DNA of 64,000 bases from assembly GCF_009827655.1 (NCBI RefSeq), contig NZ_WTYV01000002.1, positions 62,657-126,656 on the forward strand. Reading direction: 5' to 3'. The position numbers and the translations under genes are program-made. Shown here piece by piece: positions 1 through 64,000 of the stretch; within the stretch, counting starts at the first letter, position 1; each line of letters begins with the position of its first letter. The notes under the pieces were generated by a model, which had not been told where the DNA came from, did not search any database, and was given only the letters and a program-made list of their open reading frames with translations. Source of the stretch: Alteraurantiacibacter buctensis. Lineage in GTDB: Bacteria > Pseudomonadota > Alphaproteobacteria > Sphingomonadales > Sphingomonadaceae.

Positions 1-7
1 CCGGCGG

Positions 8-307
8 GTGCGAATGCTGCCCGAAGCGGGCGAGCCGTCGCGTCCTGGCGGGCGGGTGCTGACTTTTGCCATGGTGGTGGTTGCGGGCCTGGCGGCTTCC
101 ATCGCGCTCGGCATTGCCCTGCGCGGCGCGGCGCTGGGCGTGGGATGGAGCGAGGCCGATGCCAACGCCAGCGCGCTGTTTGCCGTGCCGCTGGCGTGGG
201 GCGTGCTGGCCAGCGTGCTGCTGCTGCTGGATTCGCGCCGCCAGCAGGTGACTGCCCTGATCGTGACGGCCCTGCCGCTTGTTCCTGCCCTGCTTGCCGG
301 GAGTTGA
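8..307 (+). CDS. small hydrophobic membrane protein, possibly 5' truncated
   Basis: A protein of up to 99 residues with about three hydrophobic segments (roughly residues 17-40, 54-74 and 80-97) and an Arg-Arg turn before the last one. The frame is open to the left window edge, so the true start may lie outside; GTG at 8 and ATG at 14 are internal candidates. It ends 4 bases before the PepSY gene and is probably co-transcribed with it. Small three-helix proteins (DUF3649-like) commonly precede PepSY membrane proteins in TonB-receptor iron loci. The topology fits that family, but I cannot confirm membership by eye. Confidence 0.6.
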   Translation: MRMLPEAGEPSRPGGRVLTFAMVVVAGLAASIALGIALRGAALGVGWSEADANASALFAVPLAWGVLASVLLLLDSRRQQVTALIVTALPLVPALLAGS

Positions 308-311
308 CCCG

Positions 312-1622
312 ATGTCCGTTGCCCCCGAACCCTCCATCGTGAAGCGCGGCCTGTCTGCCCATGCCGCCATTGGCCTGGTCGGCGGCGCGCTGCTTTACCT
401 CGTGTGCCTCAGTGGCACCGTTCTGGTCCTCTACGAGGAGTGGCAGCGCCTGGAGCAGCCGGCCGCCCCCGAGATGGAGGCGATCAGCCCCGCCGCCGTG
501 CAACGCGCGGTGGAAGCGGTGCTGGCCAGCGAGGAGGAGCCGACCACCCACCTCTATGTCCACATGCCCACGGCCGAATTGCCGCGCGCCACGATCACCA
601 CGGACAACCGCGCGCTGCATGTGGACCGCCAGGGCGCGCCCGTGGTGCCGGAGGAGAACGCCTGGTCCGAATTCCTCTATGCCCTGCATTACACGCTCAA
701 CCTGCCCGCATTGGTGGGCATCACCATCGTCGGGGCGCTGGGGGCCATGATCGTGGCGCTGGCGGTAACGGGGCTCATTGCGCACCCCAGGATATTCCGC
801 GATGCCTTCCGCCTGCGCGCCCGAAACCAGGGCGGTGTGGCCATGTCGGACTGGCACAACCGGCTGAGCGTGTGGACCCTGCCGTTCTCGCTGACCATCG
901 CCCTGACGGGGGCGGTGATCGGCCTTGCCTCGGTGGCCGCCTATGCCTTGGCGGCGACCAGCTATGGCGGCGATGCCGAGGCAGTCTATGCCCCGATTTT
1001 CGGCGACGAGCCGGCGACCGACCCGGCCCCCGCGCCCGTGCCCGACGTGGCTGCGGCCCTGGCGTATATGCAGCAGGCCTATCCGCAGGTCACGGTGTCC
1101 TATGCCATCCTGCACGACCCGGGCACCGCCGGGCAGCACGTACAGATCGTGGGCGGGCATGACCGGCGGCTGATCTTCGGCGAATACTACGCCTTCTCGG
1201 CCGATGGCCAGTTCCATGGTGCCGCCGGCTTGGCGGATGGCAGCCTGGGCCAGCAGGCGGCGGCATCGGTCTACAACCTGCACTTTGGCAATTACGGCGG
1301 GCTTCCGGTCAAGCTGGGTTACATCCTGTTCGGCCTGGCCCTCACGGCGATCTGCGCCACCGGGGTTTATATCTGGCTGGGCAAGCGGCGACGGCGGGGC
1401 CATGCCGAGCCGCGCCTTACCGCCATGTGGCACGCGGTGGTCTGGGGCTCGCCCGTGGCGCTGGCGTTGACCGTGGTGGCGCGGCTGGCGTTCGGCAATG
1501 GCGCACCCTTTGCAGCAATCTTCTGGCTCAGCCTGGCGGCCATGGTCGGATGGGCAGCCTTGCCCGGCCGGTCACGCTCTGCCCGGGACAAGCGGGCCCT
1601 TGCTGGCGGTGAACACGCCTAG
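312..1622 (+). CDS. PepSY-associated transmembrane protein (ferric reductase-like)
   Basis: A 436-residue inner-membrane protein of the PepSY_TM family, whose members include proteins beside siderophore receptors thought to reduce ferric-siderophores at the membrane. Hydrophobic segments lie near residues 18-42, 130-155, 188-213, 334-356, 373-394 and 402-420, with a large periplasmic loop between the third and fourth. The family-typical His-containing segments (LHYTLNLP, WHNRLSVWTLPF, LHFGNYGG) are present and could ligate heme. ATG 312 was chosen because it directly follows the upstream stop; an in-frame ATG at 279 lies inside the previous gene. The iron role is inferred from the family and neighbour. 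Confidence 0.8.
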   Translation: MSVAPEPSIVKRGLSAHAAIGLVGGALLYLVCLSGTVLVLYEEWQRLEQPAAPEMEAISPAAVQRAVEAVLASEEEPTTHLYVHMPTAELPRATITTDNRALHVDRQGAPVVPEENAWSEFLYALHYTLNLPALVGITIVGALGAMIVALAVTGLIAHPRIFRDAFRLRARNQGGVAMSDWHNRLSVWTLPFSLTIALTGAVIGLASVAAYALAATSYGGDAEAVYAPIFGDEPATDPAPAPVPDVAAALAYMQQAYPQVTVSYAILHDPGTAGQHVQIVGGHDRRLIFGEYYAFSADGQFHGAAGLADGSLGQQAAASVYNLHFGNYGGLPVKLGYILFGLALTAICATGVYIWLGKRRRRGHAEPRLTAMWHAVVWGSPVALALTVVARLAFGNGAPFAAIFWLSLAAMVGWAALPGRSRSARDKRALAGGEHA

Positions 1623-1780
1623 GTTCGCCTGTGCTCCGCTGTCCGTGCGTTCGGCCACGCTAGGTCACGTGGTGCGGTGACGGCTCCGCAGGAATGAGCC
1701 TGCCCTATTCCTCGGATGCTGAACCGGGTGAAGCGACCAGGCGGATCTTCGATGTGTTAGAGCAGGAGCAGCAAGCCGGA

Positions 1781-2851
1781 TCAGAACCAGAAACGGATAC
1801 CCGCGACTAGGCTGGTCGTACGGGGATCTGCACCCGCCGCGCGTGCGAAGTCGGCGCTGTGGCCCAGTCGCCAGCTCTGCTCGATGCCGATATAGGGCGC
1901 GAACTCGCGGACGATCTCGTAGCGTAGCCGCAAGCCCAGTTCGACCTTGTCGAGGCCTACCCCGATGCCAAGCTGCGGCACGTCCTGCGCCGCCAGCGAC
2001 ACCTCAGCGCGCGGCTGCAGGATCAGCCTCTGGGTGATGCGCTCGTCAAGCTCGGCCTCGATCCGCGCGGTCAGGTCACCGCGGTGCGACAGGAACAGCG
2101 CTGCATCCAGTTCGAACTGGTAGGGGGCCATGCCCTGCACGCCCAGCGTGGCATAGGTCGTTTCGGCCCCGCCAAAGTCCTGCCGCGCACCAGCCTGCAG
2201 GTCGAAATAGGGTGAGACCGCCTGCGAGTAGAGCGCCTGCACCTCGGCATCATCGATCCCTTCGGCAAAACTGCCTTCACCTTCGCTCTTGAACCACAAG
2301 CGGCGGGTGGGGCTGCCATAGTAACCCTGCGTGTCCCACAGGAACTGGTCTTCACCGTCACTTACCTGCACCTCGGCGCGGTCGGCCTGGAACCAGAACA
2401 ACGGAAAATCGCCATGGGTCTTGAGGTCAGCGCGGGAGGCACGCATCGCCTCGGCACCCCAGATCGCATCGGCGGCGCGCGGCGGGCCGCTGCCCGCTTC
2501 GGGCGGGGGCGGCGTTTCGACGGTCGGCCCGGGGGACACCTGCACGGCGTTCGCCTGCCCCATCGCGCCGTGATCCATTGCCCCATGGTTCATCGACCCG
2601 TGATCCATGGAACCGTGGTCCATCGCGCCGTGGTCCATCGCGCCGGACGGTGCGTCTGCTGCCGGTGGGACGGCGTGTCCTGAATGGGGATCGACCGCTG
2701 CAGGCAGAGGTGGCGGGCTGGGTGCCGGACTTGGTGCCGTGGCCGGTGCGGGCGCGGCATACCCTTCATGGCCGGAGTGGTCCTGCGCCAGCACCGGGGC
2801 GGCAGTCGTCAGCCAGGCCAGACCCGCAACCGTGCTCAGCAGCGCCTTCAT
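1781..2851 (-). CDS. copB: copper resistance protein B, outer membrane
   Basis: A 356-residue CopB-family protein. It has a signal peptide (about residues 1-22, ending VLAQ), then a low-complexity Pro/Ala, His and Met-rich region with a five-residue repeat (M-D/N-H-G-A/S, residues 72-96), then a beta-rich domain from about residue 130 ending in an aromatic residue (IRFWF), as in outer-membrane barrels. CopB proteins bind copper in the outer membrane. Its ATG overlaps the copA stop by 4 bases (ATGA), so the two are translationally coupled. Transcription presumably comes from the CsoR-controlled promoter upstream of copA. Confidence 0.93.
   Translation of the reverse strand: MKALLSTVAGLAWLTTAAPVLAQDHSGHEGYAAPAPATAPSPAPSPPPLPAAVDPHSGHAVPPAADAPSGAMDHGAMDHGSMDHGSMNHGAMDHGAMGQANAVQVSPGPTVETPPPPEAGSGPPRAADAIWGAEAMRASRADLKTHGDFPLFWFQADRAEVQVSDGEDQFLWDTQGYYGSPTRRLWFKSEGEGSFAEGIDDAEVQALYSQAVSPYFDLQAGARQDFGGAETTYATLGVQGMAPYQFELDAALFLSHRGDLTARIEAELDERITQRLILQPRAEVSLAAQDVPQLGIGVGLDKVELGLRLRYEIVREFAPYIGIEQSWRLGHSADFARAAGADPRTTSLVAGIRFWF
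2564..2638 (-). repeat. 15-bp tandem repeat inside copB encoding MDHGA units
   Basis: Five consecutive 15-bp units encode M-D-H-G-A/S (one unit has Asn for Asp), residues 72-96 of CopB. Such Met/His repeats are a known copper-binding feature of CopA/CopB proteins. Unit number may vary between strains. Confidence 0.85.
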
Positions 2852-4629
2852 TGGCCCGGCCCCATCACGGTTACTGTCTGCATCATGCCGCCGTGCATGT
2901 GGTAGAGCAGATGGCAGTGGAAAGCCCAGTCGCCCGGCTCGTTGGCGGCCAGGTCGAACTGCGCGCTCGCTCCCGGCTGCACCACCACCACGTTCTTGCG
3001 CGGCTGGTGCGCCGGGTCAGCTCCGTTGACCAGTTCGAAGAACATGCCGTGCAGGTGGATCGGGTGGGCCATCATGGTGTTGTTGACCAGCTTCACGCGC
3101 ACCCGCTCGTTCCAGGCGAAGCGGATCGGGTTGTCGCTGACGGCCGAATACATCTGTCCGTCGAACGACCACATGTAGCGTTCCATGTTGCCCGTCAGGT
3201 GCAGTTCCAGCAGGCGCGATGGCTCGCGCACATCCGAGTTCGGCTCCAGCGCGCGCAGCATGCGATAGTTGAGCGCCCGGTGCTCCACATCGCGCAGGCC
3301 CAGGCCGGGATCGCCCATCTTGTCCACGGGAGCCATGGCGACCATGTCCACGCCGGGGCCAAATTGCACATCGGGCGGCAGCAGGGCCGGGTCGCGCATG
3401 TTCATGCCCGCCATATCATGGCCGGCATCGGTCGCTGCGGTCCCGCCGCCATGGGCGGAATGGTCCTGGCCGGTAGCCGGACCAGCGCCATGGTTCATGC
3501 CCATGTCGGCCATGGTCAGCAGCGGCGGATCGCGCAGAGCCGGCACCGTCGCGCGTGCACCGAGACTGCTCGCCAGCATGGCCAGGGCCATGCCGGAGCG
3601 GTCCATCGCTTCGGCGACAATCGCATAGGCAGCGGCACTGCCGGGATGGACGATCACATCATAGGTTTCGGCGGTGCCGATCTGGAATTCGTCCACCTCC
3701 ACGGGCTGCACGTTCTGCCCGTCCGCGGCGATCACCGTCATCGGCAGGCCGGGAATGCGCAGATTGAAGAAGCTCTGGGCGGAGCCATTGATGATCCGCA
3801 GCCGTACCCGCTCGCCAGGGTTGAACAGGAACTCCATCCCCTCATTCGGTCCGAGTCCGTTGGCAAGGAACGTGTAGGTCGGCGCGCCGATGTCCATGAT
3901 ATCGGTCGGTGCCATCCGCATCCGCGCCCACATCCGCCGTTCCGCGCCGGACAGCGGATAGGCGTCGGTCCAGGTGTTCATCTGGCGGTTGAAGTGGTGC
4001 TCGCCGGTCCGTAGCCGGTCCATGATGTAGTGCGGGTCGTGCGTGGTGAAGTCGCTGACCAGCAGGATATAGTCGCGATCCACCTGCACCCGCTCGCCGC
4101 CGCGCGGTTCGATGATCATCGGGCCATAGTGGCCGATTTGCTCCTGCAGGCCCGAGTGGCTGTGATACCAGTAGGTGCCCGCCTGCCGGACGGGAAATTC
4201 GTAAATGAAGGTCTCACCCGGCTTGATGCCCGGGAAGCTGATGCCCGGCACCCCGTCCATATGGAACGGCACCAGCAGGCCGTGCCAGTGGATCGAGCTG
4301 TCTACGTCCAGCGTGTTGGTGACGGCCAGACGCACGCTCTGGCCCTCAACCAGTCTGATCAGCGGCCCCGGCACGCTGCCGTTGACGGCGACGCCCGGGC
4401 CGCGCCGCCCTTCCACGATGCGGTGGCCGCTGCCGATGGTGAGGTGAATTTCCTCTCCACGCACCTCGTCGAATCCGGCGGGGATCAATGGCCCGCCCTT
4501 GCCGTGGCTGCCGCCATGCATGCTGTGACCCTGCGCCCAGGCCGGGATGGCCAGCGCGGTGGCCCCCATGCCGAGACCGCCGAGTACCGCGCGACGGGAG
4601 AACGAATCAACGAGAGCTTGCTTGTTCAT
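2848..4629 (-). CDS. copA: copper resistance multicopper oxidase CopA
   Basis: A 593-residue periplasmic multicopper oxidase. A Tat signal peptide (SRRAVLGG near residue 11) is followed by three cupredoxin domains. The four copper-ligand motifs are visible: HWHG (about 112), YHSHSG (about 157), HPIHLHG (about 517) and HCHLLYHMHGGM (about 570). A Met/His-rich stretch at about 370-410, typical of CopA, should bind Cu(I). It is first in a copA-copB operon. ATG 4629 is the only start giving a proper Tat leader; longer frames run back through the csoR gene. The start lies only 14 bases from the CsoR operator and AGGA abuts the ATG, so the leader is very short. Confidence 0.95.
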   Translation of the reverse strand: MNKQALVDSFSRRAVLGGLGMGATALAIPAWAQGHSMHGGSHGKGGPLIPAGFDEVRGEEIHLTIGSGHRIVEGRRGPGVAVNGSVPGPLIRLVEGQSVRLAVTNTLDVDSSIHWHGLLVPFHMDGVPGISFPGIKPGETFIYEFPVRQAGTYWYHSHSGLQEQIGHYGPMIIEPRGGERVQVDRDYILLVSDFTTHDPHYIMDRLRTGEHHFNRQMNTWTDAYPLSGAERRMWARMRMAPTDIMDIGAPTYTFLANGLGPNEGMEFLFNPGERVRLRIINGSAQSFFNLRIPGLPMTVIAADGQNVQPVEVDEFQIGTAETYDVIVHPGSAAAYAIVAEAMDRSGMALAMLASSLGARATVPALRDPPLLTMADMGMNHGAGPATGQDHSAHGGGTAATDAGHDMAGMNMRDPALLPPDVQFGPGVDMVAMAPVDKMGDPGLGLRDVEHRALNYRMLRALEPNSDVREPSRLLELHLTGNMERYMWSFDGQMYSAVSDNPIRFAWNERVRVKLVNNTMMAHPIHLHGMFFELVNGADPAHQPRKNVVVVQPGASAQFDLAANEPGDWAFHCHLLYHMHGGMMQTVTVMGPGQ

Positions 4630-4643
4630 TCCTGGATGGATAC

Positions 4644-4662
4644 TATACCCCCCTAGGGTATA
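4644..4662. promoter_or_regulatory. CsoR operator between copA and csoR
   Basis: A perfect inverted repeat TATACCC-N5-GGGTATA lies in the 50-bp gap between the divergent copA and csoR starts. It matches the known form of CsoR operators (AT-rich ends with central C and G runs). It overlaps -10-like hexamers on both strands: TATAGT toward copA (complement of 4642-4647) and TATACA toward csoR (4659-4664). One repressor bound here could therefore block both promoters, with Cu(I) releasing it. Confidence 0.85.
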
Positions 4663-4679
4663 CAAGAGGCAGGGTAACC

Positions 4680-4952
4680 ATGGGCAAGGGCAAGGAAGCG
4701 ATACTGAACCGGCTGGGGCGCATCGAGGGCCAGGTGCGCGGTGTGCGCCAGATGGTGGCGGACGACCGTTATTGCATCGATATTCTGCATCAGGTGCAGG
4801 CGGTGAAGGTGGCGCTGGCCAGGGCCGAGAGTGAAATCCTGAAAGATCACGCCGCCTGTTGCGTTTCCGAAGCGATTGCATCTGGTGACGTGGCTGAACA
4901 GCGCGCCAAGTTCAACGAGCTGATCGACCTGTTTGACAAGGTCAAGCGATAG
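4680..4952 (+). CDS. csoR: CsoR-family copper-sensing transcriptional repressor
   Basis: A 90-residue all-helical repressor of the CsoR/RcnR/FrmR family. It has the N-terminal family segment (LNRLGRIEGQVRG) and the Cys-His-Cys triad of Cu(I) sensors at C32, H57 and C61; there is no N-terminal His as in RcnR. It is divergent from copA with the operator between, so it most likely represses copAB and itself and is released by Cu(I). The RBS (AGAGGCAGGG) supports ATG 4680. Confidence 0.92.
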   Translation: MGKGKEAILNRLGRIEGQVRGVRQMVADDRYCIDILHQVQAVKVALARAESEILKDHAACCVSEAIASGDVAEQRAKFNELIDLFDKVKR

Positions 4953-4977
4953 GGGTGCTGTCGCGCTCAACGAAAGG

Positions 4978-5006
4978 TTGACGATCCCGGCCATATATTA
5001 GTATGG
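4978..5006 (+). promoter_or_regulatory. candidate promoter with overlapping palindrome before the isomerase pair
   Basis: A -35-like TTGACG (4978-4983) is followed after 15 bp by TAGTAT. An inverted repeat CCATA-N6-TATGG (4991-5006) overlaps the -10 region. This sits 88 bp upstream of ATG 5094 in the only AT-rich part of the gap. It could be the promoter-operator of the two TIM-barrel genes; the regulator is not evident. Confidence 0.4.
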
Positions 5007-5093
5007 GGATTTTAATTAGGCGGCGGGCAGGATGTCCATTGCCAATCGCCGCATCCTGCTGAAGCGGCATCCCCCGGGAGCGTGACCCCAGCC

Positions 5094-6050
5094 ATGAATA
5101 CCGACCCTATCGCGATCAGCCTCGACCTGATCAACCGCCACTATCAGGAGCCGAACCGGAACCGGTACGAAAGCCGCTACTTCTGGGAGGAGCTCTACAC
5201 GCTGATCGCGGCGGCGGGCTTCCCGGCCATCGAAATCCCCTACGAACCGGTGTGGCAGTTTGGCGGGCGCAGCGGGGTGCCGTTCAACCGCTATTGCGTG
5301 AACACCAAGTACGGCGATGCCGCCACTTACCGGGCACGGCTTGCCGCCAGCGGCATCGACCGGGTTGCCGGCATCACCTTCGATCCCAACCTGTTCATGC
5401 GCAACGCCAACCTCGATTTCTTCTTTGGCGCGACCGGGCACTTTGCCGGCGAGGCCCTGGCCCATGCGGCGGACATGGGGGCGGATTACCTCGCCATCAG
5501 CCCATCAGCCTATTACGGCCGCATTGCCCAATATCATCCGGACCTGGAAGCAAAGCGAGACTTGTTTACCGAGCGGACGGTGGCCCTGCTGGTCGGGCTG
5601 GCTGCCAAGGCGGAAGACCTGGGCGTAACCCTGGTGCTGCGCAACGAATACTGGAGCCTGTTTGGCGGCGAGCGCATTCTGGCACTGGCCGAGGCCCTGC
5701 CCGCCAGCGTCAAGCTGGACCTGGACAGTGCCAACCTGTTCATCGCCGGCCTATCGGCGACAGAATTCCTCCACCAGCACGCCGGACGCATTGGTTGTGT
5801 CCACCTGACCGATACGGCCTTCGTCGACACCGCCGATGTTTGGAAGGCGCCCAATCCGGAATTTCCGCCAGACCGCGCCACGCAGGTGTTCCGCGACCCC
5901 GGCCAGGGCGAAATCGACTTCGCACAGCTTGTCGCCGCGCTGGACCAGGCTGGCTACACCGGGCCCGTCACCTGCAGCGCCCGCCAGACGCGCGACCCGT
6001 TCCGCGCCCTGCTGCGCACCCGCGCCGTGCTTGACCGGCTGGCCAACTGA
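5094..6050 (+). CDS. sugar phosphate isomerase/epimerase-like TIM barrel protein (first copy)
   Basis: A 318-residue xylose-isomerase-like TIM-barrel protein. The family metal ligands are partly visible: E185 (LRNEYW), D211 (LDLDSAN) and H237 (CVHLTD). The usual last Glu near the C-terminus is not seen; the matching strand reads VTCSARQ, where the neighbour has SIEYD. No signal peptide, so cytoplasmic. It precedes a second family member by 20 bp, likely as an operon. ATG 5094 was preferred to GTG 5082. The substrate is unknown; members act on sugars, inositols and related polyols. Confidence 0.8.
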   Translation: MNTDPIAISLDLINRHYQEPNRNRYESRYFWEELYTLIAAAGFPAIEIPYEPVWQFGGRSGVPFNRYCVNTKYGDAATYRARLAASGIDRVAGITFDPNLFMRNANLDFFFGATGHFAGEALAHAADMGADYLAISPSAYYGRIAQYHPDLEAKRDLFTERTVALLVGLAAKAEDLGVTLVLRNEYWSLFGGERILALAEALPASVKLDLDSANLFIAGLSATEFLHQHAGRIGCVHLTDTAFVDTADVWKAPNPEFPPDRATQVFRDPGQGEIDFAQLVAALDQAGYTGPVTCSARQTRDPFRALLRTRAVLDRLAN

Positions 6051-6070
6051 GACGGACGGAGACTGATCCG

Positions 6071-6994
6071 ATGCCCAACATCCGCTACGCCAACATGTGC
6101 CACTGGAAGTCCATTCCGTACCGGCAGATCCCCAATTTCCGCGAGTTCTACTACGAGGACAAGACCAACAGCGCCTACTATTCCGATTGGGACAGCATCC
6201 TGAAGTACCAGTCTGCCCTCGGCTTCGACGGGATCGAGATTGCTCCCTGGGATCTGGCCGACATCCTGCCGCTGTTCGGATCGCCGGAAAACTTCAGCGC
6301 CTTTGCCCGGGATCGCGGAGTGGAAGTGATCGGCATGTTCCACGGGGCCCACGCCAGCCACGCGGCAGACCATTTCGACGAGGCGGTCCGGTCAGGGCGC
6401 GAGGCGGTCGATACCATCGTAAGGTTCGGCGGCACCTACATGAACACTTGCCCCACGCAGAACTATTTCGGCACCGGCCCGCTGACCCGCGATGAGGTGC
6501 AGAACTGTGCGAAGGTTATGAACGAGATCGGCCGCTATGCCACCGATCACGGGGTGAAGATCGGCCTGCACAACGAGTTCTTCTGCGCCATCAACCTGCC
6601 CAACCATCGCGAGCTGATCGAATCCACCGATCCCGCCCTGGTCCACTACTGCATCGATACCGCGCAGGTCTCTATCCTGGGCGAGGACTTGCTGACCTTC
6701 TATGACGACTATCACGACCGGATCAGCACCTTCCATCTGAAAGACACCGCATCGTCGAAGCAGCCGGACAGCGTGCGCTATGCGCAAGACCCCGAAATTG
6801 CTGACGACGGCCACCGCTGGTTCTGGGAGCCGGGCCTGGGCGAGCTGGACCTGAAGGGGCTCTACCGCCTGCTCAAGAAGCACGAGTTCAAGGGCTGGAT
6901 GTCGATCGAGTATGACGGCTCGCCCGACCTGCTCGCGTCGATGGCGCTGACCCGCTACCACCTCGATCACGAACTGCGGCCGATCTACGACTGA
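6071..6994 (+). CDS. sugar phosphate isomerase/epimerase family protein (second copy)
   Basis: A 307-residue TIM-barrel protein of the xylose-isomerase-like superfamily with the full metal set: E169 (LHNEFF), D196 (CIDTAQ), H222 (TFHLKD) and E280 (SIEYDG). The active site looks complete, unlike the upstream paralogue. Cytoplasmic; predicted divalent-metal isomerase or epimerase of a sugar-like substrate, not assignable further. It follows the first copy at 20 bp with a purine-rich RBS and is probably co-transcribed. It converges with the TonB receptor, separated by a terminator acting on the opposite strand. Confidence 0.85.
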   Translation: MPNIRYANMCHWKSIPYRQIPNFREFYYEDKTNSAYYSDWDSILKYQSALGFDGIEIAPWDLADILPLFGSPENFSAFARDRGVEVIGMFHGAHASHAADHFDEAVRSGREAVDTIVRFGGTYMNTCPTQNYFGTGPLTRDEVQNCAKVMNEIGRYATDHGVKIGLHNEFFCAINLPNHRELIESTDPALVHYCIDTAQVSILGEDLLTFYDDYHDRISTFHLKDTASSKQPDSVRYAQDPEIADDGHRWFWEPGLGELDLKGLYRLLKKHEFKGWMSIEYDGSPDLLASMALTRYHLDHELRPIYD

Positions 6995-7014
6995 TCCGCC
7001 GACCTGCTACCGAG

Positions 7015-7055
7015 AAAAAAATGGGGATGGGGCCCGGATGGGGCACCCATCCCCA
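7015..7055 (-). terminator. intrinsic terminator for the TonB receptor gene
   Basis: Arms TGGGGATGGG (7022-7031) and CCCATCCCCA (7046-7055) form a perfect 10-bp stem. On the minus strand the hairpin is followed by seven T (A-run 7015-7021). It lies 53 bp past the stop of the receptor gene, a classic rho-independent terminator for that transcript. Confidence 0.85.
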
Positions 7056-7107
7056 AGAAAGTCGATGGCCGGCTACCGGGGAGGCTTCTGCCGGCCAATC
7101 AGACTGA

Positions 7108-9693
7108 TCAGAAAGACCGGCGTACGCTCAGCGACCATTCGCGCGGGCGGGCCGGGTTGGCCGCCGTGGTACCCGAATTGTTGTTGGGTCCGATGCCGGT
7201 GTAATACAGCTCGTCGGTGATGTTGTGGACCTGCAGGGCGACCTGCCAGTCCTCGTCCGGCGAGTTCCAGGCGATGCGACCGTTCAGCAGGTTGTGCGAA
7301 GGCAACACTGCCAGAACGTTGTTCTGCACCTGGCTCACTTCCTGCTCGGCCACGTAGCTCCAGTCGAGCCGCGGGGTCAGCGAGCCGGCCGAACCCAGGT
7401 CGATGCGGTACTGCATCCCCAGGCTGAACTGCCTTTCCGGCGCATAGGCCAGCTTCATCCCATAGCGCAGGCCTGCACCCAGACCGCCCGAAGGCGAGGT
7501 GCAGGTGGTGGGCGTCAGTGCCGGCGAACAGCCCGACAGGCGATCGTACTTGAAGTCGAGGAATGCGGCCGATGCTTCGATGAACAGGTCATCGATCGGC
7601 TCCAGGCGCAGTTCGGCTTCCAGGCCCTTAAGCGTCGCGTCACCCGCGTTGACGAAGTAGGAGCAGGTGAGCGCCGTCGGTTCCATGAAGCAGGTCTCGT
7701 TCGGGGCGGCTGCCACGCGCGAGAACACGGACGCGATGAAATCCGAATAGTCGTTCATGAAGGCCGAGACGTTCAGGCGCATGCGGCCATCCAGCAGATC
7801 GGTCTTGGCGCCGATTTCATAGGCCGTCAGGTGCTCGGGATCGAACGGATAACCCTGCGCCGGGGTATAGGGCCGCGGGTTCACGCCGCCACCCTTGAAG
7901 CCGGTGGCGACGCTCGCATAGGTCATGAATTCGGGCGACCATTCGTATTGGACCACCGCGCGCCAATCGATGTTGTTGCCGGTGTATACGCCTTCCGCCC
8001 CGTTCAGGCCGCAGAAGGCCACGTGGACCACGCCGTAGTTCACGCCGTTGACGGTGCAGGGGAAGTAGGGCGGATTGCTGGGCGGCCCGCCAGGTCCGGG
8101 CGCCGTGCCGGTAACGCCCGGGCGACCGCCGCGGAAGAAGCGGAAGGTCTTCTTCTCTTCCGAATAGCGCGCACCCACGTTCACTTCGAGGCGGTCGGTC
8201 AGCCGCCAGGATGCGTTGGCGAACATGGCCCAGTTGGAGGCCGGGATCTCGTCGTATTCAGTGAAGACCACCAGACCTTGGTTGATGATGCCCGAATAGG
8301 TGCCGAAGCGGTCGATGTAGAACCCGCCGACAACCACATCCACCGCATCGTCGAACAGGCTGGCGGCCAGCCGCGCTTCCTGGGTGAACTGCCAGTTGGT
8401 CGCCTGGTAGGTGATCAGGGCATTGCTGAGCTGGGTGGCATCGAAATCCTGCACCCAGTTGGCGGTAAAGCTGCGATAGCCGGTGATCGAGGTGAACTTC
8501 AGCGTGTCCGACAGGTCATACTCGACGTTGGCGCTGACGCCCCAGCTATCCACCTGGCTGACCGGGTTGACGCAATAGGCGCCGCCGTTGTCCTGAGGCT
8601 TGTCGTCGCAATAGGTTGCATAGGAAGTGTAGGGGCTGTCGGTGAAGGTGTCCCCGGCCACACCGAAGGGCGAGTAGGAGACGAAGGGCGATGTGCCGGT
8701 GGCCGCGTTGAACAGGCTCAGCCCGTTGGTCGGCGCGGTGGTGTACATCGGGTAGTTGCGGCTGAGATTGAGGCCGGCAATGCCAGGGGTGTAGCTGGTG
8801 GTATTAGCCGTACCGACGAAGATCAAAGTCTGTGCCGCCGCTTCGGAATCGTCGCGGGTGATGTCACCGCTGAGGTTGATCTCCAGCCGGTCGGTCGGGG
8901 TCCAGCGCAGCGATCCGCGCGCCGCCACGTAGGACTTGCCGCCCTCGGTACCCAACAGGCACTCGCGCCCATCGGAGCGCGAGGGGATGGCAAACGTGCT
9001 CGCGAGTTGCGGATGGGTACAAGCGAAATCGTAGCGCTTGACGTAACCATCCTGGTTGCGGCTGACGCCGGCGATGCGGGCGAACAGGTTGTCGGTGATC
9101 TCGAAATCGGCCCCGGCGCGCAGATCAACCCGCTCGCGGCTGCCCATTGTAACCTCGGCATAGCCGCCATCGTCCCCACGCGGGCGGCGGGTATACAGCT
9201 TGATCGCGCCGCCGATGGAGTTCATCCCCGCCAGCGTCCCCTGCGGACCGCGCAGGATTTCCACCCGCTCCAGATCCAGCAGGTCCAGCACCGATCCGGT
9301 GACGGTGGAGTAGTAGACATCATCCACGTAGACGCCCACGCCCGGCTCGAAGGCCAGGCTGAAATCGGCCTGGCCGATGCCACGGATATGCGCCTGGAGC
9401 GAGGGGCCCTGCGGGTTGCTCTCGCGCAGGTTCACGTTGGGGGCCTGGGCGGCGACCTGGGTGATCGAGTTCTGTCCGCGCTGTTCCAGGGCCTCGGCGC
9501 TGATCGCGGTGATGGCGATCGGGGTATCCTGCACGTCCTGTTCGCGGAACTGTGCGGTCACAATGATGCGGTCGTCATCGGCGGGGGCATCCTGCGCCAG
9601 GGCCGGCATGGCACCGGCCGCTGCCCCGGTAGCCAGAACCACGGCCATCGCGGTGCGCGAAGGTCCGCGCGTGAAGACAGTGAACTTGGTCAT
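7108..9693 (-). CDS. TonB-dependent receptor
   Basis: An 861-residue outer-membrane receptor. It has a signal peptide (about 1-33, ending ALAQ), a TonB-box-like stretch (DRIIVTAQ), a plug domain with the typical VERVEILRGPQGTLAG and GGAIKLYTRRP motifs (about 130-170), then a long beta-barrel ending in Phe (LSVRRSF). This class is abundant in sphingomonads and takes up diverse organic substrates. A DUF3237 gene lies 63 bp upstream on the same strand and the intrinsic terminator lies downstream, so the two probably form an operon facing away from the IclR regulator. RBS GGGAGAA precedes ATG 9693. The cargo is presumably the substrate of the enzymes at 11-22 kb (inference). Confidence 0.93.
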   Translation of the reverse strand: MTKFTVFTRGPSRTAMAVVLATGAAAGAMPALAQDAPADDDRIIVTAQFREQDVQDTPIAITAISAEALEQRGQNSITQVAAQAPNVNLRESNPQGPSLQAHIRGIGQADFSLAFEPGVGVYVDDVYYSTVTGSVLDLLDLERVEILRGPQGTLAGMNSIGGAIKLYTRRPRGDDGGYAEVTMGSRERVDLRAGADFEITDNLFARIAGVSRNQDGYVKRYDFACTHPQLASTFAIPSRSDGRECLLGTEGGKSYVAARGSLRWTPTDRLEINLSGDITRDDSEAAAQTLIFVGTANTTSYTPGIAGLNLSRNYPMYTTAPTNGLSLFNAATGTSPFVSYSPFGVAGDTFTDSPYTSYATYCDDKPQDNGGAYCVNPVSQVDSWGVSANVEYDLSDTLKFTSITGYRSFTANWVQDFDATQLSNALITYQATNWQFTQEARLAASLFDDAVDVVVGGFYIDRFGTYSGIINQGLVVFTEYDEIPASNWAMFANASWRLTDRLEVNVGARYSEEKKTFRFFRGGRPGVTGTAPGPGGPPSNPPYFPCTVNGVNYGVVHVAFCGLNGAEGVYTGNNIDWRAVVQYEWSPEFMTYASVATGFKGGGVNPRPYTPAQGYPFDPEHLTAYEIGAKTDLLDGRMRLNVSAFMNDYSDFIASVFSRVAAAPNETCFMEPTALTCSYFVNAGDATLKGLEAELRLEPIDDLFIEASAAFLDFKYDRLSGCSPALTPTTCTSPSGGLGAGLRYGMKLAYAPERQFSLGMQYRIDLGSAGSLTPRLDWSYVAEQEVSQVQNNVLAVLPSHNLLNGRIAWNSPDEDWQVALQVHNITDELYYTGIGPNNNSGTTAANPARPREWSLSVRRSF

Positions 9694-9756
9694 CTCATTT
9701 CTCCCGAACCATTTTTTGTTGTTGTGTGCCCGGCGCTCAGGCCGGGGTAACGATCC

Positions 9757-10278
9757 TCAAAGCACCATCCAGTAAGTGAACACCGAGCGCTTCTCGCGCC
9801 GGTCGGCCTTGCCGATGAACACCGCCGTACTCAGCCATTCGTGGGGTCCGGCAGGCGCATCGAAGGTGGGGGTAAGCGCCATGTAGTATTCGGACGGGTC
9901 GACTGGCTGGTAGTCGTTCAGCCTTTGGAGCACGTCCTTGCTGCCGGTGCGGACACCCTTGTTGACCAGTTCGATGATGGTCCCGTCATCCGCCTGCAGC
10001 AGATAGCGCGCGTCGAACCGCACCGTGTTGTCGGAGCCACGCACCGTGGGCCAGTCCCCGCCCGTGTGCGGCATCACGATGCCATTGAGCATGGGGCCCG
10101 ACACGGTGCCGCCGGTCACGCCCACGAAGCCGCGTTCCAGCCCCCAGATGTTGGGGCCATAGCGCAGGCGCGGCGACAGCTCGATGGCGATCTCGAATGC
10201 GAATTGGAGCTGCGGCGCAGCCGAGGGCCCTTTCGCAAGCGTACCGGCACCCGGCGACAAGCCAGCCTGTTCCGTCAT
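9757..10278 (-). CDS. DUF3237 family protein (first copy)
   Basis: A 173-residue protein of the DUF3237 family, whose biochemical role is not established. Family segments are clear: YGPNIWGLERG, TGGDWP and the C-terminal NDYQPVDPSEYYM. It is a paralogue of the protein at 15486-15950, differing by a 25-30-residue N-terminal extension. No signal peptide. It is first in a probable operon with the TonB receptor and divergent from the IclR gene. ATG 10278 was chosen; the frame extends to 10356 but the family match starts well inside. Confidence 0.8.
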   Translation of the reverse strand: MTEQAGLSPGAGTLAKGPSAAPQLQFAFEIAIELSPRLRYGPNIWGLERGFVGVTGGTVSGPMLNGIVMPHTGGDWPTVRGSDNTVRFDARYLLQADDGTIIELVNKGVRTGSKDVLQRLNDYQPVDPSEYYMALTPTFDAPAGPHEWLSTAVFIGKADRREKRSVFTYWMVL

Positions 10279-10360
10279 TCCGCAAAAATCCTTCCCATGC
10301 CATCCATCTCGGAGTCGCGCCTTTGCCCGCGCTTCTGGCTGGAAGCTTGCAAACAATCCA

Positions 10361-10387
10361 ACTCAGTGCAATGTAGTTCCACTGAAT
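10361..10387. promoter_or_regulatory. candidate IclR operator
   Basis: An imperfect inverted repeat, ACTCAGTG (10361-10368) and CACTGAAT (10380-10387), with an 11-bp spacer. The inner six bases (TCAGTG/CACTGA) pair perfectly. It lies between the divergent DUF3237 and IclR genes, 24 bp before the IclR start. IclR-family proteins bind such dyads, so this is the natural candidate site. Confidence 0.5.
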
Positions 10388-10411
10388 AAGAAAACGGACT
10401 GGAGAGATCGG

Positions 10412-11215
10412 ATGGCCGGCAAGGCGGCGCAACCGGAGAGCGCAGGCACGATCGAGCGCACGCTGCGGGCGATTCGCTGCGTGGCCGAGAAGGGCGAATT
10501 CAGCCTGAAGGAATTTGCCGAGGAGGTGGGGATTCCCACCAGCACCGCCTATCGCCTGCTGCAATCGCTGGGCGATGTGAACTTCGTCGAGAAGTCCACC
10601 TATGGCAGCTACAGCATCGGGCGCGAGCTCTACCGCCTGTCTTCGCTGGTGGTGCACGATATCGAATACGAGGCGATGGCCCGCCCGCTGCTGCAGCGGC
10701 TGGCCGATCGGTTCCAGGAAACCTGCGCCTTCGCGCTCTACCTGCCCAAGGAGAAGGTTTACACCATCGTCGAGCTGATCAACTCGGTCCACCAGTTGCA
10801 GTTCGTGGTGCAGCGCTACACCCACCGGCCGATGGTGTGGGGTGCAATCGGCCGCTCGATGCTGCCTTTCCTGCCCGAGGAGGACGTGCAGGCCGCGATC
10901 GAGCGCCAGGGGCCCGCGCCCGAGCCGAACATGCCGCCGATCACGCGCGAAGACCTGCGCAACGAAGCCGAGGCGATCATGCGCGAAGGTTGCTTCGTGG
11001 CCAACAGCCCCAATGTCTGGGGCAACAACAACACTGCGGCGCCGGTGTTCAATTCCAAAGGGCAGGTGTTCGGCAGCATCGGCGTGACCATTCCCAGCGT
11101 GCGGTTCGACCACACCATGCAGGGGGAACTGAGCGCGGCGATCGTGCAAGCCGCCAAGGACATGAGCGCGGCTCTGGGTTTCCGCGAGCGGCAGACCCGG
11201 GCGCAGGTCGGCTGA
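10412..11215 (+). CDS. IclR-family transcriptional regulator
   Basis: A 267-residue regulator. The winged helix-turn-helix at about 15-75 (recognition segment IPTSTAYRLLQSL) is followed by an IclR effector-binding domain (about 85-255) with the usual conserved stretches (GRSMLPFLP, REGCFVANSP, GSIGVTIPS). IclR proteins usually control catabolic operons and sense pathway metabolites. It is divergent from the DUF3237-TonB receptor pair and begins the rightward run of enzymes to about 17.8 kb, so it probably controls both. ATG 10412 has RBS GGAGAG; the longer frame back to 10184 overlaps the opposite gene and is rejected. Confidence 0.9.
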   Translation: MAGKAAQPESAGTIERTLRAIRCVAEKGEFSLKEFAEEVGIPTSTAYRLLQSLGDVNFVEKSTYGSYSIGRELYRLSSLVVHDIEYEAMARPLLQRLADRFQETCAFALYLPKEKVYTIVELINSVHQLQFVVQRYTHRPMVWGAIGRSMLPFLPEEDVQAAIERQGPAPEPNMPPITREDLRNEAEAIMREGCFVANSPNVWGNNNTAAPVFNSKGQVFGSIGVTIPSVRFDHTMQGELSAAIVQAAKDMSAALGFRERQTRAQVG

Positions 11216-11227
11216 GGAGAGGGAAGA

Positions 11228-11767
11228 ATGGACACGACACTGATCTTCGCCGGGCTGGCACTGGTTGCCTTAACCGCGGTGGTAACATGGCGTTTGGCTT
11301 CATCTTCCGTCCTGCGGGCCGAGGCGGCCCGCCAGCAGGCCAACATCGATCTGGTGATGGCGATGTGGGAGGGCGTGATCTACCGCGGCGACCGCGAGGC
11401 GGTGCTGCGCTATGTCCACCCGGACTACAAGCAGCACAATCCCAACGTCCTGCCGGGGCGGGAAGGCGTGCTGCAACTGGTGGAACTGATCGCCAACCCC
11501 GTGCCGGGGATCGAGCCGGCCGCGCACAAGACCTTCAACCGCGCCGTGGCCCAAGGTGACTGCGTGGTGATCATCTGGGACCAGGACCAGCCCGACCCGC
11601 ACAATCCGGGCGAGACCTATGTCGGCCAGGCGTTCGACATGTTCCGCGTGGCTGGCGGCCAGGTGGTCGAACATTGGGACGATACCCGCAAGAAGGCCAG
11701 ACCGTGGACCCGCGCTGCCGCGCAGGAAGCGGCCGCCGCTGCCAACAGCCCGACCAAGGAGAACTGA
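11228..11767 (+). CDS. SnoaL-like (NTF2-fold) protein with N-terminal membrane anchor
   Basis: A 179-residue protein. One hydrophobic helix (about residues 5-24) is followed by an NTF2/SnoaL-like alpha+beta domain carrying the YKQHNP and GREGVLQ motifs of the group annotated as SnoaL-like aldol-condensation or polyketide-cyclase-like enzymes. The FDMFRVAGGQVVEHWDD strand is also typical. It lies 12 bp after the IclR gene and 3 bp before the next NTF2-like gene, in one operon. The protein at 15953-16423 is a paralogue (YIQHNP). It may be anchored with its domain in the periplasm. Function unassigned. Confidence 0.75.
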   Translation: MDTTLIFAGLALVALTAVVTWRLASSSVLRAEAARQQANIDLVMAMWEGVIYRGDREAVLRYVHPDYKQHNPNVLPGREGVLQLVELIANPVPGIEPAAHKTFNRAVAQGDCVVIIWDQDQPDPHNPGETYVGQAFDMFRVAGGQVVEHWDDTRKKARPWTRAAAQEAAAAANSPTKEN

Positions 11768-11770
11768 CCC

Positions 11771-12250
11771 GTGGCCAGCTATGCCGAAGACCGTGCCGAG
11801 ATTGAAAACCTCCAGGCCCGCTACCTGTTCGCGCTCGACTGGCAGGACCCTGATGAATACGCGGGCACCTTCACCGAGGACGGCGTGCTCGACTGGGCCG
11901 GGGGAATCGTGACCGGGCGCGAGGCGATCCGCGAGGAATGCCACGGAATGCGCGCCTATTTCTCCGGCCGGTCTAAGGGCGAGGAGGGTGTGCGCGTACC
12001 GCGCCTGCGGCATTTCATCACCAACGTGGTGATCAAGACGAAGGGTGATATCGGCTGGAGCCGGTCGTTCTGGTTCGAGATCGACAACGACACCCGCCTG
12101 CGCACCCCCTACGTGGGCGGCTATGGCCATTATGAGGACCGCCTGGCGCGGGTGAATGGCGAGTGGTTGTTCACTTTCCGGAAAATCTGGAACGAGTGCA
12201 TGGCGGATCGTGCGGCGCGCTACGTCAATCCGGTGCGCGAAATGGTGTGA
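11771..12250 (+). CDS. SnoaL-like NTF2-fold protein
   Basis: A 159-residue cytoplasmic protein with the NTF2 fold (SnoaL_4 type). The N-terminal helix IENLQARYLFALDWQDPDEYA, the FTEDGVLDW strand and the terminal FRKIWNE segment are typical. This fold is shared by the beta subunits of ring-hydroxylating oxygenases, dehydratases and cyclases. It starts with GTG at 11771, three bases after the previous stop, with a purine-rich RBS in the upstream coding end. A catalytic role in the IclR-controlled pathway is likely, but the reaction is unknown. Confidence 0.75.
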   Translation: MASYAEDRAEIENLQARYLFALDWQDPDEYAGTFTEDGVLDWAGGIVTGREAIREECHGMRAYFSGRSKGEEGVRVPRLRHFITNVVIKTKGDIGWSRSFWFEIDNDTRLRTPYVGGYGHYEDRLARVNGEWLFTFRKIWNECMADRAARYVNPVREMV

Positions 12251-12421
12251 TTCTCATTCAACGGCATGGCCTTGTGATGAATGGGATTTCCTGCGAATCC
12301 TTATGAGAGGAAACAGTCGGCCCCCCGAGAGACCGGCGCAACCGATGGGAGAAGCCGTGACACGGCAGGTAGCTGAAAGGCCGAAGGCAACGGGCGTCCT
12401 GTCTGCGCGGCGAGGTGCGGC

Positions 12422-13831
12422 GTGAGTAGCGCCACCAGCCTCGCGCCCACTGGCGATGCCATCGACCTGTTCGATACCGCGCGCCTGAAGCCGCGCTTCT
12501 GGATCCTGGTGATCCTGCTGATGACGCAGGGCATCTTCGAATTCTTTGACTTCTTCATCGTCGGCTTCCTGGTCAGCGTGATCGGGCCGGAATGGGGGCT
12601 GACCTTTGGCCAGACCTCGATCATCCTGCTGTCTGCTGGCGTAGGGCAGTTGGTTGGCGCGATCCCGTTTGCCTGGTTGGCCGACCGCTATGGCCGCAAG
12701 CCCGCGCTGATTGCTGGCACAGTGCTCTATTCGATCGCGGCGGGTCTGGCGGCCTTCGTGCCGGATGGCAACTGGGCGCTGTTCGCCTTCCTGCGGTTCA
12801 TGGTGGGCGTGGGCTATGGCGGCACCCAGATCACCCTTCTGATAGAGATTGCGCCGACGCGGATGCGCACGATCCTGGCCAGCGCCAGCGGCGTGGTGGC
12901 CCCCGGCGGGGTGCTGCTGGCATCGCTGCTGGTGGCCAACTACCTGCCAGTGATCGGCTGGCGCGGGCTGGCGCTGCTGGGTTTCACCCCGCTGCTGGTG
13001 GCCTTGGCGCTGTGGATCTTCATCCCGGAATCGATCCGCTGGCTGATCTCGCGCGGCCGGCCTGAGGAAGCACGGCTGATCCTGGCGCGCTATGTCCACG
13101 TCCCGCTGGAACAGATTCCCTTGCCGCAACCCCCTTCCGATACCCGCGCCGCCAATGTGACCGACCTGTTCCGCTTTCCGGGCCGGGTGCTGATGATCGT
13201 GTTCATGACCATGGGCATCGGCATGGCCGGCTTCGGCGTGGCGCTATGGGGCCCCACGATCATGGCCCAGCTGCTGGAAATCTCCACCGCCGAGGTGGCA
13301 GGATACTTCGCCTATGTCAGCACCGCCGGTATGATCGGCCGGGCGATCTGGACCATCACACCGCATTACATCGGGCGCTGGCGTTCGGCGCTGATCTGCC
13401 TGTGGGGCGCGGCGGCGGCAGTGATCGGCGCGGCGTTTCTCTATCCCTATTTCATCATGGGTGTGCCCGTGCTGCTGGTGTGCCTGGTGGTGGGCGGCGT
13501 GTTCTACGATGGCGGGGCTTCCAACACTAGCCCGTTCGGCACAGAGCTGTTCCCGGTGCGCATGGCAGCGCAGGGCGGTGGACTGGTGCAGATGGTCAGC
13601 GGCTTTGCCAAGCTGGCCGGGCCGCTGATACTGGCGCTGATCGCCGGCAGCAGCAACCTGCTCTCGCCCGAGGCGACCGAGGCCGCCATCACGCCCGGTT
13701 TCCTGACGCTGGCCGCCTTCTCGGTGATGGGCGGCATTGCCCTGCTGGTGCTGCGCTACGAAACCAATGGCGTGCGCATGGCGATCAGCGACGAAGAACT
13801 GGAAAACCACCGGCAGAGGGCACGCACATGA
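12422..13831 (+). CDS. MFS transporter (aromatic acid/sugar symporter type)
   Basis: A 469-residue major facilitator with about 12 hydrophobic segments and the loop motif ADRYGRKPAL between helices 2 and 3. The layout (FDFFIVGFLVSVIGPEWGL at helix 1, long central loop near 215-250) resembles the aromatic acid:H+ symporter and sugar porter groups. It probably imports the substrate or an intermediate of this operon. GTG 12422 is the chosen start. Its stop overlaps the carboxylesterase start (ATGA), so they are translationally coupled. The 171 bp upstream hold no other gene and might carry an internal promoter. Confidence 0.85.
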   Translation: MSSATSLAPTGDAIDLFDTARLKPRFWILVILLMTQGIFEFFDFFIVGFLVSVIGPEWGLTFGQTSIILLSAGVGQLVGAIPFAWLADRYGRKPALIAGTVLYSIAAGLAAFVPDGNWALFAFLRFMVGVGYGGTQITLLIEIAPTRMRTILASASGVVAPGGVLLASLLVANYLPVIGWRGLALLGFTPLLVALALWIFIPESIRWLISRGRPEEARLILARYVHVPLEQIPLPQPPSDTRAANVTDLFRFPGRVLMIVFMTMGIGMAGFGVALWGPTIMAQLLEISTAEVAGYFAYVSTAGMIGRAIWTITPHYIGRWRSALICLWGAAAAVIGAAFLYPYFIMGVPVLLVCLVVGGVFYDGGASNTSPFGTELFPVRMAAQGGGLVQMVSGFAKLAGPLILALIAGSSNLLSPEATEAAITPGFLTLAAFSVMGGIALLVLRYETNGVRMAISDEELENHRQRART

Positions 13832-15450
13832 TCCTTTCCCTCCTCAATCGCCGGGCCGTGCTGGCCGGGACTGCCGGAATGCTGGCAGCAACCTCGTCGC
13901 TGGTGCGGGCGCAGGCACCGGTGCTGGCGCCCGCCGTGGTGCGCACCCGCGCCGGCCTGCTGCAGGGTGATGTGGAGCAAGGCGTGCACGCCTTCCGCGG
14001 CATCCCCTATGGCGAGCCGACCGGCGGCGCGGCGCGCTTCAAGCCGCCGGTCGCGAAACAGGCATGGGACGGCGTGCGGTCGGCCACCACCTTCGGCCAG
14101 CGCAGCCCGCAGACCGGTGGCCTGGGCGGTACCGATAATCCCACCCACGGCGAAGACTGCCTGGTTCTCAACGTGTGGAGCGGTTCTCTGGAGGGCGCCA
14201 AGCCGGTGATGGTGTGGTTCCACGGCGGCGGCTGGGAAGTGGGCGGATCGAACGATGCCGTGTCCAACGGGGCTTACCTTGCCGCCGTGCAGGATGCGGT
14301 TGTGGTTTCGGTCAACCACCGGCTGAATGTGTTCGGCTACCTCAACCTCTCGGCCATTGGCGGCGAGGAATACGCTGCATCGGGCCATGCCGGCTTGCTG
14401 GACATGACGCTGGCGCTGCAATGGGTTCGCGACAACATCGAGGCTTTCGGCGGCGATCCGGACCGGGTGATGATCTTCGGCCAGTCGGGCGGGGGGCGCA
14501 AGGTCAGCACGCTGATGGCCACCCCTGCCGCAGCCGGCCTGTTCCAGCGCGCCGGGGTGATCAGCGGCTCCGCCCTGCGCATGGACGACTTCGCCATTGG
14601 CCACGATCGGGCCGAGCGGGTGCTGCGCCAGCTCGATATTCCCAAGGCAAACTTCCACCGCCTGCTGGACGTGCCCACCGCCGCCCTGACCGCAGCCGGT
14701 ATCGAGGCGCGCAACGCCACCGGCCAGTTTCGTCCCTGGGTGGACGGGGCCATCCTGCCGCGCGATCCGTTCGCGCCAGGGGCCCCGCGGCTCAGCGCCC
14801 ATGTGCCGATGATCATCGGCACCGCGCGCGATGAGATTGCCGCGTTCCTGGGCCCGTGGCCGCAGTATGCGCAGATGAGCGATGCCCAGGTGCTGGCCGA
14901 AAGCCAGCCCTTCTTCCCCCCGGGCGAGGCCGCCCCCGCCATTGCCGCCTGGCGCGCCCGCCTGCCGGATATGAGCAACACCGAACTTTTCTCGCGCCTG
15001 ATCACCGATCGCAGCTACATGCTCGATGCGAACATCCAGGCCGAGCGCAAGTCTGCCCTGCGCCAGGCCCCGGCATATCACTACAACATCGACTGGCAGA
15101 CCGATGTGGGGCCCCTGCGCGGCGTGACCCCGCACGGCTGGGACCTGCAGTTCATCTTCGGCAACCTGGGCGGACGGGAGTGGGCAGCGGATGACCGGCC
15201 CGCACTGGAGCGGCTGCGTTCGGTCATGTCCGGTGCCTTTGCCACGTTCGCCCGCGACGGGGTGCCCGAGCATCCGCAGATGCCGCAGTGGCTGCCCTAC
15301 GAACCGTCGCTGCGCTCCACCATGCGCCTTGGCCGCACCGTGCGACTGGAATCCGATCCCCTGCAATTCGAGCGCGAATACATGGCGCGCATCGGCACCG
15401 AACAGTCTGGCCCGCGCGAGCCTGTGCCCCCGGGCCCGTGGATCCGCTGA
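13828..15450 (+). CDS. exported type B carboxylesterase/lipase
   Basis: A 540-residue alpha/beta hydrolase of the carboxylesterase type B family. An N-terminal Tat-like leader (LNRRAVLAG, ending VRAQ at about 30) suggests export. The oxyanion motif HGGG lies at H132, the nucleophile elbow is GQSGGG with S220 (GxSxG with Gln for the usual Glu), and the likely catalytic His is H436 (TPHGWD). FRGIPYGEPTGG near residue 55 is also family-typical. It should hydrolyse ester bonds, perhaps releasing an aromatic acid for the pathway (inference). Coupled to the MFS gene by a 4-base overlap. Confidence 0.88.
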   Translation: MILSLLNRRAVLAGTAGMLAATSSLVRAQAPVLAPAVVRTRAGLLQGDVEQGVHAFRGIPYGEPTGGAARFKPPVAKQAWDGVRSATTFGQRSPQTGGLGGTDNPTHGEDCLVLNVWSGSLEGAKPVMVWFHGGGWEVGGSNDAVSNGAYLAAVQDAVVVSVNHRLNVFGYLNLSAIGGEEYAASGHAGLLDMTLALQWVRDNIEAFGGDPDRVMIFGQSGGGRKVSTLMATPAAAGLFQRAGVISGSALRMDDFAIGHDRAERVLRQLDIPKANFHRLLDVPTAALTAAGIEARNATGQFRPWVDGAILPRDPFAPGAPRLSAHVPMIIGTARDEIAAFLGPWPQYAQMSDAQVLAESQPFFPPGEAAPAIAAWRARLPDMSNTELFSRLITDRSYMLDANIQAERKSALRQAPAYHYNIDWQTDVGPLRGVTPHGWDLQFIFGNLGGREWAADDRPALERLRSVMSGAFATFARDGVPEHPQMPQWLPYEPSLRSTMRLGRTVRLESDPLQFEREYMARIGTEQSGPREPVPPGPWIR

Positions 15451-15485
15451 CCCTTTCCTTTCCACTCACGCATCAAGGACCGCCC

Positions 15486-15950
15486 ATGGAACCGCCCAAA
15501 CTGGAATATGCTTTCGAGATCAAGGTGCAGCTCAGCAAGCGGTTCCGCTATGGCCCCTGCACCGATGGCATGGAGCGTGGCCACGTTCACGTGCTGGGCG
15601 GCCAGATCACCGGCCCGCGCTTCAATGGCCGCGTGGTGCCCGGCACCGGCGGCGACTGGCCGGTGATCCGCCCGGATGGCACCTGCGTGTTCGAGGCCCG
15701 TTACCTGCTGGAGGGAGAGGACGGGACCCTGATCCAGTTGCGCAACACCGGTATCCGGCACGGTTCGCCCGAAGTGCTTGATCGTCTGCAGAACTACCAG
15801 CCGGTTGATCCATCCGAATACTACATGGCCATCACGCCGGCCTTCGATGCGCCGGAAGGCCCCTATGGCTGGCTGACCCGCACGGTGTTCCTCGGCAAAG
15901 CCAACCGCCGCGCTGATGATTCGATCTTCACCTACTGGGCGGTGGTCTAG
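15486..15950 (+). CDS. DUF3237 family protein (second copy)
   Basis: A 154-residue DUF3237 protein, close to the copy at 9757-10278. Both carry a YGP...GxERG motif, a TGGDWP motif and NYQPVDPSEYYMA near the end, and both end in FTYW. Cytoplasmic. It lies between the carboxylesterase and a SnoaL-like gene (2-bp gap) in the operon. ATG 15486 was chosen because it gives the normal family length; the open frame extends upstream inside the esterase gene. Function is not established for the family. Confidence 0.82.
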   Translation: MEPPKLEYAFEIKVQLSKRFRYGPCTDGMERGHVHVLGGQITGPRFNGRVVPGTGGDWPVIRPDGTCVFEARYLLEGEDGTLIQLRNTGIRHGSPEVLDRLQNYQPVDPSEYYMAITPAFDAPEGPYGWLTRTVFLGKANRRADDSIFTYWAVV

Positions 15951-15952
15951 CG

Positions 15953-16423
15953 ATGGCCGCGCCGGGCTCGCTGTGGCCGGTCGCGCAGGCCATCGCCGAT
16001 GATGCGATCCTGCCGGCGGCCCAGGCGGCAACGCCCGAGTATGTCGCAAAGACCGCCCGCAATCGCGCAATCATGATCGATTTCGTGACCCTGCTGTACC
16101 ACGAGAAGAAGCCGCGCGAGGCTTTCGAGAAGTACGTCGACGAAGGCTACATCCAGCACAATCCCAAGATCCCGGATGGCCGCGAAGCTGCGCTGGAGTG
16201 GCTGGAGCCGGTGTGGAACCTGCCGGAGGCGCAGATCCAGGTACGCCGCGTGCTGGTGGACGGAGACTATGGCTTCGTCCAGATCATCGGCCGGATGAAC
16301 AACCAGGATCCGGGCAGCGCGGTGATGAACATCTTCCGCCTGGAAGACGGCATCATCATGGAACACTGGGACGTGACCCAGGCCATGCCCGCCGAGACCG
16401 CCAGCGGTCGGCCGCTGGGCTGA
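15953..16423 (+). CDS. SnoaL-like protein, paralogue of 11228-11767
   Basis: A 156-residue SnoaL/NTF2-fold protein with the same YIQHNP and DGREAAL motifs as the protein at 11228-11767. The C-terminal part (MNIFRLEDGIIMEHWDV) is the usual final strand pair. It lacks the N-terminal membrane helix of its paralogue and should be cytoplasmic. It follows the DUF3237 gene by 2 bases. The pairing of a DUF3237 gene with a SnoaL-type gene at both ends of the block suggests they act together. Confidence 0.8.
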   Translation: MAAPGSLWPVAQAIADDAILPAAQAATPEYVAKTARNRAIMIDFVTLLYHEKKPREAFEKYVDEGYIQHNPKIPDGREAALEWLEPVWNLPEAQIQVRRVLVDGDYGFVQIIGRMNNQDPGSAVMNIFRLEDGIIMEHWDVTQAMPAETASGRPLG

Positions 16424-16452
16424 GTGCGGCTGACAAGGGGGAGAGGGCAGCG

Positions 16453-17844
16453 ATGCGATGGACGACCTTCCTTGCCGCTGCCCTGCTGGCCACGCCCGCG
16501 CTTGCGCAGTCCGACGACGCGGTAGCGCCGCGCGACCACTATGCCGCCTCGCAAATGGCTTCCATGCGGGCGATGAACATCTGTTCGGGCCTGTGGCACG
16601 GCGGACTGGACCTGGCCACGATCGAGCGCGAACTGAACGGGCGCGATGCCAGTTTCGGTGTGCTGGCCGACCAGGGTGGGACCGGGATCGACCATCAGGC
16701 CCGGATGGTCAGCACTCGCTACACCGACGGCATGCCACCGCGTGTGGTGGTGTGGCGGCCCGTTCTTGGCTGCATCCAGTTACCACCGGGGGCAGGCCCT
16801 GACGCTGCGGAATATCTGCCGCGCCTGCCCGGCGATTTCGCGGCTCCGAACCTTGATGACCGGGCGTGGCCAACAGGGGACCGCGATGCCCTGCGCCCCC
16901 TGACGGGTGACCGGGCTGCGCGGCTGGACTCTCTGGTGGCCCAGGCCTTCGACGGGCAAACCTTCGGCGGCCGCACGTGGGGCGTGGTGATCGTCCATCG
17001 CGGGTACATCGTTGCCGAACGCTACGCAGAAGGCTTCAACCGGCACACAGCGTCGCAGACCCATTCCGCGGCCAAGAGCTTTGCCGCCACCCTTGTCGGG
17101 ATTGCCCAGGGCCAGGGCATCGTGGCGGTGGAAGACGATCATCTGCTGGGCCAGTGGCGCAGCCCCGGCGATCCCCGCGCAGGGATTTCGCTCGGCAACC
17201 TGCTGCATATGGCCAGTGGCCTCAACACGCGGGGGATGGCTCCGCCACGCTTCATGGATGCCTATACCCAGGGGACCGCCGTGCCTGAGGCGGTGGCCGG
17301 CAACTTCCTGGCGGCGCGGCCCGGCAGCGAGTTCGTCTACAGTCCGGCAGATACCATGCTGGTGATGCGCGCCCTGCGCGAAGCGCTGAATGATGACGCG
17401 CGCTATCTGCGCTTTCCCTACGAAGAGCTGTTCTGGCGCATCGGCATGACGCGCACGTCGATGAACGTGGACGGACAGGGCAACGTCTTCGGCTCCGGCC
17501 AGTCGTGGAGCACGGCACGCGACTTTGCGCGGTTCGGGCTGCTTTATCTTCATGACGGCGTGTGGAACGGCGAGCGCGTCCTGCCTGCCGGCTGGGTGGA
17601 CTATGCCACCACGCCAGCCCCGGCCCAGCCCGCCGAGGGGCCTGGCTATGGCGCCCAGTTCTGGCTTTACGGGCCGCAGCACGGGTTGCCAGAAGGATCG
17701 TTCACCCCATCGGGCGGACAGGGGCAGTATGCCATGGCGATTCCTTCTGCCGACCTGGTGGTGGTCCGCCGCGGGACCGACCTCGGCCCGGGTTTCGATA
17801 TCGCCCGTTTCAGCGCGCAGGTGCTTGCGGCCCTGCAGGATTAA
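16453..17844 (+). CDS. beta-lactamase-family serine hydrolase, exported
   Basis: A 463-residue serine hydrolase of the class C beta-lactamase/esterase superfamily. It has a signal peptide (1-19, ending ALAQ), then about 150 residues of leader domain, and the SxxK motif SAAK with nucleophile S205 and K208. FVYSPADT is the likely Tyr motif, and the C-terminal GGQGQYAMAIP strand matches the family KTG-region position. Members of this family in catabolic operons are often esterases or amidases, not antibiotic-resistance enzymes. ATG 16453 has RBS GGGGGAGAGG. It is the last gene of the rightward run; the 125 bp to the convergent FAH gene hold no clear gene or terminator. Confidence 0.82.
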   Translation: MRWTTFLAAALLATPALAQSDDAVAPRDHYAASQMASMRAMNICSGLWHGGLDLATIERELNGRDASFGVLADQGGTGIDHQARMVSTRYTDGMPPRVVVWRPVLGCIQLPPGAGPDAAEYLPRLPGDFAAPNLDDRAWPTGDRDALRPLTGDRAARLDSLVAQAFDGQTFGGRTWGVVIVHRGYIVAERYAEGFNRHTASQTHSAAKSFAATLVGIAQGQGIVAVEDDHLLGQWRSPGDPRAGISLGNLLHMASGLNTRGMAPPRFMDAYTQGTAVPEAVAGNFLAARPGSEFVYSPADTMLVMRALREALNDDARYLRFPYEELFWRIGMTRTSMNVDGQGNVFGSGQSWSTARDFARFGLLYLHDGVWNGERVLPAGWVDYATTPAPAQPAEGPGYGAQFWLYGPQHGLPEGSFTPSGGQGQYAMAIPSADLVVVRRGTDLGPGFDIARFSAQVLAALQD

Positions 17845-17969
17845 CGAGCCACGGCAGCGTCGCTGACAGCCGCGCTTGAGGCGGCCATCACCCCATTTCA
17901 TGCGCGGGTGAAGTCGGCCGCTAGCAGGTTACCCGCAGCTTGGTCAGCTTGTCGCGTGTGTTTGCCGGT

Positions 17970-18920
17970 TCAGACCTGGCGAACCGGATTGCTCAGCACG
18001 CCAAGGCCGCTGATCTCGATAGTGACATCGCCGAGATAGCCATGGATGTTGCAGCGGGTGATGCCGGGCAGGTTGGGCGCGCCCGGGTCGGCGCTCTCCA
18101 GCCCCACCGCCGTGCCCATGGCCACCACGTCTCCGGGCAGCAGGGTATTGGTCCGGCTGATGTGTGACAGGGCCAGGGCCACGCTCCAGACATAGTTGGC
18201 TGTGTGGTCCGAGGCGACCAAGCGCGCGTCCATGAAGCAGCGGATGGTAAGGGCGCCAGGGTCAGCCACTTCATCCGCCGTCGTGATATAGGGCCCCAGC
18301 GGAGCAAAAGTGTCCGCCCCCTTGTAGCGGCCCGGGTAGGACGTGTGGTGCAGGTCTTCCACGTGGCTGCCATCGGGCTGCCTGCGGTCGATCCGCAGGG
18401 TGAAGCTGTCCTCCTCGCGCATCTGGGTGCAGGTGACATCGTTGATGATCGAAAAGCCGAAGACGGCCGCCATCGCCTCCTCGGGCGTGGCATCGGACAG
18501 GGTCCGGCCCACGATCACCGCCAGTTCGGGTTCCGGGTGGGTGAAGCCGTATTCGTTGCGGATGCGGATTTCGGCCAGATGGCCGGTGAGGGCTGTGAAG
18601 GGCTTCAGGAAAAAGGCCGGATGATCGGTGGGCGCGCGCACCTTGATCTTGTCGAGGCTGCGGTTGTTCAGCGCCACACAGACTACCTTGCATGGGCGGC
18701 GTACCGGCGGATGCCACGTGACTTCGGCGGGGTCGAAACTGACCAGGCGGGCCGGATCGGCGGCGGCAAGGTCTGCGGCCACGCGTTCTGTCAGGCCGCT
18801 CTCGATCAGGGCGATCATGTCCGGTGGGCAGGTGGTGAAGCTGGCCAGATCGACCAGTCGGCCATCGACCAGCGCCACCAGCCGGTCGGCACCGGCGGCA
18901 TGAACCGAGGCAAGCTTCAT
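17970..18920 (-). CDS. fumarylacetoacetate hydrolase (FAH) family protein
   Basis: A 316-residue protein with the FAH catalytic domain at about 90-310. Metal-ligand segment HPEPELAVIVG gives the E-x-E pair; FGFSIINDVTCTQMRE and LLPGDVVAMGTAVG are family motifs. Members hydrolyse C-C bonds in acylpyruvates or hydrate 2-oxopent-4-enoates. As last gene of an operon with an extradiol dioxygenase and an alpha/beta hydrolase, it probably handles the product of ring cleavage. Its ATG overlaps the preceding stop by 4 bases. Substrate specificity cannot be read. Confidence 0.88.
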   Translation of the reverse strand: MKLASVHAAGADRLVALVDGRLVDLASFTTCPPDMIALIESGLTERVAADLAAADPARLVSFDPAEVTWHPPVRRPCKVVCVALNNRSLDKIKVRAPTDHPAFFLKPFTALTGHLAEIRIRNEYGFTHPEPELAVIVGRTLSDATPEEAMAAVFGFSIINDVTCTQMREEDSFTLRIDRRQPDGSHVEDLHHTSYPGRYKGADTFAPLGPYITTADEVADPGALTIRCFMDARLVASDHTANYVWSVALALSHISRTNTLLPGDVVAMGTAVGLESADPGAPNLPGITRCNIHGYLGDVTIEISGLGVLSNPVRQV

Positions 18921-19615
18921 CCTGTCACTCCCAGAAAGCGGACCGCCGCGTCGCGGAACTGCGGCTGGCGGGGCAAGTCGAAGTGGCCCACGCCGGGCAG
19001 CACCAGTGGCTCTGCGCCAAGGGCTGCAAACAGGCGTGTTCCCATGGTCATCACGAAATCATCCGCGCCATTGACCACGGCGGCGGGGCAGCGGATGGCG
19101 CGCACCCCGGCCTCGTCCAGCAGCGGATTGGGTGGACGGCGCAGGATTGCAGCCACGGCCAGCGGATCGTTCAGCGCCGGGTCCCAGGTCGCCAGAAAGG
19201 CGCGCACGCCCGGCGGCGTATCCGGCCCCGCGCCGTGTTCAAGCGCGCTGGCCGCAGTCTCACCCACGGTTTCAGGGGCAAAGGCGTTGTCGCCGATCCC
19301 GCCCAGCACCATGCGGCGGACGCGGGCCGGCCAGCGGACCGCGAGATCAAGCGCGATCTTGGCCCCCAGCGAGAAGCCGACTAGGTCCACCGGCCCTTGT
19401 GGCAGGCGGGGCAGCAGCGCGGCAGCCAGATCGGCATAGTCTACCGGATCGTGCGACACGCTGTCATGGCCGTGGCCGGGCAGGCGCGGTGCGAATACCT
19501 CCCGCCCGCTAGCAGTAAAGGCCTGCGGCCAGCCGCTGGCCAGGAAAGTCTGCTCGGGCGAGCCGCCGCAGCCGTGCAGCAGCACCACCGGTGGCAGCCG
19601 GGATTCCTCAGCCAT
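18917..19615 (-). CDS. alpha/beta hydrolase, probable ring-cleavage product hydrolase
   Basis: A 232-residue alpha/beta hydrolase. HGCGG is the oxyanion turn near residue 15, the nucleophile elbow is GFSLG, the acid is likely in VVNGADD, and the His in GVGHFDLP. Placed between an extradiol dioxygenase and an FAH protein, it fits a MhpC/BphD-like role of hydrolysing a ring-opened product (inference). ATG 19615 overlaps the dioxygenase stop by 8 bases. The open frame runs to 19768 inside the dioxygenase gene, but that part has no family similarity. Confidence 0.82.
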   Translation of the reverse strand: MAEESRLPPVVLLHGCGGSPEQTFLASGWPQAFTASGREVFAPRLPGHGHDSVSHDPVDYADLAAALLPRLPQGPVDLVGFSLGAKIALDLAVRWPARVRRMVLGGIGDNAFAPETVGETAASALEHGAGPDTPPGVRAFLATWDPALNDPLAVAAILRRPPNPLLDEAGVRAIRCPAAVVNGADDFVMTMGTRLFAALGAEPLVLPGVGHFDLPRQPQFRDAAVRFLGVTG

Positions 19616-20576
19616 GCACCACCACGGCGCAGACGCCCATCGGCAGCTCATGACTGAAATAGTCGACGGTGATGTCGGAAACTCCCATGCGCCCGGCCGC
19701 CGCAGCAGCGGCGATCCACATGCGTACCTCGCCTGCGCCGTTGCCCCCGGCGGCCAGCACCTCCGCATCGCTCCAGCCGTCGAACACGGTCATGTCTCCC
19801 CCGGTGAACAGGCGGATGAATTCGGCATCCCACTCGGGCCGGATCTCGCCCACGCCCGGTGTATGTTCCAGCAACAGTCCGTTCACCACCTGCAGGCCGT
19901 CGTGCAACTCGGCAAGCCACTGCTCGCGCGACAGCTCGCCGGTGCGTCCGCCGTGCAGCAGGTATTCGCGGGTGCGCGGGTCCTGCACCTCGCGGAACTG
20001 GGGGAAGACTTCGCCGGTCTCGTGGCTGAGGCCGCCCGTGCCGATGATCGCCACTTTCAGGCCGGTGCGGGCCGCCCAGTCGCCCACCGCCTCGCCCAGC
20101 ATCCGGCAGCGACGGAACGTGGGGCGCGGCTCTGCCAGGGCATTGATGAAGACCGGGATGACCGGTTTTGCGGCAATCCCGCCGAAATAGTGATTTAGCG
20201 GGGCGGAAAAGCCGTGGTCCACCTCCATCGCGTGGCTGGTGGCAACATCTATCCCTGCATCCACCACGTGGGCGGCGCAGGCATAGGCCAGTTCCGCCGG
20301 CACATTCAGCTTGCCGGGAAAGCCGCCATCGTCGGCCACCGCATGGGCCGCCATGCCCACGGCGAAGCTGGGCATCATGGCCATGTGCATGCCGCTGTAA
20401 TGGTCGGAGCCGAAGGCGATCACCAGGTCCGGATCGAGCGCGGCAATCCGCTCTGCCTGCGCCCGGTAGGCCGCCCAGAACGGGGCGTTTAGCGCGCGGT
20501 CCTGCAGCACGGTGAACGGCACATGGGGCACGCAGCCGAGATAGGCCTTGGGCGGCGAACTGGCGGAACTGGTCAT
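19608..20576 (-). CDS. class III (LigB/MhpB-type) extradiol ring-cleavage dioxygenase
   Basis: A 322-residue LigB-superfamily dioxygenase resembling MhpB (3-carboxyethylcatechol 2,3-dioxygenase). Family segments: CVPHVPF at the N-terminus (iron-ligand His), FGSDHYSG, SHAMEVDHGFSAPL near the middle and GTGGLSHETGEV. These supply the His residues for Fe(II) and catalysis. It cleaves a catechol-type ring beside the hydroxyls with O2. It sits after a Rieske oxygenase and an NTF2-like gene and before a hydrolase and FAH gene, so the operon reads as a complete meta-cleavage route. Confidence 0.9.
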   Translation of the reverse strand: MTSSASSPPKAYLGCVPHVPFTVLQDRALNAPFWAAYRAQAERIAALDPDLVIAFGSDHYSGMHMAMMPSFAVGMAAHAVADDGGFPGKLNVPAELAYACAAHVVDAGIDVATSHAMEVDHGFSAPLNHYFGGIAAKPVIPVFINALAEPRPTFRRCRMLGEAVGDWAARTGLKVAIIGTGGLSHETGEVFPQFREVQDPRTREYLLHGGRTGELSREQWLAELHDGLQVVNGLLLEHTPGVGEIRPEWDAEFIRLFTGGDMTVFDGWSDAEVLAAGGNGAGEVRMWIAAAAAAGRMGVSDITVDYFSHELPMGVCAVVVHG

Positions 20577-20588
20577 CCGGGCGGTCCT

Positions 20589-21053
20589 TCAGCGAGCGAA
20601 TGCGGCAGCGCCGGGGCCCACGAACACGGTGGCGGCGCTGCGGTGATGGTAGAGCCAGCGCCCGTCGGGCTGGCGGCGGCAGAGATCGTGGAAATCGGCA
20701 ATGCCTGAAGGCTCGGTGGCAGGCAGGGGATGATCGCCGTTGCCGGTATGGACCATCACGGTCGAGCGCACCCGCACGCTGCCATCGGGCTGCGGCAGAG
20801 CCAGGAAATTGCTGGCCAGGTGGCGCGTGGTGCGCCCGCTGGCCCGCATTCCCGCCTCGCGCTCGGCAAAGAAAGCGGCAATGGCGGGCAGGCCCTCCAG
20901 CTGCAGCTTGCCCAGATCGAACACGGCATCGGGCGCGAACATCTCGTCCAGCGGAACCGCTTCAGTCAGGTCCGCCAGCGCCCAGTAACGGGCAGCAAGC
21001 TGCTGCAAGGCCATAAAGTCTGTTGCGGGCAGGTCGGGGGCGGGCACGATCAC
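20589..21053 (-). CDS. NTF2/SnoaL-like protein, possible small subunit of the Rieske oxygenase
   Basis: A 154-residue NTF2-fold protein. The start is GTG at 21053, overlapping the Rieske stop by 4 bases (GTGA), and the stop lies 12 bases before the dioxygenase. LAARYWALADLTEAVPLDEMF and FAPDAVFDLG are typical of the fold. Position after an oxygenase alpha subunit suggests a beta-like partner, but VanA-type oxygenases usually lack one, so a separate enzyme (dehydratase or cyclase) is equally possible. Confidence 0.75.
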   Translation of the reverse strand: MIVPAPDLPATDFMALQQLAARYWALADLTEAVPLDEMFAPDAVFDLGKLQLEGLPAIAAFFAEREAGMRASGRTTRHLASNFLALPQPDGSVRVRSTVMVHTGNGDHPLPATEPSGIADFHDLCRRQPDGRWLYHHRSAATVFVGPGAAAFAR

Positions 21054-22069
21054 CGGCCCCCCTCCTCGGCAATCAGCCGGTCAAGCAGCAGGCGTGCGCG
21101 CACGGCGGCCACATCGGTCTTCAGCATGGCCGGTTTCAGCGCAAACAGGTCGTGCGTGCCCATCATCTCCTGGCATTCGCGGATCATCGGCTCGTCCTCT
21201 TCCGCAAAGGCCTTGCGGGCAACGTCCGCAATGATCGCATCGAGGCCCCGATTGTCGATCGCGGCATTACGGCCCATCGCGTAGAAATAGTGGGTGCGCC
21301 GCTCATTCTCCGGCACCAGCAGATGGGCGGTGGGCAGGAACAGCCCTTCGTCATCCGGCCCGTCCACCTCGTTCATCCGGAAATCGAGCATCAGGCTGCT
21401 GGGCGGATACAGCGCCATCATCGCCCGCACATCGGTGCGCCGGTCGCCCCACAAGGGGGCCAGGCCGGGCGATGCCGCCACGTCCTTGAACAGGTAGTCC
21501 GAATGGACGACCTGGCCTTCCTGCCGGAAGCGGTGGTGCATCTTCTCGCCCATGTATTCAGGCGAGGAAATGGAATTGGCGTGCAGGATTGCCGGGTGGG
21601 TCAGGTCCAGCAGGTTGTCGATGATGAGCTGGTAATGCGCCTCCACGCTAAGATAGCCGAACACGGTGGCATAAGCAGGATCGACCACGAAGCCCGTGTC
21701 CACCACCGGCGTTTCGGCGGCCAGCGCCGGATCACCCAGCCACACCCACACCACGCCCTGGCTTTCGATCACCGGATAGGTGCGCAGGTCGGCGTTCTTC
21801 GGCAGTTCGCCGTCGCCATGCGGGTTGTGGATGCAGCGCCCGCCGCGGTCGAAAACCAGCCCGTGGTAGGGGCAGGTTATCGTGTCACCGGCGATGGTCC
21901 CCCGGTGCAGCGGGGCAAAGCGGTGGGGGCAGTTTCCCTGCACAGCCGCCGCTGCACCATCTGCCGCACGGAACACGAGCACCGGCATGTCGAGCATGCG
22001 CCGCGCAATCGGCCCGGCATCCAGCTCGTGCATCCAGCCCGCGCAGTACCACCCGTTCTTGAGGAACAT
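21050..22069 (-). CDS. Rieske non-heme iron oxygenase, oxygenase component (VanA-like)
   Basis: A 339-residue oxygenase component. The Rieske [2Fe-2S] site is CPHR (about 47) and CPYH (about 66). The mononuclear iron segment is DNLLDLTHPAILH (about 160), giving D-x2-H-x4-H. Length and layout match the vanillate demethylase/phthalate oxygenase group rather than two-subunit dioxygenases. It would demethylate or hydroxylate an aromatic ring and supply the catechol to the downstream dioxygenase. No reductase gene is in the window, so electrons must come from elsewhere. ATG 22069 follows a GGGAGAGAGA RBS. Confidence 0.9.
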   Translation of the reverse strand: MFLKNGWYCAGWMHELDAGPIARRMLDMPVLVFRAADGAAAAVQGNCPHRFAPLHRGTIAGDTITCPYHGLVFDRGGRCIHNPHGDGELPKNADLRTYPVIESQGVVWVWLGDPALAAETPVVDTGFVVDPAYATVFGYLSVEAHYQLIIDNLLDLTHPAILHANSISSPEYMGEKMHHRFRQEGQVVHSDYLFKDVAASPGLAPLWGDRRTDVRAMMALYPPSSLMLDFRMNEVDGPDDEGLFLPTAHLLVPENERRTHYFYAMGRNAAIDNRGLDAIIADVARKAFAEEDEPMIRECQEMMGTHDLFALKPAMLKTDVAAVRARLLLDRLIAEEGGR

Positions 22070-22184
22070 GGCTTGTCTCTCTCCCCCGCGCCCCGCTGTC
22101 GGGATCGCAACCGCCTGCCGGAAGGCGCGCGGCCGGGATGATGCTGACACAAGTCCTGCGCCAAGCAAAGCCCGGGGCCGGTCG

Positions 22185-22203
22185 TGTCGGCTCAACTCCG
22201 ACA
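22185..22203. promoter_or_regulatory. inverted repeat in the Rieske/G8 divergent promoter region
   Basis: TGTCGG (22185-22190) and CCGACA (22198-22203) form a perfect 6-bp dyad with a 7-bp spacer in the 239-bp gap between the Rieske operon and the G8 genes. It could be an operator for either side. No regulator gene is adjacent. Confidence 0.35.
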
Positions 22204-22308
22204 ATTCTGATACATTAAGCCGGGTTGGCAAAGCGCCCGAACCAATGCAAATTCCGGACATTGTTAACGACCGGGCGGGAAAGCGCGGCGTTAGGGGGAG
22301 AGATACCG

Positions 22309-24882
22309 ATGGCCGCGAACCTGCGCATCCTGCTGGCTGCCGTGATGGCACCTGCCGCCCTGCTGCTGGGCAGTCCTGCCCTGGCGCAGGATGACCACGC
22401 CCACATGCATCAGGCGCCACCAGCCCCGTCCGGCCCGATAGCACGCCAGCAGGCCATGTGGTCCGATCCCGCCGCTTGGCCAGATGGACGGGTGCCGCAG
22501 GCGGGCGATGCGGTCACCATTCCGCGGGACAGGCACATGGTGCTGGATGTCGAACCGCCGGCGCTACGCAGCCTTACCATCCAGGGCAAACTGAGCTTTG
22601 CCGATACGCGCGACCGCGAGCTGGCGACCGAGTGGATCTATGTCCAGGGCGGCGAACTGGAAATCGGCACTGAGGCTAGCCCCTACCAGCACCGGGCCAC
22701 GATCACGCTGACCGACGCTGTGCCGGGCGAGAACATCAACACCATGGGCGACCGGGGCATCATGCTGATGGCCGGCACGCTGAACCTGCACGGCAACCGC
22801 GCGCACAGCTGGACCAAGCTGGCCCGCACAGCGGAGCGCGGGGCCCGCGAGATCGAAGTGCTGGATGCCGGTGACTGGCGGGTGGGCGACCAGATCGTCC
22901 TCGCCTCCACCGATTTCGATCCGCGCCAGGCCGAACGCCGCCATATCGCCGCCATTCGCGGCAATGTGCTGACGCTGGACCAGCCGCTGGAATACATGCA
23001 CTTCGGCCAGATCACCTATGGCGTAGACCAGCGCGGCGAGGTGGGGATGCTGTCACGCAACATTGTGATCCAGTCATCCGAGGATTCGCAGGGCAATGGC
23101 TTTGGCGGGCACATCATGGCGATGATCCAGTCGAAGATGTACGTTAACGGCATTGAGCTGAACCGCATGGGCCAGCACATGAACCTGGCCCGCTATCCCA
23201 TCCACTGGCACATGATCGGGGAAGGGCAGGGGCAGTACATCCGCAATTCGGCCATCCACGATACCTACAGCCGCTGTGTGACCGTGCACGGCACCAACAA
23301 CCTGCGGGTGGAAAACAACGTCACCTTCAACAACGTGGGCCACTGCTTCTTTCTGGAAGACGGGGCGGAAACGGGCAACCAGTTCGTCCGTAACCTGGGC
23401 ATCATGACCAAGTGCCATCCCACCCTGCCGTGCCAGCCCACCAACCTGGTGCTGGCCCACCAGGGGACCGATGGCCAGCGGTCGCCCCACGTGCTGATCC
23501 CTTCCGACAACACGGCCAGCACCTTCTGGATCACCAATCCGGACAACGTCTATCGCGACAACGTGGCAGCGGGATCGGACCAGATCGGCTTCTGGATCGC
23601 CCTGCCGCAGCATCCCACCGGCCAGTTCGAGGGGACCGAGGTGAGCGCCCGCACATGGCCCCGCCGCACGCCGATCCGCGAGTTTTCCGGCAACATCGCG
23701 CATTCCAACTTCGATGGCGTGATGTTTGATCGCGGCCCGCGCCCTGATGGCACGTTCAACATCGGCGGGGCAGGGCATATCAGCCGCGCCGACCCGGGGG
23801 ACGAGGCAAGCGAGCTGGTCCCCTCGGTGATCGACAACCTCACCGCCTACAAGAACCGCAACGGCGGCATCTGGAGCCGGGGCGAGTATCACCTCTACAC
23901 CAACCTCAAGCTGGCCGATAACGCCATCGGCTTCACCCACGCCGCCAGCGCGCCGGGCATTGCGCCCTACACCTCGCGGGTGGAGAACGCGCTGTTCGTG
24001 GGTGAGAGCGAAAACGTGGGCAACCCCACGCGGCCGGAAGAAGTGGCCTATGGCCGCAGCCTGCCGGCCGAGTCCCCGGACTTCCCGATCCGCGGCTACG
24101 AGTATTATGACTATCACCACCAGGTGGTGAACAGCCGCTTCGTCAACTACGTGGCCAATGACCTGCGCGATGCGGGCGCCATCTCCTACCTGCTGTTCAC
24201 CAGCTTCGGCATGAGCACCGAGAACTCGGTGGAGGGCCTGACCTTCGAGAACGCCAAGCCGGTCAGTTTCCCGCCGATCACCCGGCGCTGGGCATCGGAC
24301 TATGGCGGCCGCGCCGCGTATCGCAGCGCCGCGTTCCACGACATCGACGGATCGGTGGGCGGCATCCCAGGCGCGACGATCGTGATCGACAACGGCATCG
24401 CTTCGGACGAGGCGACCTGCGTGGCCCGGCAGAGCTGGAACGCGGCCATCTGCCGTGGCGATATCGGCCGCCTGAACATTGCGGGCGATTTCCCCGATTT
24501 CGGCAACCAGCCGATTGCCGATCCGGTGATCCTGATCCGCAACGGCCATCGCTTCGAGTACAATGGCGAAACCACCATCGGCAGCGGGGCCGAACTGGAG
24601 GTGAACACGGCCAAGGATGACCTGACCGTGCACCTGCGCGAGATGGACCAGGGATCTTTCGTGATCCTGGAACTGCCCGGCTTCGCCAGCGCCGCCAGCG
24701 GCGTGCGGGTGGACAGCCTGGATGCCCTGCGCGCCGCCAGCCAGACGGCCTGGTTCCGGGACGATGGCAAGCTGTGGGTCAAGCTGGTGGTGGAAGATGC
24801 CACGCCCGATGGTCCGGTGGTGGTGCGGGTGGGTGCCTTGCGCGCCCAGGCCAGCATCGATGTCAGCCGGCTGGGGGGCTGA
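22309..24882 (+). CDS. secreted G8-domain beta-helix protein, CEMIP-like (first copy)
   Basis: An 857-residue exported protein. Signal peptide 1-27 (ends ALAQ), a short His-rich linker (DDHAHMH), a G8 domain at about 45-175 (WSDPAAWPDGRVP, GDAVTIP, IQGKLSF, TLNLHG), then a parallel beta-helix. The central part (about 285-415) carries SIHxTxSRCVTVHG-, NVGHCFFLEDG- and STFWITNPDN-type motifs, which I recognise from animal CEMIP/TMEM2 hyaluronidase-family proteins. By analogy it may bind or cut an anionic polysaccharide outside the cell; this is inference. A near-identical-layout paralogue starts at its stop (TGATG). RBS GGGGGAGAG precedes ATG 22309. Confidence 0.8.
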   Translation: MAANLRILLAAVMAPAALLLGSPALAQDDHAHMHQAPPAPSGPIARQQAMWSDPAAWPDGRVPQAGDAVTIPRDRHMVLDVEPPALRSLTIQGKLSFADTRDRELATEWIYVQGGELEIGTEASPYQHRATITLTDAVPGENINTMGDRGIMLMAGTLNLHGNRAHSWTKLARTAERGAREIEVLDAGDWRVGDQIVLASTDFDPRQAERRHIAAIRGNVLTLDQPLEYMHFGQITYGVDQRGEVGMLSRNIVIQSSEDSQGNGFGGHIMAMIQSKMYVNGIELNRMGQHMNLARYPIHWHMIGEGQGQYIRNSAIHDTYSRCVTVHGTNNLRVENNVTFNNVGHCFFLEDGAETGNQFVRNLGIMTKCHPTLPCQPTNLVLAHQGTDGQRSPHVLIPSDNTASTFWITNPDNVYRDNVAAGSDQIGFWIALPQHPTGQFEGTEVSARTWPRRTPIREFSGNIAHSNFDGVMFDRGPRPDGTFNIGGAGHISRADPGDEASELVPSVIDNLTAYKNRNGGIWSRGEYHLYTNLKLADNAIGFTHAASAPGIAPYTSRVENALFVGESENVGNPTRPEEVAYGRSLPAESPDFPIRGYEYYDYHHQVVNSRFVNYVANDLRDAGAISYLLFTSFGMSTENSVEGLTFENAKPVSFPPITRRWASDYGGRAAYRSAAFHDIDGSVGGIPGATIVIDNGIASDEATCVARQSWNAAICRGDIGRLNIAGDFPDFGNQPIADPVILIRNGHRFEYNGETTIGSGAELEVNTAKDDLTVHLREMDQGSFVILELPGFASAASGVRVDSLDALRAASQTAWFRDDGKLWVKLVVEDATPDGPVVVRVGALRAQASIDVSRLGG

Positions 24883-27482
24883 TGCCTGTGCGCTCGCTGC
24901 TGCTTTTCGCGCTGGCCGCCCTGGCCCTGGTATCCGGCACTGCGTCGCTGGCGCAGGGCGGGCACGATCACGAGCACATGGCCGATCCGGCCCCGCTCGC
25001 GCCGGTGGCCCTGCGCCAGGCGCGCTGGTCCGATCCCGCCGCCTGGCCTGACGGCCGGGTGCCGGCAGCGGGCGACGCGGTGACCATCGCCCGCGACGTG
25101 GATATGGTGCTGGACGTCTCGCCCCCGGCGCTGCGCAGCCTGACCATCCAGGGCAAGCTGACCTTCTCCGACGAGCGTGACCTGGCGCTGACCACCGAGT
25201 GGATCTATGTCCCCGGCGGCGAACTTGCCATCGGCAGCGAGGCGCGGCCTCATCGCCACCAGGCCTCGATCACGCTGACCGACACCGTCAAGGACGAGAA
25301 CATCAACACCATGGGCGATCGCGGCATCATGCTGATGCGCGGCACCCTGAACCTGCATGGCGACCGCGCACATGGCTGGTCGAAGCTGGCGCGCACCGCG
25401 CAGGCTGGCGCAACGCAGATCGAGGTGCTCGATGCCGGTGACTGGCGGCAGGGCGACGAGATCGTTCTGGCCTCGACCGACTTCGATCCGCGCCAGGCAG
25501 AACGGCGCACCATCACTGCGATCAACGGCAATACCATCACCCTCGACCGCCCGCTGGAATACATGCATTTCGGCCAGATCACCTTCGGCGTGGACCAGCG
25601 TGGCGAGGTGGGGCTGCTCACCCGCAACATCCGCATCCAGGCGTCCGAGGATGCCGACAGCACCTATTTCGGCGGCCATATCATGGCGATGGTCGGCTCG
25701 AAGATGTATGTCTCGGGTATCGAGCTTTCCCGCATGGGCCAGCACATGCAGCTGGCCCGCTATCCCATCCACTGGCACCTGATCGGCGAGGGTGAGGGGC
25801 AGTACATCCGCAATGCGGCGATCCACGATACCTACAGCCGGTGCGTGACGGTGCATGGCACCAACAACCTGACGATTGAAAACAACGTCACCTACAACAC
25901 GGTGGGCCACTGCTTCTTCCTGGAAGACGCGGTGGAGACGGGGAACCGGTTCATCCGCAACCTGGGCATCCAAACCAAGTGCCACCCCACGCTGCCCTGC
26001 GTGCCCACCAATCTGGGGCCGGGCGGGTTAAACGCGGGACCGGCGGGGCAGACCGGCCATCCCGTGCTGCTGCCCAGCGACAACACCGCCAGCACCTTCT
26101 GGATCACCAATCCCGATAACATCTACCGCGACAACGTGGCCGCCGGATCGGACCAGACCGGCTTCTGGTTTGCCCTGCCGGAACATCCCATCGGCCAGTT
26201 CGAAGGGACCGAGATCAGCGCCAACATCTGGCCGCGCCGCATGCCGGTGCGCGAGTTCAGCGGCAATGTCGCCCATTCCAACTTCGATGGCCTGATGTTC
26301 GATCGCGGGCCGCGGCCCGACAACACCTTCAGTGTGGGTGGCAGCAATTACCACGTGGCCCGCGCCGATCCGGCCAATCCGGACAGCGAAGCGCTGGTTT
26401 CGCGGTTCGACAACTTTACCGGCTACAAGAACCGCCACGGCGCGGTGTGGGGCCGGGGGGAACTGCACCTGTTCACCAACCTGCGCGTGGCCGATAACGC
26501 CATCGGCTTTACCCACGCTGCCGCTGCCGTGGGCCGCACCGAATACACCTCGCGGGTGGTCGACTCCGTATTCGTGGGCGAGAGCGAGAACGTGGGCAAT
26601 CCGCGCACCCCGGCAGAGATCGCCTATGGCCGCAGCCTGCCCAACGACATGCCGGATTATCCGATCCGGGGGTACGAATACTATGACCTGCGGCATGAGG
26701 TGATGAACACCCGCTTCGTCAACTTCGCGCCCAATCCCACGCGCGATGCAGGTGCGCTGTCCTACCTCATGTACACCAGCTTCGGCATGAGCACCGAGAA
26801 CACGGTTAGCGGTGCCACGTTCGAGAACGCCAAGCCGGTCAGCTTCCCGCCGGTGGTGCGACGCTGGTCGTCGGACTTCGGGCGGCAGAACGCCTGGCGC
26901 GGGGCGACTATCCACGATCTCGATGGCTCTGTCGGCGGGCTGCCGGGGGCCTATATCGTGCTCGACAATGGCATTGCTTCGGACGAACAGGCCTGCGACC
27001 TGCGCCCGGCATGGGGCGCGGCGGTGTGTCAGGGTGATTTCGGTCGCTTCAGCGTGGGCGGAAACTTCGGCTTCGGCAGCGCGCCGATCCCCGATCCGGT
27101 GATGATGAGCCGCAACGGCCGACGGTTCGAATACACCGGCGAAACCACCATCCGCAGCGGGGCGGAAGTGCGGCTGGAAACCAGCCGGGCCACCCTTTCG
27201 CTGGCCTTGCGCGAAATGGAGAACGGTTCTTCCGTAGTGTTCGAACTGCCCGGCTTCAGCACTGCTGCGGGCGGGGCGGAGCAATCCAGCCTGGACGCGC
27301 TGCGAGATGCGAATGAAACCGCGTGGTTCCGCGCTGATGGCACCTTGTGGGTCAAGCTGGTCGTGGACAACGCGGCCGGCCTCAATGTGGCGATCGGCCG
27401 ACCCGGGCAGGGCGTCAGCACCGTGGGCACGGGGCCGGGCGGGGCATTCACCGCTGGCGCCGCGCTGGACGTCAGCCGCTAG
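24882..27482 (+). CDS. secreted G8-domain beta-helix protein, CEMIP-like (second copy)
   Basis: An 866-residue paralogue of the preceding protein with the same order: signal peptide (1-26, ending SLAQ), His-rich GGHDHEHM linker, G8 domain (about 40-170), and beta-helix with SRCVTVHG at about 319, VGHCFFLEDA and STFWITNPDN. The two align along nearly their whole length, with the largest difference in the insert around GPGGLNAGPAGQ (about 382-395). Its ATG overlaps the first copy's stop by one base, so they are translationally coupled. Tandem duplication is the obvious origin. Activity unknown; extracellular polysaccharide work is the best guess. Confidence 0.8.
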   Translation: MPVRSLLLFALAALALVSGTASLAQGGHDHEHMADPAPLAPVALRQARWSDPAAWPDGRVPAAGDAVTIARDVDMVLDVSPPALRSLTIQGKLTFSDERDLALTTEWIYVPGGELAIGSEARPHRHQASITLTDTVKDENINTMGDRGIMLMRGTLNLHGDRAHGWSKLARTAQAGATQIEVLDAGDWRQGDEIVLASTDFDPRQAERRTITAINGNTITLDRPLEYMHFGQITFGVDQRGEVGLLTRNIRIQASEDADSTYFGGHIMAMVGSKMYVSGIELSRMGQHMQLARYPIHWHLIGEGEGQYIRNAAIHDTYSRCVTVHGTNNLTIENNVTYNTVGHCFFLEDAVETGNRFIRNLGIQTKCHPTLPCVPTNLGPGGLNAGPAGQTGHPVLLPSDNTASTFWITNPDNIYRDNVAAGSDQTGFWFALPEHPIGQFEGTEISANIWPRRMPVREFSGNVAHSNFDGLMFDRGPRPDNTFSVGGSNYHVARADPANPDSEALVSRFDNFTGYKNRHGAVWGRGELHLFTNLRVADNAIGFTHAAAAVGRTEYTSRVVDSVFVGESENVGNPRTPAEIAYGRSLPNDMPDYPIRGYEYYDLRHEVMNTRFVNFAPNPTRDAGALSYLMYTSFGMSTENTVSGATFENAKPVSFPPVVRRWSSDFGRQNAWRGATIHDLDGSVGGLPGAYIVLDNGIASDEQACDLRPAWGAAVCQGDFGRFSVGGNFGFGSAPIPDPVMMSRNGRRFEYTGETTIRSGAEVRLETSRATLSLALREMENGSSVVFELPGFSTAAGGAEQSSLDALRDANETAWFRADGTLWVKLVVDNAAGLNVAIGRPGQGVSTVGTGPGGAFTAGAALDVSR

Positions 27483-27536
27483 GGAGCGGAATCGCAGGCA
27501 AGCCATAGTCTGATCGCCGGATCCGTCCGGCGGTCA

Positions 27537-27554
27537 ATGGGGCGTTTGGCGTAT
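27537..27554. promoter_or_regulatory. shared GGCGTAT-type box upstream of the GMC dehydrogenase operon
   Basis: An 18-bp site whose right part, GTTT-GGCGTAT, matches the perfect palindrome at 30157-30174 in 15 of 18 positions when that site is read on the minus strand. It lies 62 bp upstream of ATG 27616. A CCTG follows two bases after the box at both sites. Probable operator of a common regulator. Confidence 0.6.
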
Positions 27555-27615
27555 TCCCTGATCGGGCAATGCAGGGCTGTTTCCGGGGGCCGCAAGGCCA
27601 GACCCGGAGTGCCCA

Positions 27616-28221
27616 ATGGAAGCCCCAACATCTTCACGGCGTCAGTTCCTGAGCGCCATCGGCAACCTCGCCAGCGCGACCTGGGTCACCATGCACTGGC
27701 CGCAGATCGCGCTCGCCGCCGAACACGCCGGCCACGGTGATGCGGCCGGTGCGCCCACAGGCATTTCCACGCTGACCGCTGCCGAAGCGACCGAGATCGA
27801 TGCCATCGCGGCGCAGATCGTGCCTGGCGGCATCACCCGCGAGGCAACCGTCATCAACTTCATCGACAACGCGCTGGGCAGCTTCTGGTCAGGGCAACTG
27901 CCGGCCTTCCGCGAAGGGCTGGCCGGGTTCAATGCCGCCCATGCCGCGCAAGGCGGCACGGGGCCGTTCTCCGCCGCCACGCCGGAACAGCAGGTCGCCT
28001 TCCTGCACACGGTGGACACGACGCCGTTCTTCATGGCCGTGCGCCGCCTGACCGTGCTGGGGCTGATCGCCCTGCCCAAGTACGGCGGCAACAAGGACTA
28101 CCTGGGCTGGGGCCTGCTGGGGGTGGAGAACCGCCACTTCTGGACCGCGCCTTTTGGCTACTACGACGTCGATTACCCCGGTTTCATGCCTTATCCCGGC
28201 ACCAATCCGATCACTGCCTGA
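27616..28221 (+). CDS. gluconate 2-dehydrogenase subunit 3 family protein, Tat-exported
   Basis: A 201-residue protein with a Tat leader (SSRRQFLSAIG, cleavage near ALAAEH at about 40). The mature domain matches the small subunit 3 family of membrane-bound gluconate dehydrogenase-like enzymes (LTAAEATEIDAIAAQIVPGG, then an FFMAVRRLTVLGL helix). Such subunits carry the FAD-containing large subunit across the membrane and stabilise it. The GMC oxidoreductase follows 14 bp later and has no leader of its own, fitting hitch-hiker Tat export. Electrons probably go on to a cytochrome c. Confidence 0.87.
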   Translation: MEAPTSSRRQFLSAIGNLASATWVTMHWPQIALAAEHAGHGDAAGAPTGISTLTAAEATEIDAIAAQIVPGGITREATVINFIDNALGSFWSGQLPAFREGLAGFNAAHAAQGGTGPFSAATPEQQVAFLHTVDTTPFFMAVRRLTVLGLIALPKYGGNKDYLGWGLLGVENRHFWTAPFGYYDVDYPGFMPYPGTNPITA

Positions 28222-28235
28222 GAGCGGAGCTTCCC

Positions 28236-29879
28236 ATGCCCACCACCTATCGTACCAGCGACACCGTCGATTTCATTGTCGTGGGGTCCGGCTCTGCAGG
28301 CGGCATCATGGCGCGCGAGCTGGCCCAGGCCGGCCACAGCGTGGTGGTGATGGAGCAGGGGCCGCGGCTGGACGCGCACGAGTTCGAGCATGACGAGCTG
28401 AAGTACCGCCAGCTTTCCGGCATCACCAACAACCCCGCCACCAGCCCGCAGACCTTCCGCCGCAACGAGAACGAGGTGGCGGTGCAACGGGCCAGCAACT
28501 CGCTGACCTATGCCCGCGTGGTGGGCGGCAGCAGCACCCACTTCAACGCCAACTTCTGGCGCCTGCACGAGATCGACTTCCACGAGCGCAGCGTGTGGGG
28601 CGCGATCGAGGGCGCGGACCTGGTCGACTGGCCGATCACCTACGCCGAACTGGAGCCCTACTACTGCAAGGTTGAATGGGAGGTGGGCGTATCGGGCCTG
28701 GCCGGGGCCAGCCCCTTCGCCAGCTTCCACAGCCGCCCCTATCCGATGCCGCACCTGCCGATCAAATCGTCCGGCGTGCTGCTGGAAAAGGGCGCGCGGG
28801 CGCTGGGCCTGCATCCGTTCCCCTCGCCGATGGCGATCAACTCCACTGTGTACAGGGGCCGCCCGGCCTGCGTGCAGTGCGGCCTGTGCGGCGGCTTTGC
28901 CTGCGAGGTGAAGGCCAAGAACTCGTCGGTCTGGACGGTGATCCCGGAAGCCGAAGCCACCGGCAACTGCGAGGTGCGCAGCGAAAGCTATGTCTTCCGG
29001 ATCGGCGTGAACGATGCCGGGCGGGCCACCGGTGTCCACTATTTCGACAAGGACCGGGTGGAGCATTTTCAGAACGCGCGCGCCGTGGTGGTCTGCGCCA
29101 ACGGCTCGGAAACGCCGCGCCTGCTGCTGAATTCCGCCACGCCCGCGCATCCTGATGGCCTGGCCAACTCCAGCGGCGCGGTGGGGCGCTACCTGATGTT
29201 CAACAAGGGCGGCGGTGCCGCTGCGCGGTTCGAACATCCGCTGAACGAGTACAAGGGTGCCAACGTCACCATGATGCTGCACGACTGGTACAACGCCGAT
29301 CCGGCGCGCGGCTTCTATGGCGGCGGCGGCTTCACTGCCCGCTCCGGCGGCCCGCTGACCTGGGGGCAGAGCGTGCCGGAAGGCACGCCCACCTGGGGCC
29401 AGGGTTTCAAGGAATACCTGGAAAGCTACACCTACTGGATGAACCTGGCCGGCCACGGCACCTCGCTGGCGCGGGAGACCAACCGGATCGACCTTGACCC
29501 GGAACTGAAGGACGCCTGGGGCATCCCGGCCATGCGCGTGACCTATACGGACCACCCGGATGACCTGAAGCACGCCCAGTTCATGATCGACCGGGCGGTC
29601 GAGATCATGGATGCCGCAGGCGCTGTGCAGATCGATCCGGGCCATGTGGACCTGGCAACGGGCGGCGTGCACCTGCTGGGCACCTGCCGCATGGGCGACG
29701 ACCCGACCCGTTCGGTGATCGACAAGTATCACCGCACCCACGACGTGCGGAACCTGTTCCTGTGCGACGGGTCCAGCTTGCCGACCTCGACCCGCGGCCA
29801 GCCGACCCACACGATCGAGGCGCTGGCCTTCCGCGCCGCGCACCACATCAACGAATTCGCCGCCCGCAACGAGATTTAG
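28236..29879 (+). CDS. GMC family FAD-dependent dehydrogenase, large subunit
   Basis: A 547-residue GMC oxidoreductase. The FAD site VGSGSAGGIMARELA lies at about 14-28. GMC signature regions are visible (GGSSTHFNANFWR near 95; GTCRMGDDP and the PTHTIEALAF C-terminal motif). A Cys cluster CVQCGLCGGFAC near 210 is typical of the gluconate/sugar dehydrogenase branch. It has no signal peptide and pairs with the Tat subunit upstream. It oxidises an alcohol or sugar hydroxyl in the periplasm; the substrate is unknown. A strong hairpin follows its stop. Confidence 0.88.
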   Translation: MPTTYRTSDTVDFIVVGSGSAGGIMARELAQAGHSVVVMEQGPRLDAHEFEHDELKYRQLSGITNNPATSPQTFRRNENEVAVQRASNSLTYARVVGGSSTHFNANFWRLHEIDFHERSVWGAIEGADLVDWPITYAELEPYYCKVEWEVGVSGLAGASPFASFHSRPYPMPHLPIKSSGVLLEKGARALGLHPFPSPMAINSTVYRGRPACVQCGLCGGFACEVKAKNSSVWTVIPEAEATGNCEVRSESYVFRIGVNDAGRATGVHYFDKDRVEHFQNARAVVVCANGSETPRLLLNSATPAHPDGLANSSGAVGRYLMFNKGGGAAARFEHPLNEYKGANVTMMLHDWYNADPARGFYGGGGFTARSGGPLTWGQSVPEGTPTWGQGFKEYLESYTYWMNLAGHGTSLARETNRIDLDPELKDAWGIPAMRVTYTDHPDDLKHAQFMIDRAVEIMDAAGAVQIDPGHVDLATGGVHLLGTCRMGDDPTRSVIDKYHRTHDVRNLFLCDGSSLPTSTRGQPTHTIEALAFRAAHHINEFAARNEI

Positions 29880-29890
29880 GGGACGCAGAA

Positions 29891-29918
29891 AGGGGGCAAG
29901 CCGGACCGGCTGCCCCCT
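29891..29918. terminator. bidirectional terminator hairpin after the GMC gene
   Basis: Left arm AGGGGGCAAGCCGG (29891-29904), one-base loop region, right arm CCGGCTGCCCCCT (29906-29918), with a single bulged A. It lies between the GMC stop (29879) and the end of a small minus-strand ORF (29955). On the minus strand the stem is followed by TTTCTG; on the plus strand there is no T-run. A second small hairpin, GAGGC-GAAA-GCCTC, lies at 29943-29956. Confidence 0.6.
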
Positions 29919-29954
29919 CAGCGTAACCTGGCTTGAGGATAAGAGGCGAAAGCC

Positions 29955-30095
29955 TCAGCGGGTGGCCGAAGCGTCCGCGTGGATCATCTCGACAACCGGC
30001 TGCACCAGCTCGGCCGCGCGCACCGGGCGCGGGGGCCAGAGGATGGCGGGAACGGCCAGGGCTACGGAGGTGGTGAACAGGGTAACGCCGCGCAT
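29955..30095 (-). CDS. small exported peptide, 46 residues
   Basis: A short ORF with a hydrophobic N-terminus (MRGVTLFTTSVALAVPAILW) and a possible signal cleavage after VRA, leaving about 20 residues. Its ATG has a good RBS (GAAGGA at 7 bases). The shared GGCGTAT box lies 62 bp upstream in the same orientation and at the same distance as the box before the GMC operon, and a hairpin follows the stop. These three signs make it more than a chance ORF. I recognise no family. It may be a small periplasmic factor of the oxidation system; function unknown. Confidence 0.5.
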   Translation of the reverse strand: MRGVTLFTTSVALAVPAILWPPRPVRAAELVQPVVEMIHADASATR

Positions 30096-30156
30096 GGACT
30101 TGTCCTTCGCTTCGATTTCGAAGGTGCCACTCTCGCGCGGGCGGCATACGCAGGAC

Positions 30157-30174
30157 ATACGCCAAACGGCGTAT
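30157..30174. promoter_or_regulatory. shared GGCGTAT palindrome upstream of the amine oxidase operon
   Basis: A perfect dyad, ATACGCC-AAAC-GGCGTAT. It lies 106 bp upstream of the amine oxidase ATG at 30280 and 62 bp upstream of the small divergent ORF at 30095. A second half-site, CATACGC, is at 30145-30151. Related boxes occur at 27537 and 39779. Confidence 0.65.
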
Positions 30175-30279
30175 CCCAAAAGCCCCCCGCCAGGCGGATC
30201 GTCCCCCTGACAAAGAGGCAAAGGGCCCGCCAGAGTCGCGTGTTGCGAAGCGGGGCCCCTGCCACAGCCAGGGGCGCAC

Positions 30280-31875
30280 ATGGACGACCAACCCGCATTT
30301 ACGATGAACAAACGCCAATTGCTGTCGATGATCGGCGCAGCAGGCGGGGCCACGGCCATGATGATGGCGATGGGCCAGCTGGGCCAGGTCCACGCCTCCA
30401 CCTTCAAGGGGCCGATTGCGCTGGAAGGCGGGGCCAAGGGCAAGAAGGTGCTGATACTGGGCGGCGGCGTTTCGGGCATGGTCTCGGCGCTGGAGCTTTC
30501 CCGCGCGGGCTATGCGGTGGAAGTGCTGGAATATCAGGATCGCGTGGGCGGCCGTGCCTGGACCATCAAGGGTGGTGACACCTTCACCGAGCTGGGCGGC
30601 GCCACGCAAACCTGCGAATTCGCGCCCGGCAACTATATCAATCCGGGCCCCTGGCGCATTCCCACCGAACATGGCGGGCTGATCCATTACTGCCACCAGC
30701 TTGGCGTGGGGCTGGAGCCGTTCCAGCAGCAGAACTACAACGCCTATCTCCACTCCACCGATGCCTTCGGCGGGGTGCCGCAGCGCTACAAGACCATCCA
30801 GGCAGACTATTACGGCCACGTTTCCGAACTGCTGGCCAAGGCCGTGCGGCAGAATGCGCTGGCCGACAGCGTGACCGCCGAAGATGCCGAACTGCTGCTG
30901 GAATCTCTGCGCAGCTGGGGCGCGCTCGATCGCAACATGCGTTATGTGAAGAGCAATGCCTCGGCCAGCCGACGCGGGTGGGACAAGGGGCCGGGCGGGG
31001 GCCTGACGGCCGTGCCCATCCCCTCCGAGCCGCTGGATGTCCACACCGTGCTGCAATCGGGCCTGTGGCGCTCCATCGGAGGCAACCTGACCAACGAGCA
31101 CCAGTATGCCATCTTCCAGCCGGTGGGCGGCATGGGGTCGATCGCTGCGGGGTTCGAGCGGGCCGTGGGCCACCTGATCCGCCGCAACAGCAAGGTCACC
31201 GAGATCCGCCAGAGCGAGCGCGGCGTTACGGTCAACTTCCTCGATACGAAAACGGGTGAGCGACTGAGCACCAGCGCGGACTACTGCATCTGCACCATTC
31301 CGCTGTCGGTTCTGGCGCAGATCCCGCTGAACGTTGGCCCCACGCTCGCTTCGGCAATCAGCGCCGTGCCCTATCGCCCCAGCGTGAAGGTGGGCCTGGA
31401 GTTCAGGCGCCGCTTCTGGGAGCAGGACGAGCAGATCTATGGCGGCATCACCAGCACCAACCTGCCGATCAGCCAGATCTCCTATCCCAGCTATGGCTAC
31501 GGCTCGCAGGGGCCGGGCGTCCTTCTTGGGGCCTATACCGGCGGCTCGATTTCCTACGAGCTGACCGCCCAGTCCCCGGCCGAACGGGTCCGCCGCGTGG
31601 TCGAATGGGGCAAGCAGATTCACCCGCAATACTCGACCGAGTTCATGAACGGCGTAGCCGTGGGCTGGCACCGCGTACCCTGGACCCTGGGCTGCTTCGG
31701 CATCTGGACCGAGGAGAGCCGCGCCGCGCACTACGATAACCTGTGCCAGTTGGACGGCCGGTTCATGATCGCAGGCGAGCACGCCTCCTACATCGGTGGC
31801 TGGATCGAAGGGGCGGTAACCTCGGCCCTGGATGCGGTCACCCGTCTCCACCAGCATGTGCAGCAGGCAGCGTAA
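30280..31875 (+). CDS. exported flavin amine oxidase (first copy)
   Basis: A 531-residue FAD-dependent amine oxidase. A Tat-like leader with Lys-Arg in place of Arg-Arg (NKRQLLSMIG, residues 9-35) suggests export. The FAD dinucleotide site is LILGGGVSGMVSALELS (about 58-74), followed by the flavoenzyme motif DRVGGRAW. The C-terminal IAGEHASYIGGWIEGA motif closes the FAD site. It oxidises an amine to an imine; the cytochrome c gene 12 bp downstream is the likely electron acceptor, making it a dehydrogenase rather than an oxidase. ATG 30304 is an alternative start that keeps the leader. A paralogue is at 34750-36360. Confidence 0.87.
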   Translation: MDDQPAFTMNKRQLLSMIGAAGGATAMMMAMGQLGQVHASTFKGPIALEGGAKGKKVLILGGGVSGMVSALELSRAGYAVEVLEYQDRVGGRAWTIKGGDTFTELGGATQTCEFAPGNYINPGPWRIPTEHGGLIHYCHQLGVGLEPFQQQNYNAYLHSTDAFGGVPQRYKTIQADYYGHVSELLAKAVRQNALADSVTAEDAELLLESLRSWGALDRNMRYVKSNASASRRGWDKGPGGGLTAVPIPSEPLDVHTVLQSGLWRSIGGNLTNEHQYAIFQPVGGMGSIAAGFERAVGHLIRRNSKVTEIRQSERGVTVNFLDTKTGERLSTSADYCICTIPLSVLAQIPLNVGPTLASAISAVPYRPSVKVGLEFRRRFWEQDEQIYGGITSTNLPISQISYPSYGYGSQGPGVLLGAYTGGSISYELTAQSPAERVRRVVEWGKQIHPQYSTEFMNGVAVGWHRVPWTLGCFGIWTEESRAAHYDNLCQLDGRFMIAGEHASYIGGWIEGAVTSALDAVTRLHQHVQQAA

Positions 31876-31887
31876 GGGTTTTCGACA

Positions 31888-32304
31888 ATGATCAAGCAAG
31901 CAATCGCCCTCGCCGCCGCCAGCGTGACCCTGGCCGCGGCCCTTGCCGCCACCGCCACGGCGCAAAGTTCACCTGTGTCCGGCGATGCCGCCTCTTCTGC
32001 GCCCACCGCCGTCTCGGCCGTATCGGGCGAGGATACCTACCAGCACCTGTGCGCCGCCTGCCATATGCCCGACGCCATGGGCGCTGCGGGCGCGGGTACC
32101 TATCCGGCGCTGGCCAATAACCAGCGCCTGATCGCCAAGGGCTATCCGCTCTACGTGGTGCTGAAGGGCAAGAACGGCATGCCGTCGATGGCCGACATGC
32201 TCACTGACCAGCAGGTGGCCGACGTGGTCAATTACGTCCGCACCCACTTCGGCAACAGCTATGCCGACCAGGTGACCGTGGCGGAGGTGGCGCAACTGCG
32301 CTGA
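31888..32304 (+). CDS. periplasmic class I cytochrome c (first copy)
   Basis: A 138-residue c-type cytochrome: signal peptide (1-26, ending ATAQ), an Ala/Ser-rich linker, heme site CAACH (C55, C58, H59), and a Met ligand in NGMPSM (98-101). It probably accepts electrons from the flavin amine oxidase encoded just upstream and perhaps from the GMC dehydrogenase. The pair amine oxidase-cytochrome c is repeated in inverted orientation at 34340-36360. A terminator follows. Confidence 0.9.
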   Translation: MIKQAIALAAASVTLAAALAATATAQSSPVSGDAASSAPTAVSAVSGEDTYQHLCAACHMPDAMGAAGAGTYPALANNQRLIAKGYPLYVVLKGKNGMPSMADMLTDQQVADVVNYVRTHFGNSYADQVTVAEVAQLR

Positions 32305-32328
32305 GCTGGGACAAGCTACACAGCGGAG

Positions 32329-32356
32329 CGCCCGTCCGGAGAAATCCGGGCGGGCG
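32329..32356. terminator. shared terminator hairpin between converging operons
   Basis: CGCCCGTCCGG (32329-32339) pairs with CCGGGCGGGCG (32346-32356), 11 bp with one G-T pair and an AGAAAT loop. TTCT follows on the plus strand. It lies between the cytochrome c stop (32304) and the converging receptor stop (32365), so it can serve both. Confidence 0.7.
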
Positions 32357-32364
32357 TTCTGCCG

Positions 32365-34311
32365 TCAGAAGTCGGCGATGAAGGCCAGGCTGGCGTGGCG
32401 GCGCGGGCGATAAGTGAAGCCGCCGCTGGACGAGACGTTCCAGCTATAGGTGTTGGTGACGTTGTTGACCTGGGCGCGGACCAGCGCGTTGGTGGTGCCG
32501 ATGGTGAAGCGATAGCGCATTCCCACATCGATGATTTCGGGCCCCGGCGCCATCAGTGTCCCCGCGGCATTGCCCACTTGCGGGCCAAAGCTGTTGACGC
32601 TGACATCGAAGGACAGCGGGCTGGTGCCGCCGTTCAGCCGCCAGTCCGCATCGAAGATGATCTTGCGGCGTCCGGTGCCCACCGGGCGCGGGCCGATCAG
32701 CCCGTTGTCCACCAGCAGCCCGTCGATCCGGGAATCCAGCAACACCGCGCCCGCAACGATGTTCAGGCCCGGCAGCACCGTTCCCGCCAGGCTCAGTTCG
32801 GCCCCTCGGTTGGAGTTGGAGCCAAGGTCGCGGAAAACCAGTGCCGGGTCCACGTTGTAGTAGGGCTTGGTGATCTTGAACACGCCGGCCACCAGCCGCA
32901 TGCCGCCCGGCAGCGCAAAGCGCAGGCCCAGGTCGCTCTGCCGCGTGCGCAGGGCGGGCGGGGCATCGCCCTGGTTGACCGCGATATCGGGCGCCAGCAC
33001 GGCATCCTCGAACCCGCGCACGTGGCCGCCGTAGAGCACCAGTGCCGGTGTCAGGAACACCGATCCGGTCAGGCTGCCGGTCAGCGGGCTGTCGCGGATT
33101 TCCACGTCCTCGCGCGCCGGGGCGGCGAAATCCACCCGCTTGCGATAGGTCGACTGGGTGACTGAGGCATCGAGCGACCAGTTGCCCGGGCTGGTGGCGC
33201 TCCAGGCAAGGCCCAGACTGCCTTGGCGCACGCGGTCGACGTTCTCGGCCCCCAGGGTGATGGCGGGCAGGGCGCGCACGTCGCGCAGCAGTAGCGTGCT
33301 TTCGCCCAGGTTGATGCGCTGCTGGCCGCCGAACAGGCGCTCGCCATCGCGGCCCCGCACGCTGGCGATGATCTTGTGTGCCACGCCGCCCGTCAGCAGG
33401 CTGCGGGTGATCCGAAATTCGCCCGAAGTCACATCGTTGCGGTTGTTGCCATCGGCCACGATCACGCGCGCCGGTGTGGTGCCATCGGCGCGCAGGCGGG
33501 TGAACAGGTCGGAGAAAGTCTCCGGCACCCGGCTGCCCGACCGGAACAGGCCGGCATCCACCCGCCAGTTGCCGAAAGGCAGTTGGGCCACCCCGCCATA
33601 CAGGCTGCTGGTGTTGTCCTTCAGCGCCCAGGGCTGCGACAGCAGTTCGCGCCGCCGGTATTCGGGCGGCAGGTAATCGCCATCGGGGAACACCACCGGG
33701 GCTGCCGGATCCTGCCAGAAGCGGTATTGCGAGGCAAAGGCGATGATCTGCGCGCCCTGCCACGGCCGCACCGCCAGCGTGCCGCCCAGGCCGGTGTTTT
33801 GCGCCCGGCCCCCTTCGTGCCGCTCCTGCTCGCGCACATTGACCGAGAAGGTGACGCCGGCATTGTCGCCCAGCGGGATGCTGCCATCGGCCAGCAGGAT
33901 GGGCGAGGCATACTGGCCCAGTTCCAGCCGGGTGCTGACGCCCAGGTTGCCGAAATTGCTGTACAGGCTGTAGTCGACGATCCCCGTCGGCGCGGGGAAG
34001 GCATAGCCCTGGGCCGTCAGCCCCACGCGGATCACGTTGCCGGAAATCGCCCGCCCACCCGGACCGGATGCCTGCGCGAAATACAGGCCGTTGATGCGGC
34101 TGTTGCCCGCCTCCACCGGCGAGAAGCCACGCACATCGTCGGTCCCGTAAAGGCCCCCGCGTTCGTTGCCGACCGACTGGCCGAAGGCATCGTCGGCACT
34201 GGTTACGGCGTTGTCCTCGGTGCGGCTCAGTTGCGCGGCTGCCGGATTGGCAAGCAGCGTTAGCGGCATCAGGGACGCCAGCAGGCGCAGGGAACTCGGT
34301 ATTGAAGGCAT
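32365..34311 (-). CDS. TonB-dependent receptor, siderophore-type
   Basis: A 648-residue outer-membrane receptor. A signal peptide (1-26, ending AAAQ) is followed by a short plug-like region with the motif DDAFGQSVGNERGGLYGTDD and VRGFSPVEAGNSRINGLYF, which I recognise from a compact group of sphingomonad siderophore-type TonB receptors. The barrel ends in Phe (LAFIADF). The usual RGPQG plug motif is absent. It starts 28 bp after the cytochrome c2 stop on the same strand, as the last gene of the leftward amine oxidase operon. Cargo unknown; it may import the amine substrate. Confidence 0.85.
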   Translation of the reverse strand: MPSIPSSLRLLASLMPLTLLANPAAAQLSRTEDNAVTSADDAFGQSVGNERGGLYGTDDVRGFSPVEAGNSRINGLYFAQASGPGGRAISGNVIRVGLTAQGYAFPAPTGIVDYSLYSNFGNLGVSTRLELGQYASPILLADGSIPLGDNAGVTFSVNVREQERHEGGRAQNTGLGGTLAVRPWQGAQIIAFASQYRFWQDPAAPVVFPDGDYLPPEYRRRELLSQPWALKDNTSSLYGGVAQLPFGNWRVDAGLFRSGSRVPETFSDLFTRLRADGTTPARVIVADGNNRNDVTSGEFRITRSLLTGGVAHKIIASVRGRDGERLFGGQQRINLGESTLLLRDVRALPAITLGAENVDRVRQGSLGLAWSATSPGNWSLDASVTQSTYRKRVDFAAPAREDVEIRDSPLTGSLTGSVFLTPALVLYGGHVRGFEDAVLAPDIAVNQGDAPPALRTRQSDLGLRFALPGGMRLVAGVFKITKPYYNVDPALVFRDLGSNSNRGAELSLAGTVLPGLNIVAGAVLLDSRIDGLLVDNGLIGPRPVGTGRRKIIFDADWRLNGGTSPLSFDVSVNSFGPQVGNAAGTLMAPGPEIIDVGMRYRFTIGTTNALVRAQVNNVTNTYSWNVSSSGGFTYRPRRHASLAFIADF

Positions 34312-34339
34312 TGGTCGGTCAGCCGATCTGTTGTTGGCC

Positions 34340-34753
34340 TCAGCTATCCCCGCCGGCAGCGGCGATGGCCTGTTCCACCTCCGCCACAGTCACGGGATCG
34401 GGGTAAGCGTTGAAGTGGCCGCGCACGTGGTTGAGCACGGCGGCGATCTGCTGGGGCGTCAGCATGTCGGTGAACCACGGCATGCCGCCGCTGCCGTTGA
34501 CCAGAATGTCGATGGCATAGGCCTTGTCGGCCAGCCGGGGGTTGTCGGCCAGGGCAGGGATGCCGGTGCCCGCCCCGCTGCCGCCGCGCGCATCGGCCAT
34601 GTGGCAGGCCTGGCAGATCTGCCGGTAGACTGCCTCGCCCTCTGCGCTGATGGACACGTTGGTGGTGCCGCCGGCGCTGTCCTGCGCCCGCAGCGCAGCC
34701 AGCGGAATTGCCGCAACGGCGGCAAGCAAGACCACGAAAGCCGGTGACTTCAT
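34340..34753 (-). CDS. periplasmic class I cytochrome c (second copy)
   Basis: A 137-residue c-type cytochrome with signal peptide (1-24, ending LRAQ), heme site CQACH (C47, C50, H51) and a Met in GGMPWF as likely axial ligand. It shares the DMLTPQQIAAVLNHVR and DPVTVAEV segments with the copy at 31888-32304. Its ATG overlaps the stop of the amine oxidase gene by 4 bases, so synthesis is coupled; this supports direct electron transfer between the two. The longer frame to 34822 is inside the oxidase gene and has no signal peptide. Confidence 0.88.
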   Translation of the reverse strand: MKSPAFVVLLAAVAAIPLAALRAQDSAGGTTNVSISAEGEAVYRQICQACHMADARGGSGAGTGIPALADNPRLADKAYAIDILVNGSGGMPWFTDMLTPQQIAAVLNHVRGHFNAYPDPVTVAEVEQAIAAAGGDS

Positions 34754-36360
34754 GCGGCGGTGGCCCGCTGGTGCAATTGCTCGATGGCGTTGAGCGCGGA
34801 GAGCAGCGATCCCTCCATCCACCCGCCGTAGTAGGTGGCATGTTCACCCGCCAGCACCACCCGGCCGTCCATCGTGACCAGGTTGGTGTAGTGCTGGGCG
34901 CGGCTCGCATCCGTCCAGCGCGAGGTGCAGCCCTGGATCCACGGCATGCGGCTCCACGGGACCGATACGCCGGAGATGAATTCGCGGCGGTATTCGGCCG
35001 GGTGGAATACCGAGCCCTGGTCCAGCGCCACCTCGATCCGCTCGGCGGGGGTCATGCCGGTCAGTTGCAGCGCGCCCGCCCCGTTGGCGAACGCCCCCAG
35101 CAGCACTGCGGGGCCATCCTGGAAGAACTTGTCGTTGGGATAGGACAGCTGCGAGATCGCCTGGTCGGTGAAGCTGTGCCCGCCATAGATGGCATAGTCT
35201 TCCTCCCAGAAGCGGCGGCGCATCTCCAGCCCGATCTTGAGCTGGCCATTCATCGGCACGGCGCGGACGGCGGCCAGCAGGGCATCGCTTGCCTGCAATT
35301 CGATCTGGCTCAGCACCGGCGGGGGGATGGTGCACACGCACCAGTCGGCCTTGGTCTGCCCGGTCTGACCGGTAGCATTGTCGGTCCAGTCTACCGTCAC
35401 GCCGCTGGCATCCTGGGCGATCTTTGCCACGCGGGTGTTTAGACGCACCATGGCGCCAATCTGGCGCATGAAGCCGGCGGCGATCTGGTCCATGCCGCCC
35501 TTGGGCTGGAACATCGTCGTCTGCATCACATAGTTGAAATAGAAGCCCATCTGCGTCCACACGTTGGACGAGAGGACATCGGCCAGCCCGTTGGGAGTGG
35601 AGGCGGTGGGGGCCGGGTCCAGCCCGCCGCCGGGCGGGATGTCATAACCGCGCTGGCCGGACAGGGCGATCGAAGGGGTGAAGGCCATGTTGCGGTCCAG
35701 CACGCCCCATTCGCGCATGGCGACCAGCAGCTTCTCCTTGTCCTCGGCAGAAACCTTGCCGTCCAGCGCGCCATCGTTCAGCGCCTTTCCCAGCAGTTCG
35801 GACACGTGGCCCTTGAAGTCGACCGCCAGCTCCTTGTAGCGCTGCGGCTGGCCGCCGAAGGCGTTGCTGCGGTGGATCAGGCCGTTGTGGTTGTTCTGGA
35901 TGAACGGCTCCAGCTCCACCCCCAGCGTCTTGCAGTAATGCAGCAGCGTGCGGTGGTGGTGCGGGATGCGCCAGGGGCCGGGGTTGATGTAGTTGCCGGG
36001 CGCAAACTCGCAGGTCTGCGTGGCGCCGCCCACTTCAACGATCCGGTCCCCGCCGCGCACCGAATAGTTCCGTCCGCCAGCACGGTCCTGGTATTCCAGC
36101 ACCTGCACGCTGTAGCCCGCACGGCTCAGCTCCAGCGCCGCCGCCAGGCCTGCCAGCCCGGCACCCAGCACCACCACGCTGGCCCCGGGCCGCGCACCGG
36201 ACAGCACCGGCGGCCCGGTGAACTGGGTTTCCGCCGCATGGCCCAGCGCGGTCATCGCCTGGTACATCGCAGCCGCCCCGCCCATCGTGCCGATCATCCC
36301 CAGTAACTGGCGGCGGGTGGGAACGGCGATCTGGTCGGTCAGGTCGGATGCAGCAGGCAT
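34750..36360 (-). CDS. exported flavin amine oxidase (second copy)
   Basis: A 536-residue FAD amine oxidase with a Tat leader (TRRQLLGMIG, residues 15-24). FAD site VVLGAGLAGLAAALELS (about 61-77) and the flavoenzyme motif AGGRNYS follow. C-terminal VLAGEHATYYGGWMEGS is the second FAD motif. It is clearly paralogous to the protein at 30280-31875 (shared GGATQTCEFAPGNYINPGPW). The neighbours are a cytochrome c (overlapping, downstream) and a secreted RidA protein (56 bp upstream), which together suggest periplasmic amine dehydrogenation. Substrate unknown. Confidence 0.88.
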   Translation of the reverse strand: MPAASDLTDQIAVPTRRQLLGMIGTMGGAAAMYQAMTALGHAAETQFTGPPVLSGARPGASVVVLGAGLAGLAAALELSRAGYSVQVLEYQDRAGGRNYSVRGGDRIVEVGGATQTCEFAPGNYINPGPWRIPHHHRTLLHYCKTLGVELEPFIQNNHNGLIHRSNAFGGQPQRYKELAVDFKGHVSELLGKALNDGALDGKVSAEDKEKLLVAMREWGVLDRNMAFTPSIALSGQRGYDIPPGGGLDPAPTASTPNGLADVLSSNVWTQMGFYFNYVMQTTMFQPKGGMDQIAAGFMRQIGAMVRLNTRVAKIAQDASGVTVDWTDNATGQTGQTKADWCVCTIPPPVLSQIELQASDALLAAVRAVPMNGQLKIGLEMRRRFWEEDYAIYGGHSFTDQAISQLSYPNDKFFQDGPAVLLGAFANGAGALQLTGMTPAERIEVALDQGSVFHPAEYRREFISGVSVPWSRMPWIQGCTSRWTDASRAQHYTNLVTMDGRVVLAGEHATYYGGWMEGSLLSALNAIEQLHQRATAA

Positions 36361-36416
36361 GGCGGGGGCAGTCTTTCGAGCGAGGGAAAGTGTGGCAGGC
36401 AGCGCTGGCAGGTCGA

Positions 36417-36926
36417 TCAGGGCGCGACGGCGGCGATGCCTTCGATCTCCACGTACATCTTCTCCCGGCCCAGCGCGGCGATCTGGATGGTCGACCGGGT
36501 GGGGCGGTTGGGCTGTTCGGGCGTGCCGAAATAGGTGGCGAACACTTCGTTCATGGCGGCCGAATCCATCCGTCCGCCGGTTTCGGGCGTGCCGACAAGG
36601 AACACGGTCAGCTTGACCAGGTCGCCCAGGCCCAGGCCCTGAGCCTCCAGGGCCGCCTTGATGCGCTCAAGCACCGAGATCGTCTGGGTGCGCGTGTCGC
36701 CAAAGTCTTCCGGATTGGCGGGATCGAGCGGCGCGGGCGTGGTGCCGGAAACGAACACCAGGCGGCTGCCTTCGGGCACCAGTGCCATGCTGGCGATGCG
36801 CGCGGTGGGCGAACCGTAGACGCGCTCGATCGCGGCTTCGGGGACATCTTGTGCGGCGGCAGGGGCGGCAACGGCGAAACCCGCCAGCGCGAGGGCGAAG
36901 GCGGGAAGGTACTTGGTGGCATTCAT
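36417..36926 (-). CDS. secreted RidA-family protein (first copy)
   Basis: A 169-residue RidA (YjgF/YER057c/UK114) protein preceded by a signal peptide (1-26, ending AAAQ). The mature part keeps the family strand VFVSGTT, the QTISVLERIKAALEAQG helix and the active-site Arg, R144 (TRSTIQIAAL). Classical RidA proteins are cytoplasmic and hydrolyse reactive enamines/imines. Here export matches the neighbouring Tat-exported amine oxidase, whose imine product would be released in the periplasm. It heads the amine oxidase-cytochrome c-TonB receptor operon. Confidence 0.88.
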   Translation of the reverse strand: MNATKYLPAFALALAGFAVAAPAAAQDVPEAAIERVYGSPTARIASMALVPEGSRLVFVSGTTPAPLDPANPEDFGDTRTQTISVLERIKAALEAQGLGLGDLVKLTVFLVGTPETGGRMDSAAMNEVFATYFGTPEQPNRPTRSTIQIAALGREKMYVEIEGIAAVAP

Positions 36927-36984
36927 TGTGATGGCCCTTTGTTTTTATGGGATTCTGGGGGCTGGTGACAGCAGGCAGGAAGGG

Positions 36985-37015
36985 GGCGGGCACCCCCGCA
37001 CAAGGGGTGCCCGCC
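36985..37015 (-). terminator. GC-rich hairpin between the TonB receptor and RidA genes
   Basis: Perfect 12-bp arms, GGCGGGCACCCC (36985-36996) and GGGGTGCCCGCC (37004-37015), 7-base loop. It lies 10 bp past the receptor stop. No T-run follows on the minus strand, so it may terminate only partly or protect the mRNA end, letting some transcription run into the RidA operon. Confidence 0.6.
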
Positions 37016-37025
37016 AGGCATAAAC

Positions 37026-39653
37026 CTAGAAGTTCAGGGTGAGGCGGGCGTAATAATACCCGCCGTTGGTGCCGTAGGGCCCGAAGGTATAGGGCTGATT
37101 GATGACACCGGTATTGTTGATGTAGGGCGACCGGTTGTTGGTGGGCCAGGTCGCCGGGTTGTAATCGGCCACCAGGTCCGGAATTTCCGGCTTCTTGTTC
37201 AGCAGGTTGTTGGCACCCACCGCGATCTCCATCCAGTCGGTGAAGTCGTAGGCCAGCTCCAGGTCGAAGATCGGCGTGGCGCCAACCGTGGCCCGGTAAT
37301 ACTCGCCCACGCCGGCATAGTTCAGCACCGGTCGCGGCGTGGTGGAGAAGCCGTTCGGGCGCACTAGCTGGGTGGTCTTGCCATAGTAGTTCATGCGGGC
37401 ATTGGCGCTGAAGGCCCCGCTCTCGAAGAGTGCGCCCAGGTTGATCTTGTAGTCCGGGCTGGCGTTCTCGATCGTGTCTTCGGCGGTCTGCACGAACAGG
37501 GTGCCCAGAGCCGAGGAGTCGGTCACCCTGGTAATGTTGTAGTTCGCCCCCAGGCTCAGGTCGAGCGAGCCGAACGGCAGGTCCACCGGATAGCGGGCGG
37601 CAAATTCGAGGCCCCACGTTTCGGTGTCGATACCGTTGGTGAAGGTCTGGATGCCCAGCTGGCCGCTGGCCACCACCGTGGGGTCAAGCACCTTGCCGCT
37701 GGCGGCAATGGCGTTGAGCACCAGCTGGTAGGGGGTCAGCCCGTTGATCAGCGGGGTCAGCCTCGGCACGGCAGGGGTCGGCACCGGCGATGCGTCCTGC
37801 CCGATGATGGTGCCCGAAGAGACGATGCGATCGTTGATCTTCAGGTAATAGCCATCCAGCGTCATGGTCAGCAGCGGGGCGGGGCGGATGACCGTGCCCA
37901 GCGAGATGTTGAAGGATTCTTCCGGCCCCAAGGCTCCGAACCCGGCGCTGGCGGCACCGGCCGAGCTGGGCGCGAGCTGCAGCACGGCGCTGGTCGGGCC
38001 CACGTTGGTGGCCGAATAGCCCGATTCCGCCAGCGTGGGGGCGCGGAAGCCCGTGCTGACCGTGCCGCGCAGGGCGAAGGCATCGGAGAAATCGTACCGG
38101 GTGGTCAGCTTGCCGATCAGCGTGTCGCCAAAGTCGCTGTAGTCCTCGTAGCGGCCGGCAACGTCTACCGTCCAGCCGTCGACCGGATAGAGGATCACGT
38201 TGGCATAGGCGGCCTTGGCGTTGCGGTCGATCTTGCTCGCGTCGGTGGGCGAATAGCCGGGGAACGACTGGCCGCCCTCGATGTAGAGTGATCCGGCATC
38301 GCCCTGGAACACCTCGTAGCTTTCGTCGCGGAACTCACCACCGAAGGCGATGGTCATCGGTTCCGCCATGCCGACTTCCAGCTCCTTGCTGATGTCGACC
38401 GTGCTGACGAACTGATTGAACTGGAAGCCGCCGTCATAGAAGTCGGTCGGCGAGAAGCCGGTTGCGACATAGAGCGAGGCGTTGACCGAGCCGGTGGTGT
38501 AAACCTTCGCGCGGTCTTCCGCGTAGGTGGCCGACACGTCCCAGGTCCAGCCGCTGTCGGTTTCGCCGCGCAGGCCGCCGGTGAACGAGAATTCGTTCTG
38601 GAACACCTCGATGTGCGGCACCAGGCCGGTGGCGGCGGTGTTGCCGAAGCAGTTGGTCGGATCGCTGGTCTGCGCGGTGGCGGTCAGCGGGTTGCGGCAC
38701 ACGCGGTTGGGCACGCGATAGCCCTGCAGCGCGTCACCGGTGCGGCGCGAGACGTTGCCGAACGAGTACAGTTCGAACGCGTCGAAGTCGTACCCGAAGT
38801 TGTAGATGGCAACGTTCAGGTTGGATGCCGGCTGGCCACCGTTGATGTTGGCCGTTCCGCCGTTGTCAGCCAGCGCCTGGTAAAGCGGACGGAAGGCGAC
38901 GGATACGCCGGAGTTGATGGTGCCGTTTACGTTCACCACCGAAATCTGGCCGTCGCCGATCGTGGTGTAGCCATTCTCGCGGTGGAACAGGCTGACGTCC
39001 AGAAAACCGGCGTCGCCCACCTCCATCCCGAAGTTGCCGCTGACGCTGTAGCTGGCGCCCTCGTTGTCGTAATACTGGCCCGCGTTGAAGCGCACCGAAG
39101 CACCATCGGTATCGCTCTTCAGGATGATGTTAATCACGCCGGCGATGGCGTCGGAACCGTACACGGCGGCCGCGCCGTCCTGCAGGATCTCGATGCGCTC
39201 CACCATGTCCGGCGGGATCAGGTCGATGCTGGGTGCGGCCGAACCGCCGAAAGCGCCGTTGATCACCTGCAGGATCGAGTTGCCGTGGCGGCGCTTGCCG
39301 TTGACCATCACCAGCGTGTGGTTGGGGCTGACGCCACGCAGGCGGGCCGACAGCGAGAAGCTGGCCATGTCGGTGCCCTGGGTCTGGGCCTGGAAGCTGG
39401 GGACCAACTGGGTCAGTGCCTGGTTCAGGTTGGGTTGGCCCACGCGGGTCAGTGCGTCATCCGACAGCAACTGGATGGGGGCGGCGCTATCGGCAGCGGC
39501 CTGGCCCACGGCGCGGGTGCCGGTGACGATGATGAAGTCGCCTTCGATGGCCTCTTCCGGCGCGGCCTCCGGAGCGTCCTGCGCCATTGCCGTGGTGGAA
39601 AGTGCGGTGGAAGCGAGGAAGATGAAAGCGGTCGTCCTGGTAATGCGCGACAT
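37026..39653 (-). CDS. TonB-dependent receptor, large barrel
   Basis: An 875-residue receptor: signal peptide (1-24, ending AMAQ), TonB-box-like DFIIVTGTR, plug domain with VNGKRRH, VERIEILQDGAAAVYGSDAIAGVINI (about 145-185), and a barrel ending in LTLNF. The IEILQDGASAVYGSDA-type plug is common in Xanthomonadales and Sphingomonadales receptors for carbohydrates, peptides and other organics. It is divergent from the second RidA gene with the shared box between them. ATG 39653 gives the signal peptide; the longer frame has none. Confidence 0.92.
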   Translation of the reverse strand: MSRITRTTAFIFLASTALSTTAMAQDAPEAAPEEAIEGDFIIVTGTRAVGQAAADSAAPIQLLSDDALTRVGQPNLNQALTQLVPSFQAQTQGTDMASFSLSARLRGVSPNHTLVMVNGKRRHGNSILQVINGAFGGSAAPSIDLIPPDMVERIEILQDGAAAVYGSDAIAGVINIILKSDTDGASVRFNAGQYYDNEGASYSVSGNFGMEVGDAGFLDVSLFHRENGYTTIGDGQISVVNVNGTINSGVSVAFRPLYQALADNGGTANINGGQPASNLNVAIYNFGYDFDAFELYSFGNVSRRTGDALQGYRVPNRVCRNPLTATAQTSDPTNCFGNTAATGLVPHIEVFQNEFSFTGGLRGETDSGWTWDVSATYAEDRAKVYTTGSVNASLYVATGFSPTDFYDGGFQFNQFVSTVDISKELEVGMAEPMTIAFGGEFRDESYEVFQGDAGSLYIEGGQSFPGYSPTDASKIDRNAKAAYANVILYPVDGWTVDVAGRYEDYSDFGDTLIGKLTTRYDFSDAFALRGTVSTGFRAPTLAESGYSATNVGPTSAVLQLAPSSAGAASAGFGALGPEESFNISLGTVIRPAPLLTMTLDGYYLKINDRIVSSGTIIGQDASPVPTPAVPRLTPLINGLTPYQLVLNAIAASGKVLDPTVVASGQLGIQTFTNGIDTETWGLEFAARYPVDLPFGSLDLSLGANYNITRVTDSSALGTLFVQTAEDTIENASPDYKINLGALFESGAFSANARMNYYGKTTQLVRPNGFSTTPRPVLNYAGVGEYYRATVGATPIFDLELAYDFTDWMEIAVGANNLLNKKPEIPDLVADYNPATWPTNNRSPYINNTGVINQPYTFGPYGTNGGYYYARLTLNF

Positions 39654-39778
39654 TAGCGTGGCCCCTGTTGTTATTCCGGTGCTCTCCCTGCTTGTGTCGC
39701 CGCACCGGCGCTTGCCGGGACGGTCACGGACTCGTTGATCCGATGCCTTTAATCGAACGCAGATGGCGGGCGAATCCC

Positions 39779-39796
39779 ATACGCCGATGTGCGTAG
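39779..39796. promoter_or_regulatory. shared box between TonB receptor and RidA genes
   Basis: ATACGCC-GATG-TGCGTAG matches 14 of 18 positions of the palindrome at 30157-30174 read on the minus strand. It lies 67 bp upstream of the RidA ATG (39863) and 126 bp upstream of the receptor ATG (39653), in a 209-bp divergent gap with no other feature seen. Confidence 0.55.
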
Positions 39797-39862
39797 ATCG
39801 CTGCGGCGGGTGTTTCGGTAGGGTGCAGACACAGGACAATTGCCGAAGGTGCCACGATAAAA

Positions 39863-40387
39863 ATGCCCACCAAGAGCCAACTGATCGCTGCCCCGCTGCT
39901 GGCGTTTGCCACCGTGGCGGCGGCCACGCCTGCCGCTGCGACAGGCGAGGTGATCCGCATCCAGCGCAACCCCCAGGCGATCATCCTGGAAGCCGCGCGG
40001 GTCAATGCCGGGGCGGATACGATTTACGTCTCGGGCCAGCTCCCGTCGCCGCTGGATCCCACCATGCCGATGAGTGCGGTGACGTCGATCGAGCAGATGG
40101 GGGATACCCGCCAGCAGACCATCAGCACCCTGGCCAAGATCAAGGACATCCTGGAAACCCAGGGCTTCACCATGGCCGACGTGGTCAAGTTGACGCTGAT
40201 GGTGGCGGCGGACCCGCGCACCGGCGCAATGGACTTTGCAGGGGCCAATGCCGGCTATCGCGAGTTCTTCGGTACCGCTGAAAATCCCACCACGGTGGCC
40301 CGCTCGACCTTCCAGGTCGCGGCCCTGGTGGGACCGCATTACCTGATCGAAATCGAGGCGATTGCAGCCCGGGCGCCTACGGAATGA
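39863..40387 (+). CDS. secreted RidA-family protein (second copy)
   Basis: A 174-residue RidA-family protein with a signal peptide (1-27, ending AAAT). It keeps IYVSGQLP, the QQTISTLAKIKDILETQG helix and the active-site Arg R147 (VARSTFQVAAL). It is a paralogue of the protein at 36417-36926, with the same unusual secreted location. It is transcribed away from the TonB receptor under the shared box and followed by a long intergenic region. Likely role: hydrolysis of imine/enamine products in the periplasm, inferred from the family and locus. Confidence 0.87.
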   Translation: MPTKSQLIAAPLLAFATVAAATPAAATGEVIRIQRNPQAIILEAARVNAGADTIYVSGQLPSPLDPTMPMSAVTSIEQMGDTRQQTISTLAKIKDILETQGFTMADVVKLTLMVAADPRTGAMDFAGANAGYREFFGTAENPTTVARSTFQVAALVGPHYLIEIEAIAARAPTE

Positions 40388-40496
40388 GCAGATTCACGCC
40401 AGGCTGCACAATTTTTTTGCATCCCGGGCGATTTTTTTCGGGGTTCTGTTCTGCAACGCAGCACGGAGGGGCGGGGCAGCAGCAATGAATAGCTAG

Positions 40497-40580
40497 ATGC
40501 GGAGCGGGCCTCCGACGGTCTTCGGAAGCCCGCATGGGCAAGCACGTGGCTCCGCATTCCGCGGCGCTGCGCCGTAATGC
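40497..40580. ncRNA. candidate structured RNA with alternative pairings
   Basis: Outer arms ATGCGGAGC (40497-40505) and GCTCCGCAT (40549-40557) pair perfectly and enclose a hairpin of GGGCCTCCGA (40506-40515) with TCGGAAGCCC (40522-40531). The 3' arm overlaps a second hairpin: GCATT (40554-40558) with AATGC (40576-40580) around CGGCG-CTG-CGCCG. The two structures compete for GCAT. This could be a leader, small RNA or palindromic element; the transcribed strand is not known. Confidence 0.4.
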
Positions 40581-40619
40581 TTTGTCGTTCACAAATAAAA
40601 CAAGCACTTTTAGTGATGA

Positions 40620-40668
40620 TGACTCAGACTCTATTCTGATTCATCATGACTCTATTGTGAATCACTTG
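40620..40668. repeat. 21-bp tandem repeat with three TGANTCA motifs
   Basis: Two 21-bp units, 40627-40647 and 40648-40668, both begin GACTCTATT and match at 15 of 21 positions. TGACTCA (40620), TGATTCA (40637) and TGAATCA (40658) recur at 17 and 21 bp. The stretch is AT-rich compared with the surroundings. It resembles a cluster of binding sites; which gene it serves is unclear (urcA starts 306 bp downstream). Confidence 0.5.
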
Positions 40669-40973
40669 AGCCATATGGAAGCTGAATCGTAAAGCTTCGG
40701 GCGTTTGCTTCTTTGTTCTTACTTTCATCGACGCCCTTCGGCCTCCTCTCCCGTGCAGTGCGATAGCGCAGTTGCAGCATGAAAATGGCGGAATTCCGCC
40801 ATTTCTGGGAGTGTGAGGTGCTTGCCAAAAGCGTGGTAGGCGCATATCTGCCCTCTCAGCGCAGCAAGAACGCCTGACGGACCGGTCCGACCTTGGTCGT
40901 AGAGAGTCCGACAAATCGAGCCATTCGCAATACTCGCAAAACACTGCAAAAGATGTTCTCAGGAGAGCTATCG

Positions 40974-41309
40974 ATGAAGACCCTTGCCCTGGCAGCCGCT
41001 GCTGCCGCCGGCCTCCTCGCCGCCGCCATTCCGGCGACTGCCAATGAAGCCCCCGCCCAGCGCGAAGCCGTGACCCTGCGGGTGAACTCGTCTGGCGTGA
41101 ACTTTGCCGATCCGGTCGCCGTGGCCCAGTTCCGCCGCGATGTGGAACGCCAGATCGCCGCCGCCTGCAACCCGGGTGACCGCGTGGGTGCCGACCAGAA
41201 GCCCGATTTCCGCTGCCGCCGCGAGCTGGCCGCCAGCCTGGAGCCGACGGTGACCTACATGGCCGCCCGCGCCACGCGCGGCGACACCCGCTTCGTCGGC
41301 ATCGACTGA
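40974..41309 (+). CDS. UrcA family protein, secreted
   Basis: A 111-residue UrcA-family protein: signal peptide (1-23, ending ATAN), a domain with REAVTLRV and NFADPVAVAQFRRDVERQIAAAC, and two Cys that likely form a disulfide (AACNPG and FRCRREL). The family is widespread in sphingomonads and caulobacters and has no settled function. ATG 40974 has RBS AGGAGAG. A strong terminator follows, so it is probably a single-gene transcript. Confidence 0.85.
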   Translation: MKTLALAAAAAAGLLAAAIPATANEAPAQREAVTLRVNSSGVNFADPVAVAQFRRDVERQIAAACNPGDRVGADQKPDFRCRRELAASLEPTVTYMAARATRGDTRFVGID

Positions 41310-41335
41310 GCCATCCGGAGATTACGCCACTGCGG

Positions 41336-41367
41336 GGGCGGGGCGACCACGGTCGCTCCGCCCTTTT
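41336..41367 (+). terminator. intrinsic terminator of the urcA gene
   Basis: GGGCGGGGCGACC (41336-41348) and GGTCGCTCCGCCC (41351-41363) form a 13-bp stem with one wobble pair, followed by TTTT (41364-41367). It is 26 bp past the urcA stop. Confidence 0.85.
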
Positions 41368-41382
41368 GCTTTGCAGTTGGCG

Positions 41383-42342
41383 TCAGGCCTCGGTCATGCG
41401 GATGGCGATGGCCGCTGCGGCAGAGCGGGTTTCCACGCCCAGCTTGGTATAGACGTGCTCCAGGTGCTTCTGCACCGTGCGCGGGCTGATCTCCAACACC
41501 TCGCTGATATCCAGGCTGGACTTGCCGTAGCTGACCCAGAGCAGCACCTGCGCCTCCCGCGCGGTCAGGCCCAGGCGACCGGCCAGCCGCTCCACGTCCT
41601 GGCGGGGGTTCATCTCGTTGATGCGGATCAGCACCTCGTTCTGGCGGTAGCGGCCCACCAGCACCAGTTCCAATGTGCCCCCTTGCGTGGGGTTGGCAGG
41701 CGTTGCCGCTACGGTGGCGCTGGCCCCGGCGCTGCCCCGTGCGATCAGCCGGGTGACCACGGGCAGCAAGGCGGTCGGCGTGCCGTTCGCGGGGGTCCAG
41801 CCGTCCTGGCAGCGCGCAAGTGCCGCCTCGGCCCCGGGAGTGCACCACAGCAGGTTACCGGCCGCATCGGTCGCCAGCATCAGCCGGCCCGTGGCATCCA
41901 GGCTGGCCGCGCTGGCCTGCGCCGCGCGCCCCTGCGCCATGTGGACCTGGACCCTGGCGAGCAGTTCGTCGAGGTTGACCGGCTTCTTTACATAGTCGGT
42001 CGCCCCGCACTCGAAGGCCTGCACTACATGCTCGCTCTCGGTCATGCCGGTCAGGAACACGATCGGCAGCGCGGCGGTGCGCGGATCGGCCTTGATCCTG
42101 CGGCAGGTCTCGAACCCGTCCATCTCCGGCATGATCCCGTCCACGATGATTAGGTCGGGCAGGATCCGGTCGAGCAGGGCCAGCGCTGCCTTGCCGGACG
42201 TAGCCACCAGCACGGTAATGCCCACGGCTTCCAGCTTGGCAGTGATCATGCCCAGCGAACCGGGCTCGTCATCGATTACCAGAACCGTGTCTCCCTGACC
42301 TGGCAAAGTTCCGGGAAGACTGGCGGGCGGACGTTCACTCAT
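41383..42342 (-). CDS. response regulator with LuxR-type DNA-binding domain
   Basis: A 319-residue regulator. Receiver domain at about 19-135 with acidic pocket DD (24-25), phosphoacceptor D68 (IVDGIMPEMDG) and K near TDYVKKP. A linker of about 115 residues, perhaps PAS-like, follows, then a LuxR/FixJ helix-turn-helix at about 255-315 (LTAREAQVLLWVSYGKSSLDISEVLEIS). Its ATG overlaps the kinase stop (ATGA), so they form a two-component pair. It is the closest candidate for binding the shared GGCGTAT boxes, though this is unproven. Confidence 0.9.
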   Translation of the reverse strand: MSERPPASLPGTLPGQGDTVLVIDDEPGSLGMITAKLEAVGITVLVATSGKAALALLDRILPDLIIVDGIMPEMDGFETCRRIKADPRTAALPIVFLTGMTESEHVVQAFECGATDYVKKPVNLDELLARVQVHMAQGRAAQASAASLDATGRLMLATDAAGNLLWCTPGAEAALARCQDGWTPANGTPTALLPVVTRLIARGSAGASATVAATPANPTQGGTLELVLVGRYRQNEVLIRINEMNPRQDVERLAGRLGLTAREAQVLLWVSYGKSSLDISEVLEISPRTVQKHLEHVYTKLGVETRSAAAAIAIRMTEA

Positions 42343-44018
42343 GCTTCCTCCAGCAGACGTAACAGGCCGGCGAGGTCGAACTCGTCCAGCGCGGCATAAA
42401 GGGCACTGACCAGGCGGCCGTGATCCGGGGCGGCCTGGGCCAGCATGGCAATCTCGGCCTCGATCCCGCGGACGTGGCCGATATGGATGCGCTCGCGAAG
42501 CCGCTCGACGTGCTCGAGCGCGCGCTTGGGCAGGCGTTTGCCGCGTGCGGAGCCGGCCGGCTCCTCGGGTGTTTCGCCGGTGCTTTCCCACTGCCAGGAA
42601 AGCCCCAGCAGCGCGCCGATTCCGTCCGCCAGATCGTCCAGGCGATAGGGTTTGACGAAGAAATGGTCATGGCTGGCCTTGTCGGTCTCGGGCCGGTGGA
42701 ACTCTTGTGCATTCGCCGATGCCATGGCGATGCGAACCTGGCTGCCGCAGAGCTCCCGGATGCGGGCGCCGGTTTCCCACCCGGTCATGCCGGGCATGGA
42801 TATGTCCAGCATCACCAGGTCGAACGCGCATTCAGCGCACAGTGCCAGGGCTTCGGCCCCGCTGGCCGCCGTGGTCACGTGGAAATCGCAAGCGGTGAGA
42901 TAATGCTGCAGCAGGTCGCGCTGCTCCGCTTCGTCATCCACTACCAGAATGCGCCGCCGGTCGCCCTCATAACCGATGATCTTGCGCTGCGTGGCCTGTG
43001 GATCAAGCGCGCGGATCGGTTCGGGCAGCATCAGGGTGACGGTGAAGCAGCTCCCCTGGCCAGGCGTGCTGGCCAGCTTCAGGTCACCACCAAGGATACG
43101 CACGATCGCCTTGGTGATCGGCAGGCCCAGCCCCACGCCCTGGGCGCTGCCATCGGCGCGTTCATAGGGATCGAACACGCGCTGCTGGTCTTCCTCGGCG
43201 ATGCCGGGGCCGGTGTCGATGATGTCGAAGGTGGCGATCTGACCGCGATAGGCAACACGCAGCGTCACGCTGCCGCTGGCGGTGAACTTCACGGCATTGC
43301 CGATCAGGTTCAGCAGTGCCTGGCGCAGCCGGCCAGGATCGGTGCGCACAACGGCGGGAATGCGGCCCACGGTTTGCAGGTGGAATGCCAGGCCCTTGGC
43401 TTCGGCCCCCGGACGCACCATCCAGGTCAGCTGGTCGAGAAAGTCAGGCAAGTCGATCGCTTCGTGGCGCAGGCGCAGCACGCCACTATCGAGTTGGGCA
43501 ATATCGAGCAGCCCTTCCGACAGGGTGGTGATATGCTCGCAACAGCGGCGGATCACGCGGGCCGCCTGCCGCGGGTCGACATCGTTTTGCTGCTCGACCA
43601 GTTGGGCATAGCCATAGATCGCGTTGAGCGGCGAGCGGATCTCGTGGCTGACCGTGGCCAGGTAGCGCTGCTTGACCATGTTGGCCGCTTCGGCCGCGTC
43701 CTTGGCGCGCAAGGCTTCCTGCATGCTGGCGGAAAGCTTCTCCAGCTCATCCACCCGGCGGCGCATCAGGGCAAAGCTGCCCACGCCCGCCACGGTGATT
43801 ACCATCAGCACCACCATGGTCAGCCAGTGGAACGGGCGGCTGCTATCGGCGGAGGTCGCCTCGCCTGCCAGCAGTGCAGCCTCGACGATGGTGGCCAGCA
43901 GGATCAGCCCCAGCGCCAGGTTGGCGGCGGCGTTGTGCCGGGTGGAATTGAAGGTGCGGGTGTTGGGCAGCCCGGCGCTACGGGCATGCGGCGAGGGAGA
44001 GGTGGCGCTGCCAGTCAT
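42339..44018 (-). CDS. hybrid sensor histidine kinase
   Basis: A 559-residue membrane kinase. Two helices (about 33-52 and 63-86) flank a short loop of only some ten residues, so no large periplasmic sensor exists. A coiled linker leads to the HisKA domain with H125 (VSHEIRSPLN), then an HATPase_c domain (about 230-340; NLIGNAVKF, GLGLPITK), then a receiver domain (about 360-475; LVMLDISMPGMTGWE with Asp near 405). The C-terminus is a helical tail. It is coupled to the response regulator. ATG 44018 was chosen; the frame extends to 44096. Confidence 0.9.
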   Translation of the reverse strand: MTGSATSPSPHARSAGLPNTRTFNSTRHNAAANLALGLILLATIVEAALLAGEATSADSSRPFHWLTMVVLMVITVAGVGSFALMRRRVDELEKLSASMQEALRAKDAAEAANMVKQRYLATVSHEIRSPLNAIYGYAQLVEQQNDVDPRQAARVIRRCCEHITTLSEGLLDIAQLDSGVLRLRHEAIDLPDFLDQLTWMVRPGAEAKGLAFHLQTVGRIPAVVRTDPGRLRQALLNLIGNAVKFTASGSVTLRVAYRGQIATFDIIDTGPGIAEEDQQRVFDPYERADGSAQGVGLGLPITKAIVRILGGDLKLASTPGQGSCFTVTLMLPEPIRALDPQATQRKIIGYEGDRRRILVVDDEAEQRDLLQHYLTACDFHVTTAASGAEALALCAECAFDLVMLDISMPGMTGWETGARIRELCGSQVRIAMASANAQEFHRPETDKASHDHFFVKPYRLDDLADGIGALLGLSWQWESTGETPEEPAGSARGKRLPKRALEHVERLRERIHIGHVRGIEAEIAMLAQAAPDHGRLVSALYAALDEFDLAGLLRLLEEA

Positions 44019-44481
44019 CGCCCGAAGGGGGTCCCGTGCCGGAGCGATGGCTGCCCGGCGCGGCCGGCCTGGCGGCGACCGGCGGGGCAGAAGCATCCAT
44101 AAAATATGTCAGGCGGGGGCAACCCCTCGACCATTTTACCCTCGATCAGGCCCACGTTCTTCCCGGACCCTATGTGTTAGCGACCGGGTGCAGGATACCG
44201 CGATATTGGTGCGATGCAAAACGCAGGGAGTGGATGGGGGCCAGGGTGCCGTCCCCGCTCTGCGGGCGCGAATGGAACGTTAACAACCTCTCGTTTGGTT
44301 TACCTAAATACCGGAAAGAAGATGCAAATAGTGGTCGGAAAGGGGGCTAGCTCGCACGATCCATCTGCATGATCCCTGCGGCACGGTGGCAATCTCATCC
44401 ACTCAGGATGTTGCATTGCAGCAACAGCGCTGCAGGAAATTGACGCACTGCACCAGGGACGCGCCGCGATGCGGCTCGCAA
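44019..44481. other. 463-bp intergenic region
   Basis: No gene is supported. It lies upstream of the histidine kinase and downstream of the cytochrome c gene on the same strand, so it should hold the kinase promoter. A small hairpin GCCGC-GAT-GCGGC (44463-44475) lies 7 bp past the cytochrome stop without a T-run. A weak dyad GTTGC-N6-GCAAC is at 44410-44425. No copy of the GGCGTAT box is present. Confidence 0.5.
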
Positions 44482-44916
44482 CTAGAGCGCGGGCCCCGGC
44501 GGATCGAACGTGATTCGTTGCAGGGCAGCCTCATCGGCGGGCAATTCGCGGGCACCCGCGGGCACGCCGTTGGCCTGCAGCAGTAGCGCCACCAGATGTG
44601 CGTTCTGTTCGGGTGCCAGGCTGCCCGGTGCATGCTGCGGCATGGCCCGCGAGACATAGGCGAACAGGTCGGCCACCGGGCGACCCGCCCAGTTGGCCAC
44701 GAAGCGCCCCGTCAGCGGCGGGATCTCGCCGCGCCCTTCCATCCGCGCGCCGTGGCACATGGCGCAGTTGATGGCATAGACCTGCGCCCCGGCTGCCGCC
44801 TGTTCCGCAGTATAGCGTCCCGTGCCGGTTCCGCCCCGGCTCTGCGCCAGCGCGGCCCCGGTGCCCAATGCCACCAGCGCCAGGGCGGCGACCAACTGGC
44901 CCGTCCGCGCGCTCAT
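44482..44916 (-). CDS. periplasmic cytochrome c
   Basis: A 144-residue cytochrome c with signal peptide (1-25, ending ALAQ), heme site CAMCH (C51, C54, H55) and Met in SRAMPQHAPG as the likely sixth ligand. Its sequence differs from the two amine-oxidase cytochromes. It is the last gene of the sulfatase operon and its start overlaps the stop of the flavin oxidoreductase by 4 bases. It is probably the electron acceptor of that enzyme. Confidence 0.88.
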   Translation of the reverse strand: MSARTGQLVAALALVALGTGAALAQSRGGTGTGRYTAEQAAAGAQVYAINCAMCHGARMEGRGEIPPLTGRFVANWAGRPVADLFAYVSRAMPQHAPGSLAPEQNAHLVALLLQANGVPAGARELPADEAALQRITFDPPGPAL

Positions 44917-46211
44917 GCCGCCGCTCCCGCGCTGCGGGCGAAGATGGCGGCCAGCGTTGCCATCGCCTCCTCGATCGGAGCGCGATTGGGCAGTTCCATG
45001 CTGTCGCCCACGCCCAGCATATCACCCAAGTCAGGGTTGTTGTTCATGATCACGATGCCGTCGCCCTTCGACAGGGCCGACACGTTGCGATAGCGCAGCG
45101 AGTAATTGACGCCTGGCTGCGGCACCAGCCAGCCGGTCTGCCCGCGCACTGGGATGACCGTGCGATCGCCCCAGAAGTCGCGCGCGGCATAGCCGGTGGC
45201 GTGGATCACCACGTCCTCGGGCAGGTCCGCCAGTTCGCCGGGGCGATGAAAGACGCGGTTCACGAACTTTCCGCCGCGGCCGAAGAACTCGTCCAGCAGG
45301 ATCGCGGCATAGGCGGGGAAGTTGAAATGCATCTGCGAACTGCGCGTGGCATAGGGCATCCCGAACGGGTTCTCGCCCGGCGGCAGCGGCACGGCCTGCG
45401 GCACGATATCGGCAATGCGGCTATCGAGGTGCGCGAATTCGCTGTTCTGCCGGGGCAGCCCGGCGGTGGCAAAGCTCTCGGTAATTGCAGGATCGGCCGG
45501 CCAGGTACGCCGTTCGATCGGGGCGTCCGACACGGCATAGCTGTCGCCGAACCGCACCGGCTCGCCCGGCAGGCCCAGCATGGTGCGGAACATGCGCCAG
45601 GAATGGCGCGCCATCTGCTCCCACAAGTCGGGAAACTGCGGGCCGGCGGGCTCCACCAGGGCGATGCGCGATCCCGGTGTGTAGGAGCCACTGGCGCGGA
45701 ATGAGCGGGTGCGCGCAATCTGGTCACGGGCATAGATCGTAACGTCAAGGCCATAGCGTTGTGCCACCACAGCCGATGTCAGCCCGATGATGCCGCAGCC
45801 GACCACGGCCACGCTGCGCGGCAGGGAAGCGAGGGCCTTGCCCACCGCCACCTCGGCCGATCCCCAGGAGAGTGACCAGCCGCTGCCCCCGTGGCCATAG
45901 TTGTGTACCACCAGCTTGCCGCCCACGCTCTCTGTGCCCAGGTTCGGCCCGGCGGCGCGCAGCGGGCGCAGGCAGCACTTCATGTCGACAAGCTGGTCGG
46001 GCGAGAGGCGCATCGGCACCAGCGACGGGGTGCCCAGCACCTGCCCGCGCACCAGCCCCGGCACGGCCAGCGCCCCGCCAGCCATAAGTGCCCCGCCTAG
46101 CAGGCGGCGACGGGTGGCGGCTTGTCCAATGAAGGCTGTCTGCTGCACCGGCCCGTCTCCACCAGCGGAATATCGGGAGGCAGCATATGGCGTGTTTGGG
46201 GCGCGGCCCAT
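44913..46211 (-). CDS. Tat-exported D-amino-acid-oxidase-like flavoprotein with permuted order
   Basis: A 432-residue flavoprotein. A Tat leader (ATRRRLLGG, residues 31-40) leads to LRPLRAAGPNLGTE (81-94) and HNYGHGGSGWSLSWGSA (103-119). These are the C-terminal FAD signature of the DAO family, yet here they come before the Rossmann motif VVGCGIIGLTSAVVA (136-150). The rest follows normal DAO order (VIHATGYAARDFWGD, PVRGQTGWLVPQ) and ends without that C-terminal segment. The layout is a circular permutation. It overlaps the cytochrome c gene, so it is likely a dehydrogenase. ATG 46211 is chosen; the frame runs to 46535. Confidence 0.82.
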   Translation of the reverse strand: MGRAPNTPYAASRYSAGGDGPVQQTAFIGQAATRRRLLGGALMAGGALAVPGLVRGQVLGTPSLVPMRLSPDQLVDMKCCLRPLRAAGPNLGTESVGGKLVVHNYGHGGSGWSLSWGSAEVAVGKALASLPRSVAVVGCGIIGLTSAVVAQRYGLDVTIYARDQIARTRSFRASGSYTPGSRIALVEPAGPQFPDLWEQMARHSWRMFRTMLGLPGEPVRFGDSYAVSDAPIERRTWPADPAITESFATAGLPRQNSEFAHLDSRIADIVPQAVPLPPGENPFGMPYATRSSQMHFNFPAYAAILLDEFFGRGGKFVNRVFHRPGELADLPEDVVIHATGYAARDFWGDRTVIPVRGQTGWLVPQPGVNYSLRYRNVSALSKGDGIVIMNNNPDLGDMLGVGDSMELPNRAPIEEAMATLAAIFARSAGAAA

Positions 46212-46237
46212 GCCGCAAATTGCGTAGATAACGGCGG

Positions 46238-47197
46238 TCAGCCGCGCACCACGCAGCGGAAGCCGATGTGGCTGGTGGACGTGTCGACCGCCTGCGGCTG
46301 GCGCGCGGCGGGGCGATAGCGCTGGCAATAGCTTTCGGCGCACAGGTGGCTGCCGCCCTTCAGCACCCGGCGGCCGATCTTCACCTGCGGGGTGCACGGA
46401 TCGAAGCTGTCGGCCTTCCTGCCGCCGCGCGGGTTGGGAATGGTGCAGCAGGCACCGGGCTTCTTCTTCTCGACGGCCTGCGGCTGGGCATACCAGTCGC
46501 TGGTCCACTCCCACACGTTGCCGATCAGGTCCCACAGGCCATAGTCGTTGGCCGGGTAATGACGCACCGGGCTGGTCCGCTCGAACCCGTCCTCCAGCGT
46601 GTTCTCGTAAGGGAAGGCGCCCTGCCAGAAGTTGGCCAGCATCTGCCCCCCGGGGATCAGGTCATCCCCCCAGGCATAGTCGCGGCCCTCGTGCCCGCCC
46701 TTGGCCGCGAATTCGAACTCGCCCTCGGTTGGCAGGCTCTTGCCGGCCCACCGGGCATAGGCCAGCGCATCGCCATAGGTGACCTGCACAACCGGGTGAT
46801 CGTCCAGCCCCGCGATGCTGCTGTCCGGCCCGGTGGGGTGGCGCCAGTCGGCCCCCAGGCAGAACTCCCACCACTGGCTGAAATCGTTGAGCGGCACGGG
46901 GCGCGGCGTCTTTCTGAACACCAGCGATCCGGGCTGGGCCAGTGCCGGGTCCATGCCGGGATAGTCCTTCGGGTCGGGCGCGATCTCGGCAAAGGTCCTG
47001 TGGCCCGTAGCCTCCACAAAGGCGGCGAACTGGGCGTTGGTCACCGGCGTCTCGTCGATCCAGAACGGGTCCACCTTCACCCGCCGCAGCGGACGCTCCT
47101 CGGGATAGAAGCTCTCCGAACCCATGGTGAAAGTGCCCCCCGGCAGGTGGACCATGCCGGAGGTGTCGGGACCGCTTCTGAGCCGTGTATGCTTCAT
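46238..47197 (-). CDS. formylglycine-generating enzyme (SUMF1-like)
   Basis: A 319-residue FGE-sulfatase family protein covering the whole domain from VHLPGGTFTMGS (about 16) to HIGFRC. The two catalytic Cys are present: C286 and C291 in GGSHLCAESYCQRYR, equivalent to the human SUMF1 pair. It converts the Cys of a sulfatase CxPxR motif to formylglycine with O2. No signal peptide, so it would act in the cytoplasm before export. The substrate is presumably the arylsulfatase of the same operon. It follows the DUF3604 gene by 4 bases. Confidence 0.92.
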   Translation of the reverse strand: MKHTRLRSGPDTSGMVHLPGGTFTMGSESFYPEERPLRRVKVDPFWIDETPVTNAQFAAFVEATGHRTFAEIAPDPKDYPGMDPALAQPGSLVFRKTPRPVPLNDFSQWWEFCLGADWRHPTGPDSSIAGLDDHPVVQVTYGDALAYARWAGKSLPTEGEFEFAAKGGHEGRDYAWGDDLIPGGQMLANFWQGAFPYENTLEDGFERTSPVRHYPANDYGLWDLIGNVWEWTSDWYAQPQAVEKKKPGACCTIPNPRGGRKADSFDPCTPQVKIGRRVLKGGSHLCAESYCQRYRPAARQPQAVDTSTSHIGFRCVVRG

Positions 47198-47201
47198 CAC
47201 A

Positions 47202-49079
47202 TCACGGGCGGTACCAGATCGGCGACGACCATGCACGTTCCTGCAAGGTCAGCGGCAGGGCGGTGCGCGCCGGGTCCATGCCCAGAGCGATGGCATCAAA
47301 CAGCTGGTGGCGCGGCGTGGGGATTTCCAGCACGCGGACATAGTAGAACGCGTTGACGGCCGGATCGAAATCGGGGTCGCGCCACAGGGTCACCAATTCG
47401 CCCGCGCCGATGGTGTTGGTATAGCGGGCCGTGCGCCGGTCCACCGTGTCACCCACCGGGGCCAGCGAGCCATCGCTGCGCAGGCGGCCGGAGCCGCTCC
47501 ACACCACGTTGTAGACTTGTTCGCGCAAGGTCCCGTCGGCCGTGCGCCAGCCCTTGATCACCTGCACCCGGTCAAGATTGGCACCGCCCGCTTCCTTGAC
47601 CGCCTGGATCAGCAGGGCCGGGGCAACAGCACGGGTGGGGCGCTGCAATTCGCCACCCATCGGCACGCCCTTGCGATAGCCGACGCGGGCAAAGTCCGCC
47701 GCCTCGGCATCCCCGGGCACGAAGCCGAAGCCGCCGAATACCCGCAGGGCAATGCGCGGGCCGCTGGTGCCATAGACCTCGCGCCGGCGGAACGCCTCGT
47801 AGATGCTGCGACGGTCGTTACGGTCGGCCCACACGGCGGCAATGCCACCTGCCGAGACGACCCACGAGTTCATCGGCCCCAGCACGGCATCGGCCTTTTC
47901 CTGCGGGTAGATGTCCCCGCCGGACTTGCCGTAGAACTCGTCCTCGCGCTGGGAGGAGAGGCCGGAGTGGCTGTCGGTGCTGCCGATCACGCCAAAGGCG
48001 AAGGGGTTCACGCCGGTGCGCGCCTGCGCGGCCAGGCCGGCCAGCAGCCCTGTGCGGACATAGCTGCCGGCGTGGGGGATGGCCGGCTCGCTGCCGAACA
48101 TCGTCTCGCGGATTTCGAAGTCGGCGAACTCGTCATTGGTGGACAGGCTGGGGTGCGCCTCGCTGGTCCCCTTGTACTGGGTCACCTCCACCACGCGCTC
48201 CCATTCAAGCCGCTCATGGGCATAGGCGGCGTCGAATTCCTCGCCGTCGGTATTGAGCTGGGTCCACATCTGGCCCTGCGACAGGTTGGAGTTGTGCGGG
48301 ATGGCCACGAAGTCGGCCCCCGTGCGGGCCCGCGTCTCGCGCAGGAAACGCCACAGGCCTTCCGGGGCCATCGTGTCATAGTTGCTCAGCGGCAGGAACT
48401 GGCGGGCCACATCGCCATCGGCCGAAGTGAACACCACGCGGTGCTGGTTGATGCCGTTGGGGGTGCTACTCCACTCCCAGCCTATCAGGGCGGTGAACTT
48501 GCCCGGTTCGTTGTAGCGTTCGGCAGCATCGATGTGGCGTTCCCACGATGTGCGCAGGATCTCGGGGTTGTGGAGCGAGGAGATGATGTCGTTCACCGGG
48601 TCATGCGGGCCCAGCTTCATGGTCTGCATATAGGCGGTATCGGGATTGGCGCGGTAGGCTTCGGCCAGTTGCCGCCCGCCGGTGGTGGCCAGGATATCTT
48701 CATCCCCTTCCACCATGCGCGGCAGCACGCCCAGCATCTCGGCATGGTCGGCGACGACGAGGAAATCGAGCGGCTTGTCGATCCGGATCACGTCGCCCGT
48801 GCGGGTGTGTCGCACCGGCATGCCGCGGGCGAAGCGGTATGCGGTATCGATATCGGCGTTGTTGGTGCCGTTCTCGAAAGCGTCTGCACTTTCGCGCGTG
48901 TGCAGGTGGGTATCGCCCCACAACAGCACGCGGTCCCCTGCTTCTGCGGGGTTGGCCGCCAGCCGGTCCACCGCCGGATCGGCGGCCGTGGCATCGGGCG
49001 CGGCAGGCTGCTGGCAGGCGGCAAGGGCCGCCAACAGGCTGGTGGACGCAATCAGGCGAAGGGTCGGGTGGCGCATCAA
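47202..49079 (-). CDS. DUF3604 lipoprotein, PHP-like metallohydrolase (first copy)
   Basis: A 625-residue DUF3604 protein with a lipobox (LAALAAC, C22). PHP-type metal motifs are visible: GDTHLHT (H58, H60), ADHAE (D111, H112, E114), IPHNSN (about 265) and STDSHSG (about 362). They suggest a multi-metal hydrolase acting in the periplasm. The family is uncharacterised to my knowledge. A paralogue lies at 50996-52825; both end in ERAWTSPIWYRP-type sequence. It is between the HupE-like and FGE genes in the sulfatase operon. Confidence 0.87.
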   Translation of the reverse strand: MMRHPTLRLIASTSLLAALAACQQPAAPDATAADPAVDRLAANPAEAGDRVLLWGDTHLHTRESADAFENGTNNADIDTAYRFARGMPVRHTRTGDVIRIDKPLDFLVVADHAEMLGVLPRMVEGDEDILATTGGRQLAEAYRANPDTAYMQTMKLGPHDPVNDIISSLHNPEILRTSWERHIDAAERYNEPGKFTALIGWEWSSTPNGINQHRVVFTSADGDVARQFLPLSNYDTMAPEGLWRFLRETRARTGADFVAIPHNSNLSQGQMWTQLNTDGEEFDAAYAHERLEWERVVEVTQYKGTSEAHPSLSTNDEFADFEIRETMFGSEPAIPHAGSYVRTGLLAGLAAQARTGVNPFAFGVIGSTDSHSGLSSQREDEFYGKSGGDIYPQEKADAVLGPMNSWVVSAGGIAAVWADRNDRRSIYEAFRRREVYGTSGPRIALRVFGGFGFVPGDAEAADFARVGYRKGVPMGGELQRPTRAVAPALLIQAVKEAGGANLDRVQVIKGWRTADGTLREQVYNVVWSGSGRLRSDGSLAPVGDTVDRRTARYTNTIGAGELVTLWRDPDFDPAVNAFYYVRVLEIPTPRHQLFDAIALGMDPARTALPLTLQERAWSSPIWYRP

Positions 49080-49101
49080 TATTCTCCCGGCAGGCGAACC
49101 C

Positions 49102-50112
49102 CTAAAGGGCCCGTTGCAGCATCCAGTAACTTGCGGTTATTCCGATGAAATAGGCAGCGGCGAGACGAGGCAGTGCCGCGAAGCGCTCGTGGTCAAGCAG
49201 CGGCAGCAGGCGGCGCGCAGCCAGCCCCAGCAGGGTGACCAGCACCATCAGCGCGGCCACGAAGACCAGTTGCCCCAGTTCGATCCCCAGGTTGAAGGCC
49301 AGCAGCGCGCTCAGCAAACCTTCCTGCGGCAGGCCCACTTCCTTCAGCACGGCGGCAAAGCCGAAGCCGTGGAGGAGGCCGAACCCGCTGGATACGGCCA
49401 GCGGGTGACGCCAGGTGATCGTGTCTGACCGGCCCCGAGCCAGTTCCACCGCCAGCAGCACGATGCTGAGCGCGATCAGCACCTCCACCGTGCGGATCGG
49501 CACCGCCACGATGTCGAGCGCGGCCACGGCCAGCGTGATCGAATGGCCGATGGTGAAGCCGGTAACGGTCGCCACCACGCGCCGCCAGTGCCCGGCGATC
49601 CACACCAGGCAGGCGACGAACAGCAGGTGGTCGAACCCCAGCCAGATATGTTCCACCCCCAGCACCAGATACTGGGTGAAGGTTCCTTGCGCTTCAGCCG
49701 TGGGGGCAGGGAAGGGAATTTGCGTTACGCCGGGCAAGCGCATGCCGATGGTGGCCGCGCCATCGGGTAGCACGGCGCGGTAGATGGTGGGCAGGTTCGG
49801 GTTGCCCATGGGGTAGGATATGGTGAACCCGCGCCCCGCCAGGGGCTGGCGGCAGGTGAAGCGGGCGGTGCGCTGATGGCCGATCCCGTCGCTCCACCGG
49901 CGCATGCTGCCGTCGAGATTGCAATCGGCGGGCAGCACCAGGTTGGGCACGGCCCCGGGGGCAAAGTTTGGCGGGATGCGCCAAGCCAGGTCCAGCGTGG
50001 TTTCGCTGGTGGCCTTCGCCTCGATATACAGCGGACGGGCCTCGTCAGCCCGGGCCGGCATGGCAAAAGCCAGCATGGGGGTCAGCAGCAACAGGGCTAG
50101 CAGCCACCTCAC
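49102..50112 (-). CDS. HupE/UreJ_2-family membrane protein
   Basis: A 336-residue protein: signal peptide (1-22, ending PARA), a periplasmic beta domain to about 150, then six hydrophobic helices with the HupE/UreJ_2 motifs LGVEHIWLGFDHLLFV, GFTIGHSITL and SSGFGLLHGFGFA. The conserved His and Asp residues suggest metal or cation handling, as proposed for HupE. In this operon it could supply metal to the DUF3604 proteins (inference). Its ATG overlaps the parvulin stop by 4 bases. Confidence 0.85.
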   Translation of the reverse strand: MRWLLALLLLTPMLAFAMPARADEARPLYIEAKATSETTLDLAWRIPPNFAPGAVPNLVLPADCNLDGSMRRWSDGIGHQRTARFTCRQPLAGRGFTISYPMGNPNLPTIYRAVLPDGAATIGMRLPGVTQIPFPAPTAEAQGTFTQYLVLGVEHIWLGFDHLLFVACLVWIAGHWRRVVATVTGFTIGHSITLAVAALDIVAVPIRTVEVLIALSIVLLAVELARGRSDTITWRHPLAVSSGFGLLHGFGFAAVLKEVGLPQEGLLSALLAFNLGIELGQLVFVAALMVLVTLLGLAARRLLPLLDHERFAALPRLAAAYFIGITASYWMLQRAL

Positions 50113-51011
50113 CGTTCCGGCTCGCCCAGTTCGCCCAGATCGCCTGCTGCATCCACCCGGTAGGCGGAAATCGCTTGTCGGATCTGCTCCTCGCCCAGCC
50201 GGTTGCGCTTGGCCTGCAGGGCATCGCGGGCCACAAGGTCGCGGATCTGCTCAAGCCGCACCTCTTCCGCTGCGCGGCGCGAGGCGACGCGCAGCATGTG
50301 ATAGCCCAGCGGTGAGCGGAATGGCCCGGTCCACTGGCCCAGCGGCTGGCGGAAGGCGGCGGCAGACAGTTCCTCGCCCAGTTCGGGCACCAGCGAGGAC
50401 TGCGTCATGGCCGAATAGTTGCGCTGGTAGGGGAAACGGTCGCCCCGCTCCAGCGCGTCCTCCGGCGCGACATTGCCCGATCGCAGCGCCTGTAGTTCGC
50501 GCTGCGCCACTTGCGCGGTGGCGGCTCCGTGCTTCTGTCCGTCGATGAACACGTGCGTGAACGTGGCCGTGGCGGCCTGGGCATAGTCGGCCCGGTGATC
50601 GTGGAAATACTCTTCCACTTCCTGCGCCGAAATGGTCACGCCCGACAGCGCCTGGTCGCGCAGCAGCAGGTCCATCTGCTGCACCAGCCGGCTGCGCACC
50701 AGCGGATCGGCCTCGTCCAGGCTGATCGCGCGTGCCTCGCGATAAAGGGCTTCCTGGCGCACGAAATCGTCATACAGTTCGCGCCTCTGCCCGGGGCTCA
50801 GCGCGTCATAAGCCTCGTCAAACGTCTGCCCGTCATACAGCCGCGCCTTGCCCTGCATGTAGCCGATCAGGTCCGCGCGGCCGACGGCGATCACCTGCGA
50901 TGAAGCATCGGTTTCGCGCGGGAGCAGGGCATAGAGCAGGGTGCCGGCCAGCAGGAAATGGACCAGCGGGTCTTTCAGCCAGCGGGGCAGGGTTCTCACG
51001 GGCGATACCAT
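50109..51011 (-). CDS. membrane-anchored PpiC/SurA-type peptidyl-prolyl isomerase
   Basis: A 300-residue protein with one N-terminal membrane helix (about 14-30, LVHFLLAGTLLYALL), an SurA-like helical region and a rotamase (parvulin) domain at about 145-250 (FTHVFID, ELGEELSAAAF, GPFRSPLGYHMLRV). It probably helps fold exported proteins of the operon. ATG 51011 lies 16 bases inside the preceding DUF3604 gene; the longer frame to 51521 is within that gene. Confidence 0.85.
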   Translation of the reverse strand: MVSPVRTLPRWLKDPLVHFLLAGTLLYALLPRETDASSQVIAVGRADLIGYMQGKARLYDGQTFDEAYDALSPGQRRELYDDFVRQEALYREARAISLDEADPLVRSRLVQQMDLLLRDQALSGVTISAQEVEEYFHDHRADYAQAATATFTHVFIDGQKHGAATAQVAQRELQALRSGNVAPEDALERGDRFPYQRNYSAMTQSSLVPELGEELSAAAFRQPLGQWTGPFRSPLGYHMLRVASRRAAEEVRLEQIRDLVARDALQAKRNRLGEEQIRQAISAYRVDAAGDLGELGEPER

Positions 51012-52825
51012 ATGGGCGAGGTCCAGGCGCGTTCCTGCAACCAGGCGGGCTGGCCTTCCGGGAAGGGCAGGTTGCTGCGCCGGGCCAGGTAGACCGGCCA
51101 GCGCGGCGTGGGGATTTCCAGCACCCTGGCATAGTACAGCGTCGGCTGGGCGGGGTCGAACTCCGGGTCGGTCCACCCGGTGACAAGCTGGGCGCTGCCG
51201 ATGGTGTTGGCATAGCTGGCATTGGCCACGTCCACGGTATTGCCCACCGGGCCGACCTTGCCGGTGCGCGGATCGCGCTGCCGGTTGCCCGACCAGACCA
51301 CGTCGAACACCTTCTCGTGCGCCCCGGCGTGGTCGATCCACACCTTGACCACCTGCACCCGGTCGAGGTTGCCCGAAAGCGGATCCTTGACTGCTTCCAG
51401 CAGGAACTGCGGCGCGGCACGGCCACTGGCGCGGCTGAGCGATCCGCCCATCGGCTGGCCGCGGCGGTAGGCTTCGGCCACCCAGCTGTTCCGCTCGATC
51501 AGGCTGGCGGGCAGGTCCCACCCGGCGAACATCCGCACCTTGATGCGCGGACCGCTGGTGGCGAAGACCTCGCGCCGGCGCAGCGCGGCAAAGATCGCCT
51601 CGCGCGTGTTGCGCTCAGCCCAGACGCCGGTGATCCCGCCCGCCGAAAGCGTGGTCAGCGGGGCGTTGAGGATGGGCGAGATCTGGTTCAGCAGCGCTTC
51701 GGGATCGGCCTGGCTGTCACCCAGGCCCAACCCGCCGGGAAAGTTGTCTTCCTCGGTGGACGAGACACCCGAATGGAAATCGCTGGCGGCGATGATGCCG
51801 AACTGCATCGGGTTGATGCCCAGCTCGCGCTCGATCAGCAGGCCCCGGCCCAGGCCCGTGCGGACATAGCCGCCACCCAGGTCCTCGCCTTCGGGGGCGA
51901 GCAGCTCGAAGCCGGCAAATTCGTCATCGGGGGACAGTTCGGGGCGGGTTTCGCTGCTGCCCTTGTTCTGGCTGATTTCCACCAGTGGTTCATTGGCGTT
52001 GCGCCGCGCGGCCCACTCGCGGGTCATCGGCGCGCCGCCGGTCTGGTCCATCGAGAAGGCCATGCCTTCGGACAGGTTGGAATTGTGCGGGATCAGGATC
52101 GAATCCACCCCCCGCGCGCGCCAGCCTTCGGCATAGGTCCACAGGTCATCCGGCCGCATGGAATCGTTGGTGGAGAACGGCATGTCCGGATAGTCCGGAC
52201 CGGCAAAGATCACGTTGCGGTGCTGGTGCCCGTCGTTTGGCGTAGCCGACCATTCGAACGCGGCAAAAGTGGTGAAGGTGCCGGGGACATAGTTCGCCTC
52301 GGCCGCCTCGATCACGTCGCCCCAGTTGTCGCGAATGCCGGCGCGGTCATAGAACGGCGAATCCGCCCCCCGCGTCAGCGACGGGTTAACGACCCGGCGC
52401 ATGATCGGGAATACCTGCCCGAAATTCTCCACCGCCAGCAGCGCGGGCCATTCGGACCCGGCATAGCGGCCCGCCGGATCGCGCCCCAGCCGCACCATGC
52501 CCAGGTATTCGGCATGGTCGGTCACCGCCAGGAAATCCAGCGGCACGCGGCGCTGCACGGTCTGGCCCATGTAATCGACCGGCATCCCGCGGGCATAGCG
52601 ATAGGCATCGTCCGGCACCGTGTTGGTGCCCGAGGCCGCTGCGTCCAGCGAGTAGCTGGTGTGCAGGTGCAGGTCGCCGAAATAGGCGTTGCGCAGGGGA
52701 TTGGCGGGAATTTCCGCCTGCTGGCGTGGCGACGGCGCGGGCGCTTCGCTTTCCGCCGAACAGGCGGCGAGCCCCAGCGCGACACCGGCCAGCAGGATGC
52801 TCTTCGCGATCGTCCCCCCCGGCAT
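50996..52825 (-). CDS. DUF3604 lipoprotein, PHP-like metallohydrolase (second copy)
   Basis: A 609-residue DUF3604 protein with lipobox LGLAAC (C22). PHP-type motifs: GDLHLHT (H53, H55), TDHAE (D103, H104, E106), IPHNSN and a DFHSG site in place of DSHSG. It is homologous over its length to the protein at 47202-49079. The 4-bp gap from the NTF2-like gene and 16-base overlap with the parvulin gene show an operon. A role in processing a sulfated or phenolic substrate is inferred only from neighbours. Confidence 0.87.
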   Translation of the reverse strand: MPGGTIAKSILLAGVALGLAACSAESEAPAPSPRQQAEIPANPLRNAYFGDLHLHTSYSLDAAASGTNTVPDDAYRYARGMPVDYMGQTVQRRVPLDFLAVTDHAEYLGMVRLGRDPAGRYAGSEWPALLAVENFGQVFPIMRRVVNPSLTRGADSPFYDRAGIRDNWGDVIEAAEANYVPGTFTTFAAFEWSATPNDGHQHRNVIFAGPDYPDMPFSTNDSMRPDDLWTYAEGWRARGVDSILIPHNSNLSEGMAFSMDQTGGAPMTREWAARRNANEPLVEISQNKGSSETRPELSPDDEFAGFELLAPEGEDLGGGYVRTGLGRGLLIERELGINPMQFGIIAASDFHSGVSSTEEDNFPGGLGLGDSQADPEALLNQISPILNAPLTTLSAGGITGVWAERNTREAIFAALRRREVFATSGPRIKVRMFAGWDLPASLIERNSWVAEAYRRGQPMGGSLSRASGRAAPQFLLEAVKDPLSGNLDRVQVVKVWIDHAGAHEKVFDVVWSGNRQRDPRTGKVGPVGNTVDVANASYANTIGSAQLVTGWTDPEFDPAQPTLYYARVLEIPTPRWPVYLARRSNLPFPEGQPAWLQERAWTSPIWYRP

Positions 52826-52829
52826 CGCG

Positions 52830-53450
52830 TTACACCTTGTCGTAGTGGAATGGCGCGATCAGAGGCGCGGGGAAGCACTCGTATTCCATCGTCGGCGGGG
52901 CATCGGGCTGGAGGCCGTCGATCGAGCGCAGCAGCTTCACGCCTCCCTTGTTCCATCCTTCGTAGAAGTCGACGTAGATGTTCATGTAGCCGTGGAGCTG
53001 GGCGATCTTCCATTCGCCATCGACCCGCCTGTAGGCGTTTTCGTAGGTCGCCTCGCCCCAGCGGGCTTCGTTACCCACCGATCCGACCATCATGAAGCTG
53101 CGCCAGCGGCCCTTGGCCGTGCCTGCCGCGCTGTCCACGTGGATCACCGGCTGCAACTGCATGTGGTTATACAGCATGCCTTCGCCATAGGCGGGCAGGT
53201 GGTGAAGGTAGGCCCGCACCCGCTCTCGCCCGATGTAGACGCCGCGCCCGGCCAGCTCCAGCGTGCCGTCCTCGGCAAACAGGTCGGCCGCATTGTCCCA
53301 CAGGCCCTTGTCGACATAGTAGCCATAGGCGGCCTGCAGGTTCTGCACGGCCTGGAAATCGCGCGCCTGGCGCACTTCGGCCTCCAGCGCCGCCTGGCGC
53401 TCCTTCATGGCAGCCAGTTCGGCCTGCAGGGCGGCAAGGGTATCGGTCAT
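52830..53450 (-). CDS. NTF2/SnoaL-like protein with N-terminal coiled coil
   Basis: A 206-residue protein: a heptad-rich helix (about 5-32, LAALQAELAAMKERQAALEAE), then an NTF2-fold domain (LQAAYGYYVDKGLWDNAADLF, FAEDGTLELAG) and a C-terminal extension with VDFYEGWNKGG. No signal peptide. It follows the arylsulfatase by 63 bp and precedes DUF3604 by 4 bp. It may be a cytoplasmic hydratase or isomerase; the family does not allow a reaction to be named. Confidence 0.75.
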   Translation of the reverse strand: MTDTLAALQAELAAMKERQAALEAEVRQARDFQAVQNLQAAYGYYVDKGLWDNAADLFAEDGTLELAGRGVYIGRERVRAYLHHLPAYGEGMLYNHMQLQPVIHVDSAAGTAKGRWRSFMMVGSVGNEARWGEATYENAYRRVDGEWKIAQLHGYMNIYVDFYEGWNKGGVKLLRSIDGLQPDAPPTMEYECFPAPLIAPFHYDKV

Positions 53451-53513
53451 GGTGTTCCTCTCGTAGGCATCGTCCGTGGGGGGCAGACAATAGCTGCCGG
53501 ATGGTCGGCCCTG

Positions 53514-55808
53514 CTAGTTGATAGTGATGGTAACGTTGGTGATGTCGCAGTCGCAGCGCATGGGGCCGGTGCGATCGTCGATCATCGGGCGGCCGATCAG
53601 GGCATTGCCGGCGAACACGCGGTAGAACCGGTCGTCGCTCGCAGCGGCAACTTCGGTCCCGTCGACCGACAGGGCCAGGCGCACGCCGCGCCCTTCCGGG
53701 CGGAATGCCACGGTGACAGTGTGCTCACCCGCAGCCAGCGGGGCCGGCGCGCGCACGGTCATCCGCTCCTGCGGGCGGCCGGTTGGGTTGTAGGTGAACA
53801 CCGGCACGCCCTGTTCCAGCGCCAGACCATAGCCGGTAAAGCGCATGCCCATCACGAATACCGGCCCGCTGTCGGCAGCTGTGCTGGCGGTCAGCCGCGC
53901 TTCGGCGGTCCAGTTGGGAGTGACGTTGGGCCACGACGCAATCGGATAGCGCATCTCGCCCGGGTAATAGACATACGACCCTTGCGGGCTGAGCGCATGG
54001 GGCCGCCGGTTGGGGTTGAGCCGGGCCAGGTAGTCCGCCTGCAGCGGCAGCACGTTGTAACGCGCACCGGCGACATCGAATGCCGCCTGCAGTTCGGCCA
54101 GCTTTTCCGGGTTGCTGGCTGCCAGGTTGCGCGTCTGGCTGAAGTCCTCGTCGAGGTTGTAAAGTTCCCACGGCAGGGTCAGCGGGTTGTAGTCGTTGAG
54201 GCTCCAGGGCTGCCAGGTCACCGCCGTATTCGCCAGCCAGCCATCGCGGTAGAAAGCGCGGCTGCCCAGCATTTCATAATACTGCTCGGTCCGCACTTCG
54301 GGCGCGGCGGCGCTGGTGAAGGTGGCAGCCAGCGAGACTCCGTCAATCGGCTGCTGCTCCACGCCATCCACCACGGCGGGCGGAGTGATCCCCACGGCTT
54401 CATAGATCGTGGGCGCGATATCGATCACGTGGCTGTATTGCGGGCGGATCGCCCCGCGCTCGGTAATCCGCTGCGGCCAGAAGGCCACCAGCGCGTTGCG
54501 CGTGCCGCCCAGGTGGCTGGCAATGGCCTTGCCCCAGGGGAACGGCGTGTTCATGGCATAGGCCCAGCCGGCGGGATAGTTGCCGAAGGCGTCCTCGCTG
54601 CCCGCGCGGTTCAGGCCGACGGCCAGCTCTTCGTCGCTTTCCTCGATCTGGGCGAAGCTCTCGTAGGTGTTCAGCGTGCCGCCCAGTTCGTGCATGGCCG
54701 CGCCGTTATCGCCCTGGACATAGAGGATCAGGGTGTTGTCCAGCTCGCCGCTCTGCCGCAGCGCCTCGATCACGCGGCCGAACTGGAAATCCATGTAGGC
54801 CATGTGCGCAGCGGCCACTTCCATCAGGCGGGCGGAATTGCGCTGTTGCAGCGGGGTCAGGCTGTCCCACGCGGGAATGCCTGAAGGGCGCGGAGCGAGG
54901 GCGGCATCCTGCGGGATCAGTCCTTGCGCCTTCTGCCGGGCGAAGATTTCCTGCCGCATCACGTCATACCCGCGGTCGAACTGTCCGGCGAAGCGGTCGA
55001 TCCATTCGCGCGGGACCTGTTGCGGCCCGTGCATGGCGCTGGGGGCGTAGTACATCAGGAAGGGCTGGTCGGGCTGCAGGCTGTTCTGCGCGTGCAGCCA
55101 GTCGACCATGCGGTCGGCCAGGTCGCGGTCCAGGTGATAGGTCTCGTCGGTGCGGTCACGCCGGATCGGATTGCGGTTTTCCACCAGTTCGGGGTTGAAG
55201 TGGTCGGTCGCCGGGCCGTTATAGCCGTAGAAATAGTCAAACCCCATGCCATTGGGCCAGTGATCGAACGGCCCCGTCGGCCCCAGTTCCCAGTCCGGCG
55301 TGTTGTGGTTCTTGCCGAAGAAGGCCGTGGCATAACCGTTCATCCGCAGCACGTCGGCAATGGTGGCGGCGCTTTCCGGAATGATCGAGGTATAGCCTGC
55401 CTCGTCCACCGCCACGTTGGCGATGGCGCCATAGCCCACGGCATGGTGATTGCGCCCGGTCAGCAGCGCGGCGCGCGTCGGGCTGCACATGGCGGTGACG
55501 TGGAAGCGGTTATAGGTGAGGCCGTTTTGGGCCAGATAGTCGAAGGTGGGCGTGGGGATCGGCCCGCCCAGGCTGGTCACGGCGGAAAAGCCCACATCAT
55601 CGGTCAGCACCACCAACACGTTGGGTGCGCCTCGGGGAGCGCGGGCGGGGGTGGGGAAGTGGTTCCACTCGGCCGGCGCCTCCTGCGCCACGACCGGGCC
55701 CGCCAGGCACAGCCCGGCGGCCAGTGCCAGGCCGCCTGCTGCCCGCACCAGTGACCCGGCTGATGCCAGTGCGCGTGCACGGGCGCGGTTTGCGCGAAGG
55801 TTTGACAC
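53514..55808 (-). CDS. exported arylsulfatase, formylglycine type
   Basis: A 764-residue sulfatase. After an N-terminal signal segment (about 18-42, ending VVAQ) comes the sulfatase domain with metal site LTDDVGF (69-74) and the modification motif CSPTRAALLTGR at C108 (C-x-P-x-R), which FGE converts to formylglycine. HxxG-type and FFGKNHNTPDWE segments follow. A C-terminal beta domain from about 620 makes it longer than simple arylsulfatases. It removes sulfate esters in the periplasm and is first in the nine-gene operon. The start is GTG 55808 with RBS GGGGGAGAGG; ATG 55856 is an alternative. Confidence 0.9.
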   Translation of the reverse strand: MSNLRANRARARALASAGSLVRAAGGLALAAGLCLAGPVVAQEAPAEWNHFPTPARAPRGAPNVLVVLTDDVGFSAVTSLGGPIPTPTFDYLAQNGLTYNRFHVTAMCSPTRAALLTGRNHHAVGYGAIANVAVDEAGYTSIIPESAATIADVLRMNGYATAFFGKNHNTPDWELGPTGPFDHWPNGMGFDYFYGYNGPATDHFNPELVENRNPIRRDRTDETYHLDRDLADRMVDWLHAQNSLQPDQPFLMYYAPSAMHGPQQVPREWIDRFAGQFDRGYDVMRQEIFARQKAQGLIPQDAALAPRPSGIPAWDSLTPLQQRNSARLMEVAAAHMAYMDFQFGRVIEALRQSGELDNTLILYVQGDNGAAMHELGGTLNTYESFAQIEESDEELAVGLNRAGSEDAFGNYPAGWAYAMNTPFPWGKAIASHLGGTRNALVAFWPQRITERGAIRPQYSHVIDIAPTIYEAVGITPPAVVDGVEQQPIDGVSLAATFTSAAAPEVRTEQYYEMLGSRAFYRDGWLANTAVTWQPWSLNDYNPLTLPWELYNLDEDFSQTRNLAASNPEKLAELQAAFDVAGARYNVLPLQADYLARLNPNRRPHALSPQGSYVYYPGEMRYPIASWPNVTPNWTAEARLTASTAADSGPVFVMGMRFTGYGLALEQGVPVFTYNPTGRPQERMTVRAPAPLAAGEHTVTVAFRPEGRGVRLALSVDGTEVAAASDDRFYRVFAGNALIGRPMIDDRTGPMRCDCDITNVTITIN

Positions 55809-55876
55809 GGTTTCCTCTCCCCCGGAAATTTTTGCCCTCTTGGCCCCGGAGGCCATTGCAGAGCAACGCGTCGGGG

Positions 55877-55903
55877 GGTTATCGGTTATGTTGGAGAGGT
55901 TAT
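55877..55903. promoter_or_regulatory. phased GGTTAT direct repeats in the sulfatase/LysR gap
   Basis: GGTTAT occurs at 55877-55882, 55884-55889 and 55898-55903, spaced 7 and 14 bp. The gap between the divergent sulfatase and LysR genes is 101 bp, so this may be a regulator site. The last copy is only 6 bases from the LysR start. Confidence 0.35.
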
Positions 55904-55909
55904 CACTTC

Positions 55910-56806
55910 ATGGCGTTCACCCTGCGGCAGATCGAGGTTTTCGTCGAAGCCGCACAAGACGAGAACTTTCGCAAGACGGCGGACCGGCTGAACATCAGCC
56001 AGCCGGCGATCAGCCGCCATATCCGCCTGCTGGAACAGCACGCCGGCGGCCGCCTGTTCGTTCGCGATCGCGGCTCGCACGCGCAGCTTTCCCCGTTGGG
56101 CGAGGCGATGCTGGTGGAAGCCCGCGCCGTGCTGCGGGCGGCGCAAAAGGTCAGCTTCGCTGCGGAAACGGACGGGATGGAAGTGACCGTGCGGATTGCG
56201 GCAGGCAACTATCTGCTCGATCGCTGGATCAGGCCCAACGTGCGCCGCTTGTTCGCGACCGAGGATGGCCTCAACCTTGAATTCGTCCAGGCCGCCCAGC
56301 ACGAGGAACTGCTGCGTCTGGTTCGCGCCGGCGAGGCGGACTGCGCCTTCTACACCGGCGACCTGCTGGACCTGCCCGGACTGGAATTTACCGCCCTGCG
56401 CGAGACGTCGGTGGGCATTTATGCCGCGCCTGCGCTGGCCGCCAGGGTGCGGCAGGTGCCGGCGGACCTGGCGGGGCTGCCCTATGTCCTGTCCAACCGG
56501 GGGACGCCGTCAGAAGCCTGGCAACTGGCCACGCTGCGGGGCGCGGGGGTGGCTCCGGCGCGGATCGCGGCCCGATCGCAGTTCATGGAGGTGATCATCG
56601 ATCATGTGGTCGAAGGGCAGGGCGCGAGCCTGATCTTCGATGAAGACGCGCGCCCCTATGTGGAAAAGGGGCAGATGGTGCGGCTGCCGGTGGATATTCC
56701 CACCGGCCAGCGCGTGCTGGTGACGCGCCGCGATCGCCAGCCGCACCCGCGCAAGGAACTGGTGATCCGGCGCATCGGCCGGATGCTGCAGGAAGGCCTG
56801 GCCTGA
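55910..56806 (+). CDS. LysR-family transcriptional regulator
   Basis: A 298-residue LysR regulator. The helix-turn-helix (about 17-36, FRKTADRLNISQPAISRHI) is followed by a periplasmic-binding-like effector domain (about 90-290). It is divergent from the arylsulfatase operon with 101 bp between, the usual position for a LysR protein that controls its neighbour. ATG 55910 has a GGAGAGG sequence upstream; the longer frame overlaps the opposite gene. Confidence 0.9.
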   Translation: MAFTLRQIEVFVEAAQDENFRKTADRLNISQPAISRHIRLLEQHAGGRLFVRDRGSHAQLSPLGEAMLVEARAVLRAAQKVSFAAETDGMEVTVRIAAGNYLLDRWIRPNVRRLFATEDGLNLEFVQAAQHEELLRLVRAGEADCAFYTGDLLDLPGLEFTALRETSVGIYAAPALAARVRQVPADLAGLPYVLSNRGTPSEAWQLATLRGAGVAPARIAARSQFMEVIIDHVVEGQGASLIFDEDARPYVEKGQMVRLPVDIPTGQRVLVTRRDRQPHPRKELVIRRIGRMLQEGLA

Positions 56807-56826
56807 CCCTGCTTCTCGCGGGGTCA
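56804..56826. terminator. hairpin at the end of the LysR gene
   Basis: TGACCCTGC (56804-56812, starting with the stop codon) pairs with GCGGGGTCA (56818-56826), 9 bp with one wobble and a TTCTC loop. It lies between the converging LysR and ArsR genes. No strong T-run is present. Confidence 0.45.
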
Positions 56827-56844
56827 GCGTTTGCGCCTGGGGTC

Positions 56845-57156
56845 CTATTGCGACTGGGCAGCGCAAAGCTCGCACAGCGTGTGGATCACGCCACGAACGA
56901 TGGGATCCTTCAGGCTGTAGAAGCGCAGCTGGGCCTCACCCCGCACTCTGACCACGTCTTCCTCGCGCAGCAGGGCCAGATGCTGTGATACCGAGCTCTG
57001 CGACAGGCCGGAAAGTTCGACCAGCTCGTTCACGGAAACCTCGCCTTCGTCCATGCGGCACAGCATCAGCAGGCGCTCGGGGTGGCTCATCAGCTTGAGT
57101 CGCCCTGACATGATCGTGGCGTTCGTCTTCAGTTCGGAGCGGTCGGTCGGCTTCAT
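56845..57156 (-). CDS. ArsR-family winged-helix regulator (BigR/SqrR-like)
   Basis: A 103-residue ArsR/SmtB regulator with HTH (LVELSGLSQSSVSQHLALLREED) and wing (VRGEAQLRFYSL). Cys residues are C33 (MLCRM) and C95/C98 (LCELC). The metal-binding ELCVCDL motif of ArsR is absent. The segments EGEVSVNEL and SQSSVSQHL resemble the BigR/SqrR persulfide-sensing branch, in which two Cys act as the switch; the assignment is tentative. It is divergent from the CinA-family gene, 136 bp apart. Confidence 0.82.
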   Translation of the reverse strand: MKPTDRSELKTNATIMSGRLKLMSHPERLLMLCRMDEGEVSVNELVELSGLSQSSVSQHLALLREEDVVRVRGEAQLRFYSLKDPIVRGVIHTLCELCAAQSQ

Positions 57157-57292
57157 GCGGCACTCTGGGTAAGCAGCACCCCGGCAGCTCGCAAGACCTG
57201 GTCGATCGCGTGGCCTGCCAACCTGGCCATGGGAACCTTGCGGGCAGGGCCGGCATTGCAAGCAGGATGAGACACCACGGAGCCTTCCTGCG

Positions 57293-57808
57293 ATGACCGG
57301 CGATCTTGCCGCTCTGGAACGCGAACTGCTCGATCTGGGCGCACGCAGTCGGGCCTTGCTGGAAGCGGCCGCAACGCGCAACCTGGCCCTGGCGGCGGCG
57401 GAAAGCTGCACCGGCGGGCTGATTGCGGCAACGCTGACCGGCATCGAGGGGGTCAGCTCGTGTTTCCGGGGCGGCTTCGTCACCTATTGCAACGAGGCGA
57501 AGACGGCGATGCTGGGCATTCCCGCAGCCGATATCGAACGCTTCGGCGTGGTCAGCCCGCAAATCGCGGTGGCCATGGCCCGCCAGGCCCGTATCCTTGC
57601 GGGAGCCGACCTGGCAGTGGGTGTGACCGGCTTCACCGGAGATGCAGGCGAGGATAACGAGAACGGCCTGGTGCACATTGCCGTGGCCCATGGCGACGGC
57701 GATCTGGCCCGCGAATTGCATTTTGGCGATGTCGAAAGAAACGAAGGCCGCGCCCACGGCGCAGCCGCCGCGCTAGATCTGCTGCGCGAGGCAGTTGCGC
57801 GTTTCTGA
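57293..57808 (+). CDS. CinA C-terminal-domain protein, nicotinamide-nucleotide amidase
   Basis: A 171-residue stand-alone CinA C-terminal (PncC-type) domain. Motifs: AAAESCTGGLIAATLTGIEGVSS (about 31-53), GGFVTYCNEAK, and GVTGFTGD (about 110). Such proteins deamidate nicotinamide mononucleotide in NAD recycling. Usual length is about 160-170, so it is complete. ATG 57293 gives the family start. It is not obviously linked to its neighbours. Confidence 0.87.
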   Translation: MTGDLAALERELLDLGARSRALLEAAATRNLALAAAESCTGGLIAATLTGIEGVSSCFRGGFVTYCNEAKTAMLGIPAADIERFGVVSPQIAVAMARQARILAGADLAVGVTGFTGDAGEDNENGLVHIAVAHGDGDLARELHFGDVERNEGRAHGAAAALDLLREAVARF

Positions 57809-57927
57809 GCAACCCCTGCTTCCGTTCGTCCCGTTTCGCCAACCATGCTGCACCTGCGCAGGAACCGTGCCGTGACCTGCGGCGTTGGGGTTTGTGAAGC
57901 AGGCTCCAGCTCTCAGGGAATCCGCAC

Positions 57928-60288
57928 GTGAATTATCGCTCAGACCTGATCCTGTACGCAGACAACACCGATTTCGAATTCTCAGCCTTTCCGGGCCTTG
58001 CGGCCGACCTGGGCAATTCCCCGCGGGTCGCGCTGATCGGCACCTATCTGCCGCGTCGCTGCGGAATTGCGACCTTCACCGATGAGGTGGCTCGCAGCCT
58101 TGGTGCGCTGCCTTCACCGCCGCAGGTGGACATTTACGCCCTGACCGAGCCGGATTGCGCGCTGGAGTATGGGGCGATAGCCGGTCGCGTATCTCCGCAT
58201 GACCGGGCCGCCGTGCGGAACTTGGCGGACCAGATCAACGCCAGCGGGGCGGATGCTGTCTGGATCCAGCACGAATTCGGCATCTTCGGCGGCCCCGATG
58301 GCGAAACGGTGGTCGATCTGGCCCAGGCTCTGGCTGCGCCGCTGCTCGTCACCTTCCACACGGTGCTACGCCAGCCGTCGGACAATCAGCGGCGCATCGT
58401 CAGGCAGCTCCTCGCCCGGGCCAGCCGGGTGATGGTGATGACGCGTTCGGGCCGCGAACTGCTGATTGCCGAATACGGCGCACGCCCGCAACAGGTGGTG
58501 GTGATCCCGCATGGCGCGCCGGACCGTCCTTTCATTCCCAGTCCCGCCAGCTTCGCTGACGGTAGCGCGGCCCCGCAATTGATGACCTTTGGGCTAATCG
58601 GCCCCGGCAAAGGGCTGGAAACCGCGATTGCCGCGCTGCCGGCAATCCGCGCCCGGTATCCCGATGTGCGCTACCGCATTGTCGGCATGACCCATCCCAC
58701 CCTGCTCGCCCGCGAGGGCGAGACCTATCGCGAAAGCCTGATAGCCCAGGCGCGCGAGCTGGGAGTGGAAGATAACATCAATTGGGATAACCGCTTTCTG
58801 GAAACCGATGACCTGCTGGACCAGTTGCAGCAGTGTGACGTGTACCTGACGCCCTATCCCAACTTGCAGCAGTCCACGTCGGGCACATTGAGTTTTGCCG
58901 TGGCCCTGGGCAAGGCGGTAGTATCCACGCCTTACGAGCATGCGCGCGAGTTGCTGGGTGATGGCGCCGGCGTACTGGTGCCGCCGGGCGATGCCGCGGC
59001 GATGGCCAATGGCGTGCTGGCCCTCCTCGATGATCCCGAGTTCCGCCAGGGCGTGCGTCAGCTTGCCTACCAGCGCGGGCGCGAGACGCTGTGGTCGGTG
59101 TTTGGCCGCCGCTCGCTGGCGATGGTCAAAGAGGCCGTCTCACCCGCGCCATACCTGCCTGCCCGCCTGGAAGCCCCTGGCTCCCGCGCGCTGTGGACCT
59201 TGTGCGATGGTACGGGCATGTTGCAGCACGGTGTGCTGTCGGTTCCCGACCGCACCCACGGCTATTGCATCGATGACAATGCCCGCGCGCTGATTGCCAT
59301 GCACGATGGAAAGCACCTGCCGATGGCCGAGCGCCGCCGGTGGAGCGTTACTTTTGCCAGTTTCATCCAGCACGCCTGGAACGATGGCGAGCAGGCTTTC
59401 CGCAACTTCATGTCCTATGACCGCAGCTGGTGCGAGGAGCGCGGGTCTGAGGACAGCTATGGCCGGACGCTATGGGCGCTTGGTGCCACGGCGGAACGGG
59501 CGCTGGACGATGACCTGCGGCTGTGGGGCCGCATGTGGTTCGATCGCGCTCTGCGCGGTTTTGCCGCCATCGATTCGCCGCGCGCGCTGGCGCTGGCGGC
59601 GCAGGGTGCGGCGAGCATTTTGCGGACCGATCCCCAGCATCGCGGCGCGCAGGGCCTGTTGGAGCGAACCGGCGACATGCTCACCAGCCTGCTTGCCGAA
59701 TACCGGCGGCCTAGCTGGCCGTGGTTTGAGGCGGTGCTGGCCTATGACAACCCGCGCCTGCCGCTGGCGATGATCCTGGCTGGCGAATGCCTCGAACGGT
59801 CGGAGTGGACGCGGGCGGGCCTGGATACGCTTGGCTGGATCAGCCAGCGCCAGACTGGCGCCCAGGGGCAGTTCCGCCCGGTCGGCTCGGAAGGATTCGG
59901 TCAGCCGGGTGTGCAGCTTCCGTTCGACCAGCAGCCGCTGGAAGCCCAGGCGATGATCGAGGCGGCGGGTGCTGCCTGGAAGGTTACTCGCGATTGCGCC
60001 TGGCGCACCGTGGCTAACCGGGCCTGGCAGTGGTTCTTCGGCGTGAACGATCGCGGGGTGATGATCGCTGACCTGGCCAGCGGGCGCTGCCGCGATGGCG
60101 TGACCCCGCGCGGGGCAAATCTCAACTGCGGGGCGGAATCGGTGCTGGCCCTTCATGCGTCGTACAGCGCCATGGCCGCATTCGCCGGCAGCATTACGGA
60201 TGGGGTCCGTGGACATAACCCGGGAGGACTTGATGACAGTGCAGCAAGCGGAATTGTCCACGGCGGAACAGGGCTTGCGGCTGCTTGA
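57928..60288 (+). CDS. GT4-type glycosyltransferase with C-terminal alpha-toroid domain
   Basis: A 786-residue cytoplasmic protein. The first half (about 30-400) is a GT-B glycosyltransferase: LPRRCGIATFTDEVARSL, IQHEFGIFGG, VIPHGAPD and KAVVSTPYEHARELLGDGAG (nucleotide-sugar site). The second half (about 420-770) is helix-rich with repeated W/H/R motifs (CIDDNARALI, FRNFMSYDRSWCEE, EAVLAYDNPRLPLAM), like a glycoside-processing toroid. GTG 57928 is the start. It overlaps the GH130 gene by 56 bases. Together they probably build or recycle a mannose- or glucose-type glycan (inference). Confidence 0.82.
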   Translation: MNYRSDLILYADNTDFEFSAFPGLAADLGNSPRVALIGTYLPRRCGIATFTDEVARSLGALPSPPQVDIYALTEPDCALEYGAIAGRVSPHDRAAVRNLADQINASGADAVWIQHEFGIFGGPDGETVVDLAQALAAPLLVTFHTVLRQPSDNQRRIVRQLLARASRVMVMTRSGRELLIAEYGARPQQVVVIPHGAPDRPFIPSPASFADGSAAPQLMTFGLIGPGKGLETAIAALPAIRARYPDVRYRIVGMTHPTLLAREGETYRESLIAQARELGVEDNINWDNRFLETDDLLDQLQQCDVYLTPYPNLQQSTSGTLSFAVALGKAVVSTPYEHARELLGDGAGVLVPPGDAAAMANGVLALLDDPEFRQGVRQLAYQRGRETLWSVFGRRSLAMVKEAVSPAPYLPARLEAPGSRALWTLCDGTGMLQHGVLSVPDRTHGYCIDDNARALIAMHDGKHLPMAERRRWSVTFASFIQHAWNDGEQAFRNFMSYDRSWCEERGSEDSYGRTLWALGATAERALDDDLRLWGRMWFDRALRGFAAIDSPRALALAAQGAASILRTDPQHRGAQGLLERTGDMLTSLLAEYRRPSWPWFEAVLAYDNPRLPLAMILAGECLERSEWTRAGLDTLGWISQRQTGAQGQFRPVGSEGFGQPGVQLPFDQQPLEAQAMIEAAGAAWKVTRDCAWRTVANRAWQWFFGVNDRGVMIADLASGRCRDGVTPRGANLNCGAESVLALHASYSAMAAFAGSITDGVRGHNPGGLDDSAASGIVHGGTGLAAA

Positions 60289-61549
60289 TCTCCGGCTTCA
60301 CGCCGATCCGTCAAAGGTAGTCCTGCGGCCGTTCCACCTTGGGTGGACATCCACCAATGCGCCTCACGAACGCTCGCACCGGCTGGTGGAGGCAATCATT
60401 GCCCTGCCCGAGAAGGGTGCGGCTTCCGAGTATCGCCGCGTGCTGCACGACTTCAAGGACCGGCACTGGCTGCTGGAAACGATGTTCGACCGCCGCTTTG
60501 CCGAAGTGGAGGAGATGCTGGATCTGGACGGGCAGAGCCTGTCGCGCTCGCGCCGACGGCTGATCGGGGCCTATTTCTGCCACGAATACACCTATGCCGC
60601 AGCCGCGATCATGAACCCCAGCATCGTGCCGCATCCCCACCAGAAGGACATTCCCAAGGGCGGCTGCCGCTTTGTCTTGAGCCTGCGCACGGTTGGCGAG
60701 GGGCACATCAGCACGATCGACTTTCGCGAGGGGATTGCTTTCGACGACGGGCGGCTGGAGCTGCTCCCCGACCCGCCGCTGACCATTGCGGCGGAAGTTC
60801 ACGGCAACGTCGGCAATGGCGAGGAAGGCGTGATCGTGCGTCGCCACCCGCACGTTGGCCTGGCCAGCACGGTGATTTTCCCCGTGACAGAAGCCCAGCG
60901 CGGCGGCCTTGAAGACCTGCGGCTGACGCGACTGGAGGAGGAGGACGGGACCGAGGAATACGTCGGCACCTACACCGCCTACTCTGGCAGCTCGATCCGT
61001 TCCGAACTGTTGCGCACGCGCGATTTTCGCAAGTTCCGCATGCAGCCGGTGATCGGCAGCGCCGGACGCAACAAGGGCATGGCCCTGTTCCCCCGCCGCA
61101 TTGGCGGCGAATACGTGATGGTGGGCCGGCAGGACGGCAAGAACCTCTACCTGATGTATTCGCGCGACCTTTGCCAGTGGCACGGCGATGGCGAACTGCT
61201 GATGGAGCCGAAGTATCCGTGGGAGCTGATCCAGATCGGCAACTGCGGCTCCCCCATCGAGACCGAGCACGGCTGGCTGATGCTGACCCACGGTGTGGGA
61301 GCTATGCGCAAGTACGCGCTGGGCTGTGTCTTGCTGGACAAGGACAATCCGGCGAAGATCATCGGCCGCACGTCCGAACCGATCCTGACCGCCGAGCATT
61401 CGGACCGGTCGGGCTATGTGCCGAACGTCGTCTATACCTGCGGCATGATGCGCGTGGGCGACCAGTTGCACATTCCCTATGGCATTTCCGACAGTTCGGT
61501 AGGTTTCGCCACGGCCAGCCTGACCGACCTTATCGCCACGATGGAATGA
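60233..61549 (+). CDS. GH130-family glycoside phosphorylase
   Basis: A 438-residue five-bladed beta-propeller-type protein of the GH130 (DUF377) family. The catalytic region GGLEDLRLTRLEE carries the family E-D-x-R triad at E227, D228 and R230 (Leu in place of the usual Pro). Other family stretches: NKGMALFPRRI, GNCGSPIETEHGWLMLTHGVG. GH130 enzymes phosphorolyse beta-mannosides. ATG 60233 has RBS GGGAGGA and lies inside the 3' end of the glycosyltransferase gene, so the two are co-expressed. The N-terminal 100 residues are not assigned. Confidence 0.85.
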   Translation: MTVQQAELSTAEQGLRLLDLRLHADPSKVVLRPFHLGWTSTNAPHERSHRLVEAIIALPEKGAASEYRRVLHDFKDRHWLLETMFDRRFAEVEEMLDLDGQSLSRSRRRLIGAYFCHEYTYAAAAIMNPSIVPHPHQKDIPKGGCRFVLSLRTVGEGHISTIDFREGIAFDDGRLELLPDPPLTIAAEVHGNVGNGEEGVIVRRHPHVGLASTVIFPVTEAQRGGLEDLRLTRLEEEDGTEEYVGTYTAYSGSSIRSELLRTRDFRKFRMQPVIGSAGRNKGMALFPRRIGGEYVMVGRQDGKNLYLMYSRDLCQWHGDGELLMEPKYPWELIQIGNCGSPIETEHGWLMLTHGVGAMRKYALGCVLLDKDNPAKIIGRTSEPILTAEHSDRSGYVPNVVYTCGMMRVGDQLHIPYGISDSSVGFATASLTDLIATME

Positions 61550-61609
61550 CCGGTTGACCGCAGGCCCGGCGCCGCCCAATCGTTTGCCAAACGAGCGATA
61601 GGGAGCGGG

Positions 61610-62899
61610 ATGGGACAGGATACGGACGGCGACCTGCCGCAGCGGGTTTGGGGCAAGCTGGTGCTGTGGCTGGTGGTGCCGATTGCGGTGATCACCTTCG
61701 TCAACTCGATCGACCGGGTGAACGTATCCTATGCCGGGGCGGCGATGTCGGCCGATCTGGGCCTGACCCCGCAGCAGTTCGGGCAGGGGGTCAGCATGTT
61801 CTTCCTGGCGTACCTGCTGTTCCAGTATCCGCACGTGAAGCTGCTGAAGGTGCTGGGCATCCGCGTATGGTTGCCCGCGTCGATGGCGGTGTGGGCGCTG
61901 TCCGGCTTCTGGATGGCCCATGTGCAAAGCGCTGCCGAGTTCTATGCTGCGCGTTTCCTGCTGGGCATGGCCGAGGCGGGCTTTGCGCCGGGCATGACCT
62001 GGCTGCTGACCCGCTGGGCTCCGCCGCAGTTGCGCGCGAGGGCGCTGTCGGGCGCGCTGGTGGCGGTGCCGCTGTCGATGGTGCTGGGCGGCCCGCTGTG
62101 CGGCTGGCTGCTGGGCATTCCCAACACGCTGGGGATGGAAGCCTGGCGCTACATGTTCCTGGTGATCGCCGTACCCAACGTGGTGCTGGCGGTGGTGGCG
62201 GCCTTCTATTTTGTCGATACTCCGGACAAGGCCCGCTGGCTGGCCCCGGACGAACGGGCGTGGCTGGCGGAGCAGTCGCGCGTGCCGGTTGGGGATGAGC
62301 GGCCCGCCGCCACCTTCCGCCAGATCGCTTCCGATCCATGGCTGTGGCGCTGCTGCCTGGGCTGGCTGCTGGTGATGACGGGCTCCTATGCCCTGGCCTT
62401 CTGGCTGCCGCAGGTGGTCCGTCAGCTCGATATCGGCGGCAGCGAATTCATGATCGGCACCTTGAGCGCCGTGCCCATGCTGGGGCTGGCGCTGGGGCTG
62501 GTGCTGAACGGCCGCCATTCCGACTGCAGTGGCGAACGCCTGCTGCATACCGGCGTCCCGGCTGCGCTGGCGGGTGTGGCCATGATGGCCGCCGCGCTGC
62601 TGCCGCCGGGTTGGGCCGTGCTGGGCCTGCTGACGCTGGCCGGCTTCTTCATCGGGGCAACGCAGGGCGTGTTCTGGTCGATCCCCAGTGCCATGCGCGT
62701 GGGCGGGCCCACGGTGCCGGTGGGGGCGATTGCCTTGATCAGCATGTTCGGCACGGCCGGCGGCATCGTCGGCCCGTTCCTGACCGGTGCGCTGGCCAAC
62801 GATGGCGGCGGCTTTTCGCTCGCCATTGCCCTGCTGGCGGGCCTGCTGCTGCTGGCCTTCCCGGTGATCGCGCTGGGGGCGAAGCGCCGGGCGGCCTAG
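61610..62899 (+). CDS. MFS transporter, anion:cation symporter (ACS) type
   Basis: A 429-residue major facilitator with 12 hydrophobic segments. VNSIDRVNVSYA in helix 1, SMFFLAYLLFQYPHVKLL in helix 2 and the ARFLLGMAEAGFAPGMTWLLTRW segment fit the ACS family, which imports organic anions such as sugar acids and aromatic acids. ATG 61610 follows RBS GGGAGCGGG. Its stop shares the CTAG palindrome with the convergent GMC gene. It may supply substrate to that oxidase, but no stronger link is visible. Confidence 0.88.
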   Translation: MGQDTDGDLPQRVWGKLVLWLVVPIAVITFVNSIDRVNVSYAGAAMSADLGLTPQQFGQGVSMFFLAYLLFQYPHVKLLKVLGIRVWLPASMAVWALSGFWMAHVQSAAEFYAARFLLGMAEAGFAPGMTWLLTRWAPPQLRARALSGALVAVPLSMVLGGPLCGWLLGIPNTLGMEAWRYMFLVIAVPNVVLAVVAAFYFVDTPDKARWLAPDERAWLAEQSRVPVGDERPAATFRQIASDPWLWRCCLGWLLVMTGSYALAFWLPQVVRQLDIGGSEFMIGTLSAVPMLGLALGLVLNGRHSDCSGERLLHTGVPAALAGVAMMAAALLPPGWAVLGLLTLAGFFIGATQGVFWSIPSAMRVGGPTVPVGAIALISMFGTAGGIVGPFLTGALANDGGGFSLAIALLAGLLLLAFPVIALGAKRRAA

Positions 62900-64000
62900 G
62901 CGCGGATCAGCTCTGCCGCCTTCTCCGCGATTACCACGGTGGGTGCATGGGTGTTGCCACGGATCAGCGCCGGCATGATCGAGGCATCGGCCACGCGCAG
63001 GCCCGCGACGCCGTGAACGCGCAGTTCGCTATCCACCACCTTGCCCATGGCGCAGGTGCCTGCCGGGTGACCCGCACTTATCAGGCTGGCGCGCAGCCAG
63101 GCATCTATCGCCGCATCGTCCTCGGCATCCGGCCCCGGGGCCAGCTCGAAGGCCGCCACCTTCTGCGCGGCCTGCGTGGCCAGGAAACGGCGGATGAAAC
63201 GGAAGCCCGCGCGCAGCCGCTCACGGTCGCCCTCGGCGATCATGAAGTTGAACTGCACCCGCGCCAGGTCGCGCGGATCGGCGCTGGCCAGCGTTACCGT
63301 GCCCCGGCTTTCCGGGTTGAGCAGGATGGCCCCGCAGCTCAGCATGTCGGTCGGCCGCGGCCGCCATCCGGGGAACCAGGGCCTGGCATCGTAGCCGCTG
63401 TGGACGATCTGAAACTGGATATCGGGCCGGTCCTGCCCATCACCGGAGCGGACGAAGCCCTGCACCGACATCGGGCTCTGGCTGAGCTGGCCCTTGCCGG
63501 CCAGTTCCCACCGCAGGTAGTTGAGGACAAGCTGGTCCAGCCTGATCTGGCGGTTGAAATCCACCGCTACCGCCGCCTTCCAGATAGCCATGGCAATCGG
63601 GTGGTCCTGCAGGTTGCGGCCCACATCGGGCAGGTCCGCCGCCACGGCAATGCCCTGCGCCTGCAGGTCCGCCGCCGGGCCGATGCCGCTGAGCATCAGC
63701 AGTTGCGGACTGCCGAAGGCCCCGGCGGAGAGGATCACCTCGCGCCGCGCGCCGATCCGCAGCACTTCGCCGCCGCGTTCCACCTCCACGCCGGTGGCGC
63801 GGCCATCGGCCAGCAAGACCCGGCGCACGAGGCAACCGGACAGTACCGACAGGTTGCGCCGCCCCGCCACGGGATCGATGAAGGCGCGCACCGTGCTGGC
63901 GCGGCGGCCCTGGCGGATCGTGCAGTCGGGCATCCCGAAGCCTTCGGGCCGGGGCACGTTGAAATCCGGGCATTCGGGCAGGCCCAGTTCGCGCGCGGCG
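62896..64000 (-). CDS. GMC oxidoreductase, choline-dehydrogenase-like (5' end outside window)
   Basis: The C-terminal 368 residues of a GMC oxidoreductase; the frame stays open to the right edge, so the FAD-binding N-terminus is missing. Visible family motifs: ILSAGAFGSPQLLMLSGIGP, DVGRNLQDHP, SAGHPAGTCAMGK and LRVADASIMPALIRGNTHAPTVVIAEKAA. These match alcohol/choline dehydrogenases of the BetA group. Unlike the GMC protein at 28236 it lacks the Cys cluster and is probably cytoplasmic or membrane-associated. It converges on the MFS gene. Confidence 0.88.
   Translation of the reverse strand, partial: AARELGLPECPDFNVPRPEGFGMPDCTIRQGRRASTVRAFIDPVAGRRNLSVLSGCLVRRVLLADGRATGVEVERGGEVLRIGARREVILSAGAFGSPQLLMLSGIGPAADLQAQGIAVAADLPDVGRNLQDHPIAMAIWKAAVAVDFNRQIRLDQLVLNYLRWELAGKGQLSQSPMSVQGFVRSGDGQDRPDIQFQIVHSGYDARPWFPGWRPRPTDMLSCGAILLNPESRGTVTLASADPRDLARVQFNFMIAEGDRERLRAGFRFIRRFLATQAAQKVAAFELAPGPDAEDDAAIDAWLRASLISAGHPAGTCAMGKVVDSELRVHGVAGLRVADASIMPALIRGNTHAPTVVIAEKAAELIRA

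Follow-up and report, generated by a model that had tools for sequence, protein, structure and literature searches.

The closest described relatives of the protein analyzed here are D-amino-acid oxidase (DAAO) and D-aspartate oxidase (pig 1kif, human 2du8 and 6rkf, Rasamsonia 7ct4, and Cryptococcus 9vpf). DadA and DauA belong to the same broad superfamily and use FAD to oxidize D-amino acids without needing O2. For bacterial DAAOs, the main text of PMC9844085 gives three marks, namely an N-terminal fingerprint, GxRPxR, and YGHGGxG, and reports that the active-site Tyr is not strictly conserved, with Met, Phe, Ala, and Cys also found.

The protein, P0001, is encoded in the window, which is the whole 64,000-nucleotide stretch of Alteraurantiacibacter buctensis DNA that was analyzed. 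It shares with DAAO and D-aspartate oxidase the Rossmann GxGxxG, the Arg-Pro motif, YGHGGxG, and the predicted fold. It differs from them in having its two blocks in inverted order with new termini, a twin-arginine leader, Ser in place of the active-site Tyr, and a cytochrome c partner. Altogether, the reading that we prefer, and hold to be probable though well short of certain, is that P0001 is a natural circular permutant within the DAAO family that works as a periplasmic, cytochrome-c-linked dehydrogenase on a D-amino-acid-like substrate. The features of the gene are as follows.

44913..46211, minus strand: permuted DAAO-family open reading frame P0001, 432 amino acids (translation, Pfam PF01266)
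46146..46148, minus strand: GTG at residue 22, the likely true start, with GGAG 8 nt upstream
46038..46121, minus strand: putative twin-arginine (Tat-like) leader, residues 31-58, beginning AATRRRLLGGALMAGG (sequence pattern)
45831..45992, minus strand: moved block, residues 74-127, corresponding to the usual DAAO C-terminal strands and last helix (alignments, model)
within 45831..45992, minus strand: predicted elements of the moved block, E74-85, E93-96, E99-103, and H115-127
45957..45971, minus strand: LRPLR, residues 81-85, with Arg82 aligned to the DAAO Arg-Pro arginine
45885..45905, minus strand: HNYGHGG, residues 103-109, single copy
45783..45800, minus strand: Rossmann GCGIIG, residues 138-143, downstream of the moved block (sequence)
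44919..45821, minus strand: main block, residues 131-431, ending with H410-431 (profile, model, rotated alignment)
45078..45080, minus strand: Ser378, replacing the active-site Tyr (rotated alignment)

P0001 matches the Pfam DAO family well above its cut-off (PF01266, E 3.6e-22, 79.8 bits against 27.9), and the best stretch stops at position 259 of the 353 in the model. A further piece of the gene, upstream of the one that matches DAO positions 2-169, matches positions 302-350, with a score (21.5 bits) that alone is under the cut-off. The sequence-only reading had placed the DAAO C-terminal signature ahead of the Rossmann motif, and this order is confirmed: LRPLR starts at residue 81, H.YGHGG at 103, and GCGIIG at 138, and profile alignments are inverted in the same way. 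GCGIIG fits the GxGxxG dinucleotide-binding fingerprint and YGHGGSG (residues 105-111) fits the DAAO mark YGHGGxG, while CCLRPLR compared with GxRPxR has the RPxR and Arg82 in place and Cys at the Gly position. The ordinary DAAO order, with the fingerprint N-terminal and YGHGGxG C-terminal, is absent from P0001, and because its order is inverted we file it as a permuted variant rather than as an ordinary DAAO member. A second, normally placed copy of the C-terminal motif was also looked for; there is no second H.YGHGG anywhere in the open reading frame, its C-terminus included.

Alignments to solved structures locate the inversion. A phmmer search against the PDB placed P0001 residues 131-151, 268-371, and 14-125 on 7ct4 residues 23-43, 141-251, and 252-371, respectively; the 131-151 piece is weakly supported (-0.5 bits), and a profile shows the same inversion. 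This profile, of 14 relatives, aligned with 7ct4 in two pieces (104-379 on 21-302 and 48-106 on 319-377) and split in the same inverted way on human D-aspartate oxidase 6rkf. The main block of P0001 corresponds to an ordinary DAAO from its N-terminus through the helix preceding the moved block. The C-terminal strands and last helix of DAAO, which carry LRPxR and YGHGGxG, would then have moved to the N-terminus, with a short linker connecting them to the Rossmann strand, and by the profile alignment the new chain ends would follow the preceding helix, between 7ct4 residues 302 and 319.

The AlphaFold2 model of P0001, built with 51 relatives, has a pLDDT of 88.9 and a pTM of 0.84, with block means of 92-98 over residues 61-140. 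In the model, the four elements of the moved block lead into Rossmann strand E133-137, and the last element is the helix noted above. Foldseek ranks 1-33 for this model are all DAAO or D-aspartate oxidase, with TM scores (target) of 0.48-0.65 and rmsd values mostly of 4-7 Å (one of 14.5 Å), from a sequential alignment that by its nature cannot place a moved block. The model of a leaderless member, L160 (pLDDT 82.2, pTM 0.84), likewise had DAAO or D-aspartate oxidase at all of Foldseek ranks 1-33, with TM scores (target) of 0.56-0.68. The three-dimensional position of residues 81-119 is thus predicted from homology together with a confident, compact model, and both suggest that the rotated chain builds the same FAD fold.

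We also compared the permuted proteins with an HMM of 318 positions built from seven ordinary bacterial DAAO-type proteins, from Streptomyces (L172, L173, L175), Tsukamurella (L174), Streptantibioticus (L176), Nocardia (L177), and Vibrio (L179). Fourteen permuted proteins, and each ordinary one against an HMM that left it out, were rotated in steps of 4 residues. In their native order the permuted proteins match the HMM piecewise. When rotated to just before the Rossmann motif, nine of the 14 (L003, L014, L016, L018, L019, L022, L023, L024, and L025) match as one domain, from HMM position 4-7 to 309-317, and the score of L023 rises from 125 to 190 bits. P0001 goes from 40.1 bits to 75.6 bits at its best rotation, with its two ends joined over HMM positions 133-311; this is a partial merger rather than a single full-length domain, and L017, L028, L029, and L030 likewise stay unmerged. 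All seven ordinary controls score best unrotated or at a shift of at most 4 residues. They have the usual block order and align full-length with the permuted proteins after rotation, so that a multiple alignment of both groups is collinear. The rotation behavior that marks a circular permutant is therefore seen for the family and, in part, for P0001, and the circular permutation put forward in the sequence-only reading holds up in the inverted profiles, the rotation, the collinear rotated alignment, and the confident model.

The same order recurs wherever it could be read. In the class of the window, a search of 385 genomes gave matches at E <=1e-10 in 15, all of them in the permuted order. 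A Pseudomonadota sample, some of whose genomes are identical to ones in the class sample, gave matches at 1e-8 in 42 of 398 genomes: 20 are near full-length and permuted without exception, and the other 22 are partial matches only. A scan of a species collection found at least 563 relatives, possibly with ordinary DAAOs among them. The best 80 of these, which were fetched, come from Pseudomonadota (72), Acidobacteriota (7), and one unplaced genome, and 78 of their loci were parsed (L088 and L111 were left out). All 78 have HNYGHGG in single copy, 35-38 residues before GxGxxG. Leaderless permuted members occur in Nonomuraea (Actinomycetota), Rhizobium, and Bradyrhizobium. Permuted order is a property of a whole bacterial family, not of one gene.

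These counts rule out chance or misassembly as the source of the inverted order, with 78/78 parsed loci and 20/20 near-full-length matches in agreement. We give next to no credence to the notion that P0001 is no true permutant, whether as a truncated DAO domain behind an unrelated segment resembling the C-terminal signature or as an assembly artefact; general caution is all that recommends it, against an N-terminal segment whose own profile score against the C-terminal block of 7ct4 is 57 bits, the high model confidence across that segment, the single motif copy, and the identical order in every parsed locus.

A permuted DAAO appears to have gone undescribed in the open-licence papers listed by our searches, and the string "permut" does not occur in the main text of PMC9844085. 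Among the best 17 of 137 PDB sequence matches to the profile, all are DAAO or D-aspartate oxidase, the listed ranges fit the ordinary order, and none is a solved permuted structure. Plasmid records label the permuted genes of Kozakia, Rhizobium, and Bradyrhizobium "FAD-dependent oxidoreductase." A phage origin was considered and rejected, as a phage collection gave no match; a viral fold library gave three at E <=0.001, two of them named FAD or D-arginine-dehydrogenase-like, at 12-13% identity. Within the genus of the window, L003, L004, and L005 form a divergent permuted subgroup whose genes are flanked by cysteine-synthase-like and dienelactone-hydrolase-like genes (names from reading of the open reading frames).

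Turning to the N-terminus, the GTG at 46148 is a likelier start than residue 1 of the 432-residue frame, judging from its upstream GGAG and from being the sole ATG, GTG, or TTG between residue 1 and the RR motif. A start there puts the twin arginine within a leader of normal length. The Tat leader called earlier stands at the level of pattern, with TRRRLL in P0001 and, in 78/78 parsed relatives, an RR pair that precedes HNYGHGG by 35-110 residues. Leaders vary, and the leader region of L025, L029, L030, L160, and L178 is without RR. If the pattern is a guide, the leader would carry P0001 through the Tat route to the periplasm.

The rotated alignment has 62 rows: 49 of type A (the group of the window), 6 of type B, and 7 ordinary. 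Type B is a label for permuted rows that retain the Tyr, not a tree clade (two changes); these relatives share the permutation of P0001, some leaderless (L029, L178, L030, L160) and some with a leader (L023, L024, L157). The Arg-Pro arginine, Arg82 in P0001, is present in all 62 rows, including 49/49 of type A. We take this residue to be Arg283 of pig DAAO and the active-site Tyr column to be that of pig Tyr228. Tyr occupies the latter column in 6/7 ordinary rows (Phe in one), 6/6 type B rows, and 2/49 type A rows, where P0001 has Ser378; in 20 further rows it is found in 0/12 of type A and 8/8 of type B. Type B rows retain both the DAAO Tyr and the GG (6/6, then 8/8 further rows). In type A, an acidic residue (Asp in 25, Glu in 24) stands in 49/49 rows where 6/7 ordinary rows have Gly, one lid-loop column is gapped in 49/49, and the column of P0001 Tyr370 is Tyr in 48/49. 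Cys at residue 80 of P0001 (45972-45974), two before the Arg, is likewise found in 49/49 type A rows, with Gly in 7/7 ordinary ones.

With no Tyr at its usual position and an acidic residue for one Gly of the GG motif, P0001 may have a substrate unlike that of DAAO. One version of this is a permuted DAAO fold, exported and cytochrome-coupled, that acts on something other than a D-amino acid, such as a secondary amine, an N-substituted or opine-like amino acid, or a glycine-type compound. The scarcity of Tyr in type A, the lid-loop gap, the acidic residue for Gly, and the Cys before the Arg all point this way. We nevertheless think it rather unlikely, because the Arg is retained throughout type A, strict conservation of the Tyr is not seen even among DAAOs (PMC9844085), and some loci have neighbor genes that fit D-amino-acid release. 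On the preferred reading of a D-amino-acid-like substrate, Arg82 would hold it while its C-N bond is oxidized to an imine.

The genes on the downstream side of P0001 are listed here in order away from it.

44482..44916, minus strand: cytochrome c gene (PF13442, E 8.2e-11), with a Sec-leader-like N-terminus by inspection
42339..44096, minus strand: sensor histidine kinase with receiver domain (Pfam), found in 9/36 cytochrome-group loci
41383..42591, minus strand: response regulator, named by sequence and cluster, found in 9/36 cytochrome-group loci
39863..40387, plus strand: Rid-family protein (PF01042, E 9.1e-17), found in 9/36 cytochrome-group loci
37026..39839, minus strand: TonB-dependent receptor, named via its cluster (representative L057 against Pfam)
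36417..36926, minus strand: second Rid-family protein (PF01042, E 1.1e-18)

The ATG of the cytochrome c gene overlaps the stop codon of P0001 (ATGA). A cytochrome c homolog lies directly downstream in 35 of 79 loci (the 78 parsed plus Kozakia L028) and also in L088. The other 44 of the 79 are without one, the contig ending early in a few, and L063 and L064 have only a weak cytochrome c match about 6 kb upstream on the opposite strand. In the Kozakia record, genes close by are annotated as cytochrome c, TonB-dependent receptor, and serine hydrolases. Coupling to a cytochrome c, proposed from the sequence before, is borne out at the gene level by the overlap and by conservation of this neighbor across a subclade.

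A tree of the 62 rows, which has no outgroup and only a small, largely actinobacterial set of ordinary rows, splits permuted from ordinary rows with support of 100/95. All type A rows group in a single clade (100/100), and within it 15 rows with the downstream cytochrome c, P0001 included, form another (100/99). The gene is present in 15/15 of these rows (14 relatives and the window's own) and in 0/26 examined of the 34 type A rows outside (one of the 26, L097, has only 296 nt downstream); the remaining 8 come from short loci and were left out. The cytochrome c pairing is specific to this clade. Deep branching order is unsure because of long branches (L025, L179, L023, and L024 among others). 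The tree fits one permutation and one later cytochrome gain.

Within this subclade, electrons would pass from P0001 to the translationally coupled cytochrome c, not to O2, as the operon suggests. P0001 might instead be a periplasmic oxidase that produces H2O2, with the adjoining cytochrome c gene serving another process. That the best 17 of 137 PDB matches are named D-amino-acid or D-aspartate oxidases agrees with this, as do the examined type A relatives outside the subclade, which do without a downstream cytochrome gene. We regard it as improbable, since the ATGA overlap and the gene's presence in every subclade row argue for a shared job. The score of P0001 with the NCBIfam D-amino-acid dehydrogenase model is 27.4 bits against a cut-off of 383, and from the gene context we infer "dehydrogenase" as a putative label.

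The other neighbors are more scattered. Kinase, regulator, and Rid occur together in the same nine loci (L032-L036, L038, L040, L041, and L101), seven of them Sphingomonadales-named and two of them MAGs not so named; as these are mostly related sphingomonads, the loci are not independent. Outside the cytochrome group, L079 too has a Rid gene next to its permuted gene. TonB-dependent receptor matches occur in 18/81 loci, and the cytochrome group accounts for 16 of these (16/36). Neighbors in the cytochrome group further include an Amidohydro_3-type protein immediately after cytochrome c (four loci), a PF00144-type (beta-lactamase-fold) hydrolase (three), and penicillin-amidase-type genes (two), each name resting on one representative against Pfam and otherwise on clustering; a DadA-like enzyme is among the neighbors in three loci. 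Because the best NCBIfam matches were all below cut-offs, the neighbor names are loose. The hydrolase-type neighbors fit D-amino-acid release.

Both Rid proteins of the window (36417-36926 and 39863-40387) have signal-peptide-like N-termini by inspection, a sign that imines may be handled outside the cytoplasm. Deamination of imines is an activity of Rid proteins, and for two subfamilies the substrates include the imine that D-arginine dehydrogenase (DauA) makes (PMC5619798). In sphingomonads, secreted Rid proteins would probably hydrolyze the imine to an oxo acid and ammonia. Near the second Rid gene and the TonB-dependent receptor gene is a flavin amine oxidase gene (34750-36360, minus strand; PF01593) with an RR-containing leader.

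On the other side of P0001, a close-packed minus-strand run at 46238-55856 encodes FGE-type, DUF3604, HupE/UreJ-like, PPIase, DUF3604, and SnoaL-like proteins, with a sulfatase ahead (Pfam); the HupE and PPIase genes are bracketed by the two DUF3604 genes. The proposed link of the permuted gene to sulfatase and FGE genes was not upheld: across 81 related loci at E 1e-10, with 6 kb flanks where contigs allow, the sulfatase, both DUF3604 proteins, HupE, PPIase, and SnoaL are found in 0/81 and FGE in 1/81. Leaderless permuted genes have yet other neighbors. A TPP-dependent enzyme adjoins them in L029 (4473-8699), L178 (1-3390), and L030 (4854-7673), annotated in Rhizobium L029 and Bradyrhizobium L178 and seen by inspection in Nonomuraea L030, and an FAD-binding oxidoreductase gene precedes the permuted gene in L029 and L178. 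Perhaps these belong to a pathway that decarboxylates the oxo acid.

As a tentative history, which we would not bet on but which may prove right, a single ancient permutation split the DAAO family, and the permuted branch rebuilt the site around the Tyr and lid. One subclade would then have exchanged O2 for a dedicated cytochrome c, forming an exported D-amino-acid respiration module of TonB-dependent receptor, hydrolases, permuted dehydrogenase, cytochrome c, secreted Rid, and its own two-component regulator.

DAAO is a textbook flavoenzyme, and the published guide for finding new DAAOs expects the fingerprint at the N-terminus (PMC9844085). Members of a whole branch that runs the other way round can readily end up under the anonymous label "FAD-dependent oxidoreductase," as in the three plasmid records. 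The permutation amounts to an experiment of nature on the tolerance of this two-domain fold for new chain ends. If the preferred reading is true, the cytochrome-linked subclade would offer D-amino-acid enzymes free of H2O2 for biosensors, and it would give bacteria a means of extracytoplasmic respiration on D-amino acids.
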